DNA of 64,000 bases from Fodinibius roseus. GTDB lineage: Bacteria; Bacteroidota; Rhodothermia; Balneolales; Balneolaceae. The position numbers were made by a program, and so were the translations under genes. The stretch's first letter is position 1, and each line of letters starts with the position of its first letter. Location: the NCBI RefSeq assembly GCF_900129315.1, contig NZ_FQUS01000014.1:1-64000 (forward strand), given 5' to 3'. Shown one piece after another: positions 1 through 64,000 of the stretch. Under the pieces are notes generated by a model. The model did no database searches. It had not been told where the DNA came from and saw nothing but the letters and a program-made list of their open reading frames with translations.

Positions 1-178
1 CCCACGGCATCAACGCCCCGATCCCGGCTTCCGTTCGGGGAGCATGATCCGCTACCATGGCCGTCTCTGGGACAACACCGCTAATATTGGTTTTAATATC
101 AGTGTCGGAACTTTTCTTCTGAGCAAACGCTGGTTCCATAAATAGCAGGGTAATAAGTAATACAAAAAGTATTCTCAT
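1..178 (-). CDS. Partial secreted protein, paralogue of the downstream-numbered 195-2744 gene (C-terminus off the window)
   Basis: The open frame begins at an ATG (176-178) and runs off the left edge, giving 59 residues. It opens with a clear cleavable signal peptide (MRILFVLLITLLFMEPAFAQ). Residues near the edge (TEAGIGALMPW) align with GGECGIGAVVPW of the neighbouring 849-aa protein, preceded in both by an xAM motif, so the two look like paralogues. Only 16 bp separate it from the stop of that gene, on the same strand, so it is probably the last visible gene of the same operon. Function unknown; the similarity rests on about 25 residues. Confidence 0.65.
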   Translation of the reverse strand, partial: MRILFVLLITLLFMEPAFAQKKSSDTDIKTNISGVVPETAMVADHAPRTEAGIGALMPW

Positions 179-194
179 GTTTAAAACAGCCTAT

Positions 195-2744
195 TTAGTT
201 ATAAATAAAAATCGCTGATGCTCTACATTCTTTATTTGCTTTTAACCTTACCCAGTGGGCGCTGAACCCCTTTGGAAACTTAAATTCTTTTGATTGACCC
301 GGTTCTACCGTTATTTTTTTAAATTTGTGCCATCTGTTATAGTCATCTCCCACCATATCAACATTCATAGCAAAATCAATTTCGATGTCAAACCGAACGG
401 GACTGTCAATATCATGTGATAAGGTTAAGATTTTTTCGTCAAATCCTGTCATTAAATAAGGTTCGGAAGGATTGCCGGCATAAACCTTAGCATTTTTCCA
501 GGGTCCACCGATCCCGGTGGGCTTCCCCAACTTCCAGAGATCATCCACATCGCCAGCCCATAAACCCACTTTATCGTCATCACTTTTAAAAAAATGTTCA
601 CTTTCGTCACTTATATTATTTTGACAACCAGCTAACACTAACATCCCCCTCCAGGAACAAAAATCAGTGATTCGTTTATTATGAGTAGTAATGGGTTTAA
701 TATGAGCAATACCTCCAGAATTAGGCCGGGGTAAGTAATACAAAATGCCATGAGCATTAAAGAGGTCTCGTTCGGTAACGACTTCCCGACGGTTTCGGGG
801 CCAACCAAAATCGGTGGCCGAATCAAATGCAGAATCTCCTTTAGGCAGACGATAAGGGCGTCCATTTTGATCTTTTACAATAACGGAGGCCAAATCTACC
901 GTAAATTCAGGAGTATCAATTCCTGCTTCTTCCTTTAGCTTTTTATGAGCTTGGGGATCTTTTACCCGATGCAGGTTCATATCTTCTCCTATTTCATAAT
1001 AACCCGCTTCCTTAGCCTGATTTTTGCTGTTTACAGTCCATGCGGCAAATTCGAGCGTCCCACGATCTTCACCGCGAGGGCGGACCAAGCCGACGTTTCG
1101 GGGTACATCAGGTGCAGCCGGTGCCAACGCTTGAAAAAGATCAGGGTTATGAATTACTCCGCCGCCGGTGCCAAAATGAAAATATGCTGTAACGTACTTA
1201 CCTCCCTTATTGGGAATCAACCGGATCCACTCAGCTTCCAATCCTTCCGAAAATGAATGATGAACATAACCGAATGGAGGTATATTTATCTCAGTTAGTT
1301 TCTCCCAATTGCCAGATCCTCTGCGATCAATCTCCACTGCAAATGATATGCCATATCTATTCTTATGGCTAATATGGAGCTGCCTGTTTGAAAATCCTTT
1401 AAAGGAATAGGAATCGGACGGAGTACCGGCTTCGATACTGTCATGAAGCCACGGGCCGCCAAAACCATAGGGACGCCCGTTATTTTTTAAATCTTCCCAT
1501 TTTGTGAACCACAAGTTGGACTGCGATTGCCCAACTAAGCTTTCCCATTCTCCAAAAGTACTTAAAGCCGCATCATCACAGGCAAAGACAAGTTTATCAT
1601 TCCATCGTGCAAAATCTCCGCTAATCTTCAGATGACTTGCTATGGGAGCGGGAGCGCGATAGTTATTCCCGGAAAAATCACCAAAGAACTCAAACCACAT
1701 TCCGTGGTGATTCATCAAGTACTGCCCATCCGGTCCCACCTGACGAATACGGGGCCACTCCGTATGCCATCCATGCAAACCCTCATAACTGTAGTCTCCT
1801 TTGGGCAACCGGAAAGTATCCCATTCCCCGTCTTCACATATTTTCAGTATCAACGATCGATAATCCCATCCCAAGCTCCATAGGGGATCTTCTTCATTCA
1901 TGTTACCATAAATTCCGCCTGGCCCGGTTACTTCTGTAAACTGCCGATTCTCAATAACCTGCCATTCCTCATCTTCTCCATCCCAAGAGGCCAAACACCC
2001 CGAAGGCAACGTAAAATCAGTCATATCACCTCCACCGATTCGTCCGTTGTTTGCATAAATTACATGTCCCTGCCCAGTATATCCTCCTTTGCCATGGTAT
2101 CCAGGCAAACGTTCTCCGCCCATGGACCGATATCCCGTATAACCGGGATCATCTTGTTGACCGGATTGTCCGGGAGCTACATTCTGATCGCGATAGAGCG
2201 TATTAACTTCGAGTGTTTTGACATCTATTTCATACATTCCCTCCTCCATCGTCATATAATAAATTTTATCCGCAGGCTGGGTAAGATGCCGTGCATTAGC
2301 GGTTGGGCGACCGGGCATCTTATCATAAGGGATGGGACGAACATTTCGATCTTTATCTATGGCATAAGGCCCGATAAACAGTTGATTTGATTCCCGGTGA
2401 ATCATCCGATTGGCTGGAGTTCCACCAATAGATTCTTTCCGTTTAATGATGTCAAGATTCTGAGTAATTTCATACAGCCCGTCATGGTCATTACCATAAG
2501 GATGATGAGGACTGTAGGTTACGGCCCACAGTCGATCGGCCCAGGGGACCACAGCACCAATACCACACTCTCCTCCGTGATTAAACATGGCTAAATGTGG
2601 ATACCGGCCACTTATATTTAAGCAAGTTTTTTTTCCATTATCCCACTTATCCAGCCCCTTAATCGGCAAAGAGCTCAACATGATTCCCCCGCCCATTACC
2701 AAAGAAGTTGTTTTTATAAAATCCTTCCTTGAAATTTCTTCCAT
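195..2744 (-). CDS. Exported beta-propeller-like protein with internal tandem duplication, function unknown
   Basis: A secreted protein of 849 aa. I chose the start at 2744 rather than 2777 because AAGGGA lies about 7 bp upstream and because it places a twin-arginine-like motif (SRKDFIK) and hydrophobic stretch at the very N-terminus. Numbered from 2777, the sequence is built of two related halves: RLPKGD occurs at about 323 and 643, followed 60-62 residues later by a block of about 150 residues (385-537 and 703-860). These share a W-x2-L ... GGPW ... AGxPS-x-Y-x3-GF ... L-x-ISH/LSH ... EID pattern. The first 300 residues resemble propeller blades. It follows the sulfatase by 34-66 bp, so it probably acts on the same imported substrate. 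I do not recognise a named family; no catalytic motif is evident. Confidence 0.8.
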   Translation of the reverse strand: MEEISRKDFIKTTSLVMGGGIMLSSLPIKGLDKWDNGKKTCLNISGRYPHLAMFNHGGECGIGAVVPWADRLWAVTYSPHHPYGNDHDGLYEITQNLDIIKRKESIGGTPANRMIHRESNQLFIGPYAIDKDRNVRPIPYDKMPGRPTANARHLTQPADKIYYMTMEEGMYEIDVKTLEVNTLYRDQNVAPGQSGQQDDPGYTGYRSMGGERLPGYHGKGGYTGQGHVIYANNGRIGGGDMTDFTLPSGCLASWDGEDEEWQVIENRQFTEVTGPGGIYGNMNEEDPLWSLGWDYRSLILKICEDGEWDTFRLPKGDYSYEGLHGWHTEWPRIRQVGPDGQYLMNHHGMWFEFFGDFSGNNYRAPAPIASHLKISGDFARWNDKLVFACDDAALSTFGEWESLVGQSQSNLWFTKWEDLKNNGRPYGFGGPWLHDSIEAGTPSDSYSFKGFSNRQLHISHKNRYGISFAVEIDRRGSGNWEKLTEINIPPFGYVHHSFSEGLEAEWIRLIPNKGGKYVTAYFHFGTGGGVIHNPDLFQALAPAAPDVPRNVGLVRPRGEDRGTLEFAAWTVNSKNQAKEAGYYEIGEDMNLHRVKDPQAHKKLKEEAGIDTPEFTVDLASVIVKDQNGRPYRLPKGDSAFDSATDFGWPRNRREVVTERDLFNAHGILYYLPRPNSGGIAHIKPITTHNKRITDFCSWRGMLVLAGCQNNISDESEHFFKSDDDKVGLWAGDVDDLWKLGKPTGIGGPWKNAKVYAGNPSEPYLMTGFDEKILTLSHDIDSPVRFDIEIDFAMNVDMVGDDYNRWHKFKKITVEPGQSKEFKFPKGFSAHWVRLKANKECRASAIFIYN

Positions 2745-2810
2745 TATAGTCTTTCCCTTATCACCAATATTTTTCATCCTATGTAGCTTTATAAGTTAAT
2801 TTCCCGATTT

Positions 2811-4193
2811 TCAGTTATTAAATTTTCCCCTTAGACTATCCATATCCCGGGAAAGCTCTTTAACTACGGAACGATACTTTTCATCATCAATTACGTTAGT
2901 CAATTCATGAGGATCGCTATCCAGGTCATACAGCTCTTCATAGGCTATTTTATCCCTATCATTTAATTCATAGGTCCGAATATATTTGTAACGTTGAGTC
3001 CGAACGGCATGAAGAGGCCAACTCCCCAGCTGCGGTTCAGGGGCTTCATAATAAAACCGATCTCTCCACTGAATTTTCTCTTCATGTTGAAGCAAAGGCA
3101 AAAGGCTCCTACCATGAATCTTATTAGGAATCTCAATATCAGCCAGTTCCATAAGGGTCGGCAAAATATCAATATTCAGAACCATATGTTCGTTTGTTCC
3201 CGGTTCTATGTTCGGACCATTAACAAAAAAAGGAACGCGTATAGACTCTTCATAAGCGAGGACTTTACTCGTAAACATATGATCCCCTATAAACCAGCCA
3301 TTATCCGATAGGACAAAAATATATGTATTCTCATCTAAACCCTCTTGATCCACATATTGAAAGACCCTTCCTAAAGCAGTATCCATATCTGTTATAGCTG
3401 CGTAATAGCGTTTGGTTAGATTTGCCAGAGTATCGCGGTCCCGATACCCATAATCGACAGCCAATTGCCTATGCCGGCCTGTTTTCAGGTACGGCGGTTT
3501 GCCTGACAAGTCATCTTTCCAATCTTGGGGTGGGTCTAAATTAATATTCTCATATTTCTTAATAGTTTCTTTGCGAGCATCCCATTCGTGATTATGGTCT
3601 AAATGAGGCAGTTGAGGATTGAGAAATAAAACAAAAGGCTCATGATTATTTCTATTCTTCAAAAATTCTATTGCCTGGGCCGCATTATAATCCTCTATAA
3701 AACCACTTGCCGTTTTCTCTTCTCCCTGTTCAAATACTTTTCGATTATACCACGACCCATTAGAAATAAAATAGCTGTAAAAATCGAAGCCAATATCCTT
3801 CGGTGAATTCTCTAAATGCCACTTCCCAACCATTGCTGTCTGGTACCCAACATCATTAAAATAATCGGGGATTGTCCTCTCATCATCATTAATAGTCGGA
3901 TTTTTATTATACGTGGTAACTCCATTCGCTGAACCATACCTGCCAGTCAGTAAGGCGGCCCTGCTTGGACTGCAAATCGAAAGTGTTACAAACGCATTTT
4001 TAAAATTAATTCCGGACCGGCTCAGAGAATCAAGTGAGGGAGTCAAAATATTCGTGTTATCATTTGCTCCAAGCGCATCAAATCGTTGATCATCGGTATA
4101 TACAATAATAAAATTAGGAGATTCTCTGTTATCAGAACAAGCACCTATCAAAAATAAATACAGAATTATAAATAAATATCTTTTACTAACCAT
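2811..4193 (-). CDS. Family S1 sulfatase lipoprotein (Cys-type formylglycine)
   Basis: Hydrolyses sulfate esters, here probably from a glycan or sulfated metabolite. The 460-aa length fits the alkaline-phosphatase superfamily sulfatases. Residues 1-19 form a lipoprotein signal with lipobox LIGAC (Cys19), placing it in the periplasm or on the surface. The metal-site motif DDQR is at 34-37 and the maturation signature CSPSRAALLTGR starts at Cys74, the residue converted to formylglycine; GKWHL and the DNGWFIGDH segment are also conserved. No maturation enzyme (FGE or anSME) is in the window. It lies directly after a SusC/SusD pair, as in polysaccharide utilisation loci, so the imported ligand is probably sulfated. 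Substrate cannot be told from sequence. Confidence 0.93.
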   Translation of the reverse strand: MVSKRYLFIILYLFLIGACSDNRESPNFIIVYTDDQRFDALGANDNTNILTPSLDSLSRSGINFKNAFVTLSICSPSRAALLTGRYGSANGVTTYNKNPTINDDERTIPDYFNDVGYQTAMVGKWHLENSPKDIGFDFYSYFISNGSWYNRKVFEQGEEKTASGFIEDYNAAQAIEFLKNRNNHEPFVLFLNPQLPHLDHNHEWDARKETIKKYENINLDPPQDWKDDLSGKPPYLKTGRHRQLAVDYGYRDRDTLANLTKRYYAAITDMDTALGRVFQYVDQEGLDENTYIFVLSDNGWFIGDHMFTSKVLAYEESIRVPFFVNGPNIEPGTNEHMVLNIDILPTLMELADIEIPNKIHGRSLLPLLQHEEKIQWRDRFYYEAPEPQLGSWPLHAVRTQRYKYIRTYELNDRDKIAYEELYDLDSDPHELTNVIDDEKYRSVVKELSRDMDSLRGKFNN

Positions 4194-4287
4194 AATAATA
4201 TATCCAGAAGGTGCCGGCAGACATCCAACTTATCTTTTAGCGCTATATATCCATCTACCGGCATTTCCTTTAATAGCTACTCAATCA

Positions 4288-5988
4288 TCAGTAATTTGGA
4301 TTTTGTTCTATTTCATCATTCACGTCCAGCTCAGCTTGCGGGATAGGCCATAGATAATCCCTGTCCGGATCGAACCCTAAGGGTAATACACTTCGATACT
4401 GATCCTTTAGTGCCCCATAATCCGGATGATAACCCAAATCTTCATCAATTTCGGGGGCACTTTCTATCTCACTATATGCACCACGCGGTCGTCCAACCAA
4501 ATCACCCGTCATTACCTCCTCTATTATCCCCCAACGACGAAGATCAAATAGTCTAAATCCTTCGTTCGCCAATTCGACCTTACGTTCATACCGTATCTCT
4601 CTGCGAAGTTCTGTTTGATTCATAGTGACCACTGCAGGATATTCACTGGTTGCAGATGGATCAACTTCATAGGCTCTTGCCCTTACTCGGTTCATTGCAT
4701 CTAATACCGATTGATCAATATCATTATTCTCAATTTTAGCTTCAGCATAGGTTAATAATACTTCTGCATATCGTATTAGAATCCAATTCAATGTAGATGC
4801 GTCAATGTTTCCCGGGAAATCTTCTTCAGCCAGATACTTACGCCATAAATAACCGGTGAAAGTAGCGAATGGATTTGTCACATCCTGATTACTAACTCTA
4901 ATACTGTCCGTTCCTACGATTTGCCATGTTTCCGTACTGTCCGGATGCGTTTCGAATACATATCCTGCAAACACACTTTGAGGTCGGACAATTGAAGCAT
5001 CCAAGCGTGGATCTCTATTTTCAAATGGATTTGATGGATCGTAAACGGATGAATCATCAATCGGTTCTCCATCACTGGCCTGATAAGAATCCACCATATA
5101 TTGAGAAGGTACATTAGTGCTCCATGCCCCCAAATTTCTTGGGCCAAATCGTCTGGGGATACTTGTCGTCTCAACTCCCTGGCTATAAGGGACATCGAAA
5201 ATCACTCCTGAACTACGAACACCTTCATATTGAAATTGTCCTTCATAGTCCGGGTACAAAGAATATTCACCTGATGCAATGACCTCTTCAGCGGCTTGAG
5301 CAGCTGTCCCATAATCTTCATTATACAATGCAACCCTCGCTTTTAAAGCAAGAGCAGCACCTTGTGTAGCACGGCCTTCATCGTCTCCCGACCAGTTTGC
5401 AGGTAAGTTTTCTGCAGCAAAATTTAAATCACCCATAATCTGATCTACCACTTCACTTTTAGGAGAACGGCCAATTTGCGATTCTTCCAATGATGGAATT
5501 TCTGTTATCAAAGGTACATCTCCATAGAACTCTATTAAATAATGGTAGAAATAAGCACGTAAAAATCTGGCCTCGGCTTGAATTCTTGCATAGAATTCTT
5601 CTGAGACTTTGTCTTCAGCCCGGGACATTTTATCCAGCAAATTGTTTGCCCTTCCAATGCCGCTATAAAAATGATTCCAGGTAGATTCAAAAAGGCCGGT
5701 TTCGGAGGAATGAGCGCCCGTTGCCAAATCCTGTAAACCACTTCCTCTTAAGAAACCAATATCAGTGGTATTGTCAATCTCTTCCCAAGCAGGTATCCCC
5801 CTACTCTGCCACCAAATATTTTCATACACCCCATTTATTGCCACTTCCAACTCGCTTTCATTAGAGAAAAAATTCACATCTGAAGGTGCATCCAAAGGTG
5901 CTTGATTGAGTTCATCCTGGCAAGAAAAAAGAACCGTAAAACTCAGTACTAAAAGCAGTAAAATATTTAACTTATTCATGAGAGTCAT
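4288..5988 (-). CDS. SusD/RagB-type outer-membrane nutrient-binding lipoprotein (pair 1)
   Basis: Surface lipoprotein that captures substrate and lids the SusC channel. The 566-aa protein has a lipobox (VLFSC, Cys23), then the usual SusD start (DELNQAPLDAP), a helical TPR-like body with EARFLRAYFYHYL, and the C-terminal LFDLRRWG and LWPIPQAELDVN...NPNY signatures of the RagB/SusD family. It begins 9 bp after the SusC stop at 5998 and must be cotranscribed with it. The ATG at 5979 is an alternative start that leaves a more typical signal peptide. Ligand unknown; the adjacent sulfatase points to a sulfated substrate. Confidence 0.95.
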   Translation of the reverse strand: MTLMNKLNILLLLVLSFTVLFSCQDELNQAPLDAPSDVNFFSNESELEVAINGVYENIWWQSRGIPAWEEIDNTTDIGFLRGSGLQDLATGAHSSETGLFESTWNHFYSGIGRANNLLDKMSRAEDKVSEEFYARIQAEARFLRAYFYHYLIEFYGDVPLITEIPSLEESQIGRSPKSEVVDQIMGDLNFAAENLPANWSGDDEGRATQGAALALKARVALYNEDYGTAAQAAEEVIASGEYSLYPDYEGQFQYEGVRSSGVIFDVPYSQGVETTSIPRRFGPRNLGAWSTNVPSQYMVDSYQASDGEPIDDSSVYDPSNPFENRDPRLDASIVRPQSVFAGYVFETHPDSTETWQIVGTDSIRVSNQDVTNPFATFTGYLWRKYLAEEDFPGNIDASTLNWILIRYAEVLLTYAEAKIENNDIDQSVLDAMNRVRARAYEVDPSATSEYPAVVTMNQTELRREIRYERKVELANEGFRLFDLRRWGIIEEVMTGDLVGRPRGAYSEIESAPEIDEDLGYHPDYGALKDQYRSVLPLGFDPDRDYLWPIPQAELDVNDEIEQNPNY

Positions 5989-5997
5989 TATTTCGAA

Positions 5998-8900
5998 TTA
6001 AAATTCTATATCTATACCTACGCTCATCAATCTTGTAACCGGGTAATAGGCACCAGATGTACCATTAGGCACATTGGGATCTACTCCTTGAGGCAAATCA
6101 TCAAATAAGGTGAACAAATTCTGACCTAAAAAGAAGATCCTGGCGTTTCTTATAGCGAGACTACTTGTCAATTCAGTAGGAAGATTATATCCTATTTGCA
6201 TGCTTCTTAACCTCAAATAGGAAGCATCATAGACCCAATAGTCAGTAGCCCTAAAGTTATTATGGCTGGTCGTCTGTGTCAGCCTTGGATAGCTGGCGTT
6301 TGTATTATTTGGAGTCCAATAATCGTCTGCCTGCCAGGTTCGTATCTTACCAGCATTCCATAAGGCCCAAACGGCATCACCTTGTAACATTACATCCCTG
6401 CTTCCAACCCCTTGAAAAAAAGCAGAAACATCAAAATTTCTATAGCTTGCCGACAAATCTATTCCATAATTAAAGGAGGGGAAAGGGTCGCCTATTATTA
6501 CCCTGTCATCCGAATTGATACTCCCATTCCCATCCTGGTCCACATACTTAATATCCCCGGGTGCAACTTGTCCTGATTGCGTCGCATGTTCTTCAATCTC
6601 ATTTTGGGAATTGAACAATCCATCCGACTCATATCCGTAGATTGCATTTATTGGATCCCCTACCTGGATAATTTCATTACCATCAATAAAGGGTCCTGCT
6701 CCTTTAAGATCAGTCACCTCATTATTAACATCGGACAGATTAAAAGCTATACTATATGAGAAATCAGTACCGATATTTCCGTTATAGCCAGCTTCAAACT
6801 CCCAACCCTTATTTTGTACCTCCGCAGCATTTTGAAAAGGTGCATTTAAACCGATAATGCGGGGTACGGGCAGCTGCAAAAGTATATCACTGGAAATCCG
6901 CTTAAAGTAATCAAAGGTAAAGTCAAAACGATCATTAAATAGGCTGGCATCAATTCCTATATCCAATGTCGTAGTCTCTTCCCATGAGATATTCGCATTA
7001 GCCAAATCTAATTGAGCGCCCCCTGTCACCGTATTTCCTCCGAATATATAGTTCTGCCCAAGATTTACAACAGAGGCGAAGGGATAGTTACCTATTTGTT
7101 GATTTCCAAGCTGTCCCCATGAACCTCTTATTTTCAAACTGCTGATAAACTCAGCAGTTTCCATGAATGATTCTTCAGAAATCACCCATCCTGCAGAAAA
7201 TGAAGGAAAAATACCCCATCGATTATCCTCTGTGAATCTGGAAGATCCGTCATATCTTACGTTGGCTTCAAGCAGATATTTATTTTGATAATCGTAGTTT
7301 ACCCGACCGAATAACGACTGCAATGCCCATTCTGCTGCACTTCCTGAATTTTGCATATTCGATTGTGAACCGGCATTCAACTGTTCAAAATCCTGCAGTG
7401 GAAAATTATCCCTGTATGCATCAAAATAATCGGTGCGGAAATGTATGAATTCATACCCGCCCAAAAGACTGATATTATGATTCTCCAAGCTTTGATCGTA
7501 ATCGACGGTTAAATTTATATTATTTTCAAAATTCCTGGAAAAATTTTGAGAGAGCTCATTTTTGCTCGGGTGAATGCTTACAACTTCACCTGTGTTGGGA
7601 TCAACTATCTCAAATTGTTTTCTCATGCGCTTATAAAAACCTGCCTGATATTCGGGTGAATACATTAAGTTTATCTCAATTGCTTCCGCAGGTTGATAGG
7701 AAGCATTTAAGCGGGCACGAACTTTCGAAGATTCATTCATTGTTATACCTCCCTCGTGTACGTTACCGACAGGATTATCACCATTCCACCCTGGTCCCCA
7801 CCCGCCATTTGAGTATTGGGCTGCATATACAGGCGGAACTCTGTAAGCATCTTGGGTAATATGGTTAAGCCCTTCTGCCGGTTCTCGTCTATCACCTCTT
7901 TGTACATTAAGATCTACGGCAAAGTCAAATTTTTCAGAGACCGTTACATCGGTATTCAAGCGCACCGAATACCGCTTAAACGAAAAGTTAGGTATATTGC
8001 CGTTTTCTTCATCATATGTTAATGATCCCATATAACGTATTAATTCATTCCCACCCGAAATATCCAAATTCTGTTTCTGCTGAAATCCGGGGGCTGAAAA
8101 TACAGCATCCACCCAATCTGTATTGGGATAGTTATCCGGATCTGACTGGTAATTATTTTCCCATTCTTGAATATAACTCTCTGACCATATAGGATCTTTA
8201 CCCAAATTAGTCGCACCAATATTTTCTAACTCCATGAATCTTTTACCTTCAACAAACTCTGGCTGTCTTGTAGCTTCTTGCCATCCGACAAATCCCCTAT
8301 AGCCAACTTGTACCCTTCCTTCCAGACCTCGTTTGGTAGTCACCAATATCACGCCATTAGCCGCCCTTGACCCATATACCGAAGCAGCTGCAGCATCTTT
8401 TAATACAGATATACTTTCGATATCAGAAGAGGAAACATCATCAATACTTCCCTCAACCCCGTCAATTAGAACCAATGGATTGGAATTACCCAGGGTTCCG
8501 GTTCCTCTTATTCGGATGGTTCCTTGGTTTTCTCCCGGTTGACCAGAGTTTTGAATAACCTGCGTACCTGAAATTTTGCCCATTAATGCCGATGAAGTCT
8601 GCACAGCAGCCTGCTCAGCGATATCATCACCTGAGATCTGTTTAATTGAACCAGTTACATTTTCTCGTTGCTGAGTACCATACCCCACAACAACCAATTC
8701 CTCACCGGCAATAGCCTGTGTCCGCAGGGCTACATCAATCTCCGTCCTCCCGTTAATCGGCACTTCCCGGGTTTGATACCCAACAAAAGAAAAGATAAGC
8801 GTATCCTGCAGCGACTCCACGGTTAACTCAAATGCACCGTCACTGTCGGTAGAAGTCCCGGTAGTCGTTCCCTTTACGATGACATTAACCCCCGGAAGTG

Positions 8901-9378
8901 TTTCGCCCGATTGAGCATCAGTAACCGTACCGCTTATTTCTTCCTGAGCTTGAATCTTCAACAGCTCCTCTTCGGAGTCATATACCAGTAAATAGCCATC
9001 CCGTGAAAACAGATAATCAAGCTTCGTTCCCTGTAGTACATAATCCAGGGCATCACTGACGCTTATCTTGTTATTCACCAATGTTACCTCCTTTCTTTCC
9101 ATAATATCACCGCGATAAGTCAGCTTCATCCCGGTAATATCAGCGATTTCCCTTAGGGCTTCTTCAACAGTCAGCCCATCCACTACAACGCTGATCTTTG
9201 TGTCGAAATCGGTCTTATAAAAAGCTTCGTATTCATCCAGTATTGTTGCATACGATATTTCATTGTATGTATATTTTTGATTATTCTGAACTTGCAGCGC
9301 CTCCAGATCTGCTGGTAGAAATCCAACAATAATCAGGCATGTTAATCCGCATCGAATATACCGTATCCACTTATCCAT
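5998..9378 (-). CDS. SusC-type TonB-dependent transporter with STN signalling domain (pair 1)
   Basis: Outer-membrane active importer. I prefer the ATG at 9378 (1126 aa) over that at 9417 because GGAG lies 8 bp upstream and the signal peptide (MDKWIRYIRCGLTCLIIVG) starts there. Domains in the longer numbering: STN-type domain about 50-150, carboxypeptidase-like regulatory domain 161-245 (GTVTDAQSGETLPGVNV), plug from about 250 with VVVGYGTQ and the SusC box VLKDAAAASVYGSRAANGVI, then the barrel ending in a terminal Phe (IDIEF). The STN domain and the FecR and sigma genes just upstream mean that ligand binding probably also drives cell-surface signalling. The regulatory domain is almost identical to that of the second SusC at 17.1-20.6 kb. 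Confidence 0.95.
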   Translation of the reverse strand: MDKWIRYIRCGLTCLIIVGFLPADLEALQVQNNQKYTYNEISYATILDEYEAFYKTDFDTKISVVVDGLTVEEALREIADITGMKLTYRGDIMERKEVTLVNNKISVSDALDYVLQGTKLDYLFSRDGYLLVYDSEEELLKIQAQEEISGTVTDAQSGETLPGVNVIVKGTTTGTSTDSDGAFELTVESLQDTLIFSFVGYQTREVPINGRTEIDVALRTQAIAGEELVVVGYGTQQRENVTGSIKQISGDDIAEQAAVQTSSALMGKISGTQVIQNSGQPGENQGTIRIRGTGTLGNSNPLVLIDGVEGSIDDVSSSDIESISVLKDAAAASVYGSRAANGVILVTTKRGLEGRVQVGYRGFVGWQEATRQPEFVEGKRFMELENIGATNLGKDPIWSESYIQEWENNYQSDPDNYPNTDWVDAVFSAPGFQQKQNLDISGGNELIRYMGSLTYDEENGNIPNFSFKRYSVRLNTDVTVSEKFDFAVDLNVQRGDRREPAEGLNHITQDAYRVPPVYAAQYSNGGWGPGWNGDNPVGNVHEGGITMNESSKVRARLNASYQPAEAIEINLMYSPEYQAGFYKRMRKQFEIVDPNTGEVVSIHPSKNELSQNFSRNFENNINLTVDYDQSLENHNISLLGGYEFIHFRTDYFDAYRDNFPLQDFEQLNAGSQSNMQNSGSAAEWALQSLFGRVNYDYQNKYLLEANVRYDGSSRFTEDNRWGIFPSFSAGWVISEESFMETAEFISSLKIRGSWGQLGNQQIGNYPFASVVNLGQNYIFGGNTVTGGAQLDLANANISWEETTTLDIGIDASLFNDRFDFTFDYFKRISSDILLQLPVPRIIGLNAPFQNAAEVQNKGWEFEAGYNGNIGTDFSYSIAFNLSDVNNEVTDLKGAGPFIDGNEIIQVGDPINAIYGYESDGLFNSQNEIEEHATQSGQVAPGDIKYVDQDGNGSINSDDRVIIGDPFPSFNYGIDLSASYRNFDVSAFFQGVGSRDVMLQGDAVWALWNAGKIRTWQADDYWTPNNTNASYPRLTQTTSHNNFRATDYWVYDASYLRLRSMQIGYNLPTELTSSLAIRNARIFFLGQNLFTLFDDLPQGVDPNVPNGTSGAYYPVTRLMSVGIDIEF

Positions 9379-9470
9379 TTGTCTGTCTCCACTATTTAAC
9401 TTTAACATTTTAAACACCCACTGTTTTCAATGTATTTATCCCTGCTAATTCCCCTATCGGAAAAAAATAA

Positions 9471-10526
9471 TCAGTTACTGTTTTTGGGCCTGTAAAATTC
9501 TATCTCATTCCCCTCCCGCCGGTACTCCATTTTCATAGAAGCAGATAGTACTTGTAAGATCTTGCTTAATTCCCTGTCTCTGAAGGTACTGGTAAAAGGC
9601 ACCTCCAGGATACTCTCAGTGGCTGATACAGAAATATGAACATCAAATTTTCGTTCAATCTGGAGGAATACTTGTTTGAAGGGGACATTATCAAAATACA
9701 TCCCTCCATTCAGCCAAAGAAGATGCTTATCAACGTCTATATTCCGAACGTCTGAAATTCCCTCTCCTTCTATTACACTCGTAAACTGTCCTCTGCCAAG
9801 CAGTACTCTGTCCCTCTGCCTGCCGTTTTCAGCTGTGCTAACCGCTACTTTTCCTTCACGTACCCCCACATCAACGGCGGCATCCTCTTTCCAGGCCCGA
9901 ACATTAAATTTCGTACCAAGTACCTCCACATCTGCTCTACTGGTATGAACGACAAAGGATTTATCCGCATTGGAGGCTACCTCAAAATAGGCTTCACCCG
10001 TCAGATATACCTCTCGTTTTGATCCCTTAAATTGTTTCGGATAACGCAAGGAACTGGCGGCGTTCAACGTCACGACCGTCCCATCAGAAAATGATATCTG
10101 TGCTTTTTCACCCTTTTGAGTCTCAATATTCTGTTTCTGCTCTTGATATGTTTGTTCTTCTGTCCCTTGATCAGCCAGGTATTGCCAGGAAAAAAATCCG
10201 ACAAAGACCATTAGCAATATAGCGGCTGCCGCTCGAAACATTGTTACCATGCGGCGACTGCCCGACGAAGTTCTGGTTCTGTTTCTTTTCTTTTTATTCG
10301 ACAGAGGACCTCTCATTTCTCGAATCCGAAAACGGTCCCAGGCATCCTGGACACTCATCTCAAAATCTTCTTCCGGGGTAAGCGACCAAATTTGCTCCAG
10401 CTCTTCAACCAATTTTCTGTTGGCCGGATCTTCCTCCATCCAGCGCTCTACCTTTCGTTCTTCTGATACGGAACACCGGTCGGTAACATAGCGCTGTATC
10501 AATCTCCACATATCTGCTGTTGGCAT
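9471..10526 (-). CDS. FecR-type transmembrane anti-sigma/sigma regulator (set 1)
   Basis: Transmits the signal from the STN domain of SusC to the cytoplasmic ECF sigma factor. The 351-aa layout is typical of the Bacteroidota version: N-terminal cytoplasmic helical domain (1-70, with VERWMEEDP and DAWDRF), one membrane span at about 96-116 (RAAAAILLMVFVGFFSWQYL), FecR domain (about 130-230, with FSDGTVVTLNAASSLRYP and LTGEAYFEV), and a C-terminal DUF4974/STN-like domain (GGMYFDNVPFKQVFLQIERKF). It sits between the sigma gene (280 bp away) and SusC (92 bp to the chosen SusC start), all on the minus strand. Confidence 0.95.
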   Translation of the reverse strand: MPTADMWRLIQRYVTDRCSVSEERKVERWMEEDPANRKLVEELEQIWSLTPEEDFEMSVQDAWDRFRIREMRGPLSNKKKRNRTRTSSGSRRMVTMFRAAAAILLMVFVGFFSWQYLADQGTEEQTYQEQKQNIETQKGEKAQISFSDGTVVTLNAASSLRYPKQFKGSKREVYLTGEAYFEVASNADKSFVVHTSRADVEVLGTKFNVRAWKEDAAVDVGVREGKVAVSTAENGRQRDRVLLGRGQFTSVIEGEGISDVRNIDVDKHLLWLNGGMYFDNVPFKQVFLQIERKFDVHISVSATESILEVPFTSTFRDRELSKILQVLSASMKMEYRREGNEIEFYRPKNSN

Positions 10527-10805
10527 CTTTCAAATCATTTTTTTAATACCTTTGTTAATAAGACGATTGAAAAATTCAGGACCCTGCAATTTATTTTCAA
10601 TTAATTTTTAAATCATGCGGTAAAAATTTAAAAATACTTTAACAGGCCGCTTGCAAATCTCATTCATTCCCTCCTGGCGCTGTTATCAATAATTCCTGCA
10701 ATCACACTTTAAAATCTTTTTTATATCGGAAGTTAATCCGAGTCTCAGGAGTTGACTGGCACGAAGTGTCCAAATAAAGCTCTTGTAAAATAAGGGGGGG
10801 GGTGG
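10527..10805. other. Intergenic spacer between sigma factor 1 and FecR 1
   Basis: About 280 bp, AT-rich, without a plausible gene. It carries a run of nine G at 10794-10802, next to the sigma stop. The spacer is long for an operon, so FecR-SusC-SusD may have its own promoter here, probably one used by the sigma factor. I could not identify convincing promoter boxes by eye. Confidence 0.35.
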
Positions 10806-11387
10806 TTATACGGTCAGAGAAGCAATCAGAAGAAAGGGCAGCAGGTAGGACAGACGCTTCCGCAGTCGTTTTAACGTTCGGGTCATTTGTGACTCCACCG
10901 TTTTCACCGAAACATCCATCACTTCGGCAATCTCTTTATAGGTTAAGCCATCATGCCGGTGTAATTTGTAGGTCATCTTACTTCGGGGCGGGAGCGCCTC
11001 TATTTCTTTGTTTATGGCTTTTCGAATCTGTTCTTCTCGGCGGGTATCCTGCAAACGTATGGTGGGATGCTCTCTCTTTTCCCTCCACTGGGGATCATAT
11101 TCATCCCGTACTTGCTCATGTTTCAGGTAATCCAGCGCCTGGTGCTTGACAGACTGGTAAAGATAAAGTTTTAGAGAACTGGTCGGATTCCACACTTTCC
11201 TGTTATCCCAAATATCGGCAAAAACTTCCTGGACTAATTCCTCTGCAACAGCCTTTGATTTTACATACCGCCAGGCAAAACGAGACAAATCATAAAAGTA
11301 TTTCTTAAATAGTCGTTCAAAAGCTTTCTCATCCCCTTGCTGAACATTATCTATCCAGTTCTTTTCGTTGTAGTCTTCTGCATCCAT
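10806..11387 (-). CDS. ECF RNA polymerase sigma factor (set 1)
   Basis: Cytoplasmic sigma-70 family factor of the extracytoplasmic-function class, 193 aa. Region 2 is clear (GDEKAFERLFKKYF ... AEELVQEVFADIW) and region 4 carries the helix-turn-helix (LTYKEIAEVMDVSVKTVESQMTRTLKRLRKRL). The C-terminus has an odd hydrophobic tail (LSYLLPFLLIASLTV), which could be a weak membrane-associating segment. It heads the sigma-FecR-SusC-SusD set and presumably directs transcription of the genes after it. Alternative starts lie within a few codons. Confidence 0.95.
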   Translation of the reverse strand: MDAEDYNEKNWIDNVQQGDEKAFERLFKKYFYDLSRFAWRYVKSKAVAEELVQEVFADIWDNRKVWNPTSSLKLYLYQSVKHQALDYLKHEQVRDEYDPQWREKREHPTIRLQDTRREEQIRKAINKEIEALPPRSKMTYKLHRHDGLTYKEIAEVMDVSVKTVESQMTRTLKRLRKRLSYLLPFLLIASLTV

Positions 11388-11861
11388 CCAACTTTTTTAA
11401 ATAAGCAATCAAAAACCACTTTTAAAAAAGCAACTTTTTCCTAAAAAACAAATAAATTTGTTAAACAATATTATAATCAAGGATAAAATTATTCCCTTTT
11501 TCCTGTCTCAAAAGGTGAAACATTAAAAATTTGTCTATGAAAATTTTTGGATCAAGCCGGATAACAATCGGGGTAACAATAATGGGCTTTTCCTTTTGAA
11601 TGAATAAAGTAACTGTACAGAATGAGGCAACCCTATTTTTTATTATTTTATCAGAATCTATAGATAAGTCCCCGTAAAAAAAGCTTTACGATAAATATCT
11701 GGAATGGACCAGATCCTGATTCCCGGGGAGCAGTCTCACCGGAAAACCCAACAGTGCCGGAGCCGGGGCATCTCGGTCGAGGAGGCTACGCGCAAGGAAT
11801 TGCAACGCCTGTGTCGGAAACTCAGAATCAACTTTGCGCTTCAGGAAGTCGGATAAAAATC
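11388..11861. other. Regulatory upstream region of sigma factor 1, with a short unexplained ORF
   Basis: 474 bp between the sigma start and the stop of the DUF1080 gene. The part nearest the sigma gene is strongly AT-rich and holds the palindrome listed at 11447-11462. The far part (11704-11856, plus strand) contains a 50-codon open frame ending in VEEATRKELQRLCRKLRINFALQEVG, with a more coding-like composition than its surroundings. It could be a gene relic or chance. Nothing else recognised. Confidence 0.3.
11447..11462. promoter_or_regulatory. Perfect inverted repeat upstream of sigma factor 1
   Basis: AACAAAT-AA-ATTTGTT, two perfect 7-bp arms with a 2-bp spacer, centred about 67 bp upstream of the sigma start codon. 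The position suits an operator, but in AT-rich DNA such a palindrome can arise by chance. The same motif was not noticed upstream of sigma factor 2. Confidence 0.22.
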
Positions 11862-12590
11862 TTATTCAAGCTCCTTAACTTTGATATTGCGAAATTCTAT
11901 CCTGTTTCCATGGTCCTGCAAGCCTATATAGCCTTCCCGGGCGTCGCCGAATTCGGGATGCTCACGGAACTTGCTGTTGCGGATCATCTCGTACCACTCG
12001 TTGGTCCACAGTTCATATTCCACTACTTTCTCCCCGTTTTGCCAGTGCTCGATATTAGACCCGTCCGCTACTATTTTCACGGAATTCCACTGGCCAAAAG
12101 GGTTCGTATTCTGTGGTTGCGCGGGAATCAGGTCATACAGGGATCCCGCCTTGCGATTGCCGTTTTCTCCCCGCTCGGCATCGGGATGATTTTCATTGTC
12201 CAGGATCTGTACCTCCGGGGCCGACCAATAGATAGGCTGGGTCGGCTGCTCCATAGCCCGGTAGAAAATACCCCCGTTCGCACCTTTGGCCGCTTTCCAT
12301 TCCAATTTCAGCTCAAAGTCGCCATATTTTTGCCGGGTAATGATGTCTCCGCCCCCTCCATCCGACAGTACCACTAAATTGCCCTCTTCCAAGGTCCATC
12401 CCTGCTCCGGAAAAGCTTCCTTGTTATAGCCCCGCCACCGGTCGGTTGTCTCCCCGTCAAAGAGCAAAGTCCAGCCCTCGTCTTTTTCTTCCTCTGATAA
12501 TTCATTATGCTGGGCCTGGCTCATGCAACTGCTTGTGATGAGCAGTCCCAGCGATAAACTTAGCACGGATAAAAATTTCATAGCATTCAT
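11862..12590 (-). CDS. DUF1080 / 3-keto-disaccharide hydrolase family protein (copy 1)
   Basis: Exported protein of 242 aa with a lipobox-like signal (LLITSSC, about residue 22); an ATG at 12581 is an alternative start. The rest is one DUF1080 (PF06439, concanavalin-like jelly roll) domain: LFDGETTDRWRGY, GDFELKLEWK, ANGGIFYR, PEVQILDN, AGSLYDLI, WNSVKIV, HWQNGEKVVEYE, and IGLQDHG...FRNIKV at the end. Family members cleave 3-keto-glycosides. Its partners are the GMC dehydrogenase and its small subunit immediately upstream on the same strand, which would make the 3-keto substrate. That pairing is the best evidence for its role. Confidence 0.9.
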   Translation of the reverse strand: MNAMKFLSVLSLSLGLLITSSCMSQAQHNELSEEEKDEGWTLLFDGETTDRWRGYNKEAFPEQGWTLEEGNLVVLSDGGGGDIITRQKYGDFELKLEWKAAKGANGGIFYRAMEQPTQPIYWSAPEVQILDNENHPDAERGENGNRKAGSLYDLIPAQPQNTNPFGQWNSVKIVADGSNIEHWQNGEKVVEYELWTNEWYEMIRNSKFREHPEFGDAREGYIGLQDHGNRIEFRNIKVKELE

Positions 12591-12792
12591 ATAATTATCG
12601 TATTTAGTTAAAAACAGGTTAATAATTTTCTTTCTCTTATTAAAAAAGGATCAACATGTATCCCGTCGCTATCGATTCTATTTTCTCCAGGGTTTCCCGG
12701 TGATTACGCCTGCACTCCTTATATTCCTGTTTTTTAATCAGCGAGCATTTATTTTAATCCCGGCAATCCTTTCCCAGCAACACCGGAAGCAC

Positions 12793-13410
12793 TCAGGCGG
12801 TACTTCTTTTTTTATCAGCGAGACCGATATGTTCAAGGGCTTCGTGAGAACAGCCCTGCCAGTCGTAGGGCTGGTTGCCCATATAGCCGATATCTTCAAT
12901 TCCGATTTTACTAGACCAAAAACCGGAGGCCACCAAATCTCTGAACCGGTTAAAAAAGGTAACGCCCGGCTGCATTTCGGGTCTCGCCACATCCGGGTAG
13001 GCAATCTCATCAAGCATTTCGGTTTTCTCTTGCTCCGTGCAGTCTATAAATTTCTTATTGAACCGTTTCTGGCACTGTACATCCAGCCAGCTCAGTCCTC
13101 CGCGGATCGGCGTCTGGTTTTCGGGACGATCCAGCATCATGAAATCGATAAACTCCGGAACGCCGGCATCTTCGGCATTCCCCGAACGCTCATCGGCCGG
13201 AATAACCATGTTGGCCAATTGCCGTACTGTTTCAAACTCATGGTCGGTAAAAAACTGCGTTTCCCACTTCTCAAGGTCCTCTTCCGTTACGTGCTTCCAG
13301 AACTTGTGCTGTTTAGCCGCTTCTTCGGGAGCCTGCTCGCAGCCGGTCATCGCGAAACTGGCTGCCAGCGTTCCCAGGGACAACGTTTTTATCGCATCTC
13401 TTCTGTCCAT
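12793..13410 (-). CDS. TAT-exported gluconate 2-dehydrogenase subunit 3 family protein (GMC partner)
   Basis: 205 aa. The N-terminus MDRRDAIKTLSLGTLAASF...GC has a twin-arginine motif and a lipobox-like end, so it can carry its folded partner through the TAT system. The body matches the gluconate 2-dehydrogenase subunit 3 family (LANMVIPADERSGNAEDAGVPEFIDFMM, GLSWLD, FFNRFRDLVASGFWSS, GYMGNQPYDWQGC). In known glycoside 3-dehydrogenases (LacA-LacB-LacC type) such a subunit pairs with a GMC flavoprotein. Here the GMC gene lies 105 bp upstream on the same strand; no LacB-type cytochrome gene is next to it. Confidence 0.92.
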   Translation of the reverse strand: MDRRDAIKTLSLGTLAASFAMTGCEQAPEEAAKQHKFWKHVTEEDLEKWETQFFTDHEFETVRQLANMVIPADERSGNAEDAGVPEFIDFMMLDRPENQTPIRGGLSWLDVQCQKRFNKKFIDCTEQEKTEMLDEIAYPDVARPEMQPGVTFFNRFRDLVASGFWSSKIGIEDIGYMGNQPYDWQGCSHEALEHIGLADKKRSTA

Positions 13411-13515
13411 AGTGTTTGTTCGTCTTTGGTCATGAGTCGCAAGTCACAAGTAAAAAGCACCGGAGATTAATCAAGGGCTTCTCACTACTGTAGGACTTAT
13501 GACTCACGGCTATAA

Positions 13516-15228
13516 TTATAGATTTCCTTTATTCATTTGATCAGCTATATACTCCGAGGTTCTCATCGACAAGGCCAAAATAGTCCATGTGATATTTTTA
13601 TGGGCCATAGATACAAAGGGTCCCCCGTCGGCAACAAATAAGTTGGGAACATCGTGTGCCTGACAATATTCGTTAAGTACCGATGTATCGGGATCCTCAC
13701 CCATTCGGGTGGTGCCGCACTCATGGATAATTTCACCGGGATTGGTAATGCCGTATCCCTCTTCTTTGGGAGGAATATCCCACAGCGGGGTTCCGTCCAT
13801 CTCTTCTATAATACGGTGAAAAGTCTCCTGCATATGTTTTACCTGGTTATACTCCTGATCGCTCCACTCATAATTAAATCGCAATACCGGAATTCCCCAT
13901 TCATCTACCACATTCGGATCTATTTCACAATAGTTATCTTCATAGGAAATAGCTTCGCCCCGGCCTGAAAAGCCAACCATGGAGCCATAATAGCGACGGT
14001 AATCTTCTTTTAACTGTTTTCCATAGCCACCACCGCCTTTGGGACGATCATCATAAATATCGGTATAATTCTGGATCCCCCCCATAAACCCGTAGCTCGG
14101 CATACCGCGTCCACCCCACAGTTCTACGTGATAACCCCGGGCAAAGTCTAAATTGCTGTTGTCTTCCCACCAGGGGATGTACAAATGCATTCCGCCGGTA
14201 CCATCTTCATTGTGAGCAGGCGCATTCATGAGGTCCGGGATAAGCCCCATAACCGATGTCCCGGTCGAATCATTGAGATATTTCCCAACCACTCCGCTCG
14301 AATTGGCAAGCCCATTGGGAAAATCAGCAGATTTTGAATTCAAAAGCAACCGGGCGGATTCGCAGGCGCTGGCTGCTAACACTACGACCTTCGCCCGAAC
14401 TTTATACTCTTGCTTGTCCTCCTTATTAACATACGAAACCCCCGTGGCTCTGCCATCGCTATACGTCACCTCGCGAACCATAGCGCCGGTCCTAATTTCC
14501 AGATTCCCGGTATCCAGGGCCGGGGGAAGCAATACGGAGGGCGACGAAAAGTTAGAATGCGTGGAACAACCGCGGTTACACTGCCCGCAATAATGGCAAG
14601 CCGCTCGGTCATTATGAGATTCCGTAATAATCGACAAACGGGATGGAATACATGGAATACCCATATCATCGCAGGCATCCTTAATCAAATATTCATAGCA
14701 ACGCGGTTCCGGGGGATCCATATAAATCCCTCCGGGGGCATTCGGAATACCTTCGTTCGTTCCAAAAAGCCCGATCAGCCGATCAATCCGGTCATAGTAG
14801 GGTTTGACGTCCTCGTAGTTAATGGGCCAGTCATCTCCGTGTCCATCGATACTCTTCCCGTTGAAGTCATCCGGACCAAAACGCAGCGAAATACGTCCCC
14901 AGTGGTTCGTCCGTCCCCCCAACATGCGGCCCCGGAACCAGTCAAAATTACTGTCGTTCTTTTGGGTATAAGGCTCGCCCTCAATATCCCAACCGCCGAA
15001 ACAGGCGTCGAATTCTCCAAAGGGCTGCAGTCGGGTGCTGGCCCCGCGGCGGGGCGACTCATAGGGCCAGGTAAACATGGCAAAATCCTCCGAATCGAAC
15101 CATCCCCCGGCTTCCAGCATAACGACATTTGCCCCCGCCTTGGTAAGCTCATGGGCCGCCATTCCGCCCCCGGCTCCGGAACCTACAATACAAACATCAT
15201 ACTCTTCGGGACTTTCTTTAATCTGCAT
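13516..15228 (-). CDS. GMC-family FAD oxidoreductase, probable glycoside 3-dehydrogenase large subunit
   Basis: 570 aa. Oxidises a sugar or alcohol hydroxyl with FAD; with the adjacent small subunit the likely reaction is glycoside C3-OH to ketone. FAD-binding motif GSGAGGG at 16-22 with LEAGG at 38-42, GGRTNHWGR at 104-112, and the C-terminal GMC motif HECGTTRMG with the catalytic His502 and AHKN at 542-545. A Cys cluster CHYCGQCNRGC (Cys211, 214, 217, 221) could bind an iron-sulfur cluster, as in FAD-dependent glucose dehydrogenases. It has no signal peptide, consistent with piggyback TAT export by its partner. Substrate specificity is inference from context. Confidence 0.9.
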   Translation of the reverse strand: MQIKESPEEYDVCIVGSGAGGGMAAHELTKAGANVVMLEAGGWFDSEDFAMFTWPYESPRRGASTRLQPFGEFDACFGGWDIEGEPYTQKNDSNFDWFRGRMLGGRTNHWGRISLRFGPDDFNGKSIDGHGDDWPINYEDVKPYYDRIDRLIGLFGTNEGIPNAPGGIYMDPPEPRCYEYLIKDACDDMGIPCIPSRLSIITESHNDRAACHYCGQCNRGCSTHSNFSSPSVLLPPALDTGNLEIRTGAMVREVTYSDGRATGVSYVNKEDKQEYKVRAKVVVLAASACESARLLLNSKSADFPNGLANSSGVVGKYLNDSTGTSVMGLIPDLMNAPAHNEDGTGGMHLYIPWWEDNSNLDFARGYHVELWGGRGMPSYGFMGGIQNYTDIYDDRPKGGGGYGKQLKEDYRRYYGSMVGFSGRGEAISYEDNYCEIDPNVVDEWGIPVLRFNYEWSDQEYNQVKHMQETFHRIIEEMDGTPLWDIPPKEEGYGITNPGEIIHECGTTRMGEDPDTSVLNEYCQAHDVPNLFVADGGPFVSMAHKNITWTILALSMRTSEYIADQMNKGNL

Positions 15229-15267
15229 AAATATTATCCTGTATACTTGTTATATCTCAAATTATAC

Positions 15268-15407
15268 GAAGGCTTTGCAAAACGGTTCTTTTGGCCAATC
15301 GCTGCATTTTTGCGCATTTAACACCCTCATATAGGCCTTGTATGCTGGGGTTTTGAATGCGCTCAGGGGTTGATATTGACTAACATTCCTGATTTTTCAA
15401 AGCCTTC
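15268..15407 (+). repeat. Long-hairpin intergenic repeat, copy 1
   Basis: About 140 bp that pairs end to end. Terminal arms are GAAGGCTTTGCAAAA and TTTTTCAAAGCCTTC. Inner arms are GCGCATTTAACACCC (from about 15314) and the GGGGTTTTGAATGCGC stretch (about 15347-15362), around a short centre near TATAGGCC. It lies between the SusD stop (15523) and the GMC start (15228). The plus orientation is defined by the arm TTTGCAAAAC...TTTTGGCCAAT on the left. Confidence 0.85.
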
Positions 15408-15522
15408 TAAAACTACTGGTGTGTAAATAAAAATTACACTGGCTTTCTATTCCTACTATTAAAACAGAATGTTGCATTCTAATCGAAATATATTCGAGAT
15501 GCAAATCCAACACCAAGAAAGT

Positions 15523-17094
15523 TTAATACCCCGGATTTTGTTCAAGTGCAGGATTGGTCTGGATTTCATCATCCGGAAGCGGGTACAACAGATGATGTTC
15601 TTCATATGTTTGTCCCCAGTTATTGGATTGACCGACCACATCAACAAAGGTGATCTCACCCGGATTGCTTTCCGAGGGTACGGGGTATTGCCGGGTTCGC
15701 TGAATATCCGACCAGATCTTAAAGTTCAGTGCCAATTCACGAAGTCGCTCTTTCCAAACTTCCTCAACGAATTCCTGCTCGGAAAGTCCGGTTAAAGAAG
15801 CTTCAATCTCACTTCTGTCCGTTTGCCAGTAAGCACGATTTCTTACATCCGTAAGATAGGAAACAGCTTCACCGGTGACCCCTTCCGAACGGGCGATCGC
15901 TTCCGCCGCAATTAAAAGGACGTCAGCATAGCGATACACTCTGATATCTCGTCCCCCTCTGCCGGTCTCAAAGATAGCATCTTCCTCGAACCACAGGTAG
16001 GGAGCCCACTCTCCAAATTGATATTCTTGTCCGCCGCGTTCGAGGGAATTATAAAACAGCTGTTTATTCTGTATTCGAAGATCTTCATCCGGATTATAGA
16101 ACCGGGTGAATTCTTCTATAGGCCGATAGGCATTTAAGGTACGCCCGTAATTAATTCCTTCCGGTCGTATGACGCCCGGAACCGTTATGCGGGGATACTC
16201 GCTGGGATCGATCTCTGATTCATATTCGATCCCATAAATATACTCCCGGTCGGTATCTGAGGTACGCATTTTATTATAAGCACTCTCCTCTGTGGATTCT
16301 CCGTGTTGTACCAATTCATGGGTGCCGGACTGGATAACGGCTCTTGCAGCTTCGGCCGCATTGGCATAATGAGCAGTCTGCTGAAGAGGATAACCGGCCA
16401 TTTGAAGATTAACCTCGGCCAACAGGGTAGAAGCGGCGGCCTCCGTTATCCGGTAACCGTTCATCGAAAATGCTCCCTCGGTTAATGATCCCTGGTTCAG
16501 TGCCCACTCCAAATCCGCTATAATTTGATCATATACCGTTTCAGAACTGGTCCGTTCCACCTCTATATTCTCTAACCCTTCTACCGGTTCCGTAACCAAT
16601 GGTACATCGCCGAAAAATTTAACCAGGGAGAAATAATTCAGAGCTCTGAAAAAACGGGCTTCCGCCAGCAATTGATTCTTTTCGTCGTCAGATAATCCAG
16701 CCATATCCGGAATATATTTCAGGGCTGTGTTGGCCCTGGATATCACTTCATAGTGACCCGACCACCAGCCGTCAAAAAATTGATTCAACACTTCGGGACC
16801 AACCTGAAGGTCCTGGGCGACCTGTCCCTGTATGCGTTCTCCCTTCCCTTCGTTGTCGAAATAGCCGGACATGTAGCCGCCCATCATGACATCAGCACCT
16901 CCGAAGCCCCCGGAATCGTAAAAGCTCTGACCCTGCCCATCCCGGTACAGCCCATTCACCAGTCCGCGGGCGCCTTCCGGCGTATTCAGCAGCTGGTCCA
17001 CAGAAATTTCATCCTTCGGGGTTTCCGCCAAAAAGTTATCACACGAACTGAACGCCCCAAAAGACAATACGAGAACAAAAATTAACTTCTTCAT
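15523..17094 (-). CDS. SusD/RagB-type outer-membrane nutrient-binding lipoprotein (pair 2)
   Basis: 523 aa with a short lipoprotein signal (FGAFSSC, Cys18), then the SusD N-terminal region (FLAETPKDEISVDQLLNTPEGARGLVNGLY), the conserved EARFFRALNYFSLVKFFGDVPLVT stretch, and the C-terminal YPLPDDEIQTNPALEQNPGY signature. It starts 33 bp after the SusC stop on the same strand. The dehydrogenase and DUF1080 genes follow it, so its ligand is probably a glycoside handled by them. The only break in the run is repeat copy 1 between it and the GMC gene. Confidence 0.95.
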   Translation of the reverse strand: MKKLIFVLVLSFGAFSSCDNFLAETPKDEISVDQLLNTPEGARGLVNGLYRDGQGQSFYDSGGFGGADVMMGGYMSGYFDNEGKGERIQGQVAQDLQVGPEVLNQFFDGWWSGHYEVISRANTALKYIPDMAGLSDDEKNQLLAEARFFRALNYFSLVKFFGDVPLVTEPVEGLENIEVERTSSETVYDQIIADLEWALNQGSLTEGAFSMNGYRITEAAASTLLAEVNLQMAGYPLQQTAHYANAAEAARAVIQSGTHELVQHGESTEESAYNKMRTSDTDREYIYGIEYESEIDPSEYPRITVPGVIRPEGINYGRTLNAYRPIEEFTRFYNPDEDLRIQNKQLFYNSLERGGQEYQFGEWAPYLWFEEDAIFETGRGGRDIRVYRYADVLLIAAEAIARSEGVTGEAVSYLTDVRNRAYWQTDRSEIEASLTGLSEQEFVEEVWKERLRELALNFKIWSDIQRTRQYPVPSESNPGEITFVDVVGQSNNWGQTYEEHHLLYPLPDDEIQTNPALEQNPGY

Positions 17095-17127
17095 AATGTT
17101 AGAATATGTATTTTAAAAAATTCGTGT

Positions 17128-20100
17128 TTAAAACCTGAAGTTCACTCCAAGGGTAAATGTTCGCGGCTTGGGATACTGGTAAAAGAAAATGTTTTGTGTA
17201 TTCGGATTTCCCTGCCATGACGACCCTTCGGGGTCGTGACCTTTGAAGTCGGGATGATGAATCACAAATGCATTTTCCAGGCTTGCCGTAATCCTCATTT
17301 GCTGCACCCCCATCCGGGAGGTCATATTCTGGTCGAACGTATATCCTACCGAGAAAAGATTCCCCCTGATATAGGAACCGTCGACGATCCAGTGACTGTC
17401 AGCCTGGGTATTTTGTCCGGAAATAGGCTGGTGCCTGATTCGCTGAATGGGCGTGTCCTGATTGTCTACGGTCCATGCATCATGCAGTTGGGTGCTGATC
17501 CCATTCGTAAGCGCCTGCCGGTCTTCGGCGGTATGTAAGAACTGCTGCATGATTTCACTGCCATAGACAAACTGCAGATCAGCCGTAAAATCAAAGTTTC
17601 CGAAATTAAACTGGTTGGAAAAACTTCCGGTCCAGTCGGGCATGCCATGACCGATAATTTGCCGCTCTTCCGACCGTTTGGCCTCTCCCGGTATTCGACC
17701 AGCATCAGCAGCCTCTTCCGCTTCGTCGGTATTCCATGTACCCATCCGCTTGAACCCATAAAAGGTGCCTATCGGCTCTCCTACTCTGAGTATCGTCTGG
17801 CTTCCGGATACCCAGTTGGGACCCGGGAAAATATCTTCATCCTCAGCGCCCAGACTTTCAACCCTGTTGATGTTGTAATTAAAGTTAAGAGTAGTAGACC
17901 AGAAAAAGTCTGAAGTCCGAATATTGTTGGTTGTCATCATAAAATCCACCCCGCGGTTCGATACAGATCCCACATTGTCCATAACCACGTCAAAGCCGGT
18001 GGTAGCCGGGATCGGACGGTCAAGCAACAGATCATCCGTGAGTTTATAATAGTAATCGGCTTCTAACGATACGATCTGGTTGAACAGGTCGAGCTCCACT
18101 CCGACATTGTACTGGGTGGTTTTCTCCCACTCCAGATCCGGGTTGGCTAACCTCTGTAAACTACTGGAGGTTCGACGCGTTCCCCCGATTAAGGCCGTCC
18201 CTGAACTTATGGTCGATAACGACTGGTAAACTCCGATTTCAGTATTGCCGGTTTTACCTAAGGAACCTTTAAACTTTAAATAGTCGATAAATTCTATATC
18301 CGACATAAAATCTTCGTTTGAAGCCGTCCAACCCAGTCCCAACGATGGGAAAAAACCATATTTATTGTTTTCCCCGAACCGGGACGATCCGTCCAATCTA
18401 CTCGTAAAAGTTGCGCTATACGTTTCATCATAGGTATAGCTTCCGCGGACAAAATAGGAATTCATTGTCCAGTCATAGGCATTGGAGGCCGGAATGCTGT
18501 TAATGTCGGTTGCCGCATCAATATTGTTGGTGCGATACAAATCGTTGGGAAACTCCCGCACATCCGAAGAATTGGCTCTGTAGTCCGTTCCCTGCCAGCT
18601 GGCTCCCAAGACCGCGTTAAGACTGTGGCTACCGCTATCAATGATATAGGTAAGATAATTTTCATTCTGCCAGTAGGTGGTTTCACTGTTTTCTATGCTG
18701 GCATTTCCTACCGACGTGGATGGAGATTCCAGGTCAGTCGGCTGGTAGTTACGGGCTTCAAAATTGGTATTATTTATTCCGAATTGCGTACGGAATTCTA
18801 AGTTTCCCGTAATCTGAAATTCAGCAAAGGTATTACCGAACAGTTGAATTCGATCCCGCAATCTGTCTTCTTCCAGAGCGCGATGGACCGGATTAGGTTG
18901 GCCTTCAAGGGTCAGGCTTTGCACATCGTTAAAGTGCGTATATGAACCATCTTCCCATCTTACCGGCAGTATGGGAGCAAACTCAATCATTGTCCGGCGG
19001 ATCTCCTGGCCACCGCCTCCTTCTTCAATATTGTTTTCCCAGGTTTTATTTACGGTTAGGTTTGTTCCTATGGATAACCAGTCAGTGGGATCGGCATCAT
19101 ACACAATTTTAGCGCTGGCGCGTTTCATCCATGAATTGAGAATAATTCCCTCATTATTGGTATAATTTAAAAATCCACCGAAAGATGACTCTTCTCCTCC
19201 CGATTGTACTCCTATCTGGTGATTGTGTGAAAGAGCTGTTCGCGTGACGGCATCCTGCCAGTCGGTATCATAAATAGGGTTACCCTGATCATCAAACAAC
19301 GTTCCTATATCGGGAGAAAGGTCTAAGGTAGGCTCTTCACCCGGTGCATAATCATCAAACAGAGGGGCATTTTCATAGCCGATCCGCTGAACCTCCATAA
19401 ACTCTTCAGCATTCATGGCATCCATGCGGCCCCGCATCCTACCGACACTAAAAGAGCCATCATAACTTACAGTAACACCTTCGCCGGCCGAATCACCCCG
19501 CTTCGTGGTCACTAAAATAACTCCGTTAGCTCCCCTTGAACCGTAAATGGCCGTAGCTGAGGCATCCTTCAGTACTTCAATGCTTTCAATGTCGTTTGGA
19601 TTCATATATTCAATGCCATTTTGCATTGCAACACCATCGACAACATATAACGGGTCCGTATCGGCATTTATAGACCCGGATCCCCTGATCACTACCCTGT
19701 TGCTTCCGGTGGGAGCACCGGAATTGGTAAAAATGTTAACTCCTGCTACTTTACCTCTTAAACTCTGCAGGGCGTTGAATGAAGGTTGTTTTTCCAACTC
19801 CTCTCCGGATACCATTCCGATTGAACCGGTGACATCGGATTTCCTCTGAACGCCATAACCGGTGACAACCAGTTCCTCCCCCGATACGGCTTGAGACTGT
19901 AGCGCCACATCAATTACAGTCCGCCCGTTGATCGGTACTTCACGAGTTTGGTACCCGATAAAGGAAAAAACCAGGGTGTCCTGCAAAGAGGGAACATCAA
20001 GTTCAAACTGTCCCTCTGTATTAGTAGAAGTCCCGGTGGAAGTCCCTTTGATCAAAATATTTACGCCCGGCAACGTTTCTCCTGTCTGGGCATCCGTGAC

Positions 20101-20574
20101 GGTCCCCGAAATAACCTCCACAGCAGCCTCTTTTTTAGAATCCTCCCGTTTTGTCAAAACCAGATGATTGTTCGGCGACAAAGCAAACCGTAATCCCGTC
20201 CCTTCCAAAACTTTCCATAGTGCTTTATTAATGGTCACATTTTGCAAATTTATTGTTATGTGCCTTGACAAGGGAACCTGTTGGTCACTGTATGAAAGCT
20301 GAAAGCCCGCCCTCCGGACAATATTCTCAAGAGCGTTCTTTATTGATACATTCTCAAATTCCAGCGAAATCATTTTATTGAGAGATGTAGGAGTCGCACG
20401 ACTGTAGTTTAAATCGATACCGGATAAAACAGAAGCCTTGGTAAAAAGGCTGCCGTCATTACCGGCTGTCGTATCTTGAGCCTGCAACGAATGCATGGTG
20501 AAAAAAAACACTGCAAAAAAGCAGATTAATTTTATTCCCCTTCTGTAAATTCTGAATCGGTTTCGTCCTATCAT
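17128..20574 (-). CDS. SusC-type TonB-dependent transporter with STN signalling domain (pair 2)
   Basis: 1148 aa. A GGGGG stretch lies about 4 bp before the ATG, supporting this start, and a signal peptide follows (LICFFAVFFFTMHSLQAQ). STN domain about 60-150 (FENVSIKNALENIVRRAG), regulatory domain about 155-235 (GTVTDAQTGETLPGVNI), plug with VVTGYGVQ and the VLKDASATAIYGSRGANGVI box, and a barrel ending in VNFRF. It imports the substrate and should signal to the FecR-sigma pair upstream. Its regulatory domain is almost identical to that of SusC 1 although barrels differ, as expected for different ligands. Confidence 0.95.
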   Translation of the reverse strand: MIGRNRFRIYRRGIKLICFFAVFFFTMHSLQAQDTTAGNDGSLFTKASVLSGIDLNYSRATPTSLNKMISLEFENVSIKNALENIVRRAGFQLSYSDQQVPLSRHITINLQNVTINKALWKVLEGTGLRFALSPNNHLVLTKREDSKKEAAVEVISGTVTDAQTGETLPGVNILIKGTSTGTSTNTEGQFELDVPSLQDTLVFSFIGYQTREVPINGRTVIDVALQSQAVSGEELVVTGYGVQRKSDVTGSIGMVSGEELEKQPSFNALQSLRGKVAGVNIFTNSGAPTGSNRVVIRGSGSINADTDPLYVVDGVAMQNGIEYMNPNDIESIEVLKDASATAIYGSRGANGVILVTTKRGDSAGEGVTVSYDGSFSVGRMRGRMDAMNAEEFMEVQRIGYENAPLFDDYAPGEEPTLDLSPDIGTLFDDQGNPIYDTDWQDAVTRTALSHNHQIGVQSGGEESSFGGFLNYTNNEGIILNSWMKRASAKIVYDADPTDWLSIGTNLTVNKTWENNIEEGGGGQEIRRTMIEFAPILPVRWEDGSYTHFNDVQSLTLEGQPNPVHRALEEDRLRDRIQLFGNTFAEFQITGNLEFRTQFGINNTNFEARNYQPTDLESPSTSVGNASIENSETTYWQNENYLTYIIDSGSHSLNAVLGASWQGTDYRANSSDVREFPNDLYRTNNIDAATDINSIPASNAYDWTMNSYFVRGSYTYDETYSATFTSRLDGSSRFGENNKYGFFPSLGLGWTASNEDFMSDIEFIDYLKFKGSLGKTGNTEIGVYQSLSTISSGTALIGGTRRTSSSLQRLANPDLEWEKTTQYNVGVELDLFNQIVSLEADYYYKLTDDLLLDRPIPATTGFDVVMDNVGSVSNRGVDFMMTTNNIRTSDFFWSTTLNFNYNINRVESLGAEDEDIFPGPNWVSGSQTILRVGEPIGTFYGFKRMGTWNTDEAEEAADAGRIPGEAKRSEERQIIGHGMPDWTGSFSNQFNFGNFDFTADLQFVYGSEIMQQFLHTAEDRQALTNGISTQLHDAWTVDNQDTPIQRIRHQPISGQNTQADSHWIVDGSYIRGNLFSVGYTFDQNMTSRMGVQQMRITASLENAFVIHHPDFKGHDPEGSSWQGNPNTQNIFFYQYPKPRTFTLGVNFRF

Positions 20575-20591
20575 AAAACCCCCGTTAATTG

Positions 20592-21668
20592 TTAGTTTAC
20601 CTGTTTATGATTTTTTAAATAAAAACTGATATTTCGGCCGTCTCTTTGAAATTCTGCATTGAGAGAGAGCGCGAGGATATTTATCACCTCCAGCATGGGT
20701 TCATCACTAAATGAAGCTGTCACCTGCCGGGAATAAAGAGCGGTATCCGTTACAATCTTAACATTATACCACCGCTCCAGTTGAGGTATGACTTTTTCGA
20801 AAGGAGTTGATTCGAAAACCATTCGGCCATCCTTCCATGCAAAATAAGCTGAAACTCCTTTTACCCTTGTTACCTGCGGCTCTCCGTCAGAACCCAGTAA
20901 CCCCACCTGATTGGCAGTCAGGTGAAGATCCTCGGCAGCAGACCTGCCAGAAGAGCTCAGGGCCACTTTTCCCTCTTCAACAACAACCTGCACTCTTTCA
21001 TCCTGAGGATAGGCCTTAACGCCAAATCGTGTTCCTAAAACTCTGGTGGAAGAATGACCGGAATAGACAACGAACGGGACACTCGGATCGCGCGCTACAT
21101 CAAAGTAGGCTTCTCCCTGCAGCTGGACACTGCGTATGCTGTCTCCAAAAGTTGATGGAATTTGAACGCGGCTGTCGGCATTCAAATACACCTGCGTCCC
21201 ATCCGCTAACCGAAACGAGGTACGCTGTCCCAGTTCCGTTGAAATTTCCTGGATCTGGGATTTTTTTTGAGCAAGTTCTTGATCGGTTGCCCCGAAGTTC
21301 GGCAGAAAAAAATACATCAAAACTCCGGCCAGTAATATCATGGCTGCGGCAATGGAAACGGCAACCGGCCGCCTGTACCCTTTTCTTCCGGGTTTGCCAG
21401 ATTGAATGGATTGAAAGCCTGTTAACGTTTTTTGAGATGCGTACTCGCCCTCCCCCTCCTTTTCCTCTGAAATTTTTTCCCTGAAAGAGTTCCAGGCATC
21501 TTTAGCATCCACCTTTATATTGTGATCGGGCTCGATGCTCCAAATTTTTTCAAGAGAATCATAAAACGCCTGATTTCGTTGATCGGAACGAATCCAGTGC
21601 TCCACCTTTTCTTTTTCTGCCTGGGTGCATTCATCCGACAAATACTTGTGCAGTATCGTCCAGTTCAT
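20592..21668 (-). CDS. FecR-type transmembrane anti-sigma/sigma regulator (set 2)
   Basis: 358 aa with the same layout as the regulator at 9.5 kb: N-terminal helical domain (KVEHWIRSDQ ... DAWNSFREKI), basic linker, membrane span about 101-122 (PVAVSIAAAMILLAGVLMYFF), FecR domain (FRLADGTQVYLNADSRVQIP, LQGEAYFDVARDPSVPFVV) and C-terminal DUF4974 domain (GRMVFESTPFEKVIPQLERWY). It ends 17 bp before the SusC start, so the two are cotranscribed. It probably controls the ECF sigma factor at 22.1-22.7 kb. Confidence 0.95.
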   Translation of the reverse strand: MNWTILHKYLSDECTQAEKEKVEHWIRSDQRNQAFYDSLEKIWSIEPDHNIKVDAKDAWNSFREKISEEKEGEGEYASQKTLTGFQSIQSGKPGRKGYRRPVAVSIAAAMILLAGVLMYFFLPNFGATDQELAQKKSQIQEISTELGQRTSFRLADGTQVYLNADSRVQIPSTFGDSIRSVQLQGEAYFDVARDPSVPFVVYSGHSSTRVLGTRFGVKAYPQDERVQVVVEEGKVALSSSGRSAAEDLHLTANQVGLLGSDGEPQVTRVKGVSAYFAWKDGRMVFESTPFEKVIPQLERWYNVKIVTDTALYSRQVTASFSDEPMLEVINILALSLNAEFQRDGRNISFYLKNHKQVN

Positions 21669-21993
21669 ATATTACCGGTGACTTCTAATCTCAGTTTATA
21701 ATGTTCCTCTGTTGTTAATACAACTGAGAAAAGAGGTACCCTGTAATATTTTTTATTTTTCTTCCAAAAAAAGAAAAAATATTCGATATCCCGTGAAAGA
21801 TATTCAAAAGCTCACCTGTAATATCACTGTAAGTGGCTTTGAAAAACGTATCAAATAAATGATTATGCCATTCCATGAGTACTTCAGCCTGCCTGACCGC
21901 AACACGATTGCACGGAACGGAAAGTATTGCACAGGTGTCTATAGGTCCCGGACTCAATGCATGAAGGAGCATAATAACATCACAAAAATCATG
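21669..21993. other. Spacer upstream of FecR 2
   Basis: 325 bp, AT-rich, between the FecR start and repeat copy 2. It has an A/T-homopolymer-rich block at about 21750-21785. I see no gene and no promoter I would defend, though a promoter for FecR-SusC-SusD is expected here. Confidence 0.3.
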
Positions 21994-22130
21994 GAAGACT
22001 TTGGCATACCAGGAATCTTGACCAATACCAACCCTGAGCGAATTCAGAACCGCAGCACATAAGACATAAGTGAGCATGTTGAATGCGCAAAGATGCAGGG
22101 ATTGGTCAAAAGAACGGTATTGCAAAGTCG
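21994..22130 (-). repeat. Long-hairpin intergenic repeat, copy 2
   Basis: 137 bp, opposite orientation to copy 1: GAAGACTTTGGCATACC at the left end, TACCGTT/TTGCAAAGTCG type arm at the right. Inner arms are CCCTGAGCGAATTCAGAAC (from about 22041) and GTTGAATGCGCA (from about 22078). It begins 3 bp after the stop codon of sigma factor 2 in the direction of transcription, a typical place for a 3' mRNA hairpin or terminator. Confidence 0.8.
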
Positions 22131-22133
22131 CCT

Positions 22134-22676
22134 CTACAGATACTGCGAAAGAGAATTGCGTAACTTTTTAAGAGCCCTGCTCATCTGGGACTCCACGGTT
22201 TTAACAGATATATCCAGGACGTCTGAGATTTCCCGATAGGTGAGCCCGTCTTTCCGGCTTAGCTTATAAACTTGACGGGCACGATCAGGAAGATTTTCAA
22301 TTGCTTTTTTTGCAGCCTTCTCAAACTCCGATTGCTCCCCGTAATGATGTGTCTGGGTTACCGGGGTGGGTGATAACCATTCAATTTTGCTATTATACTC
22401 CTCCGCCAGTTCCTGATGCTTAATATGATTGAGGGCTTTGTTTCGAACGGACTGATATAAATAGGATCTTACGTCTTTTTTTGAATCAAGCGTTTCTCTT
22501 GACTTCCAAACCGCCAGGAACACTTCTTGTACCAACTCCTCAGAAACATGCCGTGAGCGGGTAAACTGCCAGGAAAACTGGCACAGGGGTTCATAAAACC
22601 TGAGAAAAAGCTTTTCAAATGCTTTTCGATCTCCTCCCTTTATTTTTTTGACCCATAACTTTACGCCTTTTTTCAT
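22134..22676 (-). CDS. ECF RNA polymerase sigma factor (set 2)
   Basis: 180-aa cytoplasmic ECF sigma factor. Region 2: GDRKAFEKLFLRFYEPLCQF ... SEELVQEVFLAVW; region 4: LPDRARQVYKLSRKDG LTYREISDVLDISVKTVESQM, ending LKKLRNSLSQYL without the hydrophobic tail of sigma factor 1. GGGGA lies 4 bp before the ATG. It heads the second sigma-FecR-SusC-SusD set and presumably activates it. The gene is followed at once by a long-hairpin repeat, which separates it from FecR. Confidence 0.95.
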   Translation of the reverse strand: MKKGVKLWVKKIKGGDRKAFEKLFLRFYEPLCQFSWQFTRSRHVSEELVQEVFLAVWKSRETLDSKKDVRSYLYQSVRNKALNHIKHQELAEEYNSKIEWLSPTPVTQTHHYGEQSEFEKAAKKAIENLPDRARQVYKLSRKDGLTYREISDVLDISVKTVESQMSRALKKLRNSLSQYL

Positions 22677-23072
22677 ATTCCCCAGATGACTTCCGGCAGA
22701 GCATTTAGATTTTCTTATGATAAACTTTAAAGTTAAAAAAATCTATCGGGAATCAGAATATCTTTGGCCGGGCAAAGCGACCGGTCCCTTGGTCTTGATA
22801 ATTGGCAAAAACAAGCACCCTCAGTTGACACTAACCCGTGTGGTCATAATTCCAAATCCATCAAACGTTCCGGCAGTGTCCCCCTGATAAATTTCCTTGA
22901 CCTAAAAAATTTTGCCTGTAGGTTGATAACCGATCGTAGTGCCCTTTGCTAAGTCATAACCGTATAGTAGATAAGAAAGTCCTCGCCTTTGGTTTTTACC
23001 TCTAAATGTGACGAAGCTGTTGTTTTTCCTCTTGGCGCTGTCCCCTTTGGAATGAAGGTACGCTGGAAACTT
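22677..23072. other. Intergenic region upstream of sigma factor 2
   Basis: 396 bp between the amidohydrolase stop and the sigma start, without a credible ORF. It holds a perfect 12-bp palindrome AACTTTAAAGTT at 22723-22734, about 50 bp upstream of the sigma start, which might be an operator or chance. The rest shows no repeat of the hairpin family and no RNA gene that I recognise. Confidence 0.3.
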
Positions 23073-23954
23073 TTAAATGTCGACAGGAATTCCCTTCCGG
23101 CGGTGAATAGAGGCGGATATACGGCGTAGATTGCCTCCTAAAATCATTTTACGCTGCGATCTGCTCATATCACTGTCATAGACGTTAGACAGTTCATTCG
23201 CAAAGCTCCTGGTTGGTGCGTGGCAGCCCCATACCAGCCGGTCGGCACCGAGCTCTTTGACCGCAAAATCGACGGCGCCCGATGCTGGGTCCATACCACT
23301 GAACTCCATGAGTACATTTTTATGCGGCCGAATGGCCCGTACCCCCAATTCCCAGTCGGTTCCCTGGTGGCCACAGATAAGAGGCACATCGGGAAACCGG
23401 GCCGCAAGCTCGGCTACATGGCCCGGATGGGCCTCTCCCACTCTTGTCCCTCCATAATAGGTTCTGGGCTCCCCGCCGACCATATATCCAGAATGGATGT
23501 AGATGATGGCTTCGAGCTCGGCAAGCCGCCGGATGATGGGATCGTAGTTGGGGTGTGCAACAGTAACAGGTTCATCGAGCGGTCTCCCCGTCTTGATTCC
23601 CACGCAGGGGCCGTTGGCAATGAGCCGGTCGATCAGTTCAAGCGTTTCCTCGACCCGAGTCGGATCTATGCGGATTATCCCGGACATACGCTCATGTTCC
23701 TTCTCGAGCAAAGCAATGTTTTCCTGCGCGTTTTTTTCAGCTTCCGCCGCCGAAACGGTTCCGCCGCCCCCTCTGAGGCGGGCAATATCAAGAGAAAACA
23801 CACGCTCAACTCCCATGCGGTCAAAATAGGGCATGATCTCCGCATGACTGCTCAACCCATGATAGTGAAGATCCCAGATCCGCATATCCACGAGATTTTC
23901 TCGTGATGGAAGACCGTATGCTTCGGGTTTGATGGCAAAGTTATAGTCACTCAT
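23073..23954 (-). CDS. Amidohydrolase-2 family protein, altered metal site
   Basis: Cytoplasmic TIM-barrel protein of the PF04909 type, 293 aa from the ATG at 23954 (an upstream GTG at 23981 is possible). Motifs in order: WDLHYH (the HxH metal pair), VGIKTGR, IYIHSGY, LICGHQG, and VWGCHAPTRSF. In most family members the last motif is GSDxP with a catalytic metal-binding Asp; here the position is His. The gene lies 58 bp after a second amidohydrolase with the same replacement, so they form a pair, perhaps acting in sequence on a lactone or acid. Reaction unknown. Confidence 0.85.
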   Translation of the reverse strand: MSDYNFAIKPEAYGLPSRENLVDMRIWDLHYHGLSSHAEIMPYFDRMGVERVFSLDIARLRGGGGTVSAAEAEKNAQENIALLEKEHERMSGIIRIDPTRVEETLELIDRLIANGPCVGIKTGRPLDEPVTVAHPNYDPIIRRLAELEAIIYIHSGYMVGGEPRTYYGGTRVGEAHPGHVAELAARFPDVPLICGHQGTDWELGVRAIRPHKNVLMEFSGMDPASGAVDFAVKELGADRLVWGCHAPTRSFANELSNVYDSDMSRSQRKMILGGNLRRISASIHRRKGIPVDI

Positions 23955-24012
23955 AGGCTTGATAGTCCCGGCGTAATCCACGCCGTTGTTTTACTTTGAC
24001 TTGTTGAATTTG

Positions 24013-24957
24013 TTATTGTACCGCCAGAAGACGTTCTGCGTTTTTGCTCATGATGGTCCTCGCCTGCTTTTTTGAAAGAGGAGATTCCATGAACTTGAAC
24101 AGCGAGTTTTCGAGCGGGAAATAAGGAAAATGGGACCCGAAAAGTAGTCGTTCAGGTGGAATTGAAACATCCCGCAAATACCAGTGGTCCCCCTCTATTA
24201 TGCGTCCCAGGGCGCCCAACCCGTCCAGGTTGGAAATCTCGAAAAGAACCCCTGTCTCATCGACCATTAACTGCAGACGTTCCCCCCGCACGTGGCGAAA
24301 TGGATGCACAAGCTGTAATCGTATCTCAGGTATCCCTTTTAACACCCCGGGCAATGGGCTAACATCCACATTTGGCACCTCTACCAGTGGATGCTGCATT
24401 CGCTCATCTTCCATAGCAATAACGAGCTGAACGAGCAGATTCCGCTCTGTGGCTGCCCGGAGCAAGGAGGCAAAAGGCTCCTGCTCAAGTGAATATCCGT
24501 GATAGCCCGGGTAGAGCCTTATACCGGGCATCTTGTACTCCTCGTGGCAGCGCCGAAGATCCTCTTTCCAGTCCGGAAACATCGGGTTGACCGTCCCGAA
24601 AGGAAGGAGCATTCCGTCACCTTTCTTCCTGCATTCTCTGGTCAGTCTGGCGTTGACATAATCAATATTTTTGTGAAAGAGCGAGCTATAGCTACCGGCC
24701 CACGCTTGCTTTATATTGTGGCGTCTGAGTTTGTCCACAAGCTCTTCCGTTGCTCCGTACTTGAAATCCCGAAAAGGATAACACAGCAGGTGGACATTGG
24801 TATCAATTACGGCTCCGTCTCCGGAAGGTATGGCCTGCTCATTCTGCCGGTAGGCTTCTCCCCGGCGTTTCCCGACAGCCGGTGCGGTCGAGATAAACGG
24901 TGCCCCCAATGCCGCGGCCGCCAGAACAGATTCTTCTAAAAATCGACGTCTATCCAT
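24013..24957 (-). CDS. TAT-exported amidohydrolase-2 family protein, altered metal site
   Basis: 314 aa. The N-terminus MDRRRFLEESVLAAAALGAPF is a twin-arginine signal, so it should fold before export. The barrel has DTNVHL where a canonical enzyme has DxHxH (first His replaced by Asn), GIRLYPGYHGY, LVQLVIAMED, LQLVHPF and LLFGSHFPYFPLEN, again with His in place of the catalytic Asp. Two altered ligands suggest a different metal arrangement or a non-hydrolytic role. It is adjacent to the cytoplasmic paralogue and 134 bp from the epimerase-like gene, all on the minus strand. Confidence 0.85.
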   Translation of the reverse strand: MDRRRFLEESVLAAAALGAPFISTAPAVGKRRGEAYRQNEQAIPSGDGAVIDTNVHLLCYPFRDFKYGATEELVDKLRRHNIKQAWAGSYSSLFHKNIDYVNARLTRECRKKGDGMLLPFGTVNPMFPDWKEDLRRCHEEYKMPGIRLYPGYHGYSLEQEPFASLLRAATERNLLVQLVIAMEDERMQHPLVEVPNVDVSPLPGVLKGIPEIRLQLVHPFRHVRGERLQLMVDETGVLFEISNLDGLGALGRIIEGDHWYLRDVSIPPERLLFGSHFPYFPLENSLFKFMESPLSKKQARTIMSKNAERLLAVQ

Positions 24958-25091
24958 TTGGTTGTTTTTTTGATGTTATCACCTCTTATTTTGTTTAAGA
25001 AACGAGAGAGCACCTGCGATTTAAGATTTGCGGGTTAGGAAGCCACAGTTGTCTTTTACTGGATGTCTGCATAACCCGTGCGATCCATTAC

Positions 25092-26039
25092 CTATGCCGA
25101 GAGTTCTTTTCCAACGTCCACTAACAACTCTTTTGTCGCCTTGATCCCCTCAATCTCACTGAGCTCACTTCCCTCATATTCAATTCCGATATGTCCGGTA
25201 TATCCGGCATCCTTCACAATTTTTAGCATCTTCCGATAATCGATATTTGTTTCCTCACCCTCCTCATTAAAGTCGTGACTCTTGGCGCTGACTCCCCTGG
25301 CATACGGCATCATTTCTTCGACCCCGGTATAATAGTCATACTCTTCGACACAGGCTCCGTCCTCGCTTTTTAGGCAAAAATTACCGAAATCGGGTAACGT
25401 ACCACAGTTCTCCATATCAACCTGCTCCATTACATCGGCAAGCCACTTACCATCAGAAGAGTAACCGCCGTGATTTTCAACAATCACATTGATATCATAA
25501 TCTTCGGCAAAGGTAGCCAGGCTTCCCAAACCATCGACGGCTGTCTTCTTCTGTTCCTCTTTCGTTCCGTCTCCACGAGTATTCACGCGAATGGAATGGC
25601 ACCCCAGGTATTCGGCCGCTTCCACCCATTTATAGTGATTTTCCACCGCTTCCCGGCGTTTCCCGTCATCGATAGCTGCCAGGGGGCCTTCCCCATCAAC
25701 CATAATGAGTATCTGATTCACTCCCAGGTCATCACACCTGCTGTTCATCTCATCCAGGTAATCGGTGTCTTCCGCTTTGTCCATAAAGAACTGGTTCACA
25801 TATTCCACGGCAGTGATCCCAAACTCATTCCTGGTGGTGGCCGGAAAATCAAGATGATCCATCTCCCCGTCAAAGATAGCGTTATGCAAGCTCCATTGAG
25901 CCAGAGAGATGTCAAAAAAAAGATCGTCCACCGACTCTGAGGTTTCTCCTGAGCTACATGCTGAAATAAGGCCGGTTACTGATATTGATGCAGCCGCTGC
26001 GCCCAATCCTCCCACCTGTAAAAAATGCTTTCTATCCAT
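25092..26039 (-). CDS. Exported sugar phosphate isomerase/epimerase-like TIM-barrel protein
   Basis: 315 aa, AP-endonuclease-2/xylose-isomerase-like family (PF01261). The N-terminus (MDRKHFLQVGGLGAAAAS ... LISAC) combines a twin-arginine-like motif with a lipobox. Metal ligands can be followed: Glu in VIVENHGG, Asp in LPDFGNF, His in SAKSHDF, Glu in GIEYEG. Exported members of this family occur with GMC dehydrogenases and DUF1080 proteins, and may isomerise or hydrate keto-sugars. It is divergently arranged with the permease at 26.3 kb, sharing a 291-bp regulatory region. Confidence 0.88.
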   Translation of the reverse strand: MDRKHFLQVGGLGAAAASISVTGLISACSSGETSESVDDLFFDISLAQWSLHNAIFDGEMDHLDFPATTRNEFGITAVEYVNQFFMDKAEDTDYLDEMNSRCDDLGVNQILIMVDGEGPLAAIDDGKRREAVENHYKWVEAAEYLGCHSIRVNTRGDGTKEEQKKTAVDGLGSLATFAEDYDINVIVENHGGYSSDGKWLADVMEQVDMENCGTLPDFGNFCLKSEDGACVEEYDYYTGVEEMMPYARGVSAKSHDFNEEGEETNIDYRKMLKIVKDAGYTGHIGIEYEGSELSEIEGIKATKELLVDVGKELSA

Positions 26040-26330
26040 AATAATCTACGTCAAAAATATTTTTAGCACAAATATCGGTCTTCTCAGATATCCTTCACTA
26101 CAGTTATCCTGCCTTCCAATAATTGTCGCTGCTGTTGTCAGTTGCATGATTACTTTCGTATTTATAATGTAACAAAATATTTATGGGATGCAATTTGCTC
26201 CTTGCTATTTTTTTGTCATATTACCCAAAAAATAATTTTACAAAAACTGTGATATTTTTTTTACATACTTAGTTGTGAAAAAAACGGATACTGCAAATCA
26301 TAAATCGGACTAAAACGCAAGGATTACTTA
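26040..26330. promoter_or_regulatory. Divergent promoter region between epimerase-like gene and permease
   Basis: 291 bp between two divergent genes, with AT content rising to very high in 26190-26290. It must hold promoters for both transcription units. A start-proximal AAGGA lies 7 bp before the permease ATG. No clear -33/-7 boxes of the Bacteroidota type could be fixed by eye. Confidence 0.45.
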
Positions 26331-27584
26331 ATGAATAGATTATTACAAGCGAAGCTTAGCCTCATGATGTTTCTGGAGTTTTTCGTATGGGGGGCCTGGT
26401 ACTCTACCGTTGCCGTGTATATGACCGCCAATGGAATGGAGAACCTGACACACTGGCCGTTTACCGTGAATCCCATTGCAGCCATAGCGGCGCCTTTCTT
26501 TGTGGGACTTATTGCCGATCGCTATTTTTCCACGGAAAAGGTGCTGGGATTCCTGCACATTCTGGGTGCAGTCTTCATGCTTTTAACGCCTATGGCTGTT
26601 GACAGTCCGGTTATTTTTATCCTGTTGCTGCTGGCCTACAACCTGTGCTACATGCCGACGATGAGCCTGGCAAACACCCTCTCCTTCCATCATATTAACG
26701 ACCAGGAAAAGGATTTTCCCATTATCCGGGTGTTCGGGACAATCGGCTGGATTGTAGCGGGACTGATTATCAGTTTTGTATTGGGACAGTTTTTAGCGGA
26801 AAATGCCATACCTGAGGAAACCGCTTTGCCCCTCTACTTAACCTCGGCTGCAAGCCTGCTATTGGGGCTTTACAGCTTTACTCTTCCTCATACGCCGCCG
26901 CCTGCTGCCGGCGAAGAAACTTCTGTCCGCAGCATTATCGGTATTGACGCACTGAAACAGCTGGGAAGCAAATCGTTTTATGTATTCCTGGCCAGCTCCC
27001 TTTTGATCTGTATCCCGTTAAACGTTTATTACAACTTCGCTCAGATTTTCCTGGGTGATGCCGGGTTCAATAACATCGCTGCTACACTTACGATCGGACA
27101 AATGTCGGAAGCGATCTTTATGGTGCTGATCCCTGCCATGTTTGTCCGTCTCGGCGTCAAATGGATGCTGGCGGCCGGCATGTTTGCCTGGGTTTTGCGC
27201 TATGCCTTCTTTGCCCTGGGAGCCACAGACCCCATCATATGGATGATCCTTACCGGTATTGCGCTGCATGGTATCTGCTATGACTTCTTCTTTGTGACGG
27301 GACAAATTTACGTGGATAAAAAGTCGACCCCTGAGATCCGGGGACAGGCGCAGGGACTGATTGTCCTTATTACCTATGGGGTAGGTATGCTGATCGGTGC
27401 GCAGGTGGCGGGACAAGTATACAATGCCTTCCTGGGGACGGCGTCGTCGCTGAGCCTGGCCCAGTGGCATGACTTCTGGTGGATACCCGCTGCGTTTGCT
27501 GCCGCCGTCCTGATATTCTTCATCATCTTCTTCAATGACCAGGTGCTGGATGAAGACACCACCGCTGAGGATATAACGGTATAA
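26331..27584 (+). CDS. Nucleoside:proton symporter-like MFS permease (NupG family)
   Basis: Inner-membrane transporter of 417 aa with about 12 membrane spans. N-terminal FLEFFVWGAWYSTVAVYM, the LIADRYFSTEKVLGFLHILGA loop after span 2, FPIIRVFGTIGWIVAGL in the middle and RGQAQGLIVLITYGVGMLIGAQVAG towards the end are typical of the Nuc_H_symport family. Start supported by an AAGGA ribosome-binding site. In this context (PUL-like genes, DUF1080, cytochrome protein 28 bp downstream) it more probably brings a degradation product, perhaps a keto-sugar or glycoside, into the cytoplasm than nucleosides. Confidence 0.92.
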   Translation: MNRLLQAKLSLMMFLEFFVWGAWYSTVAVYMTANGMENLTHWPFTVNPIAAIAAPFFVGLIADRYFSTEKVLGFLHILGAVFMLLTPMAVDSPVIFILLLLAYNLCYMPTMSLANTLSFHHINDQEKDFPIIRVFGTIGWIVAGLIISFVLGQFLAENAIPEETALPLYLTSAASLLLGLYSFTLPHTPPPAAGEETSVRSIIGIDALKQLGSKSFYVFLASSLLICIPLNVYYNFAQIFLGDAGFNNIAATLTIGQMSEAIFMVLIPAMFVRLGVKWMLAAGMFAWVLRYAFFALGATDPIIWMILTGIALHGICYDFFFVTGQIYVDKKSTPEIRGQAQGLIVLITYGVGMLIGAQVAGQVYNAFLGTASSLSLAQWHDFWWIPAAFAAAVLIFFIIFFNDQVLDEDTTAEDITV

Positions 27585-27611
27585 TGATTTTAATCAAAAG
27601 AAAAAACACTG

Positions 27612-30600
27612 ATGTCGCTTCCCGGAAATGACTGCTATTTGCCAGCTTACGATGAATACCCTATTCTGCTGAAAATACTCCTGCTTTCCTCCCTGTTATT
27701 CATGGTCACGGGTTGCGGTAACCAGCCGGAGCTGGAAATCACTTCGATCCCGGATGAAGAAGCCGCAGGGGATGCTAAAACGATTCGCAGTGAGGTGTCT
27801 GTTCAACTCGCCGATGATGATCTGGTGCTAAGCCTTTGGGCTTCCGAAAAACTGCTGGCTGATCCCATCGGATTGGATGTCACTAATGACGGGGAGGCTT
27901 TTGTCTCTGTTACAAACCGCAGAAGCAGCTCCAAACCCGATATCCGCTGGCATGAGGACTGGATGACAGAATCAATGAGCTGGACCACCGTGGAGGAACG
28001 GGCGAATTTTTTAACGCAAACATTATCCCCTGAAAACAGCGGTCAGACCAGCAGCTGGCTGGAAGATCTGAACGGGGACGGTTCGCACGACTGGAAAGAT
28101 CTGACGGTCGACGGGGAGGAAATTTACAGGATTTCCGACCGTTCCGGCGACGGCATAGCCGACTATTCCCAACTCTATTTGCGGGACTTCCGGAATAGGG
28201 AATCGGATGTGGCGGGAGCGGTTTTGTCCCACGACGAGGATGTGTTTGTCGGGATTGCGCCCGACATGTGGCGGACCCGGGACACCAACGACGACGGGAT
28301 GGCTGACAGCAAAACCTCTATCAGCTATGGCTACGGGGTCCATCTCGGTTTCAGGGGACACGGTATGTCGGGACTTACGACGGGACCCGACGGACGAATT
28401 TACTGGAGTGTCGGGGATGTCGGGCTGAACGTGGAGGGACCCGACGGGAAGCGCTGGTTTTATCCCAACCAGGGCGCCATCCTGCGATCCGAGCCGGATG
28501 GCAGTAATTTCGAAGTCTTCGCTGCCGGACTCCGTAATCCCCATGAATTCTCTTTTGATCAATATGGAAACATGATATCGGTGGATCACGACGGGGATCA
28601 TGCCGGGGAGCAGGAGCGTGTGGTATATATTGTCAACGGCTCCGACAGCGGGTGGCGGATCAACTGGCAGTTCGGGAAATATACGGATCCAAAAAATAAC
28701 GATTATAAAGTCTGGATGGATGAGAACTACTTTAAACCCCGGTTTGAAGACCAGGCCGCTCATATTCTCCCGCCGGTGGCCAACTACATCAACGGGGCCG
28801 CCGGCATGGCCTATAATCCCGGCACTGCGCTCAGTGACAAATGGAAAGATCACTTTTTTGTCTCCTATTTCGTCGGTGGTGCCTCCGGTTCAGCGATTAA
28901 CGCATTTACCCTTGAGCCCAAAGGGGCTTCCTTTGAACTGGATACCGACCAGCCTTTCATGCGGGGCATCCTGCCCACAGGTCTGGACTTTGGTCCCGAT
29001 GGCGCGCTTTACTTTGCCGACTGGATCGAAAGCTGGAATACGAACGATATGGGACGTATCTGGCGAATTGACTATCCGGATGAAACCGGCTCGGCTATCA
29101 GGAAAGAGACCAAACAACTGTTAGGCGATGACTTTGCCGCCTACGAGGAGGAGCGCTTATTCTCTTTGCTGCGACATGAAGATATGCGAGTGCGAAAAAA
29201 GGCCCAGTTTGAATTCGTTGACCGGTCGTCCAAACAGCACCTGCTGGAGGCGGTTGAACAACAGGATCATCAGCTGGCACGGCTGCACGGCATATGGGGA
29301 GTCGGACAACTGGCCCGGGAAGAGATTGAAGAGGCTGAATCACTGGTGCCCTATTTGAAGGACGGGGATCCCGAGATACGAGCACAGGTTGCTAAAACGC
29401 TTGGAGATGTTCGGTATTCGGGGGACGCCGATGCGCTGCTTCCCCTGCTGAAGGATGAATCGCTGCGCGTTCAATTTTTTGCTGCGCAGGCACTGGGACG
29501 CATCCGGCACAGGCCTGCAGTGCAGCCTATTGTCGACATGCTGGAAGCAAATAACGACCGGGACATTTACCTGCGGCACGGCGGCGCTATTGCACTCGCT
29601 CGCATCGGAGACGTGCAGGCCGTCGCGCAGTTGTCCGACCACCCCTCGGAAGCGGTTAGAATAGCAGCCGTTGTGGCCCTCAAGCGGATGGAAGCCCCCG
29701 AAGTAGCCCGTTTCTTGTCCGACGAAAGCGCATTCGTGGTAACGAACGCCGCCCGGGCTATCAATGATGATGCCCTGATCAAAGAGGCCCTCCCGGAGTT
29801 GGCCCGCATGCTTGACCAGCGAACGTTTACCAATACCCCGCTCCTGCGGCGGGCTATCAACGCCTGCCTGTACCACGGCACGGGGACCGATGCCCGGCGC
29901 CTGGCCTCCTTTGCGACGCGGGAAGGCGTCAGCGATTCGCTGCGTACGGAAGCCATTGCCACGCTCTCGGTATGGCCGGATCCGTCCCCCCTTGACCGGG
30001 TAACCGGCCGGTACCGCGGGAAAATTCAAAACCCGAAGGCCGATGCGGTTCAGGCCCTGAGCACTATCATCGATCCCATATTATCCGGCGGCAATGATGA
30101 TGTTAAAATTGCATTGATCAAGGCTGTCAGTACCCTGAAGCTGAATGAGGCAAGCTCTGATCTCTTTGCTTTGATGCAGGATCGGTCTTCTCCCGAGGTT
30201 ACCATTGCTGCACTGAATACTCTTCGGGACCTGGACTATGAAAAGATGGACAAAGCTGTCGAAATGGCCTTGTCGTCCGAGAGCCAGCGGCTGCGTATGA
30301 CAGCCCTCAGGTTGACCCCCTCCCTGGATGTTCCAGGCTCTCAAAAAGTGACGCTGCTGGCTTCCGTACTCAATGAAGGATCGATTGTTGAACAGCAAAG
30401 CGCCATAAAGGCACTGGGCACCATCGATTCGGAAGAAGCAACGGAACTGCTCATCGGTCAGTTTGAAAAATTAACGGATGGAAGCCTGCCCGAGGAAGTT
30501 CACCTGGATGTCATCAGTGCAGCAGACAGCTCTAATTCCGAAAAACTCAATACCATGCTGAAACAGTATGAAGAGGCCAAGCCCGAAGACGACAAGGCAA

Positions 30601-31067
30601 CCCAATACCGGGAAAGCCTTTATGGCGGGGATGCACGGCAGGGCGAACAGATCTTCTATAATGATAACACGGCGCAGTGTATTCGCTGTCACGCGGTCGG
30701 CGGAGATGGCGGGAACGTAGGTCCCGACCTGTCAGCGATAGGTGATGTTCTCACACGCGAACAGCTGCTTGAATCCATGGTAGCACCCAACAAGCGGATT
30801 GCTCCCGGCTTTGGTTCTGTGACCATCACGACCGAAGCGGGACAACAAATACAGGGCGTGCTCGAGGAAGAAACCGACAGCTATGTTACCGTCGAGGTAA
30901 CGGAGGGGGAAACAAGAAAAATTCAAAGAGAAGAAATTGCCGAACAAATCAATTCCCCTTCCGGCATGTACTCTATGGAAGGCATCTTATCCAAGCACGA
31001 GTTGAGGGATCTGGTTGAATTTCTCAGCAGGCGAACGAATGGGACCGCTGACTACAACCGTCAATGA
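27612..31067 (+). CDS. Giant propeller-HEAT-cytochrome c lipoprotein (PVC-type dehydrogenase)
   Basis: 1151 aa, exported lipoprotein (lipobox FMVTGC near residue 36). Three parts: an N-terminal beta-propeller of the membrane-bound dehydrogenase type (about 60-490, with VGDVGLNVEGPDG, GLRNPHEFSFD, DHDGDHAGEQERVVY, LDFGPDGALYFADW), a long HEAT-repeat region (about 500-1000), and a C-terminal TIGR02603-type cytochrome c. The haem site CIRCH starts at Cys1023, followed by GGNVGPDLSAIG and MYSMEGIL with a likely axial Met. Such proteins oxidise a sugar or alcohol and pass electrons to haem; the substrate is not known. It lies between the permease and DUF1080 copy 2, with short gaps of 27 and 32 bp. 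Confidence 0.92.
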   Translation: MSLPGNDCYLPAYDEYPILLKILLLSSLLFMVTGCGNQPELEITSIPDEEAAGDAKTIRSEVSVQLADDDLVLSLWASEKLLADPIGLDVTNDGEAFVSVTNRRSSSKPDIRWHEDWMTESMSWTTVEERANFLTQTLSPENSGQTSSWLEDLNGDGSHDWKDLTVDGEEIYRISDRSGDGIADYSQLYLRDFRNRESDVAGAVLSHDEDVFVGIAPDMWRTRDTNDDGMADSKTSISYGYGVHLGFRGHGMSGLTTGPDGRIYWSVGDVGLNVEGPDGKRWFYPNQGAILRSEPDGSNFEVFAAGLRNPHEFSFDQYGNMISVDHDGDHAGEQERVVYIVNGSDSGWRINWQFGKYTDPKNNDYKVWMDENYFKPRFEDQAAHILPPVANYINGAAGMAYNPGTALSDKWKDHFFVSYFVGGASGSAINAFTLEPKGASFELDTDQPFMRGILPTGLDFGPDGALYFADWIESWNTNDMGRIWRIDYPDETGSAIRKETKQLLGDDFAAYEEERLFSLLRHEDMRVRKKAQFEFVDRSSKQHLLEAVEQQDHQLARLHGIWGVGQLAREEIEEAESLVPYLKDGDPEIRAQVAKTLGDVRYSGDADALLPLLKDESLRVQFFAAQALGRIRHRPAVQPIVDMLEANNDRDIYLRHGGAIALARIGDVQAVAQLSDHPSEAVRIAAVVALKRMEAPEVARFLSDESAFVVTNAARAINDDALIKEALPELARMLDQRTFTNTPLLRRAINACLYHGTGTDARRLASFATREGVSDSLRTEAIATLSVWPDPSPLDRVTGRYRGKIQNPKADAVQALSTIIDPILSGGNDDVKIALIKAVSTLKLNEASSDLFALMQDRSSPEVTIAALNTLRDLDYEKMDKAVEMALSSESQRLRMTALRLTPSLDVPGSQKVTLLASVLNEGSIVEQQSAIKALGTIDSEEATELLIGQFEKLTDGSLPEEVHLDVISAADSSNSEKLNTMLKQYEEAKPEDDKATQYRESLYGGDARQGEQIFYNDNTAQCIRCHAVGGDGGNVGPDLSAIGDVLTREQLLESMVAPNKRIAPGFGSVTITTEAGQQIQGVLEEETDSYVTVEVTEGETRKIQREEIAEQINSPSGMYSMEGILSKHELRDLVEFLSRRTNGTADYNRQ

Positions 31068-31099
31068 ACCGTACACTATAACCTTATAATACCTTTGCC

Positions 31100-31924
31100 G
31101 TGAATCCTATTGCCAATGCTACCTGTAAAAAAGTCCTTTTTATTCCCCTCATCGCCGTTTTGGTCCTTGTTTCAATGGGTTTTATGTTTTCATGCAGCTC
31201 GGATACGCCTGCCCCGCAGGAAAAATGGATTTCCCTGTTCAACGGGGAAAACCTCGATGGCTGGACTCCAAAATTTACCGGCCATGAGCTGGGCGTTAAC
31301 TTTAAAAATACGTTCCGGGTGGAAGACGGGCTGCTTAAGGTCTCTTACGAAAACTATGAAACCTTTGATGGCAAATTCGGGCATCTTTTTTATAAGCAGC
31401 CCTATTCTAAATATAAGATACGACTCGAATACCGGTTTGTCGGCGAACAAATACCCGGAGCCCCCGACTGGGCGTATCGGAACAGTGGTATCAAATTTCA
31501 TTGCCAACCCCCCGAATCGATGGCACTGGATCAACAGTCCCCGGTATCTATTGAGGTCCAGCTGTTGGGAGGAGACGGCGAGAACGAGCGTCCCACAGCC
31601 AACATTTGCTCGATGGGTACGCATATCGAAATGGACGGCGAACTCATCACCCAGCATTGTACGCAGTCAGGTTCCGATACCTATCACGGCAGTCAATGGG
31701 TAGAGGTGGAAGCAGAAGTGAATGGCGGGGATATTGTCAAACATTTTGTGAATGGTGAAGAAGTTCTTGCCTATTCAAGGCCTCAATATGACACAAGCGA
31801 CACCAATACAAAAACCCTTGTTACAGACCCGGATAACCTGCTGATCGAGGATGGATATATCGCCCTCCAGGCGGAAAGCCACCCCGTGCATTTCCGTAAC
31901 ATCGAGCTGCTGCCTCTTGAGTAA
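31100..31924 (+). CDS. DUF1080 / 3-keto-disaccharide hydrolase family lipoprotein (copy 2)
   Basis: 274 aa, starting with GTG at 31100; the downstream ATG codons would remove most of the signal peptide. Lipobox FMFSC, then a DUF1080 domain in its longer form: LFNGENLDGWTPKFTGHELG, FRVEDGLLKV, GHLFYKQPYSKYKIRLEY, NSGIKFHCQ, VSIEVQLLGGDGE, the THIEMDG/HCTQSG segment, KHFVNGEEVL and IALQAESHPVHFRNIELL. The family includes 3-keto-glycoside hydrolases. It ends the plus-strand operon and its stop overlaps the start of hairpin repeat copy 3. Confidence 0.9.
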   Translation: MNPIANATCKKVLFIPLIAVLVLVSMGFMFSCSSDTPAPQEKWISLFNGENLDGWTPKFTGHELGVNFKNTFRVEDGLLKVSYENYETFDGKFGHLFYKQPYSKYKIRLEYRFVGEQIPGAPDWAYRNSGIKFHCQPPESMALDQQSPVSIEVQLLGGDGENERPTANICSMGTHIEMDGELITQHCTQSGSDTYHGSQWVEVEAEVNGGDIVKHFVNGEEVLAYSRPQYDTSDTNTKTLVTDPDNLLIEDGYIALQAESHPVHFRNIELLPLE

Positions 31925-32056
31925 AGGCCTTTGAAATACCAGGGAATTTTGTTCAACACCAAACCCGAGCGAATTCAAAAACCGCAGTGTATAAATAGCC
32001 GAGACATGATAATGGTAAAATCGTGAACATATAGAGATTGGCCAAAACAACGGTCC
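31923..32056 (-). repeat. Long-hairpin intergenic repeat, copy 3 (one terminal arm missing)
   Basis: About 134 bp between convergent stops (31924 and 32066). Left end AAAGGCCTTTGAAATACC; inner arms around CCGAGCGAATTCAAAAACCGC (from about 31965); right side ATTGGCCAAAACAACGG. The final TTGCAAAG arm seen in the other copies is absent, so the outer stem is cut short. Position suits a two-way terminator. Confidence 0.7.
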
Positions 32057-32065
32057 CTAATTCTT

Positions 32066-32866
32066 TTACTTTACATATCCTAATTCAGCCATCTCCCGGC
32101 CGCAGATATCTTCTATCCTATCCAAATTTTCTTCAAAAAATGCCTCCCAGGAGATACTTTTATTCCCTTTGGGCTGGAATTGCACATCTAATCGGTCCTT
32201 TATCTCCCTTTTTTGGACAATCCCCAGTTTTTGAGCCAGTTTTTCAATGGTTTGCAATTTATCGGCGTTAAAATCCTCATAGCGAACAAGATGAATACGA
32301 TCCTGATTATTAAGATATACCCGGGCCGCCCTCACCCACCGCCAGGCTAAAACCTCGACATAGTTGCCATCGGGCAAGTCCCACAATGAAGCGTCAAACA
32401 CGGCTCTCCAATTCGGTGGTATGACGCGCGCGAGATCTTCATCCATTTGCGGGAGATGGCCGGGAACTGAAATTCTGTTTAACAAACTCCGGATATTGCT
32501 TCGGGGATCACGTATTACGAATATAAACTTCGCCGCCGGGTGGATATGAGAAAGCTGATCGAACAGGAATGTTAGATTGGGTTCTTTAATAACTTCCCTT
32601 GAAAAATAAAGGCTGTATTTCCGGGCAAAATCTTCTAACGGAAGAGCACCGCCCAATAAATCCTCCAGCGTCGGCCACCACGACTCGGGGATATCCACAG
32701 TTTTCGTCAGTCCTCCATAATCGGCAATCAAATGGGTAATTACGGAAGTGCCTGATTTTTGATTGCCAAGTATGATAATGGGAGATCTGTTTATCTTCGA
32801 AAAAAGCGAATAAAATCTCACTTTTAATACTCTAAACTTGTGTTTCAACATATCCTTTCCTTGCAA
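32066..32866 (-). CDS. PAPS-dependent sulfotransferase domain protein
   Basis: 266 aa; an ATG at 32851 is an alternative start. Transfers sulfate from PAPS to a sugar hydroxyl or similar acceptor in the cytoplasm. 5'-phosphosulfate loop ILGNQKSGTSVI at 32-43 and 3'-phosphate motif FIFVIRDPRSNIRSLLNR in the middle; WRWVRAARVY and VRYEDF are also typical. It follows a surface-glycan operon on the same strand and probably decorates that glycan, but a 158-bp gap with a strong GC hairpin separates it from the flippase gene, so it may be expressed on its own. Confidence 0.88.
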   Translation of the reverse strand: MQGKDMLKHKFRVLKVRFYSLFSKINRSPIIILGNQKSGTSVITHLIADYGGLTKTVDIPESWWPTLEDLLGGALPLEDFARKYSLYFSREVIKEPNLTFLFDQLSHIHPAAKFIFVIRDPRSNIRSLLNRISVPGHLPQMDEDLARVIPPNWRAVFDASLWDLPDGNYVEVLAWRWVRAARVYLNNQDRIHLVRYEDFNADKLQTIEKLAQKLGIVQKREIKDRLDVQFQPKGNKSISWEAFFEENLDRIEDICGREMAELGYVK

Positions 32867-32940
32867 AATTTGAACAACAACTCAGATTTAAGGCAACGCC
32901 GGCAGGTACTGGGTTCCGGACCCGCTTTTCTCAACACGGA

Positions 32941-32957
32941 CGGCCCGGGACGGGCCG
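32941..32957. terminator. GC-rich hairpin between flippase and sulfotransferase genes
   Basis: CGGCCCG-GGA-CGGGCCG, a perfect 7-bp GC stem with a 3-base loop. On the minus strand it falls 68 bp after the flippase stop; there is no immediate U-run in that direction (a T-run follows only on the plus side). It may attenuate transcription or stabilise an mRNA end. Confidence 0.35.
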
Positions 32958-33024
32958 CTGGCATCGTTTTTCATGCTATACGCCTCAACAATATACGATT
33001 CTGAAAATCGCATAACCTCACCGT

Positions 33025-34332
33025 TTAGCTTGTGGATAACTCTCGTAATATAATCCTATACAATCTTTTCAAATCCGGTACCAGGTTCAACAGGTATTTC
33101 TTAAATGAAGAACCGGTAATTCTAAAAATTATAAATCTCCAGGCTAAAAGCGTCAGGCACAGCATTGTCAGTGACAAGCTCAGGGCAATGGCCTCAATTG
33201 AAAACAGAGCCCCTATATAAATAGCAGCCGGCATGATGGCTAACACAATCAAATTCCAGTAAAAACCGAGATCAGTGCGCCCGGTAGCAATGATCAGCCC
33301 GCCCATCGGATTACCAATCGATCGAAAATACATATAGGCGGATAAAATTTGTACAACGACCACAATGTTCAGGAAACTTTCCCCATATAAAACATAGACC
33401 AGCGGGTAGGCACATATAGCCACCAACAGGTACACCATCACGTTCGCTGTAGACACTAAATTCAAAAATGAAAGGAACTTCTCCCTCAGTTTTTGTTGAT
33501 CATCCTGTACTAACGAGAGTACAGGACTTGCTACTTTCGTAATAATAGGATTCAAAATGGACATCGGCTTCTTTACCAGCTGTTTGGCCAAACTATACCC
33601 TCCCAGCACCTCGGACCCTAAAAACTTACCGATGAGCAAAATATCCAGATCGCGGTTGAAGTAGTTGACAATTTGTCCCCCCACCTGGTAGATACCGATT
33701 TTTAAAAAAGGCTTTGCTTCCCTGTATTTAAAATGAATCATCATGCCCCGATCCCTCAGCCCCCGGATAAAATATACCGCATTAGAGATCGCATCGTGCG
33801 TTAACGCGGCATATACTAATGCGTATACTCCATATCCCCAGACGGCGTACAGGATCCCTACAATGAGTCCCACCGCCGCTCCGGCGATATCCGTCAGGGC
33901 AATATAGCGGAAGTTGAGATGTTTCTGCTCTACAGTTTTAAACTGCCTTCCCAGGGCCGAAAGCATAATACTGATCGCCATCAAAGGAATCAGTATCGTT
34001 AATTCAGGCTCATCGTAAAAGCCGGCAATAGCGGGACTTACCAGGCTGATGATTCCAAAAAGCAGAAGGCTGAAGATCACATTGATCCAGTACAAGCTGG
34101 CGTATTCTTTATCCGTAATATCCTGCTTGTGGAGAATGGCCGACGTCAGCCCCATATCCATAAACAGATCCATAAACCCCAGCACGAAAGTGACCAGCGC
34201 CATGAGCCCGAAATCTTCGGCATCTAAAAACCGGGCAAGCACCGATATTTTAATGAGTCCGACAACCGCCAACGTCACTGTTGAAACGGTCGTCCACTTT
34301 ACCCCGGATATGGTTTTTCCTTTTAGGGACAT
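33025..34332 (-). CDS. MOP-superfamily polysaccharide flippase (Wzx/WzxC-like)
   Basis: 435-aa inner-membrane protein with about 12-14 spans that would flip a lipid-linked oligosaccharide to the periplasmic side. The N-terminus GVKWTTVSTVTLAVVGLIKISVLARFLDAEDFGLMALV is characteristic of the polysaccharide biosynthesis family; YQVGGQIVNYFNRDLDILLIGKFLG and YSLAKQLVKKPMSILNPI are further markers. It starts 6 bp after the GT56 stop, so the two genes are cotranscribed. It belongs with the sugar-nucleotide genes upstream in one operon. Confidence 0.93.
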   Translation of the reverse strand: MSLKGKTISGVKWTTVSTVTLAVVGLIKISVLARFLDAEDFGLMALVTFVLGFMDLFMDMGLTSAILHKQDITDKEYASLYWINVIFSLLLFGIISLVSPAIAGFYDEPELTILIPLMAISIMLSALGRQFKTVEQKHLNFRYIALTDIAGAAVGLIVGILYAVWGYGVYALVYAALTHDAISNAVYFIRGLRDRGMMIHFKYREAKPFLKIGIYQVGGQIVNYFNRDLDILLIGKFLGSEVLGGYSLAKQLVKKPMSILNPIITKVASPVLSLVQDDQQKLREKFLSFLNLVSTANVMVYLLVAICAYPLVYVLYGESFLNIVVVVQILSAYMYFRSIGNPMGGLIIATGRTDLGFYWNLIVLAIMPAAIYIGALFSIEAIALSLSLTMLCLTLLAWRFIIFRITGSSFKKYLLNLVPDLKRLYRIILRELSTS

Positions 34333-34338
34333 TCGGTA

Positions 34339-35511
34339 TTAATTCAAAAGAGGATTGAACTTCTGCTGCAGTTCGCTACATATCCTGTCCAGGGATAACT
34401 CTCTTTCGAGAATTGTACGATTTTTTTGTATTTGCTCTTTAGTTAAAAGCCGGAAGGCATTTTTATTATCAGGCTTCAGATCCTCTTCAATACAATACAG
34501 CTGACATCCGATTCTCGTTAAATATTGATACAGGCTATTCTTTCTGCTGAGATAGACCTTTGCTCCCAAATGCATGGCATGCAATATGTTGCCGGCTCCC
34601 TGTTGACGGTAATGGTTCATAATCACGATCCCGCATCCCCGCAATATCTTCTGGTACTCACTAAGCGGTAAAAATTCGGCCAGGGGATGAAATTTGGCGC
34701 CAAACAGGGAATTTCCTCTTTTGGCTATCTCATCAGCATATGCTTCGTTTCCGTAGCTCAGGGGACAAATGATCTTTCGGTCACCGATGCCCATCATTTT
34801 GAGCAAATCAAACGCTTCTAAATGATTGTTGGAATAATAAGCTGAATTTCCCAATAAAATATTATTATCGCTGACCATCCCTGAATGACGGTCTATTATG
34901 ACATCCATCGGGTAGTAGGTAAACGGGAGCTGTTTTATATCATCACGCAACTTGATTCTGTCCTTGCAGCGCAGGAGTTCCTCCCTGTGCAGAATGGCTA
35001 CATAATCCACAGTTCTCATGGCCAGAATAATGTTCCTGTAAAGATCATCGTCCCTTCTGAAAAACCTATAATAGGGCCGCAGCGCATTTTTCAGCATCCT
35101 TTTTAAGGTAAAAACAAAGGTCTTGTACGTTTTCGCACCATAAATTTCATTTCCAACCAGGTAGGGATTCCCATACACCTCAGATCCGAATACCGACCAG
35201 ACCAGGGTGACGTTTTCTTTTTTAATGGATAGCGCAACCTGTGATTGATCGTATTTCATCCCGTGAAAGATCACGATACAACCTTCGTCAATGATGGTAT
35301 GAACTTCGGCAAGATAACTTTCAGAAGTATACAGGAATTCATAGGCTTCCACTTTTGAGAGGTAGTTTATCTCATCTTCCCTGTCTTGCAGCAGGATGAT
35401 AAACCTGTTCTTGCCGGGAAATGCCTGTTCATAAATATCATGGGCCGCATCAATAAACTTTTCATCCCTGGCTATGTGAATGATGGGCTTTGAAGTGTTC
35501 TTCAAATTCAT
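34339..35511 (-). CDS. GT56-family 4-acetamido-4,6-dideoxy-sugar transferase (WecF-like)
   Basis: 390 aa, cytoplasmic or membrane-associated glycosyltransferase. The C-terminal half carries the family signature MNHYRQQGAGNILHAMHLGAKVYLS, plus LLGNSAYYSNNH and CPLSYGNEAYADEI, as in enterobacterial Fuc4NAc transferase WecF. The neighbouring WecE-like aminotransferase, GNAT and RmlA supply exactly the type of donor this enzyme uses (dTDP-Fuc4NAc). Its start overlaps the aminotransferase gene by 50 bp. Acceptor unknown; this need not make enterobacterial common antigen. Confidence 0.85.
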   Translation of the reverse strand: MNLKNTSKPIIHIARDEKFIDAAHDIYEQAFPGKNRFIILLQDREDEINYLSKVEAYEFLYTSESYLAEVHTIIDEGCIVIFHGMKYDQSQVALSIKKENVTLVWSVFGSEVYGNPYLVGNEIYGAKTYKTFVFTLKRMLKNALRPYYRFFRRDDDLYRNIILAMRTVDYVAILHREELLRCKDRIKLRDDIKQLPFTYYPMDVIIDRHSGMVSDNNILLGNSAYYSNNHLEAFDLLKMMGIGDRKIICPLSYGNEAYADEIAKRGNSLFGAKFHPLAEFLPLSEYQKILRGCGIVIMNHYRQQGAGNILHAMHLGAKVYLSRKNSLYQYLTRIGCQLYCIEEDLKPDNKNAFRLLTKEQIQKNRTILERELSLDRICSELQQKFNPLLN

Positions 35512-36652
35512 GAATAGTTCTTATAATATATTCTTGTTCCTCTTCTGTCAACTCATAATAGAATGGTAATCGCACAAGGCAGTCGGAATAGTTGTCAGAC
35601 TGCGGCAGTTCCCGACCGTCATGCTTATCCTCGTAAAACGTAGACCGGTGAAGAGACAGGTAATGAAATACACTCAGAATATCTCTCTCTTTGAGATAGG
35701 AAATAAGGGCATCCCGCTGCTTACCATCCCTGCAGACTAAATAATACATATGGCCATTGTTGGTAGCGTAGTCGGGGATTTCAGGTTGTCTGATATTCAA
35801 CCTGCCGCATACTTGCTCCAGTTCCTGGTGATACCTGTTCCATATAGCCAGTCGCTTTGCCTGAATTTTTTTTAGGTTTTTCAACTGCGCATATAAAAAA
35901 GCAGCATTAAGTTCAGAGGGCAAGAAGGAGGAACCTATGTCGACCCAGCCGTATTTATCGACTTCGCCCCGAAAAAAAGCGGACCTGTTGGTTCCCTTTT
36001 CCCATACGATTTCCGACCGCTCGGTAAAATGATCATCATTCACAACCAGCATGCCCCCCTCTCCTGAAATGACATTCTTGGTCTCGTGAAAGGAGAAGGT
36101 TCCCAGGTGACCTATTCCTCCCAGTGGACGTTGTCGCCCGTCAGCGTGCGTATAAAAACTATTGACAGCCTGGGCAGCGTCTTCTACCACATATAGATCG
36201 TGCTCGTCGGCAATACGCATAATTTTATCCATGTCGCAGGCTATGCCGGCATAATGAACGACCACAATTCCTTTGGTATTTTCATTGACAAGCCCCTCAA
36301 CCTTCTCCTCATCCATTCCCGGGTGATCTTCCCGGGAATCAACGAATCGGATGTCAGCTCCTCGTAAGACAAAGGCGTTGGCCGTGGACACAAAGGTATA
36401 TGAGGGCATAATCACTTCATCACCGGGCTCAATACCAGTTAAGATCGCTGCCATTTCCAACGCATCGGTACAGGAGGTTGTTAAAAGGCATTTGTTAAAG
36501 CCATACTTTTTTTTAAAAAAATCGTGGCATTTTTTGGTGTATTTGCCATTGCCGGAAATTTTCCCGTCAGTGACGGCATCTTCTATGAAATCAAGCTCCC
36601 TGCCCGTGAGAAAGGGCTTATTAAAGGGGATGTTTATACTTTCCTTTTTCAT
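35462..36652 (-). CDS. wecE: dTDP-4-amino-4,6-dideoxygalactose transaminase (WecE/RffA-like)
   Basis: 396-aa PLP enzyme of the DegT/DnrJ/EryC1 family; converts dTDP-4-keto-6-deoxy-glucose to the 4-amino sugar. The N-terminal IPFNKPFLTGRELDFIEDAV and the PLP-lysine segment FSFHETKNVISGEGG (Lys192) match the WecE subgroup closely; VEDAAQ (Asp158) binds the cofactor ring nitrogen. It starts 12 bp after the GNAT stop. The 4,6-dehydratase (rmlB) that makes its substrate is not in the window. Confidence 0.92.
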   Translation of the reverse strand: MKKESINIPFNKPFLTGRELDFIEDAVTDGKISGNGKYTKKCHDFFKKKYGFNKCLLTTSCTDALEMAAILTGIEPGDEVIMPSYTFVSTANAFVLRGADIRFVDSREDHPGMDEEKVEGLVNENTKGIVVVHYAGIACDMDKIMRIADEHDLYVVEDAAQAVNSFYTHADGRQRPLGGIGHLGTFSFHETKNVISGEGGMLVVNDDHFTERSEIVWEKGTNRSAFFRGEVDKYGWVDIGSSFLPSELNAAFLYAQLKNLKKIQAKRLAIWNRYHQELEQVCGRLNIRQPEIPDYATNNGHMYYLVCRDGKQRDALISYLKERDILSVFHYLSLHRSTFYEDKHDGRELPQSDNYSDCLVRLPFYYELTEEEQEYIIRTIHEFEEHFKAHHSHSQG

Positions 36653-36664
36653 CAGCGGATAACC

Positions 36665-37777
36665 TTAAGATTGATTTAACAGCGTGTTATACGACAACAG
36701 GCAGTGATTCCCCGTCGGATCCGATATGGTTGCAAGCACCGTCTTAACTTCCTTGTCGTTTTGACTTTGGGTGGAAATCCTGGTGTGATATTCTTTTTTA
36801 AAAGAAAGAGGTGCTAAGAACACATTGGATCTGGTGATAAATTTTGATCCCCCGGCGGAAAATTTCTCTTCAAGGTAGTCAGATAAATACGTTTCAGTCA
36901 TAGAGGGTGGTACGATACGGATTTCGGAATCTTCTTCTCTCGCAAATTTATCATTGGGACGAGATATAATTCTGTCCCCTCCGGTCCTATTTAAATCGTC
37001 TTCGGTCATCGTAAAACCATCATATTGGACTTCGTTTGCAGAAAAGCTAAGCATCGCATTAATATGATAGGTTTCATAGGAGTGATCCACCCAAAAACCC
37101 TCCCGCGTCCATACCTTCTGTGAGGTATAATTCTGGACTTGGGTGGATGCCCATGCATTCTCATATCCTCTTTCTTTAAAATATCCCTGGGCAGACCGGA
37201 TCATATCGGAATAAATTCCCTGTCCTGCATAATCGGGTAATACGCCAAAAAGTACAAACCTGCAATCGCTGCCTTTGCCATCAAACGAACAGGTCGCAAA
37301 TCCTGCTATTTTGTTATTCTTCTCAACAAGCCAGGAAATTTTATTTTCTTCATTCATGTAAGAAACGGCCCATTCTACATAGCCGGCACTTATTTTCGCC
37401 GGCTCAAGGAAAGGGTTGGAATAATAATGATTCTTATATCCTTCAAAAATCACCGGTATCATATTTTCCAGCTTATCCCGGTTATTTTCATCGACCCTTA
37501 TAAAGGCAAGGTCATTTCTAATCTCATTTATGTCAAGCTCACTGATCCTGGCTTTATAGTAAACAAGCGTATCAGCGTGCAAATAGGGAAACCCCATCGT
37601 TGATAGTTTATGATGATTATCAATACCGGACGAAGGTAATCGTAATACCAGGATATCAACACCCTCATCAATTATTTGCTTTTGCAGGCCGGTAATCTCC
37701 AGCGCTTCTGTTTTTAACCTGTAAAACTTTTTGTTAAAACGGTTGCTTTCTTTTTTTGAATACGTTATTGCTTCCAC
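36665..37777 (-). CDS. GNAT acyltransferase fused to a possible hotdog domain (WecD-like role)
   Basis: 370 aa, starting with GTG at 37777; the G is shared with the TAG stop of rmlA (TAGTG), so translation is coupled. Residues about 1-245 form a GNAT domain: FVLFGVLPDYAGQGIYSDMI (175-193) with the acyl-CoA loop, and NAWASTQVQNYTSQKVW...GF. Residues about 250-370 are extra and end in SNVFLAPLSFKKEYHTRIS ... VLATISDPTGNHCLLSY, which looks like a hotdog strand pattern. From the operon it should N-acylate the 4-amino sugar, as WecD does. The C-terminal assignment is tentative. Confidence 0.75.
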   Translation of the reverse strand: MEAITYSKKESNRFNKKFYRLKTEALEITGLQKQIIDEGVDILVLRLPSSGIDNHHKLSTMGFPYLHADTLVYYKARISELDINEIRNDLAFIRVDENNRDKLENMIPVIFEGYKNHYYSNPFLEPAKISAGYVEWAVSYMNEENKISWLVEKNNKIAGFATCSFDGKGSDCRFVLFGVLPDYAGQGIYSDMIRSAQGYFKERGYENAWASTQVQNYTSQKVWTREGFWVDHSYETYHINAMLSFSANEVQYDGFTMTEDDLNRTGGDRIISRPNDKFAREEDSEIRIVPPSMTETYLSDYLEEKFSAGGSKFITRSNVFLAPLSFKKEYHTRISTQSQNDKEVKTVLATISDPTGNHCLLSYNTLLNQS

Positions 37778-38652
37778 TACTCAACATTTTTTTTGATTAT
37801 GTTTTGAACATACCTGCCATAGCTGCTTTTCTCCAGTTCCCTTCCTATGGACAGAACCTGTTCTTCTGATATCCATCCTTTTCTCCACGCGACCTCTTCG
37901 AGGCAAGCAATTTTCAAGCCCTGTCTTTTTTCTACTATTTCTATAAACTGGGAAGCTTCACTCATCGCCTCATGCGTTCCGGTATCCAGCCATGCAAATC
38001 CACGTCCCAACAATTCCACATTCAGCTCACCCCATTCCAAATACTGCTTGTTGACGTCCGTAATTTCGAGTTCACCCCGCCCGGAGGGTTCCAGCTGGTT
38101 CGCTATATCCACCACGCGGTTGTCATAAAAATAAAGGCCCGTCACGGCATAACTACTCTTGGGCTTATCCGGTTTCTCTTCAATGGATAGCGCATTGTAG
38201 TCATCATCAAACTCTACGACCCCAAACCGCTCCGGATCATGTACCCAATAGCCAAAAATCGTGGCGCCGGAAAAATTCTTTACCGTCTTATCCAGTTTGG
38301 ATTGGAAACCCTGTCCATAAAAAATATTATCGCCCAGAATCAGACACACATCGTCCCCGTCTATAAAATCTTCCCCAATGGTAAAAGCCTGGGCTAATCC
38401 CTTTGGTTCGGCTTGAACTTCATAGGATAGCCTGATCCCCCAGTCAGAGCCATCGCCCAGCAGATTCTTGAAGTGTTCCTGGTCTTTGGGCGTCGTAATA
38501 ATCAAAATCTCCCGAATGCCTGCCAACATCAGTACCGATAAGGGGTAATAGATCATGGGTTTATCATATACCGGCGCAAGCTGCTTGGAGATCGCCTTGG
38601 TTACAGGATAGAGCCGGGTACCACTTCCGCCTGCTAATACAATTCCTTTCAT
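37777..38652 (-). CDS. rmlA: Glucose-1-phosphate thymidylyltransferase
   Basis: 291 aa from the ATG at 38652 (a GTG two codons upstream at 38658 is possible). Makes dTDP-glucose from glucose-1-phosphate and dTTP in the cytoplasm, the entry step to dTDP-deoxysugars. The nucleotide-binding start [57 protein letters not shown] and [16 protein letters not shown] are all present, at the usual RmlA length. First gene of the glycan operon; its stop overlaps the next start by one base. Confidence 0.96.
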
Positions 38653-38678
38653 AGTCACTATTCAAGTTAATTTTATTG

Positions 38679-38715
38679 TCCGATATAACAACTTTCGCTA
38701 TAAGAAGTTATCGGA
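38679..38715. promoter_or_regulatory. Imperfect hairpin upstream of rmlA
   Basis: TCCGATA ... ACTTT pairs with AGAAGT-TATCGGA across an 8-base loop, with a small bulge in the left arm. It lies 27 bp before the rmlA start, so it would be in the 5' leader or mark the end of the upstream unit. The rest of 38659-38943 (285 bp) holds nothing I recognise. Confidence 0.3.
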
Positions 38716-38943
38716 TAAAAATTATTTATTCTGAATTTTAAATCATGATAATACAACCACGGGATATCGGAGATCAAAATACCGGATTATTTCAACCATA
38801 GCTATACATCTCATCTTTTTTATTTCGTTAGATAGCTATCAGGGGATGTTCGTACTCGGACACGATCCCTGTATACAATCACTTCCCCTCATTTGTTCCA
38901 CTTCCAAATTCTGATGAGCATTCTCCCGGCAGGGCTAATGTTT

Positions 38944-41900
38944 CTACCGGTGGACGGACATATCATCCATTTGAAAATCTTCATTAAATTCAAAAAAACG
39001 GAGCCGGCCGTTATTTTCAGCCGTAATCAATACTTTTCCTCCATCTGTTTCTATCAATTCTACCCTGCGTATTTGTCCCTCTGGAAACCAATTAATATTT
39101 CTGTTTGCTATTCTTTTAAGTGTTCCTGCGTCATTTACGAACATTTCTCCATAGCCAGCGTCGTATCTACCGCGTTGTATATTTACATTATAAAAGTTAC
39201 CTACTCCTATCGCATCCACCCGGTCATCACCGCTGATATCAGTCAGCAAAAAGTCATGCAAAGGGGCAAACTGACTCTCAATGGGAAGGTATTTTTTATC
39301 AAATTTTCCCTCTCCCCTGTTATAAAAGACACTGGATTGCAATTCATGGAGGGCATAAATTGTAGCCTCATTAAGTAAATCCCGGTCAATCACATCAGTA
39401 AGAGAAGCCTCGGCAAAAGACTGATACGTTTCAAATCGATCGTCTATATAATTTAGTTGTTCAGCTAATTCGTCTTTTGTCGCGAATAACCGTTCTTTCC
39501 CTTCCTCATCCACATACGTGACAATTTGTTCAATCGACTCATTTTGATCAAAATCATTGACGTACATTCGAACAGGCGCATCTTCGGTGGCCTTGTATTT
39601 TGAATTAAGCCCCAAATTACCGGCCATAATATCCCTTGCGCCATCTCCATTGATATCGGCCACCGCAAGCGTGTTCCACAAACCGGAGGTCCCGGAAATA
39701 GCATAAGCTTCTTTCCCTCCCTGGTAGATAATTCTTATCTCCTCCCACTCGGAAGCAACGACAAGATCCGGGGTTCCATCTCCGTTCATATCAGCCCATT
39801 CAGCATCCGTCACCATCCCCAGATCGGAAACGCGCTCTCCCAATCCCGTTTTTCGAACCCTGAATGTGCCACCGTCATTAATCAGCAAGTAATTTTCGGG
39901 AGGGACCCCATATTTCCAGGGAACGGCGCGTGCTCCAATGAACAGATCAAGATCCCCGTCATCCTCTATATCCCCCCTGGCCAGGACCGATCCTGTAAGA
40001 TAGATCCCTGGTACGGCCTGCTTATCACGCACAAAATTTCCGCGGCCGTCATTAACATAGAGACGAGGCAGCATATATTCGGAATTACCGTAAAACTCGT
40101 TGCCCCCGCTGACAACAAACAGATCCTGGTCACCGTCGCTGTCGTAATCACCGAATTCCGCATCCACATCTTCATAGGTCGAATCATTCCTGAATTCCAT
40201 CGTCTCTTTTTTTATAAACCCTCCTTGATCCTTTTGCAGGTACAACTCACCCGGCTGCCGCTTGGCTCCTCCGGCATAAAAGTCGTCCAATCCATCCCCG
40301 TTTACATCCGCAACAGCCAATGCAGGTCCCTCTCTGGAAACCATTTTGGGAATGAGCGCTTCCCGGTTATATTCCAAAAAATCATTTTCCTCATGCTTAT
40401 AAGCAATTCCAAAAGTCTCTGTAATCTCTGTAAACAGGTTTTCAGAACTTTCGTCCACATGACCGGGATTGCTTAGCTCTCCTGCATCAGTGTAATTCAA
40501 GGTAAGCGTTTGATTGGCAGCTACGTTTTTCCTCCTTTCCACCTTTCCATCCGGCCAGGTAACTTCCACTTCCGGCACGGTTCCCAGCGAATCCAGTCCC
40601 ACGTGCAAGCCGTATTCCACCGATGATTGATAACCGCGGACCGGGTACATCTCCCGGAAGATCATATTATCTTCCGCTCGAGGTATTCTGACGGCTGCAC
40701 CAATACCAAACGGGTTCTTTTCCGGACCGTTAAACTGAACCTTCAGGTAATTATTATTTTTAAATTTTTCGCGGGTATTATTCCGGTAAACCGAAGCCTT
40801 CCGGTTAACATTATTGACGATCAGGTCCAGGTCCCCGTCCCGATCCAAATCGGCATACGCAGCACCGTTTGAAAAACTATCCCTGCCCAATCCCCAGGAT
40901 TCGGCAACATTTTCGAATTGCAGCCTGCCCTCATTTTTGTACATAAAATTGGGGACCTTCTCCTCGGGAATCCGCTCTAAATACTCAAGTGCTTCCGGAG
41001 CCATCTCTCCCTTCAGGCGGGTCTGAATGGAGTCACGGGAAATAAATTCAATGTAATCCAGCTCATTGGTCCGACCTTTGATTCCGTTTGTCACAAACAA
41101 ATCAACGTGCCCGTTGTGATCAAAATCGGCCCCAAGCGTGGCCCAGCTCCAGTCTGTTGCATAAACATCGGCCAGCAGGCCGATATCACTGAAGTTGCCG
41201 CTTCCTCGGTTCAACTGAAGGGTATTGCGTGAAAATTGATGTTTATAGCCATATTTCAATTTTGTTTGATAAATTCGAATAGGGTCTTCAGCTGCAGAAG
41301 CTTTCAGTGTCTCGTATTCCGACGGCAGCATATCGAGCGAGTAGATATCCGTGAGTCCGTCATTATTAATATCAACCAGCTCATTTCCCATTGAAGACCG
41401 GCTGGTATGGGGCATCATCTCTCCCAGCGACTCGGTAAACGTGCCGTCCCCGTTATTCAAATAGAGGTAATCGTCCTCGTGAAAGTCGTTTCCAATATAA
41501 ATATCCGGGTAACCATCGCTGTTCAAGTCGGAGATACCGATGCCCAGTCCATACCCAAGGGCTGAACTATAAATACCGGCCTCTTCAGTGACATCGACAA
41601 ACGTGCCGTTGTCATTTCGCAGCAATTTATCCCCTGCCAGCGGGTGGGTATTATGGCGAATTTCAGCATGGTCGAAGGTATTGTTGGAATGAACCGAATG
41701 ATTCATCATATACATATCCAGGTCCCCGTCCCGGTCGTAGTCAAAAAAAGCTGCCTGCGTTGAAAAACCAACCAGGTCAAGCCCGTACCGGCCGGCTTGT
41801 TCCTCAAACCGGGGAATACCCTGCCCGTCATTTCCTTTGTTAACGTACAGCCGGTTTTGTCCCTCAATATTCAGGTAATCCCCCACATTGGAAACGTAAA

Positions 41901-42282
41901 TATCCAATCGCCCGTCGCTGTTGATATCCACCATGGCAACGCCCGTGGACCAATCGGTTCCCTTATCTCCGATAGCCCGACCGGTAATATCACGGAATTG
42001 AAAGTTTCCCTTATTCAGGTACAGCTTATTCAGCTTCTGGTTTGCGGTGAGAAAGAGATCCGGCAAACCATCCCCGTTCACATCACCTGCGGCCACCCCG
42101 CCCCCGTCATAAAAATACAGGTAATTGAAAATGTTTAAGGCGGGCGTCTCTGTCAGCTCATTCACAAAATGAATTCCGGTTTCTTCCGGGGACAAGCGGG
42201 TAAACCGATCCGGAGAGAACCGGCAACCTGTTAATAGGAACAAGAAGTACACAATCGTTAAAAAAAAGCGGTATCTATACAC
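38944..42282 (-). CDS. Large FG-GAP/VCBS repeat lipoprotein with ASPIC/UnbV domain
   Basis: 1112 aa, GTG start at 42282; lipobox FLLTGC at about residue 20. About 13 calcium-type FG-GAP motifs (for example DVNGDGLPDLF, DYDRDGDLDMY, DLNSDGYPDIY) form two integrin-like propellers, before and after an ASPIC/UnbV domain at about 500-600 (NPFGIGAAVRI ... EVTWPDGKVERRK). Exported, probably surface-anchored. It follows a SusD gene on the same strand, 391 bp away with hairpin repeat copy 4 in between. In Bacteroidota such proteins accompany SusCD systems; a role in binding is likely, an enzyme activity unproven. Confidence 0.9.
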   Translation of the reverse strand: MYRYRFFLTIVYFLFLLTGCRFSPDRFTRLSPEETGIHFVNELTETPALNIFNYLYFYDGGGVAAGDVNGDGLPDLFLTANQKLNKLYLNKGNFQFRDITGRAIGDKGTDWSTGVAMVDINSDGRLDIYVSNVGDYLNIEGQNRLYVNKGNDGQGIPRFEEQAGRYGLDLVGFSTQAAFFDYDRDGDLDMYMMNHSVHSNNTFDHAEIRHNTHPLAGDKLLRNDNGTFVDVTEEAGIYSSALGYGLGIGISDLNSDGYPDIYIGNDFHEDDYLYLNNGDGTFTESLGEMMPHTSRSSMGNELVDINNDGLTDIYSLDMLPSEYETLKASAAEDPIRIYQTKLKYGYKHQFSRNTLQLNRGSGNFSDIGLLADVYATDWSWATLGADFDHNGHVDLFVTNGIKGRTNELDYIEFISRDSIQTRLKGEMAPEALEYLERIPEEKVPNFMYKNEGRLQFENVAESWGLGRDSFSNGAAYADLDRDGDLDLIVNNVNRKASVYRNNTREKFKNNNYLKVQFNGPEKNPFGIGAAVRIPRAEDNMIFREMYPVRGYQSSVEYGLHVGLDSLGTVPEVEVTWPDGKVERRKNVAANQTLTLNYTDAGELSNPGHVDESSENLFTEITETFGIAYKHEENDFLEYNREALIPKMVSREGPALAVADVNGDGLDDFYAGGAKRQPGELYLQKDQGGFIKKETMEFRNDSTYEDVDAEFGDYDSDGDQDLFVVSGGNEFYGNSEYMLPRLYVNDGRGNFVRDKQAVPGIYLTGSVLARGDIEDDGDLDLFIGARAVPWKYGVPPENYLLINDGGTFRVRKTGLGERVSDLGMVTDAEWADMNGDGTPDLVVASEWEEIRIIYQGGKEAYAISGTSGLWNTLAVADINGDGARDIMAGNLGLNSKYKATEDAPVRMYVNDFDQNESIEQIVTYVDEEGKERLFATKDELAEQLNYIDDRFETYQSFAEASLTDVIDRDLLNEATIYALHELQSSVFYNRGEGKFDKKYLPIESQFAPLHDFLLTDISGDDRVDAIGVGNFYNVNIQRGRYDAGYGEMFVNDAGTLKRIANRNINWFPEGQIRRVELIETDGGKVLITAENNGRLRFFEFNEDFQMDDMSVHR

Positions 42283-42325
42283 TGTTTACTGTTCGCTTGT
42301 TATCGTTTGATTACAAATACATGGA

Positions 42326-42468
42326 TCTCTTTGCAAGACCGTTCTTTTGGCCCATTTCTGCATTTTCGCGATTTTTAAAATTCCCCCTTTATAGGCCACA
42401 TACATCCTGCGATTTTGAAATCGCTCAGGCACTGGTATTGAACAACCCCCGCTTTTTCTCAAAGCCGC
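42326..42468 (+). repeat. Long-hairpin intergenic repeat, copy 4
   Basis: About 143 bp between SusD (stop 42674) and the FG-GAP gene (start 42282). Left arm CTCTTTGCAAGACCGTTC, right arm CTTTTTCTCAAAGCCGC. The inner arms read GCGATTTTTAAAATTCCC and GATTTTGAAATCGCTCAGG, so the GCGCATT/AATGCGC pair of other copies has changed on both sides to GCGATT/AATCGC. The flanking 42469-42673 shows no gene that I can support. Confidence 0.8.
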
Positions 42469-42673
42469 AACCCTTGTCCCGCCAACTGCTCCGGGATCAA
42501 TGTCCCTTCCATATTTCTCTTTTCTATAGGCATGTGGTTGCCTCCCGTGGCTCGGGCACACCATACTTGCAAAGAAAGGGTACCCGACTGAACAGGTAAA
42601 ATCCCCCTTGCCCCTGTGATGGCTTTTCTTTTCAACAGCACAAGGCGTTTACTGTGTTACTCTTTAATTAAGC

Positions 42674-44242
42674 TTAATACCCTTCGTTTTGTATCAGGTT
42701 CGGATTTGTATCAAGCGCTCTTTGCGGGATGGGGAAAAGTACCCTGAAGGGATCGGAAGGTTCCTTCTCACTCCATGCCTCCGTAAAAGTGCCAAATCGT
42801 ATTTGATCCGTTCTTCTCAACCCCTCCCAATACAATTCAAAACCACGCTCATTGAGAATGGTTTGCTCATCCACACTGGAGAGCTCGGAAGCATTCCGGT
42901 AATCTCTGATCTCGTTTATAATATCAAGTGCCTGTCCCGATTCTCCCTTGCGAAAATGCGCCTCGGCTTTCATAAGCAAAGCGTCCGCATAACGAAAGAA
43001 AACATAGTCCGTCCCCGCCTCTTCAGGTCTGTCGGGATTTACCAGGTATTTGATAACGCGAATGCCCATGCGCTCATTGGCATAAAACAAGTCCACTTCG
43101 GGTGTAAAAACAAGCGCATTTCCACCCCGGTCATTAAGAGCGGTGCCCTCCACAGGGTCGCCCGGACCGTTGAATTCACCGTACTGCTGTCCCTCCAGAA
43201 AACCTGCCAGGATCCCCGTCTCAGAAGTCATTTCGGGAATATAAGCACTCTTTCTTACATCATCCGTATTTTCCGGAAACCTACTGTAAAAATCAGGAGT
43301 CGTAGTAAATCCGTTGCAGCATCCCGTGGGACTATGATTGTAATGGAGCGTCATATAAAAATGATTGAAAGTCGTTTCCCCTCCCTCCTCTTCGTCGATG
43401 ACAAAGATAAATTCATCCGATAGCGTTGTATTATTCCAATGAAAGTTGTCATAAAAATCAGTTAGCGCAAGGTAGCTGTTGGCCTCAAGATTTTCTACCC
43501 TTGCGATCACTTCATTCATGTCATCTTCCTCAAAAGTAAACGGACCGGCGGAAGGATTCTCTGCTGAGGAGGAGGTATAAACGGCCCTGTTGAGATACAA
43601 CCTGGCCAGCAAGAAATCAACCGCTTCCCGGGTTGCCGTAGCAGCGGCCGCCGAGGAAGTCAGAGTGGGCAGATCCGGTCGGGCGGCCGTCAGATCATCG
43701 ATTATAAACTCAAGGGCCTCCGAACGACTATAGACTTCCGGGATATCATTCGGTCCCGCATCCGAGGGGCGAAAGGGAACCTGCCCAAAAAAATCCATCA
43801 CATAATACATGAAGAAGGCTCTTAAAAACCGGGCTTCCGCTTTTTGCTGTTGATCCGCCGTTCCAGCATCAATAACCTGGGTGGCCCGAAAGACTCCCGC
43901 GTTTAATTGATTCCATGCGTTTAACACTTCGGCATGGGAAGGATCCCACGTATGGAGATGAAGCTGCCGCCACACCCCAAAATCACTCCAGTCAGTGCCC
44001 CGGGTCGGCCCCATCAGCTCATCAGAGGGGTGCTCCATCAAGGCAAAGGTCCCCCCCGCTCCCCTCAGATCATTCAGTTGTGTATATACCCCCCGAAGGG
44101 CTGCAGCAGGGTCGCTAACTTCATTCTCACTGCCTCCGACCGTTTCACGGCTGATGCCATCTTCGTCCACATCAGCCAAATCGGTGCATCCGCCCGCGAT
44201 AACCGCTATCAACAACAATAGTGTGTAAGTCAGACTTTTCAT
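42674..44242 (-). CDS. SusD/RagB-type outer-membrane nutrient-binding lipoprotein (pair 3)
   Basis: 522 aa from the ATG at 44242, which gives a standard signal (MKSLTYTLLLLIAVIAGGC, Cys19); the ATG at 44257 would add five residues. Typical motifs: LRGVYTQLND, AEARFLRAFFMYYVMDFFGQVPFR, the C-terminal ELYWEGLRRTDQIRFG and LFPIPQRALDTNPNLIQNEGY. It begins 35 bp after the SusC stop. This pair differs from the other two in having no sigma/FecR genes nearby. Confidence 0.95.
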   Translation of the reverse strand: MKSLTYTLLLLIAVIAGGCTDLADVDEDGISRETVGGSENEVSDPAAALRGVYTQLNDLRGAGGTFALMEHPSDELMGPTRGTDWSDFGVWRQLHLHTWDPSHAEVLNAWNQLNAGVFRATQVIDAGTADQQQKAEARFLRAFFMYYVMDFFGQVPFRPSDAGPNDIPEVYSRSEALEFIIDDLTAARPDLPTLTSSAAAATATREAVDFLLARLYLNRAVYTSSSAENPSAGPFTFEEDDMNEVIARVENLEANSYLALTDFYDNFHWNNTTLSDEFIFVIDEEEGGETTFNHFYMTLHYNHSPTGCCNGFTTTPDFYSRFPENTDDVRKSAYIPEMTSETGILAGFLEGQQYGEFNGPGDPVEGTALNDRGGNALVFTPEVDLFYANERMGIRVIKYLVNPDRPEEAGTDYVFFRYADALLMKAEAHFRKGESGQALDIINEIRDYRNASELSSVDEQTILNERGFELYWEGLRRTDQIRFGTFTEAWSEKEPSDPFRVLFPIPQRALDTNPNLIQNEGY

Positions 44243-44277
44243 AATCAAATACTCCAAATGTTAATTTTATAAATTCT

Positions 44278-47200
44278 TTAAATATCCAGTTGCACTTTCA
44301 GGGATACGGTCCGGGGCCGCGGGTAAGAGGTATAGTCGATGCCAAGGGACGGAACACCGTCAATACTCTTATCCGTATTAACCTCCGGGTCATAGCCCGT
44401 ATAGCCGGTAAACAGCAGTAAATTCTGCCCGGTAAGTGATACGCGCAACCGGTTTACCGGAGCCATATCCGGAATATTAAAATTATATCCTATCGACAAA
44501 TTAGCTAAGCGCAGATAATCCCCATCCTCAAGAAACCGGGTGGATACCTCACCGAAATTAGCCGAGGATTCAGCACTTTCGGCTACTTCAGAAGTCACAT
44601 TCCGGCCATTTCTCAAGTTGCCTTTCAGAAAAATAGCATTTGCGGTATTGTTATAGACCTGGAAACCGAGCGAAGCACTCCAAAACATGCTCATGCTCCA
44701 CCGCCCGAAATTAAAATTATTGGTCAGCCCCAAATTGTAGTCCGGCAGAGGATCTCCCTGGAAATCAAGTGCTGCTGAATTCGCATACTCGGCAAAGCCA
44801 TTTTCGTCATATCCTTCAAATTCACGCATGTAGAATGAAAACAGCGGCTGATCTTCAGCAATACGCTGAGCATATGCCCCCGACAGACCCTGACCGTGAA
44901 TTTCACCGGTATTCACATAAGTACCCAGGTCTTTTACTTCGTTATAGATATAGCTCATGTTATACTGCAGCTGCCAGGAAAAGGCCGGTTTTTCTATCAC
45001 ATAGGCATCGAGCGACAGTTCCAGTCCTGTATTCAGGACGGTTCCGTCCAGATTGACCCATTGTGATTCCACCGCAGCAGGCTGGGCAAAATTGCGCAAA
45101 AATATCAGGTTTGTGGTCTGCTTATTGAAATAATCAACGGAACCGTTAATTCTGCCTTCATTAATCCCGAAATCAATGCCGGCACTCAGCTGTTTTGTTT
45201 CTTCCCACTGGATATCCGGGTTGGGATTATTGACCTGAACCAGGGAGCCATCCGATTGCACTTCAAATCGGGCCAATGAGGCACCGCCGGGATATTCCTG
45301 GTTGCCGGTAATCCCGTATCCTACCCGGAATTTCAGGTTGGTAAGTGTTGAACTCAGACCGGAACCGGTGTAAAAATTCTCTTCCGATATTCTCCATCCG
45401 ACAGAGCCCGACGGGAAATACCCGTACTTGTTATTTTCCCCGAATTTCGTGGAACCATCCATTCTGAAACTGGCATTGAAGAGGTATCGGTCATCATAGT
45501 TCAGCGTTGTTCTCCCAAAAAACGACTGTAATTCTTCTACATTCCGGAATGAAGAAGCCGTAAATGCCTTGTTATCATCATTATTTACCCCATCAACATT
45601 ATCGACAAGCGATATTTCATCTGTCACAAAATATTCGGCCTGCAGCCAATCTCCACGATCCTCAAACTCCTGGTATGAAAAACCAGCCAGTAAATCCAAC
45701 ATAGCCTCTTCAGATAAAGAAAATTCACTGTTGAGGGTATGCTCTATGACCGTACTGTTATTGTAAAGATTATCTACGACGGCACGGCCATTGCTTCGGC
45801 CCGTTTCGGGATCATATCCAAGATCAGGAAACCATAAACGCGGCTCGATACCCGTTCGGCGGACCGCTTCGGAATTATCAAATGAGACATCCAGGTTATA
45901 GGTTAACCAATCTGCAATATTATATGTTGCTCCGATGCTGGCCAACAGGCGCGTTGTATTAGCCTTGTCATTGATATAATCCAACATCGCAACGGGATTT
46001 CTAAAATCAGAGCTCTGGGTATAGTCTCCATTTTCATCAAATACCGGTCGTGTGGGATTCGCCTGCAGGGCCGCGCCGATCAAGTCCCCTTCAAAACCGG
46101 CATTCCGGGTCACCGGAGCATAGGTATCATTTAACCGGGAAGCTACCAAATTGAGACTCAGCTGTATCTTCTCGTCCAGTAACTTATGACTGGCGTTAAG
46201 TCTTCCGGTCAAACGCTCTAACCCTGAGGACTCCACAAGACCTTCCTGATCCATATATCCCATGGAAAGTCGGTAATTGGTCGTTTCGTTACCCCCTCCA
46301 TAGCCCAGTGAGTATTCCTGTGTTAACGCATTGCGATAGATCCGATCCTGCCAGTCGGTCGTACTCCCGAAATCAAGCACGCTTGGGTCGGCTCCCGCTT
46401 CCTCAGCCAGTTCGACGTAGTTTTCCGGATCCACGAGATCAATTTTTTTTCGTACGGAACTGATGCTGGTGCTGGCACTGAAATTAAATGTCCCTGTTTC
46501 CCCTGCTTGTCCCGATTTCGTCGTAATAAGGATAACCCCGTTTGACCCTCGGGAACCATAGATTGCAGAAGCGGAAGCATCTTTCAGCACACTCATGCTT
46601 TCAATGTCATCCGGGTTAAGAAAACTAAGCGGATTCCGAGCCGACTGTTCTCCAGCGCCAAAATCACCGCCCCCGGGCGTGGTATTTCCTCCGGCAAGCG
46701 GTACCCCGTCAACCACAATCAGCGGATTGTTTCCACTTCGCACTGAGGAGGTCCCCCGAATCCGGATATTCATCCCGGCCCCGGGTTCCCCGCTTGCAGG
46801 CGTAATTTGGACCCCCGAAGCGCGTCCCTGCAGCAATTGCTCGGGAGAAGTCATAACGCCCTGGTTAAACTCATCCTGGCTTACCGACGAGATGGAGCCC
46901 GTCGCTTCGCCTTCCCGCTGGGTGCCATAACCTATAACGACGACGTCTTCAAGCTCCTGAACATCTGATTTCAGGGCAACGTTGATGGTATTGCGTCCAT
47001 TGACCGGAATTTCTCTTGCAATATAACCGACAAAGGAAAAAACGAGCGTATCCTCTGGTGAAGGGACAGTAAGTGAGTATTCCCCATCGGGATTTGTAGA
47101 TGTGCCCGTGGTTGTGCCCAGAACAGTCACATTCACACCAGGCAAAGGCAATCCGTCAGCGGCATCGGTTACGGTCCCTCTTACTTCTGTCTCCTGTGCA

Positions 47201-47367
47201 TGGAGCTGTTGTATGACACCCAACCCACAAATAATAAAAGCTGCAAGGCACAGCCGGCTAATCCCAGAATAAGCTCCGGAACCGAACAATTGCAGCTTCT
47301 TATTTTTTAAAGCTTTTAGTTTTAAATGTTGTAATATCCTCTTACATAGTATCCCATGTTTAATCAT
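44278..47367 (-). CDS. SusC-type TonB-dependent transporter without STN domain (pair 3)
   Basis: 1029 aa. A long basic N-terminal leader precedes the signal peptide (ISRLCLAAFIICGLGVIQQLHAQ), directly followed by the regulatory domain (VRGTVTDAADGLPLPGVNV), plug with VVVIGYGTQ and VLKDASASAIYGSRGSNGVI, and the barrel ending in VSLKVQLDI. GAAGGGG lies about 6 bp before the ATG, supporting the start. With no STN domain and no FecR or sigma gene, it is probably regulated another way, perhaps by the LacI-type protein at 59 kb. Ligand unknown. Confidence 0.95.
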   Translation of the reverse strand: MIKHGILCKRILQHLKLKALKNKKLQLFGSGAYSGISRLCLAAFIICGLGVIQQLHAQETEVRGTVTDAADGLPLPGVNVTVLGTTTGTSTNPDGEYSLTVPSPEDTLVFSFVGYIAREIPVNGRNTINVALKSDVQELEDVVVIGYGTQREGEATGSISSVSQDEFNQGVMTSPEQLLQGRASGVQITPASGEPGAGMNIRIRGTSSVRSGNNPLIVVDGVPLAGGNTTPGGGDFGAGEQSARNPLSFLNPDDIESMSVLKDASASAIYGSRGSNGVILITTKSGQAGETGTFNFSASTSISSVRKKIDLVDPENYVELAEEAGADPSVLDFGSTTDWQDRIYRNALTQEYSLGYGGGNETTNYRLSMGYMDQEGLVESSGLERLTGRLNASHKLLDEKIQLSLNLVASRLNDTYAPVTRNAGFEGDLIGAALQANPTRPVFDENGDYTQSSDFRNPVAMLDYINDKANTTRLLASIGATYNIADWLTYNLDVSFDNSEAVRRTGIEPRLWFPDLGYDPETGRSNGRAVVDNLYNNSTVIEHTLNSEFSLSEEAMLDLLAGFSYQEFEDRGDWLQAEYFVTDEISLVDNVDGVNNDDNKAFTASSFRNVEELQSFFGRTTLNYDDRYLFNASFRMDGSTKFGENNKYGYFPSGSVGWRISEENFYTGSGLSSTLTNLKFRVGYGITGNQEYPGGASLARFEVQSDGSLVQVNNPNPDIQWEETKQLSAGIDFGINEGRINGSVDYFNKQTTNLIFLRNFAQPAAVESQWVNLDGTVLNTGLELSLDAYVIEKPAFSWQLQYNMSYIYNEVKDLGTYVNTGEIHGQGLSGAYAQRIAEDQPLFSFYMREFEGYDENGFAEYANSAALDFQGDPLPDYNLGLTNNFNFGRWSMSMFWSASLGFQVYNNTANAIFLKGNLRNGRNVTSEVAESAESSANFGEVSTRFLEDGDYLRLANLSIGYNFNIPDMAPVNRLRVSLTGQNLLLFTGYTGYDPEVNTDKSIDGVPSLGIDYTSYPRPRTVSLKVQLDI

Positions 47368-47469
47368 GTCAATCCCCTTCTAATTTTAGTTTTTGACCTA
47401 TATTGAATTCACTGCCTCCCGGCTCTGAATTTAGTCACTTTCATTACTTTTGTTTGTTATTCAGTAATA

Positions 47470-47602
47470 GAAGTCTTTGAAAACCAGGAATTTTGTTCAA
47501 GGCCGGAGGGAGGTTGGAATCGCAGTATATAGGCCATATGGGAGAATTTCAACCTACCGATAACGCCGGCATCGGCCAAAAGAACAGTTTTGCAAAGTCT
47601 TC
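47470..47602 (-). repeat. Long-hairpin intergenic repeat, copy 5
   Basis: 133 bp: GAAGTCTTTGAAAACCAGG at the left end and GTTTTGCAAAGTCTTC at the right. Inner arms GGTTGGAATCGCAG and GAGAATTTCAACC flank a TATATAGGCCATATG centre. It ends 103 bp upstream of the SusC 3 start codon, so it lies in a promoter or leader region. Confidence 0.82.
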
Positions 47603-47610
47603 CAATGATG

Positions 47611-47817
47611 TTATCCCTGTATTAAATTATTTAATCTTTTATTCAAAGAAGCAAGTTTTTTAGCGTAAATGGAATTTTTTGCTACAAAAAAGGTTCTATC
47701 CTGAGGCATTGTAGCTACAATAGCATACCCATATCTATTTACTGTTACTAAAATTATCAGCGTGAGTTCCACATCCTTAACCCGAAGAATCCCCTGCAAA
47801 ACCGTGTTTTTGGCCAA
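47611..47817 (-). CDS. Doubtful 68-codon ORF between two hairpin repeats
   Basis: The first codons (MAKNTVLQG) are read from the end of repeat copy 6, so the start is not independent evidence of a gene. The remainder (VNRYGYAIVATMPQDRTFF...LASLNKRLNNLIQG) has a plausible protein-like composition and could be the tail of a degraded gene. No family recognised. It may equally be non-coding. Confidence 0.2.
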   Translation of the reverse strand: MAKNTVLQGILRVKDVELTLIILVTVNRYGYAIVATMPQDRTFFVAKNSIYAKKLASLNKRLNNLIQG

Positions 47818-47928
47818 TCGCTGAATTTTACGATTTCAACATCCTCATATATCGTCGATGTATACACCAAGGTTTAGAAATTCCTCAGGCTTTCGTATTG
47901 ATTCAAAACCTCTGTTTTTTAAAGCCTC
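47784..47928 (+). repeat. Long-hairpin intergenic repeat, copy 6
   Basis: About 145 bp. Left part CTGCAAAACCGTGTTTTTGGCCAA (split: CTGCAAAACC, then TTTTTGGCCAATCGC), right part CTGTTTTTTAAAGCCTC. Inner arms GATTTCAACATCCTCA and AAGGTTTAGAAATTCCTCAGG pair imperfectly. It begins 10 bp after the stop of the blue-copper protein gene in the direction of transcription. Confidence 0.75.
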
Positions 47929-47937
47929 ATGTAACCT

Positions 47938-49998
47938 TTATTTCCCCTGGATGACGGTCATAATACCCTGCATTGTCTGCCAATGTCCCGGGAAGGTACA
48001 GACATAGGGATATTCACCGGTCGTTTCGGGAGCGGTGAAATAGATCGATTCCGATTCCCCGGCTGCAAGCAAGCTTGTAAAGAACAGCACATTATCGGAT
48101 GCGGGAACATATCCCCTGTCGGGTCCCTTAAGTCCCATATTCAGGGCTTTTTGAGCAACTGTTTCCAGAGAATCCGGCCTGACCACCAGGAGGTTATGCA
48201 ACAGGTCCGTGGGATTGTTCACGGTGAGTCGCACCCTGCTTCCCGCCTGTACTTCAAAACCCGTGACATCAAACTCCATGTCCGAAGTGGCCTCTATGGT
48301 GATCACTTCATCAGGGCCCCCGGTCCAGGATTCAGGCAACTCCGTCTGATGCTTGTGCCCTTCCCCGGCAAATGGGTTATCTTTCCCGGGTACTTCGGAA
48401 GGAGGATCTGTCGCCGTTTCCACCCCGTCCACTGCCAGTGAGTCGCCCTCCGGAATATTATTGAGCGTATAATAACCAACGGCGTGTAACAGCGGATATG
48501 CTGTTTCCTGCTGTCTGACTCCCCCTGCCTTGATTTCGTGGACATAACCTTCCCGCAGTCCCTCCACCACCAGGCGAGCCGACAACCCGTCTTCGGCGAC
48601 TTCAACATGGGTTACCTGCGCTGGTTCCCGGTTGAGGATATCACTGCCGTACCTCGAATGATAATGATAGGTAAAACCGGTAATCTCATACGAAGCAGGA
48701 TCACGGGCCGAACTTCGTTCGACCGGCTTTGTGAATGTCAGCTCAAACCCATCAGGCCTGGCATGGACTTCTTTAATCTCAAAGGGCACCTCGCCCTTCC
48801 AAATGAGTTGTTGCAGTCCGTAGGGCTCTTCTCCGGTTGAGGCCCATCCCCGGCTGGTCATGCCTACCAGCATCGAGTGGGCCTGCCCCCATTTCATCCG
48901 AAATACGCCTGACTCAAATCCATCTCTGAATGGAAATGCCACTCCCTGGTACTCCCCCTTAACCTTCTCATGGAAGACCCGCATCACCTTGCTTTGTCCC
49001 TGGTCCCCCACAAAAAGTTGTCCCTCAAACGGGCCGAATCCGCCGCCGGTCGTATCCGCAAGTATGCCGGAGGTGGAAATGCCCATCACACCGTGAGGAA
49101 ACCATACGGAGGGTACTTTCAACTCCGGGACCTCCCGGGCGATTTCATGCATCGGTCTGCCGCTGTCGGGAATATCTTCCGGGGTCAATGAGATGGGTGA
49201 TCCGGGCAGGCCGGACCAGCGCAATCCTTCGGGATTCCCTGCAAAATCACCCTTTTCCAGGTGCGTAAGATTACCGGAACCTACCCATCCCCCCTGGTTT
49301 TCGGCATAAAACAGGTCTCCGCTGGCATTATAGGCGAATGCCGCCGGTGATCGCAGTCCACTCGCCAGGGGTTCAACCTCCCCGTCGGCCGAAACCCGGA
49401 GCATCCAGCCGTCCCATTCGGATAAACTGGCGCCGTGCCCGATCCAGGCCAGGTTCACCGTTACCAGCATGTCTCCGGAAGGTGTAAAAAGCGGACCGTA
49501 AAAATATTCGTGATAGTTCCCCGAAACCGGCCGTATAAACACGGTTTTATAGTCGTCAGCACGTCCGTCCCCATCGCTATCGGTCAGGCGGGTAATTTCG
49601 GTACGCTGGGTTACGTATACAGCATCATTCCTGTACGAAAGTCCCAGGGGCTCATGCAATCCTTCAGCAAAGAGATGATACTCCGGGGAATTCCCATTTT
49701 CAAGGGCAGGATTTTCAATAAACCAGACTTCGCCGCGTCGGGTACACACCGCGAGGCGCCCGCCGGGTAAAATATCCATCCCTCCAACTTCGAGAACGAT
49801 GTCCCCGGGAATCGGTATATCCACGATCTCGTAATAATCCGACTCCGCGGGAAAAGACGATTGGGCCGGTCCCGCTACGGGAGACAAAAGAATGATGGTC
49901 AGCAGGCTCAGAAGAGCCTTCAAACCCACATGCATGGGCGGGCTGGGATCTCCTCCCCGGACGTTATCCGATTCCAAAAAGTTTGGTGTTTTACTCAT
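47938..49998 (-). CDS. Secreted propeller protein with C-terminal blue-copper (cupredoxin) domain
   Basis: 686 aa, exported (hydrophobic LKALLSLLTIILLSPVAGPAQ at about 27-47; a later ATG at residue 22 may be the true start). Residues about 55-400 form a propeller like that of the membrane-bound dehydrogenase family (PGGRLAVCTRRGEVWFIENP, GLHEPLGLSYRND, DSDGDGRADDYKTVF). A linker follows, then a type-1 copper domain at about 560-686 with ligands His601, Cys667 (VCTFPGHW), His672 and Met676. It could oxidise a substrate or carry electrons for a neighbouring dehydrogenase. Located after the DUF1080-PA14 gene on the same strand. Confidence 0.88.
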   Translation of the reverse strand: MSKTPNFLESDNVRGGDPSPPMHVGLKALLSLLTIILLSPVAGPAQSSFPAESDYYEIVDIPIPGDIVLEVGGMDILPGGRLAVCTRRGEVWFIENPALENGNSPEYHLFAEGLHEPLGLSYRNDAVYVTQRTEITRLTDSDGDGRADDYKTVFIRPVSGNYHEYFYGPLFTPSGDMLVTVNLAWIGHGASLSEWDGWMLRVSADGEVEPLASGLRSPAAFAYNASGDLFYAENQGGWVGSGNLTHLEKGDFAGNPEGLRWSGLPGSPISLTPEDIPDSGRPMHEIAREVPELKVPSVWFPHGVMGISTSGILADTTGGGFGPFEGQLFVGDQGQSKVMRVFHEKVKGEYQGVAFPFRDGFESGVFRMKWGQAHSMLVGMTSRGWASTGEEPYGLQQLIWKGEVPFEIKEVHARPDGFELTFTKPVERSSARDPASYEITGFTYHYHSRYGSDILNREPAQVTHVEVAEDGLSARLVVEGLREGYVHEIKAGGVRQQETAYPLLHAVGYYTLNNIPEGDSLAVDGVETATDPPSEVPGKDNPFAGEGHKHQTELPESWTGGPDEVITIEATSDMEFDVTGFEVQAGSRVRLTVNNPTDLLHNLLVVRPDSLETVAQKALNMGLKGPDRGYVPASDNVLFFTSLLAAGESESIYFTAPETTGEYPYVCTFPGHWQTMQGIMTVIQGK

Positions 49999-50209
49999 GA
50001 TGTTCTGTCACTTTCGGGAATATATATTGAAGATTGTAGATGTAATCCCTCCGTTACCTTGTACATGACGATATCGGCCGGCACATCTTCTGATAAGGAA
50101 ATCTGTAGAAAAAGTCATCCAGATAACAACTGCTGGCATTTTTTTGAACCAGATATCGCTCATAATGCTCGGAATTATTGTTATACCGTTAAGCAGCGGC
50201 TATTTTCAC

Positions 50210-52138
50210 TCACCAAATAATAGCGTATTCTACCCTTGCAGCCGGTGACTTGGTCAGCACCGGTATACGCAGATCCTGTCCTTTTCCCGTTTTAACGATC
50301 CGGGGCCTCCCTCCCCCTGCATCGATTATATCGAGGTAAAAAGTCCGGTCATCGACAACATATTCGCCCGCCTCATCCTGGATAATCTCCTCTCCGGACG
50401 CCAGATGAAGCCAGAAACCGTTTCGGGACTCATTTGCCTCGACATGCACAGTGCGTACCAGCCGGCGATCCTCAGCAAATCCTTCAAAGGAATCCTCTAT
50501 GCGCACGCCATCCAGCATGTACCGGAAAACAGGCCGGCCATCTTCCGAAATCCGGTAGCCTTCCACCCTCAGCTGGTCCCACGACAGGGAATCCGGCCAC
50601 TCCGCGGTAGCGGTGGGTAGCCTGGCGGCAACCGGCCGTCCGTCAAACGAAAAAGCAGGTCCCGCCGGGCGGGCAGTCTGGGACTCCCCCCGGTTGATCC
50701 ACATTTCTTTGGCATTCAGGAAGGAACCGTTCCAGGCCTGCAGCAGGGCTACCTGTCCCATATCGTAGCTGTAGTGGATCTTATTCGGAGCGCCTACATT
50801 GACCACATGCGTTCGCTTGGTATCGTCGTGCATAGCAAATGAACGAAGCACTTTCACACGATCTCCCGCCTCTACCATCAGGTCGGGTAGAGGACCCCCG
50901 CCCCCGGGGACAGAAGCGGCGGCATGGAGCTTTTGATAGCGCAGCCGCGGTCCCTCCGCGAAAAGCGCAAGCCCCCGATACCAGTCATTGTGATGATCAA
51001 TATACTCCAGAGTGAAGTCATGACGACCGCTTTCCAGCTCTACGGTTTCAGAGACCGGTTCATGCATCCGGTAAAAACGATCCTGCTCAAAAATGATATT
51101 GTCCCCCACCACCAACCGTATTTTCCCGGCATTCCGCAGCTTGAACAGGTAAGTGCCGCTGTTGGGCGCCTCGAACGTGCCGTCATATCGCAGGGCATAG
51201 CGGTCGCCTTTGTCCACAACACTGCCAGAAAGAGAATCCACCGTGCCCGATTCCGTCACATCCAGCGTATCGAATTCCGGCAACTGATCAAATGATTTGT
51301 CGTAATAGGTATAACGGAGATCATACAGGCCGATACTGTCTTTGTCGTATTTTTTATAGCTGATATTGCGAACGGCAACGGGACCCTGGTCACCCTGAAT
51401 CACCAGTGGCCCCTCAGGCTGCTCATTATTGAAGGGCGCCGCCCTGGTGGGACCCTCGACCTCTATCCCCTCCTGAACCAACACGCCATTAATCCATACC
51501 TCTTCAAATTCAGCGTTGGCAATCTTTTCGTTCTGTTCATTAAACGCAGGCGCCTTAAACAAAATCTTTGCATGCTGCCAGAGTCCCGGTGCTCTCGCAA
51601 CATTCATGCGCGGCGCATGGCCTTCATATCCTTTTTTTCCCGGCGTACTGTCTTGACCTACTTGCGGGTAAACACTCCCGAGACCGGGATACCCGGTATT
51701 TTCTACGCCCCAGCTGTCAGCAAGCTGAACTTCGTACCTCCCCATGAGAAAGAGCCCCGAATCGGATCCCCCCGGCATCAGAAAATCAACTTCCAGCTCA
51801 AGATCTCCGTGGGTCCATTTCGTAATAAGATGATCTTTAGCTTCCCCGGACGGAATATTTACCAGCGTACCCCTGCCATCAATGCTTTGCAGGTTATGTA
51901 CCTGCCTTCGGTTACTCTCTATATCACCGGCGATCGTCCAGTTCCCCCCGACTGAATGAAAAGCATCCAGGCTGTTAAGCGAAAGGGAATCCATGGGAAG
52001 TGTCTCTGCCGCTTGTTCCCGGCATTCTCCCTCCACGTCCCCGGAGCAGCTTTGCAGCAAGAGCACAACCAACGCAATCCCCATCGCCGGGAACCACTTA
52101 TTGAAATTAAAAACCCTGTGAACGTTTGAACAGATCAT
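50210..52138 (-). CDS. DUF1080-PA14 multidomain lipoprotein (3-keto-glycoside hydrolase-like, copy 3)
   Basis: I place the start at the ATG at 52138 (642 aa), which gives a lipoprotein signal (FPAMGIALVVLLLQSC). The open frame extends 66 codons further to 52336, but those are read through hairpin repeat copy 7 and have no signal character. Domains: DUF1080 at about 45-255 (WTHGDLELEVDFLMPGGSDSGLFL, YEVQLADSWG, EFEEVWINGVLV), PA14 at about 270-400 (LRYDGTFEAPNSGTYLFKL ... RLVVGD), then a C-terminal region of about 240 aa seen with propeller/haem proteins in related phyla. It probably binds and cleaves an oxidised glycan. Confidence 0.85.
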   Translation of the reverse strand: MICSNVHRVFNFNKWFPAMGIALVVLLLQSCSGDVEGECREQAAETLPMDSLSLNSLDAFHSVGGNWTIAGDIESNRRQVHNLQSIDGRGTLVNIPSGEAKDHLITKWTHGDLELEVDFLMPGGSDSGLFLMGRYEVQLADSWGVENTGYPGLGSVYPQVGQDSTPGKKGYEGHAPRMNVARAPGLWQHAKILFKAPAFNEQNEKIANAEFEEVWINGVLVQEGIEVEGPTRAAPFNNEQPEGPLVIQGDQGPVAVRNISYKKYDKDSIGLYDLRYTYYDKSFDQLPEFDTLDVTESGTVDSLSGSVVDKGDRYALRYDGTFEAPNSGTYLFKLRNAGKIRLVVGDNIIFEQDRFYRMHEPVSETVELESGRHDFTLEYIDHHNDWYRGLALFAEGPRLRYQKLHAAASVPGGGGPLPDLMVEAGDRVKVLRSFAMHDDTKRTHVVNVGAPNKIHYSYDMGQVALLQAWNGSFLNAKEMWINRGESQTARPAGPAFSFDGRPVAARLPTATAEWPDSLSWDQLRVEGYRISEDGRPVFRYMLDGVRIEDSFEGFAEDRRLVRTVHVEANESRNGFWLHLASGEEIIQDEAGEYVVDDRTFYLDIIDAGGGRPRIVKTGKGQDLRIPVLTKSPAARVEYAIIW

Positions 52139-52204
52139 AACTCTGTTATTCTCTATATATAAAAAAGTAAACCTATTGTAATAATTTAACTCCTGATGTT
52201 TAAT

Positions 52205-52343
52205 GAAGTCGCTGCAAAACCGTGTTTTTGGCCAATAACTGCATTTTCGCGCATTCAACATCCTCACTCCTGCCTTATAAGCTACGGGTTTGGAATTCGT
52301 TCCGGGTTGATACTGATTAAATTCCTGGTTTTTCAAAGGCTTC
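52205..52343 (+). repeat. Long-hairpin intergenic repeat, copy 7
   Basis: 139 bp: GAAGTCGCTGCAAAACC at the left, GGTTTTTCAAAGGCTTC at the right. Inner arms GCGCATTCAACATCCTCA and GGGTTTGGAATTCGTTCCGGG. It begins 15 bp after the stop of the RnfD-like gene and ends 67 bp before the next start codon. Confidence 0.82.
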
Positions 52344-52357
52344 TATACTACTTTTGT

Positions 52358-53215
52358 TCAGGACGAAACTGAAGCGTTGGAAACGTTCGCGCCATCCCCT
52401 GCTCCCCCGGTATTGTTCCGGTCATCCCACCACAATTCCAGCATCATGGCAAGCGGGCCCACAATAAACAGGGCGTAAAAAGGAGCATATACGGCTTCAT
52501 TAAGGCGTAAAATCATTTCCACAAAGGCTACCAGGATAATCACCACATATTGTCCCCACCTCCGGTGAACCGTTGTTTTGGGATCCGTAATCATAAAGAA
52601 TGTAAACAGCTGGTACATCGGTCCCGTTATAGGGGCAACCTCAGCGAGATACGGATCGCCGGAAATCCAGCTTCGGACAAGAGCAAAGGCGAGAAAAGAG
52701 ATTACATAGGTGGCACAGATATGAAAACGTCGAAGCCGGTAGATAGAAATGGAGCCGACGATCCAGATAACAAGCATGGCCCACATATTGTTGCCCCACT
52801 GGATACTCAACACCGCCACGCTCTGGGGGGCCAGCAGGAGCATCATCACCACCCCGAAGTTGGAAGGATTCCAGATGTGCTGATCTTTAAACCGGAGCAC
52901 ATACTTCGAAGCGATAGAAATGGCCGCACATAGCGCAAAAGGCCAGAGCTGTGGAGAGCGGATGAGAATCCCCACGCTGATCCCCGATATATAGGCACTG
53001 GAAAGATCGCGCCAGGTACCCACAATCAGCCGGTGCAACATCAGCTCCGTGGCAAAGCTCGCCACAATAGCCGTGATCAGCTTGGGATAACTTTCCAGGA
53101 TACCGAATGAAAGATGAGCTGCCAGCAGAATACCGGTAATCAATAACGGAGGCGTGTACTTATGGCTGTAGTTTACCCCTCCCAGCTTAGCGCTCATCGA
53201 ACCCATCCTGTTCAT
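52358..53215 (-). CDS. Solitary RnfD/NqrB-like inner-membrane protein
   Basis: 285 aa with about 8-10 membrane spans. WNPSNFGVVMMLLLAP and FFMITDPKTTVHRRWGQ are recognisable motifs of the NqrB/RnfD family, whose members carry flavin within Na+/H+-coupled electron-transfer complexes. No other rnf or nqr gene is in the window, so it is not part of a normal Rnf complex. Its ATG overlaps the TGA of the upstream FG-GAP gene (ATGA, 53212-53215), so the two proteins are translated together and probably work together. Confidence 0.88.
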   Translation of the reverse strand: MNRMGSMSAKLGGVNYSHKYTPPLLITGILLAAHLSFGILESYPKLITAIVASFATELMLHRLIVGTWRDLSSAYISGISVGILIRSPQLWPFALCAAISIASKYVLRFKDQHIWNPSNFGVVMMLLLAPQSVAVLSIQWGNNMWAMLVIWIVGSISIYRLRRFHICATYVISFLAFALVRSWISGDPYLAEVAPITGPMYQLFTFFMITDPKTTVHRRWGQYVVIILVAFVEMILRLNEAVYAPFYALFIVGPLAMMLELWWDDRNNTGGAGDGANVSNASVSS

Positions 53216-55014
53216 GATTGTGCTGAAGTTTCGGTAACGGCGTGCGTTTTGTTAATCTCCGGATGTTTCAGTGTGTCTGTCTTTCCGGACGGCCATTCCA
53301 GGATAACACGATCCACCTGGTCTGCTTCGCCCAGGCCAAAATGGAGGGGACGCTGATTCTGGGCACTGAATCCACTCGCCGACTGCACTACCTGAACCTG
53401 GCGTTTTCCGTCCCATACAACCTCCGCGCGGGCACCGATGGCACTGCGATTACTTTGCGTGCCCTCAAGCCGGAAACCAATCCAGTTCTGCTCCTCTCTT
53501 GTTACCGTTTTATACACCTTCAGCGGTCCCCTTTGGGTGGCTACCAGTATTTCCAGATTCCCATCATCATTAAGATCCGCAAAAGATACCGCACGACTAT
53601 CCAGTTCCAGGGAACCGCCGACAGCATCGGCCACCTCTCTGAATTTTCCGGCCCCGTCATTCAGCCAAATTCTGTTTTTCTGGTATCCCGACAGACTCCT
53701 GCCTTCCATGTCGGGCCAGTTTTCCGCATTCGAGATAATCGTTTTATTTCCTCCCGCAACCTTGGAAAAGTCGTACCAGTAATCCGTATCTTTCTCCGCC
53801 GAAATGTATCCATTGGCTACATACAGATCGAGATGGCCATCCAGGTTTAAATCCCCGAACTGGGCTCCATAGCTCCATCCGCCCAGCTCAACCCCGAAAT
53901 TACCGGCTAAGTTTTGAAAAGCTGTTTTCGCGCTGTCTTCCGAGGAGGGCACCCACAGGTTATTGCCCTGGATGAGTACGCCCGGTTCTGAAATATTGGT
54001 TACATAAATAGAAAGCCGGCCGCTGTTCATCACATCCCCGAACGTAACATTCATCCCGCTCTTGGGCGCAAATCCCATCCCCGCCTGGGTTCCCGAGCTT
54101 GCAAATTTTTTACCCTCCCGGTTCAAAAACAGCTCGTCCACCCCATAGTCATTGGCAATCACCAGGTCGGGATAGCCTGAACCATTGATATCGGCCGAAG
54201 CAGCGGCATACGACCACCGGTTGCTGATCAGTCCCACTGCTTTGCTTACTTCCTCGAAGTTGCCGTTCCCGAGGTTGTGGAACAGGAATTTTCGTCCCCC
54301 ATTCCGGGCATACTCAAAACTCTCGGGCATAATCTCCGTGGTTTCAAGCTCCCAGAGGTTGATGCTTTCGTCAAAATAGCCTCCCATAAAAAGATCCAGC
54401 AAGCCATCCCTGTCATAGTCAAACCAAACGGCGGTATTTGAATTAACCCAGTCCGGAAATTCGGGCATATCCACCTTTGTAAAGCCCTCTCCCTCCTCGT
54501 TGTGAAACAGAAGGGGCTTGCCCCATTTCACTACCAGCAAATCTTCATAGCCGTCATTATCATAATCCGCCCAGACCGAACTCATGGAGACGCCGGTTTC
54601 CCGTGTGTTCACCTTAGCTACCCCCAGCTCCATCGCGACGTTTTCGAATTGACCGTTACCCAAATTCTTGTACAGGGCATTGCTTGTCTCCCGCGCGCTG
54701 TTGGTGACATAAAAATCCTGCAAACCGTCGTTATTAAAATCTGCGACCGAAACAGAGGCCCCGACCGAAGCTATCTGAGGCATAATATGGCTGAGTTTTT
54801 TATCGAGCGCAGGCGCCTGGTGGACAAAATCGATCCCCCATTCCCGGGTCACATCCTCCACATAGAACCCGTACTGGTCCAGTGCTTTCTGCCGGTCCAG
54901 CTCCGTATCCGAAGCATTTCTCCACTTCTCATAGTTCGAAATGAGGAAAGGCGTAGCCAGCAGGACCACAAAAAAGGCGATCAGCAATATGTTTTTGTTC
55001 TTATTGCTTCCCAT
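53212..55014 (-). CDS. Membrane-anchored FG-GAP repeat protein with C-terminal ASPIC/UnbV domain
   Basis: 600 aa. An uncleaved-type N-terminal anchor (NILLIAFFVVLLATPFLI) is followed by at least seven FG-GAP motifs (DFNNDGLQDFY, DYDNDGYEDLL, DYDRDGLLDLF, DLNLDGHLDLY and others) forming a propeller. A C-terminal ASPIC/UnbV domain (RSAIGARAEVVWDGKRQVQVV ... RPLHFGLGEADQVDRVILEWPSG) ends it. It lies between a TPR-FG-GAP protein (24 bp upstream) and the RnfD-like gene (4-bp overlap), so the three look like one functional unit. Confidence 0.92.
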   Translation of the reverse strand: MGSNKNKNILLIAFFVVLLATPFLISNYEKWRNASDTELDRQKALDQYGFYVEDVTREWGIDFVHQAPALDKKLSHIMPQIASVGASVSVADFNNDGLQDFYVTNSARETSNALYKNLGNGQFENVAMELGVAKVNTRETGVSMSSVWADYDNDGYEDLLVVKWGKPLLFHNEEGEGFTKVDMPEFPDWVNSNTAVWFDYDRDGLLDLFMGGYFDESINLWELETTEIMPESFEYARNGGRKFLFHNLGNGNFEEVSKAVGLISNRWSYAAASADINGSGYPDLVIANDYGVDELFLNREGKKFASSGTQAGMGFAPKSGMNVTFGDVMNSGRLSIYVTNISEPGVLIQGNNLWVPSSEDSAKTAFQNLAGNFGVELGGWSYGAQFGDLNLDGHLDLYVANGYISAEKDTDYWYDFSKVAGGNKTIISNAENWPDMEGRSLSGYQKNRIWLNDGAGKFREVADAVGGSLELDSRAVSFADLNDDGNLEILVATQRGPLKVYKTVTREEQNWIGFRLEGTQSNRSAIGARAEVVWDGKRQVQVVQSASGFSAQNQRPLHFGLGEADQVDRVILEWPSGKTDTLKHPEINKTHAVTETSAQS

Positions 55015-55038
55015 AGGATATAAAGTTACAAATATTCT

Positions 55039-58000
55039 TCATTTTGTAAACTGCAGCGCCGTGTTAAAATTTTCGGCTGTTACATACCGCGTGTGATACT
55101 CCGCCCAATCCTGCTTATGCTTCTTATATACGGGATCTTCCCACAGGAAACCCGGGTCCCGGGAATAGTCCTCCATCCCGTGGTAAGGCAGCGGAAGGAC
55201 CGTCTTGGAATGCCCGGTATTATAATCCCCGTCTTTCACCCAGCCATCGCCCACGAGTACAAAGTCGCGTTCCCATCCTTCCCCGGGCGGTTCAAGCGCA
55301 GGAAAGCGAAATACGAGCTCATCTCCCGCATTCATAATAACATACCGGTCGTCAAACTCGTTCGTCAGCTCCCGGACATCCCCGAATCGAGTATAATAGC
55401 CGGTAAGGTCACGCCATTTAGGGGTCGTCCCGGTAACCTGCTGATAATCGCCACGGGTCGGCTTAAACCGCTCTTTGTTCACCAGTCTCGAAAATCCGCG
55501 ATGCCGCAGTTCCGAGGTTTCAGCAGCCAGCTCCGTGGTTTCAAGGTTCATACCCGATGCCTGCAGTCCGTGCTGGAGCTGATCCCAGTAAATTTCCATA
55601 TTGGTATAAAGACGAACTTTCCGTTCGGTATTCGGTTCAAATATTCCCTCCAGGTTGATCACCATGGTTTTATTTTTGCCGGCGGGAAAACCTATATTCT
55701 CACGAGCCACCTTCCATCCACCCGCACCGTCAGGCACTTCCACGCGGATACCGTGGGGGGGCGTCTTGTCACTCTGGCTGATCGCAATATTGACAGAACT
55801 GTCCGTGGGATAAATCCAGCCGGAAGCGATCAGCCACTCGGTACCCGGTTCCGAAAACCCGCTGTCCAGTTCCACTTCAATATAGTGTTCCCCGGCAAGT
55901 CCCTGGTAAGCCGTCAGGGGCAGAGCATCAACATACTCCCCGTCCTGTTCTCTGACAGCACCGGTTACCTCATTTCTGCGGAAGTCCTTGGCTGACCTGA
56001 CCGGGCGCACCCGGCTCATGGCATATAATTCCTGCTCGGGTGCCGGCAGTGCGAAGCGCTCGTCAACAAATACCTCGATATCTTCGGGATGATCGACGGC
56101 CATCAGCGAGACATGATCAAAAAAGTGTGTCTCCCACAGGTCGGCTGTAATTCTGACGTCGTAATAGCCATTGCGGGGCAACAACTGGTCGCCATCCAGT
56201 TTTACCCAGTCGACACTATGAATCACATTTGCCTTTCCCTGGGCATTGATGCGAAGTCCCAATGCCGTGCGCCATAAAAAGTCAGTCACAAATTCCATTT
56301 CTTCTCCGTTGTAGGCGAAAATCCAGGGACACGATCCCTTTAGGATTTGCTCATTCATAATTTTCGACTCGTAACCCAGCTCTGCGAACTCGGCCTGCGT
56401 TGAGCCGTTTGGCCACGTAATGCGGACCATAGCCGCCTCCTCGTACGTACCCAACCCCAGGTGAACCCAGGGATCCCGGATCGCCTGTTTACTATATTGC
56501 AGGCCCGACCGGCTTTCGATTTCACCGCCGATGCCAAAAGAATTGATACGCTGATCTCCCAACTCTCCCGATGCGCGGGGGCGTAAGACACGCGCATGGT
56601 ATCCTTTCGATCCGCTGTTACCCAAAACAACCGGGATCCCTTCGCTGTTCACGCCAAACATATCCAGCCGGGCATCACCGTCCATATCAGCTATCCCGTG
56701 AAGTTGAATATGCTCCGTACGACGTGCACTGCCGGCTATATTCATATGTTCATCCGACAACCAATAGGAGGTCGTATCACCGCCGGAGATCATTACGTCC
56801 AGGGCCCCGTTATTATCCAGATCCGCTATATAAAGCTGTGCATTCAAATCCTCCGATCGTATCGTATCGGTCAGTGCCAGCAGCCGGCGGTGTTGCCATC
56901 CGCCGGTAGAATCGGCAAAGCTGGTACTGCTAATCTGCCCCTCTTGCCAGCCTACCAGCTCGAAATACCCATCCCCGTTCAGATCACCATAATCAACAGC
57001 GTAGACCGGCTGATCCATCCGCAAGCGGTCATCCCGCTGAAATTCACCAGACCGCTCATTGCGGTAGTAATGGATGGCACCTTCTTCTGTCAGCAGTACC
57101 GCATCGGGATCACCATCCTGGTCAAAATCAGCCCACAGGAAGTTCCGCACATTTTCCGTCTCGTCAAAATAAGATCGCACTTCAAAACTGTTGTCTCCAT
57201 TATTTCTAAGCACCTGTACGGACCCTTCATGCGGAGCCAGCACCAGATCCAGGTCCCCGTCCAGATCAATATCGCTCGTCCACACCCCGTAATAACTTTC
57301 ATTAAGCACTTCGTCAGACAGATTCAGCTCATCCGTGACATCCGTAAACGTAGAATCATGCTGCAGTTCATAGAACCGTAATCCCGCAGTGCCGGCCAAC
57401 GCCAGGTCGTTAAGGAAGTCATAATTGTAGTCGACGGTGGTCACCCCATGAGGAGACGATGGTTCTGCATTTTGTCTTCCCGGGAAGACCAGACTGATCG
57501 AATCGTTGACCACGGCCTTACCGGGATTAGCCATAATCGTGCTCGCCGTCTTCTCATCAGCAAAGCCGACCGGCTTAAATAAATTGGAGACTTTCCCGGA
57601 CGATCTGTCTTCTGCACTGAAAGACAACTGCTCATCCCGGGGAGCAGCCTGGTGGGTCGGGTTGGGCAACCATAAAAAACGATCGATCAAAAAGCCGACC
57701 TGATTGGCCGGAAGCTGAACCTTATCTAAATCGCGCTGGTACCCGGGAAGTTGATTGAGGTTATTTCTCAGGAAAGCCAGCTCAAAAGTAATGTTTTCAT
57801 CCCCCTCTTTATCAAGTATAGCGGCTTTCTGCTCCCGGAACTGCTTTCGTACCTGATCCGGCCAGTCCCGGGATTGCTCTCCGAGGCGTTCCAGGGCTTC
57901 TTCCACCGCCCTTTGATCGTTCCATTTCGCAGAGGTACGCACCACCTCTAAAAGCAGGGCGAGATTGCCGGGATCTTTCGCCAATATTTGATCAAGCCGC

Positions 58001-58521
58001 TCTCTAATCTCTTTGGCATTGCCATCAGGATCCTGGCGCTCCAATTCATCAACAAGGGCAAACTGGACGCGAAGATCGGATGAATCCGTTTCAGCGGCTT
58101 TTTTCAGGTGCTCCAGCGCACGTTGAATATTTCCTTTGCGACTTTCTAATATTCCAGCTAAAAACTGAATCTCCGCATGATCCGGCGCAAGATCGATCGC
58201 CTTCTGTATTCGGGTAGTTGCTAATTCAAAATTACCCTGGCGCATGGCAAAAACACTCAGGTTGCCCCATACAGCCGGTTCTTCCGGATACCGTTCGGAT
58301 ACCTCCTGCATCTTGTCTACGGCAAACAGCGCCTGGTTTGATTGTATAGCAGCTATGCTGGTGTAGAAATCCGCTACCGCTTCCCGGTATTTCTCAGAAT
58401 CTGTTTCAATATCAGACTTAGACGGTTCCGGGGTGCACGAATAAATAATCGCTATTAAGATCACACCTGTTACCCGGAGCAGCCAGGCACTTATCCGCTC
58501 TGTTTTGCAGTCCGTAACCAT
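55039..58521 (-). CDS. TPR and FG-GAP repeat lipoprotein with ASPIC/UnbV domain
   Basis: 1160 aa from the ATG at 58521, which gives the best lipoprotein signal (LLRVTGVILIAIIYSC); the frame is open to 58620 and an ATG at 58566 is another option. TPR repeats occupy about 40-210 (AVWGNLSVFAMRQGNFELATTRI, DHAEIQFLAGILESRKGNI). FG-GAP motifs (DIDLDGDLDLV, DFDQDGDPDAV, DLNGDGYFELV, DLDNNGALDVM) cover about 340-640. An ASPIC domain (INSFGIGGEIESRSG ... LGLGTYEEAAMVRITWPNG) is followed by about 430 residues found with this type. First gene of the three-gene unit ending in the RnfD-like protein. Confidence 0.9.
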   Translation of the reverse strand: MVTDCKTERISAWLLRVTGVILIAIIYSCTPEPSKSDIETDSEKYREAVADFYTSIAAIQSNQALFAVDKMQEVSERYPEEPAVWGNLSVFAMRQGNFELATTRIQKAIDLAPDHAEIQFLAGILESRKGNIQRALEHLKKAAETDSSDLRVQFALVDELERQDPDGNAKEIRERLDQILAKDPGNLALLLEVVRTSAKWNDQRAVEEALERLGEQSRDWPDQVRKQFREQKAAILDKEGDENITFELAFLRNNLNQLPGYQRDLDKVQLPANQVGFLIDRFLWLPNPTHQAAPRDEQLSFSAEDRSSGKVSNLFKPVGFADEKTASTIMANPGKAVVNDSISLVFPGRQNAEPSSPHGVTTVDYNYDFLNDLALAGTAGLRFYELQHDSTFTDVTDELNLSDEVLNESYYGVWTSDIDLDGDLDLVLAPHEGSVQVLRNNGDNSFEVRSYFDETENVRNFLWADFDQDGDPDAVLLTEEGAIHYYRNERSGEFQRDDRLRMDQPVYAVDYGDLNGDGYFELVGWQEGQISSTSFADSTGGWQHRRLLALTDTIRSEDLNAQLYIADLDNNGALDVMISGGDTTSYWLSDEHMNIAGSARRTEHIQLHGIADMDGDARLDMFGVNSEGIPVVLGNSGSKGYHARVLRPRASGELGDQRINSFGIGGEIESRSGLQYSKQAIRDPWVHLGLGTYEEAAMVRITWPNGSTQAEFAELGYESKIMNEQILKGSCPWIFAYNGEEMEFVTDFLWRTALGLRINAQGKANVIHSVDWVKLDGDQLLPRNGYYDVRITADLWETHFFDHVSLMAVDHPEDIEVFVDERFALPAPEQELYAMSRVRPVRSAKDFRRNEVTGAVREQDGEYVDALPLTAYQGLAGEHYIEVELDSGFSEPGTEWLIASGWIYPTDSSVNIAISQSDKTPPHGIRVEVPDGAGGWKVARENIGFPAGKNKTMVINLEGIFEPNTERKVRLYTNMEIYWDQLQHGLQASGMNLETTELAAETSELRHRGFSRLVNKERFKPTRGDYQQVTGTTPKWRDLTGYYTRFGDVRELTNEFDDRYVIMNAGDELVFRFPALEPPGEGWERDFVLVGDGWVKDGDYNTGHSKTVLPLPYHGMEDYSRDPGFLWEDPVYKKHKQDWAEYHTRYVTAENFNTALQFTK

Positions 58522-58735
58522 TGTTCGAAAATTGAATACCAACTTTACCTCATTTATCTCACTCATCCTTTGCCCGTTGTTGCAGGGCTGAAAGCAATAC
58601 AGATCATGTCCATTTCTCAATCGGGACTAACCCGCATTTCTCAGTATGTTACCACTGTTATAATTTTTTGGCCTCAAAAAAAGATATAAATTTATCCGAA
58701 TCAAAAGGCCACAACAATGCACAACAAATCCTTGT

Positions 58736-58878
58736 GAGAGGCCTTTGTAAAACTGTGCTTATGGCCAGTCTCTGCATTTCCGTGCATTCAAATATCCTCA
58801 CATACACCTGATGTGGGGTGGTTTGGATGCACTCAGGCTTTGATATTGACCAAAGTTTATGGTTCTTCAAAGCCCTCT
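58736..58878 (+). repeat. Long-hairpin intergenic repeat, copy 8
   Basis: About 143 bp in the divergent region between the TPR-FG-GAP gene and the LacI-type gene. Left end AGAGGCCTTTGTAAAAC, right end GGTTCTTCAAAGCCCTCT: both ends differ from GAAGGC/GCCTTC of copy 1 in matching ways. Inner arms GTGCATTCAAATATCCTCA and GGTTTGGATGCACTCAGG keep pairing as well (GTGCAT/ATGCAC instead of GCGCAT/ATGCGC). Confidence 0.82.
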
Positions 58879-58937
58879 GTGAGACATAGTGGCTAAAATA
58901 CCAATAATATCAAAAGCAAACGAATTTAATCCGATCA

Positions 58938-58962
58938 AATAATGCAAAAAAGTGCAATTATT
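58938..58962. promoter_or_regulatory. Inverted repeat upstream of the LacI-type gene, possible operator
   Basis: AATAATGCA and TGCAATTATT, arms nearly perfect, separated by 6 bp, about 97 bp upstream of the LacI-type start. It may be an autoregulatory site or control the divergent FG-GAP operon. AT-rich surroundings make chance possible. Confidence 0.3.
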
Positions 58963-59058
58963 TTATTTAATTATGAAAAATATTTGAAAAAAATAAAAAT
59001 GAAATGCTTATTACATACAAATAATAGCAATAATCCGTAACATTGAACCTTCAATATT

Positions 59059-60060
59059 GTGAAAGTTACTCTAAAAAACATTGCTGAGGAAACCGGATAC
59101 TCAATCTCCACGGTATCCAGAGTTCTAAACGGATCGGATAAAATAGGAAAACAGGCACGCCGCAAGATTTACCGGGTCGCAAAAAAACTTGAATACCCTA
59201 TTTATCAAAACCTTGACGGAAAAAAGATTGTTGATACCTTAAAAATACTCTTCATTGTAACAGGTTTTCACCGGGGAGCATTTTACTCTTCCCTTTTTTA
59301 CGGGATGAATACCGCCGCGGCAAAATACAATGCCCAGCTGTCCTTCGTTTTTCTGGACAAACCTTTTGAAGAAATTCTCGAAACTATTCATCGGCTGGTG
59401 GATGACCGGTTCGAGGGATTAGTTCTTTTTGCGCCTGAATTTAATAAAAATCATTACCGGCAAATCAAGGAAGAATTACCCGATCAATTTCCCATCATCT
59501 CCAATGGGCTTATTGAAAGTCCGGTTGTCTCAACCGTCACTTTTGATGGATACAGCGGCGGTTTTCTGGCCGGCGAGCATTTTAAAAAAAGAGGCTATAT
59601 AAAATGTGGCATCATCAGGGGTCCCCTCCAAAAGACCGAAGCCCGCTACAGGTTCAACGGTTTTAGAGACTATATTACCCAGGATAATGAAATGGAACTG
59701 TCATGGTGCTATGATGGAGACTTTAATTTTCAATCCGGTGTTGAGGCTTTTAAAAAATTCGAAGAAGAAGAACAAAAGCCGCGCGCCATTTTTGCAAGCA
59801 ATGATAATATGGGACATGCATTCCTGGAGGAGGCACTCGCCGAAGGGTACCGCGTACCGGACCAACTTGCCCTGGTGAGTTTTGATGATTTACCCATCTG
59901 CCGTCGTCATCGTCCCACTATTTCATCTATTCACACTGATTACGAAAAACTGGGACTTGTAACGGTTGAAAAAATGAAAGACTTGCTTGATAACCCGGAT
60001 CAGCAAGAGGGCGTGCTCAGTTTGGTCCCCGTACATTTGAATATACGTGAATCGTCGTGA
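59059..60060 (+). CDS. LacI/GalR-family transcriptional regulator
   Basis: 333 aa, GTG start at 59059. The N-terminal helix-turn-helix is canonical (VTLKNIAEETGYSISTVSRVLNGSDKIG), then the hinge region, then a periplasmic-binding-like sugar-sensing domain (FYSSLFYGMNTAAAKYNAQLSF, GFLAGEHFKKRGY, AIFASNDNMGHAFLEEA, LVSFDDLPICRRHRPTISSIH). It is divergent from the FG-GAP/RnfD operon and convergent with cstA. It is the only one-component sugar regulator in the window, so it is a candidate regulator for the third SusCD region or the adjacent transporter. Confidence 0.95.
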   Translation: MKVTLKNIAEETGYSISTVSRVLNGSDKIGKQARRKIYRVAKKLEYPIYQNLDGKKIVDTLKILFIVTGFHRGAFYSSLFYGMNTAAAKYNAQLSFVFLDKPFEEILETIHRLVDDRFEGLVLFAPEFNKNHYRQIKEELPDQFPIISNGLIESPVVSTVTFDGYSGGFLAGEHFKKRGYIKCGIIRGPLQKTEARYRFNGFRDYITQDNEMELSWCYDGDFNFQSGVEAFKKFEEEEQKPRAIFASNDNMGHAFLEEALAEGYRVPDQLALVSFDDLPICRRHRPTISSIHTDYEKLGLVTVEKMKDLLDNPDQQEGVLSLVPVHLNIRESS

Positions 60061-60096
60061 GGCGGCGTCACCATACCCGAAATAGCATTCGATTAG

Positions 60097-61839
60097 CTAT
60101 TCCCTGGTCCCGTGAGCCTGTTTTTTGCTCTTTCCCAGCAGGCTTACCGACTCCACCAGGATCCAGAGGGTAAAGCCCAGGATGACGGCTCCCAGGAAAA
60201 ACAGCAGCATATTGGCTTCCCCCGACCTGTAGCCCGACCACTCCAGGAGCACCTGTTCGGTCATCGCCCACAGCGTCATCGCCAGCAGAAACACCATCGG
60301 CACCAGCGTATAGAGGATCGGCCGGCCCTGCCGCCGCAGCCAAATCGTGACCAGCAGCAGGCTGATACCCGCCAGCAGCTGGTTTGAGGTCCCGAACAGC
60401 GGCCACAGCAGGTACCCCCCGGACCCGAGTCCCCGCGGACCTTCCGGGCCCAGCACCAGCGCCGCGCTGGAAAGCACCGCAATGGAGGTGGCCACATGGA
60501 TATTGGTCAGCGGCCGCACCCTGTAGATCTCCCCGAGTTCCCCGATGATATAGCGCATCAGCCGCACCGAGGAGTCCAGAGTGGTGGCAGCGAAGCTGAC
60601 CACAATCACAGCAATAATCGTGCGGGCCGCCTCGGCCGGGATCCACAATCCCGTGGCAAGCTGGCCGGCCCCCTCTATAAAGGCTCCCAGTCCGTTGGCT
60701 CCGGCCGCCGAAAAGGAGGAATAGGTTTCCGCAAACGCTCCGCCGGAACCGAAATAGGTACCCACTGCAAGGATGGTGATAATGGCCAGCGCGCCTTCGC
60801 CGACCGCCCCGAGGTAGCCCACAAACCGGGCGTCCGGTTCGGCGTCGATCTGCTTGGAGGTGGTCCCGGAGGCCACCAGCCCGTGAAAGCCCGAAACCGC
60901 CCCGCAGGCAATGGTAATAAACAGCAGCGGGAACCAGCTCACGTCCGTCGCTGCCGGGTTATGGGCCGGGGCCGTCACTTCCGGGGCCAGCGCAAGGAGT
61001 CCACCGTAGAGAATCACCAGTCCAAGCACCAGCTGCTGGGCGTTGATAAAATCGCGCGGCTGCAGCAGTTTCCAGACCGGCAGCACCGAGGCGATATACA
61101 CGTAGCTCATCAGCACGACGATCCAAGTCAGAAAGGCCATCGAGGTCCCGCTCAGCCCAAAAACCACGGTGCCCCCCTCCCCGCCGAAATAGCGCACCAG
61201 GTCAATTTGCAGGACCGGCAGGTAGGAGGCCGCCACGGCGGTCCCGTACATTACCGCCAGCACCAGCAGGGTGGGAATAAGCATCCCGCCCTGGCGACGG
61301 TAGGTGTAATAGCCGATCCAAACCGCCAGGGGGATCTGGATGAACACTGAAAGCACGCTGGCCGGGAAGGAGATAAACAGGTTTGAGATTACCCAGGCAA
61401 ATACGGCATTGACCATCAGTACCAGAATCAGGATGATAAACAGAAACAGAATCCGCCCGCGCCGGCCGATCAGCTGGTCGGCCAGGGTACCGATCGAACG
61501 GCCCTTGTGGCGCAGCGAGAGCACCAGCGTCCCGAAATCGTGGACCCCGGCGGCAAAGACCGTTCCCAGAGCCACCCACAGGATGGCCGGCAGCCATCCC
61601 CAGTAAATGGCGATGGCCGGACCCACAATCGGGGCGGCCCCGGCCACGGAAGTGAAGTGGTGGCCCAGCACAATCCATTTGTTGGTAGGCACATAGTCCA
61701 CTCCGTCCTCCTGTGCGTGGGCCGGGGTCTGAAAATCCGGATCAAGCCGGTAGATCTTCTCGGCGATAAATTTCGAGTAGTAGCGATACCCCAGGGCAAA
61801 AATCACTAACGCAGATGCGGCCAGCCAGATGGCATTCAT
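60097..61839 (-). CDS. CstA/BtsT-family carbon starvation (pyruvate/peptide) transporter
   Basis: 580-aa inner-membrane protein with about 15 spans. The family signature is clear: NKWIVLGHHFTSVAGAAPIVGPAIA, LWVALGTVFAAGVHDFGTLVLSLRHKG, ACGAVSGFHGLVASGTTSKQI, and SFAATTLDSSVRLMRYI. Shorter than E. coli CstA (about 700 aa), matching the compact subtype. Likely imports pyruvate or related small nutrients. The gene is markedly richer in G and C than the region left of 60 kb. A possible LacI-type operator lies in its leader. It ends 36 bp from the LacI-type gene (convergent). Confidence 0.93.
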   Translation of the reverse strand: MNAIWLAASALVIFALGYRYYSKFIAEKIYRLDPDFQTPAHAQEDGVDYVPTNKWIVLGHHFTSVAGAAPIVGPAIAIYWGWLPAILWVALGTVFAAGVHDFGTLVLSLRHKGRSIGTLADQLIGRRGRILFLFIILILVLMVNAVFAWVISNLFISFPASVLSVFIQIPLAVWIGYYTYRRQGGMLIPTLLVLAVMYGTAVAASYLPVLQIDLVRYFGGEGGTVVFGLSGTSMAFLTWIVVLMSYVYIASVLPVWKLLQPRDFINAQQLVLGLVILYGGLLALAPEVTAPAHNPAATDVSWFPLLFITIACGAVSGFHGLVASGTTSKQIDAEPDARFVGYLGAVGEGALAIITILAVGTYFGSGGAFAETYSSFSAAGANGLGAFIEGAGQLATGLWIPAEAARTIIAVIVVSFAATTLDSSVRLMRYIIGELGEIYRVRPLTNIHVATSIAVLSSAALVLGPEGPRGLGSGGYLLWPLFGTSNQLLAGISLLLVTIWLRRQGRPILYTLVPMVFLLAMTLWAMTEQVLLEWSGYRSGEANMLLFFLGAVILGFTLWILVESVSLLGKSKKQAHGTRE

Positions 61840-61864
61840 AATCGTTCTCTGTGATATAATTAAT

Positions 61865-61876
61865 GTTAACGTTACC
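61865..61876. promoter_or_regulatory. CpG-centred palindrome before cstA-like gene, possible LacI-type operator
   Basis: GTTAACGTTACC, with the core TAACGTTA a perfect palindrome around CG, 26-37 bp upstream of the start codon. LacI/GalR-family sites typically have such a central CG. A LacI-type gene lies 1.8 kb away. The core is only 8 bp, so chance is possible. Confidence 0.35.
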
Positions 61877-61981
61877 GGATAATAGCAGATCCGTTCCTTT
61901 TTCTAAAGCCTGCTTTAACAGATATAATAACGACGACAAACGACCCCTATCCCCTGCCGGCTGTTTCACTGGATACCTGGA

Positions 61982-63709
61982 TTAATTATCATCATAGCCC
62001 AAAACCTGCCCGTCCTTTTGCAGCTGCTCGCGGAGCCTGGGGTAGTCCACCTGCTGCACCCCGACCTCCTCTTCAACAGCGAGGGCCGCGGCCGTAGCAG
62101 CGGACTGTCCCAATACCATAAACACCGGTTCCATGCGGATCGACCCGAAAGCAATGTGGGAGGCCGAGAGCGCCACCGGCACCAGCAGGTTGGTCGCCTC
62201 CCCGGCCCGGGGCGTCATCGAACGGTAGGATATGGGATACGGTGGAAATCCGTGCACCTGGATATCCCCTTCGTTTTTGACCATCCCGCCGGTGACCAGC
62301 CGCTGAATATGGTGGGAGTCCATCCCATAGGCGGCCATGCCGATGCTGTCGGGCACCACCCGACGGCCGGTCACGTTCTGCTGGGTCATCACGTAGGCGC
62401 CCACCATCCGGCGGGCCTCGCGCACGTACAGCTGCGGGGTGAAGTGGCCGTTTTCCTCAAACTCGTCTTTCGGGTATCCCCACTCCGAAATAAACGCCTG
62501 CAGCTCCTTCGGCACCCGCGGGTCGGTTTGGTAGAAATACAGCAGGCCCTTGGTATAGCGCTCATGGGCCCGGGTGATCGCCCGGCGCTGCTCATAGCCG
62601 GCCTCCGGGTAATCGTGGTTCATCCCGATCATGTCGGTGGAAAAGCCCCCGCGGTTGTTGACATCGGTCTTGCGGTTGGGCATCCGGGTCCAGATAAAAT
62701 AGTCGTTGATCTCCCGCAGCTCCGGCTGGGCCTGGAACAGGCGCACCAGCAGCTCGTAGCGGGTGGAGTCGTAGCCGGCCGGACGGGTTATGGGGATGCG
62801 GTTGGCGGGATCATCGGTCAGGGTAAGACGAAAATTGTAGGCCTGCACTTTCCCGTCGCCGCTCCCGTTCGGGGCCAGCGTGTCGTGGCTGATCCCCCAC
62901 AGCAGCCCGCTGTCGGGATTTCCTTTTTCTACATACGGGTCCACGCCATCGGGAAACTGGTGGCGGTTGCGCGGGATCCGGCTGAAGTAGTCCACCTTGA
63001 CCGAGTCAATATCCCCGGGCAGCCCATCCGGGTACAGCTGCACCCCGTTGAGGGATTCCCCGTAGGTATCCGAGGACTCCCGGCCCACTTCGTAGGAGAC
63101 TCCCGCCGCGGCCATCAGGTCGCCCTCGTAGGTGGCGTCCAGGAACACCTCCCCCTCAAAGGTGCGCCCGCTTTCCATGGTAATCCGGGTAATGGTGGCC
63201 TCCCGCTTTTCTACACCTCCTTCCCGCTTCAGGCGTTCTTCTGGGAACAGGTCAATATCTTCAGCTGCCATCATATCCTCATACACCTGGAGGGCGGCGG
63301 AGGGCTCAAAGGTCCACATCGCCTCCTCTCCCTCGGCCGTGCGCCCCTGCTGGTCGCCCAGGTACTCCTCCCGGCTCTGCCCGTGCCAGTGGGTGGGACC
63401 CTCGTAGTAGCGGTGGATGTTTTCGTAAAATTCGCGGGCGATGCCCCCGATAGCAAACTTGTTGCCGATATCCGTGGCCCCCAGCCCCCCGGTCGTCAGT
63501 CCCCCGATGCGGCCGGTCGGCTCGATCAGCGCCACCGACTTGTCCATCCGCGAGCTTTGGATAGCCGCCGCTATCCCCGCCGAGGTGCCCCCGTAGATGA
63601 CAATGTCATAGGCAGCAGGGGCCTCCGGGCCTTCGGGCGCTTCCTGCCCGCAGCCGGCGGCTACCGCAATTAAGAGGGAGACCATGATAAGGATAATATA
63701 GCGTTGCAT
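61982..63709 (-). CDS. FAD-dependent oxidoreductase lipoprotein (FAD_oxidored family)
   Basis: 575 aa from the ATG at 63709, which gives a compact lipoprotein signal (YIILIMVSLLIAVAAGC); ATGs at 63721 and 63742 are possible. The Rossmann start YDIVIYGGTSAGIAAAIQSSR and IGGLTTGGLGATDIGN with GGIAREFYE are hallmarks of PF12831 proteins, and FLDATYEGDLMAAAGVSYEVGR, MTQQNVTGRRVVPDSIGMAAYGMD and MEPVFMVLGQSAATAAALA follow. Members are common in polysaccharide-degrading Bacteroidota; substrate unknown. GC-rich like the cstA gene, from which it is separated by 142 bp. Confidence 0.92.
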   Translation of the reverse strand: MQRYIILIMVSLLIAVAAGCGQEAPEGPEAPAAYDIVIYGGTSAGIAAAIQSSRMDKSVALIEPTGRIGGLTTGGLGATDIGNKFAIGGIAREFYENIHRYYEGPTHWHGQSREEYLGDQQGRTAEGEEAMWTFEPSAALQVYEDMMAAEDIDLFPEERLKREGGVEKREATITRITMESGRTFEGEVFLDATYEGDLMAAAGVSYEVGRESSDTYGESLNGVQLYPDGLPGDIDSVKVDYFSRIPRNRHQFPDGVDPYVEKGNPDSGLLWGISHDTLAPNGSGDGKVQAYNFRLTLTDDPANRIPITRPAGYDSTRYELLVRLFQAQPELREINDYFIWTRMPNRKTDVNNRGGFSTDMIGMNHDYPEAGYEQRRAITRAHERYTKGLLYFYQTDPRVPKELQAFISEWGYPKDEFEENGHFTPQLYVREARRMVGAYVMTQQNVTGRRVVPDSIGMAAYGMDSHHIQRLVTGGMVKNEGDIQVHGFPPYPISYRSMTPRAGEATNLLVPVALSASHIAFGSIRMEPVFMVLGQSAATAAALAVEEEVGVQQVDYPRLREQLQKDGQVLGYDDN

Positions 63710-63933
63710 TATGGATGTCATACGTATTGGTTTCCGGTTCATGTGGATTCATTCGTGGCAATGGACATACCTGCAGCACTACCTGTTGAGCCGTTGTGCA
63801 TCCTTTCCTTCTTCCAAAAAAAAGAGGCTGGCTTCACGGGTATGTTTTTTGGTGAAAAATCCGGGTTTAATCGTTCGCATGATTATGCCATACGGCGGTT
63901 AGCGATTGAATATTTGTATCCCTGCGATTCGGA

Positions 63934-64000
63934 TCACCCCTCCTTTCCCTGCTCCGGCCAGCGCGTCTCGATGCCTTCCGAGCGCACGAACTGCTGGAAT
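63934..64000 (-). CDS. C-terminal end of a gene cut by the right edge
   Basis: 21 codons and a TGA stop: the frame reads FQQFVRSEGIETRWPEQG and ends with KEG. Composition is as GC-rich as the neighbouring coding DNA. The ending resembles the tail of the adjacent FAD oxidoreductase (LREQLQKDGQVLG) only vaguely. Product cannot be named. The 224 bp between it and the oxidoreductase holds nothing recognised. Confidence 0.5.
   Translation of the reverse strand, partial: FQQFVRSEGIETRWPEQGKEG

Follow-up and report, generated by a model that had tools for sequence, protein, structure and literature searches.

We propose that a gene cluster of Fodinibius roseus probably encodes a periplasmic, respiration-linked pathway that breaks down glycosides by way of 3-keto-glycosides. 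The window analysed comprises 64,000 nucleotides of contig NZ_FQUS01000014.1, and three consecutive minus-strand genes form the core of the locus. These encode a DUF1080 (3keto-disac_hyd) lipoprotein-like protein (11862–12590; PF06439, E 1.3e-52), which we propose as a 3-keto-glycoside lyase/hydratase; a protein of the gluconate 2-dehydrogenase subunit 3 family (12793–13410; PF13618, E 1.1e-31), the proposed export and anchoring partner; and a GMC flavoprotein (13516–15228; PF05199, E 1.4e-21, and PF00732, E 3e-17), the proposed large subunit of a glycoside dehydrogenase. Coordinates, strand and strong Pfam matches confirmed the original prediction that these three follow a second SusC/SusD pair. 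The GMC gene adjoins that of subunit 3, as expected for a LacABC-type dehydrogenase. The core of this reading is supported because the gene grouping is kept across 14 Balneolota loci and on plasmids.

Turning to the dehydrogenase, the predicted four-cysteine motif of the GMC protein was read at Cys 211, 214, 217 and 221. In an alignment of 76 distinct sequences, which took in loci L090 to L095, the first, third and fourth cysteines are kept in all 76 and the second (Cys214) in 57. His502 and Asn545, which by position we take to be the GMC catalytic pair, are likewise kept in every sequence. The FAD motif comes almost at the start of the protein, which lacks a signal sequence; subunit 3, read directly, opens with a twin-arginine motif and then a lipobox-like end (MDRRDAIKTL...AMTGC). 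Subunit 3 lacks solved relatives up to E 1, neither it nor the DUF1080 proteins match any NCBIfam family, and the NCBIfam matches of the GMC protein all fall far below cut-off. Its nearest solved relatives are membrane-bound FAD sugar dehydrogenases, the closest being 6a2u (a Burkholderia-type FAD glucose dehydrogenase, E 1e-42) and 7w2j (a fructose dehydrogenase, E 2e-32). The GMC fold and cysteine cluster are common to these complexes and the F. roseus protein, which differs in its extra Cys214, in having no adjacent cytochrome subunit gene and in its glycoside-use gene context. Enzymes of these two types oxidise glucose at C1, or fructose, and this favours an alternative in which the GMC/subunit 3 pair is an ordinary periplasmic sugar dehydrogenase (acting at C1, C2 or on polyols) that serves energy generation, with the DUF1080 protein a true hydrolase or binding protein for intact glycan.

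The DUF1080 protein at 11862 scores 179 bits against PF06439 (cut-off 26.8). Its solved relatives (3nmb, 8v31, 3osd, 8rr2, 8tda and 9fbe; E 5e-60 to 8.4e-58) are Bacteroides-type proteins labelled 3-keto-disaccharide hydrolase or glycosyl hydrolase, and alignment with them shows the motifs of the Bacteroides enzymes to be complete in it, with HPDA, NRKAGSLYDLIPA and QDHG retained. By numbering, the histidine of QDHG would correspond to His275 of the B. thetaiotaomicron lyase, for which an H275N variant is named in PMC13273386. Two further DUF1080 genes were predicted to fill out the route, and both are present: 31100–31924 on the plus strand (PF06439, E 6.4e-37; no solved relative at E <= 0.001) and 50210–52336 on the minus strand, with a PA14 domain (PF06439, E 2e-21; PF07691). 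The role of each is uncertain. At the place of QDH in 11862 they carry QAE and QGD, respectively, lacking the histidine, and PVC-type beta-propeller proteins adjoin both; because of these residues and neighbours they need not take the same dehydrogenase product as 11862, which amends the prediction that they belong to the route. The genome contains 31 PF06439 matches, the range across the genus being 0 to 31. In the corresponding 31-row domain alignment, one row of which is a truncated duplicate, 29 rows reach the QxH place, with His in 16 and another residue in 13.

Conservation of the grouping was assessed in 14 Balneolota loci, including the window, whose GMC proteins are at least 68% identical. 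A DUF1080 gene lies within 3 kb of the GMC gene in all 14, in two gene orders. Eleven of the loci also have an exported epimerase-like gene within that distance, directly beside the GMC gene in relatives, and a PF03825 permease gene is in the locus in seven, the window counted; that both belong to one conserved locus supports their predicted place in the route. A Gfo/Idh gene occurs within 9 kb in ten loci and is absent in four, the window among them. The GMC, subunit 3 and DUF1080 genes thus stay grouped despite changes in gene order, and the set recurs on a plasmid of Pseudoalteromonas donghaensis in the order Gfo/Idh, isomerase, MFS, DUF1080, GMC, subunit 3, isomerase (identity to F. roseus: GMC 47.7%, DUF1080 37.7%, Gfo/Idh 47.1%). 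A Sphingomonas plasmid carries Gfo/Idh, cytochrome c, isomerase, MFS, TIM barrel, DUF1080, subunit 3, isomerase and GMC, and includes a 138-aa CxxCH ORF. Across 12 genomes of the genus Fodinibius, 13 of 19 subunit 3 loci have a PF06439 domain no more than 3 kb away, where random placement would give about 0.28; this proximity exceeds chance, with ten of the 13 representing one orthologous locus and so not being independent. In a 57-row GMC tree, from which loci L090 to L095 and the fragment L096 were omitted and in which same-genome duplicates were collapsed, 27 proteins, including all seven from Chitinophaga, have no DUF1080 gene within 9 kb, an absence call limited by short contigs. The GMC proteins of L090 to L095 are 31 to 33% identical, with no DUF1080 or subunit 3 match on the DNA examined. 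The GMC proteins of the tree without DUF1080 fit an ordinary sugar dehydrogenase, as does the report, stated in PMC9007349, of at least one PF06439 protein with endo-xanthanase/lichenase activity; because of that member, PF06439 alone is no proof of keto-glycoside chemistry. Nevertheless, the persistent grouping of DUF1080, epimerase-like and Gfo/Idh genes in two phyla better fits the scheme given in PMC9007349, and 11862 retains the complete Bacteroides motif set, so that we regard the ordinary dehydrogenase as distinctly unlikely and favour the 3-keto-glycoside pathway.

Among the closest known systems is LacABC, in which LacC is the subunit-3-type partner of LacA and LacB is a cytochrome c. 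The LacABC lactose pathway of Caulobacter crescentus and other bacteria was reportedly treated by Arellano and colleagues in 2010. The predicted precedent, a LacA/LacC-type dehydrogenase acting with DUF1080, agrees with the scheme proposed by Price et al. 2022 (PMC9007349), who have LacABC and DUF1080 act with two epimerases, a transporter and a reductase in an oxidation–cleavage–isomerisation–reduction route of Caulobacter lactose use; a GMC dehydrogenase with DUF1080 as the central idea is therefore already published. Bitter et al. 2023 and Kuritani et al. 2020 were also counted as literature support for the 3-keto-glycoside reading. The GMC, the subunit-3-type partner and a periplasmic DUF1080 protein are common to both systems; of the epimerase, transporter and reductase genes near LacABC, F. 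roseus has one epimerase-like gene and one permease gene in the window and its likely reductase gene on another contig, C15. The F. roseus locus differs in lacking a small cytochrome and in its adjoining SusC/SusD and ECF/FecR genes. Its GMC protein also belongs to a different subclade: with a Sphingomonas Lac-type GMC standing in for LacA, identity is 30.3%, against the threshold of at least 40% identity to LacA used by Price et al. (PMC9007349). A second F. roseus GMC, encoded on C15 with no DUF1080 gene on the surrounding DNA examined, is 47.8% identical to the same Sphingomonas protein.

In the Bacteroides operon BT2156–BT2160 the oxidation step is carried out by a Gfo/Idh enzyme, whereas in F. 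roseus we propose a flavin/iron-sulphur dehydrogenase; the DUF1080 proteins of the two (BT2157 in Bacteroides, where NCBIfam also has BT_2158 and BT_2159 families) are closely related. Deletion of BT2157 or BT2158 in B. thetaiotaomicron is described in PMC11501099 as causing no growth defect on raffinose-family sugars. The levoglucosan pathway LgdA-B1-B2-C (PMC7676230) and the Agrobacterium OGE pathway (PMC10628242) are both outlined as oxidation, elimination, hydration and reduction; they resemble the proposed route in step order, TIM-barrel proteins and Gfo/Idh enzymes, but their dehydrogenases are of the Gfo/Idh type and, unlike F. roseus, they have no DUF1080 protein in the steps described. 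Our literature search returned no paper naming both 'GMC' and 'DUF1080', and the matches listed for Balneolota with these families contained no mention of DUF1080.

The epimerase-like gene (25092–26039, minus strand; PF01261, E 2.9e-25) encodes an exported AP_endonuc_2 TIM barrel, which we propose as a 3-keto-sugar isomerase/hydratase or a second beta-eliminase. Its solved matches include 4ovx (E 2e-103) and the C-glycoside deglycosidase DgpC1 (9m3b, E 3.9e-10), and a predicted model with fold comparison supports the TIM-barrel fold. Possibly, this protein splits the glycosidic bond itself as a CGE/OGE-like beta-eliminase, leaving the DUF1080 protein to hydrate the glycal or act as an accessory. 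E188-N-H190, D217 and E287-Y-E289 align with DgpC1 and are the same in all 12 relatives, and in the structural comparison C-glycoside deglycosidases rank near the top, after 4ovx and Art22 (Z 26.6 to 25.1), as such a role would suggest. However, the scores of D-tagatose-type epimerases differ from those of the CGEs by no more than about 1 to 2 Z, so the fold cannot separate eliminase from epimerase; Ser251 occupies the aligned place of the seventh-strand His that is the fourth ligand in CGE/OGE enzymes (with Tyr replacing the nearby H255 in 12 of 14); and the Pseudoalteromonas cluster, which holds no match to 25092 at E <= 1e-3, pairs different isomerase families with the same GMC and DUF1080 proteins. 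We consider this division of labour very improbable and assign bond cleavage to the DUF1080 protein in the proposed pathway.

Upstream of the GMC gene, all on the minus strand, lie genes for a SusD-like lipoprotein (15523–17094; PF07980, E 3e-23), a SusC-like TonB-dependent receptor with an STN domain at residues 91–142 (17128–20574; PF07715, PF13715 and PF07660), a FecR anti-sigma factor (20592–21668; PF04773 and PF16344) and an ECF sigma factor (22134–22676; PF04542 and PF08281, with TIGR02985 above cut-off), so that a complete trans-envelope signalling set stands in a row. The original prediction had tied this signalling SusCD system to the pathway: its components are present and adjacent, but the cassette stands between the epimerase-like gene and the GMC gene in just three of the 14 Balneolota loci (the window, F. 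salsisoli and F. sediminis), and the link to the oxidative enzymes is lineage-specific. This rarity would suit an unrelated import cassette for another substrate, inserted between those two genes, as would the 295-base gap between the SusD and GMC genes, which is not visibly conserved (40 to 55% identity among the three species) and may contain a promoter of its own. Against such an insertion, the cassette keeps its place and orientation immediately ahead of the GMC genes in all three species, and a simple scan found no terminator-like site in the gap. An unrelated cassette thus seems unlikely, if by no means far-fetched, and we retain SusC/SusD as the candidate entry route for the glycoside. 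Promoter and terminator scans gave no excess over shuffled sequence (22 versus 23.9 and 11 versus 18.0 sites), and we therefore claim no operon boundary.

Several genes elsewhere may complete the route. A nucleoside-H+-symporter-like permease (26331–27584, plus strand; PF03825, E 1.2e-101) is the proposed importer of the released sugar. The prediction that the window's genes fill out the route was supported for the epimerase-like protein and the permease; the likely reductase, a cytosolic Gfo/Idh oxidoreductase whose top-scoring NCBIfam family is levoglucosan 3-dehydrogenase (at 115.9 bits, well short of the cut-off of 650), is encoded outside the window. Scanning CxxCH ORFs of at least 70 aa across the window revealed no LacB-like small cytochrome; the only such ORF encodes a 1151-aa PVC-type beta-propeller (DUF7133) protein with HEAT and haem c (CIRCH) elements (27612–31067, plus strand; PF23500, E 7.5e-28; TIGR02603, 103.8 bits, cut-off 68.15), a possible electron acceptor or separate dehydrogenase. 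As predicted, no classical glycoside hydrolase was recognised, with 0 of 37 scanned window proteins matching such a Pfam family besides PF06439 (E <= 0.001). Two ORFs, 195–2777 and 21715–22125, have no Pfam match at all, and this negative therefore does not extend to them. The former also matches no NCBIfam family, has no solved relative up to E 1, has relatives in two of 58 genomes (its own included) and gives a predicted structure of mean pLDDT 31; because it could be an unrecognised enzyme, the absence of glycoside hydrolases is a statement about Pfam matches only.

Gene identities, residue conservation and the conserved gene association are observed directly; the activities and the regiochemistry are proposed. 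Together, these proteins probably form a pathway in which glycosides would enter via SusC/SusD and, judging from the domain architecture, expression would be raised by a signal relayed from the STN domain via FecR to the ECF sigma factor. The GMC protein would be exported by the Tat system with its lipoprotein-like subunit 3 and oxidise a sugar hydroxyl, most likely at C3, passing electrons from its iron-sulphur cluster via a cytochrome to the respiratory chain. By analogy with its relatives, the DUF1080 protein 11862 would cleave the 3-keto-glycoside, probably in two steps, beta-elimination and then hydration. The exported TIM barrel 25092 would process the keto-sugar or act as a second eliminase, the permease would import the keto-sugar, and the cytosolic Gfo/Idh enzyme encoded on C15 would reduce it to a normal hexose. 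Counted against the pathway were the 30% identity to the Sphingomonas Lac-type GMC, the 27 of 57 GMC proteins without DUF1080 and the lack of a LacB-like cytochrome; the Gfo/Idh gene missing within 9 kb in four of 14 loci, the endo-xanthanase/lichenase and the BT2157/BT2158 deletions were counted likewise.

A broader reading cites the 31 PF06439 matches in the genome and the proximity of DUF7133 to DUF1080 (11 of 58 DUF7133 loci have a DUF1080 domain no more than 3 kb away, where about 1.1 would be expected). Oxidation followed by elimination would then be a main glycan-cutting mode of the lineage, with a SusCD-gated, membrane-tethered machine sending electrons from glycoside C3 into respiration and several oxidase types feeding a DUF1080 radiation. 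We think this improbable, as we do the set of oxidases that it would involve: GMC proteins with iron-sulphur clusters, Tat-exported Gfo/Idh enzymes and PVC-type beta-propellers with haem or cupredoxin. If true, a glycoside oxidase role for PVC-type proteins would be new. The 3-keto-glycoside pathway proposed here, if right, would extend this route to the Balneolota, place a respiration-linked oxidase beside a self-sensing import system, and supply a small set of genes open to testing. Many DUF1080 genes in these genomes, which carbohydrate-enzyme surveys built on glycoside hydrolase families may overlook, would also come to notice.

Five genes run in one direction on the minus strand, in the order SusC (17128–20574), SusD (15523–17094), GMC flavoprotein (13516–15228), subunit 3 (12793–13410) and DUF1080 protein (11862–12590), with genes for an ECF sigma factor (22134–22676) and FecR (20592–21668) ahead of them. 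The GMC, subunit 3 and DUF1080 genes are all present as the original prediction described them, and its "Cys4 cluster" is counted correctly, the four GMC cysteines being residues 211, 214, 217 and 221. All 76 aligned sequences share the first, third and fourth, and 57 of them the second; in the alignment, this region lies opposite a cysteine-rich part of 6a2u, a glucose dehydrogenase that carries a 3Fe-4S cluster. As read from their sequences, the GMC protein itself lacks an export signal and subunit 3 has a twin-arginine start and a lipobox-like end at its N-terminus, which makes export of the pair via subunit 3 likely.

The DUF1080 protein matches 14 solved sequences (best 3nmb, E 5e-60, with 8rr2, 8tda and 9fbe near) and keeps the motifs HPDA, NRKAGSLYDLIPA and QDHG. 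The H275N substitution is reported to abolish hydration activity in a 3-keto-O-glycoside lyase of B. thetaiotaomicron (PMC13273386); from chain numbering, we infer that 3osd/8rr2 show this lyase and that the QDHG histidine corresponds to its His275. Histidine occupies this place in 16 of the 29 DUF1080 rows of the window's genome that reach it. The place reads QAE in the DUF1080 protein at 31100, for which no solved relative reaches E ≤ 0.001, and QGD in that at 50210. Both proteins, counted by the original prediction in the same route, neighbor PVC-type beta-propeller proteins (27612–31067, with a haem c domain, and 47938–49998, with a cupredoxin domain, respectively), and across the genus 11 of 58 loci of the corresponding family, DUF7133, lie within 3 kb of a DUF1080 gene, against about 1.1 expected. 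With these beta-propeller proteins, 31100 and 50210 may form a separate system.

We compared 14 Balneolota loci, the window included, that share 68% or more GMC identity with the window; among named relatives, the best matches to its GMC come from Fodinibius salsisoli (92%) and F. sediminis (89%). Every one of the 14 has a DUF1080 gene within 3 kb of the GMC gene, some upstream of it and others downstream of subunit 3. Eleven loci have the epimerase-like gene (25092 in the window) within 3 kb as well, in several cases directly abutting the GMC gene; in the other three, those of the window, F. sediminis and F. salsisoli, the ECF–FecR–SusC–SusD cassette separates the two genes. A permease of the type at 26331 is present in seven loci, including the window. 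A cytosolic Gfo/Idh oxidoreductase, the proposed reductase, is encoded within 9 kb in 10 of the 14. The window's genome has one match to it at E ≤ 1e-40, on contig C15, adjoining a second GMC/subunit-3 pair; F. sediminis (G001) and F. salsisoli (G008) carry the gene on the contig of the GMC locus, at distances of approximately 80 kb and 29 kb, respectively, and in genomes G006, G021 and G004 both halves, GMC locus and Gfo/Idh, are united at one locus. Two amidohydrolase-2 family genes (23073–24957) lie between the ECF sigma factor and epimerase-like genes of the window; among the matches listed, neither has a counterpart near the GMC gene in the other compared Balneolota loci, and a lactonase-like role for the pair is a guess.

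The top structural match of the epimerase-like protein 25092 is 4ovx (Z 41.7, rmsd 1.1, 270 aligned, 60% identical). Isomerase Art22 follows at Z 28.7, then C-glycoside deglycosidases at Z 26.6 to 24.7 and D-tagatose-type epimerases at Z ~25. All 12 relatives compared share Glu188, His190, Asp217, Glu287 and Glu289, which align with deglycosidase DgpC1; Ser251 stands where DgpC1 has its seventh-strand histidine. The protein thus resembles those enzymes and is not classed as one of them.

Comparable gene sets occur beyond the Balneolota. A Pseudoalteromonas donghaensis plasmid encodes, in a row, Gfo/Idh, an isomerase, an MFS transporter, DUF1080, GMC, subunit 3 and an isomerase. Its GMC, DUF1080 and Gfo/Idh proteins are 47.7%, 37.7% and 47.1% identical to those of the window's genome; its isomerases and transporter have no match to the window counterparts at E ≤ 1e-3. 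A Sphingomonas plasmid holds a comparable set plus a small cytochrome c; its GMC (47.8%), TIM-barrel (41.9%) and Gfo/Idh (42.7%) proteins resemble those of C15, and its GMC is 30.3% identical to that of the window. From these identities and gene sets, the window GMC is a separate branch in the same gene company. The C15 locus (L018), with its second GMC/subunit-3 pair, Gfo/Idh and a Tat-exported TIM-barrel protein, is kin of the Sphingomonas Lac-type cluster.

Some observations weigh against the proposed pathway. In a tree of 57 GMC proteins, the sequence examined contained a DUF1080 gene within 3 kb in 23 cases, within 9 kb in seven and none in 27. None of seven Chitinophaga rows has one, a Tat-type Gfo/Idh gene lying just downstream instead, and none was found in the sequence examined near the GMC genes on C15 or C38 of the window's genome. 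Within the genus, 13 of 19 subunit-3 loci lie near DUF1080 against 0.28 expected, a count dominated by a single orthologous locus, which supplies 10 of the 13. The window is part of contig C52 of a 5.08-Mb assembly with 31 PF06439 (DUF1080) matches, three subunit-3 genes and four GMC C-terminal domain matches; across 12 genomes of the genus, PF06439 counts are 0 in two, 1 or 2 in six, 14 in two, and 23 and 31 in the others. On contig C28 of the window's genome (L021, 7907–12013), a 1368-aa ORF (1380 in open frame) contains three tandem DUF1080 domains, with another DUF1080 gene directly behind it.

Elsewhere in the window, a block of sulfotransferase, Wzx-type, GT56-like, DegT, GNAT and nucleotidyltransferase genes (32066–38658) lies between the DUF1080 gene at 31100 and an FG-GAP/ASPIC gene; F. 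sediminis and F. salsisoli have DUF1080 followed by an ASPIC-like gene without such a block, and blastn found no match to it in loci L098, L100 and L105. Several large FG-GAP/ASPIC-UnbV proteins and a TPR/FG-GAP protein (38944–42282, 53212–58620) surround the third SusCD pair. An 860-aa Tat-type exported protein (195–2777), adjoining a sulfatase and SusCD, has no Pfam, NCBIfam or solved relative, and relatives in two of 58 genomes, its own included.

Price et al. 2022 (PMC9007349) propose that Caulobacter LacABC oxidizes lactose at C3 in the periplasm, with cleavage by a DUF1080 protein; they describe nearby genes for two epimerases, a reductase and a transporter, and report similar clusters in Bacteroidetes. 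Oxidation, elimination, hydration and reduction logic is likewise set out by Bitter et al. 2023 (PMC10628242) and Kuritani et al. 2020 (PMC7676230). Given this published scheme and logic, the window locus is a variant of an already known kind. To it we add a Balneolota branch, a four-gene core that persists through rearrangement, a connection to a reductase beyond the window, and a signaling SusCD system inserted in one lineage.
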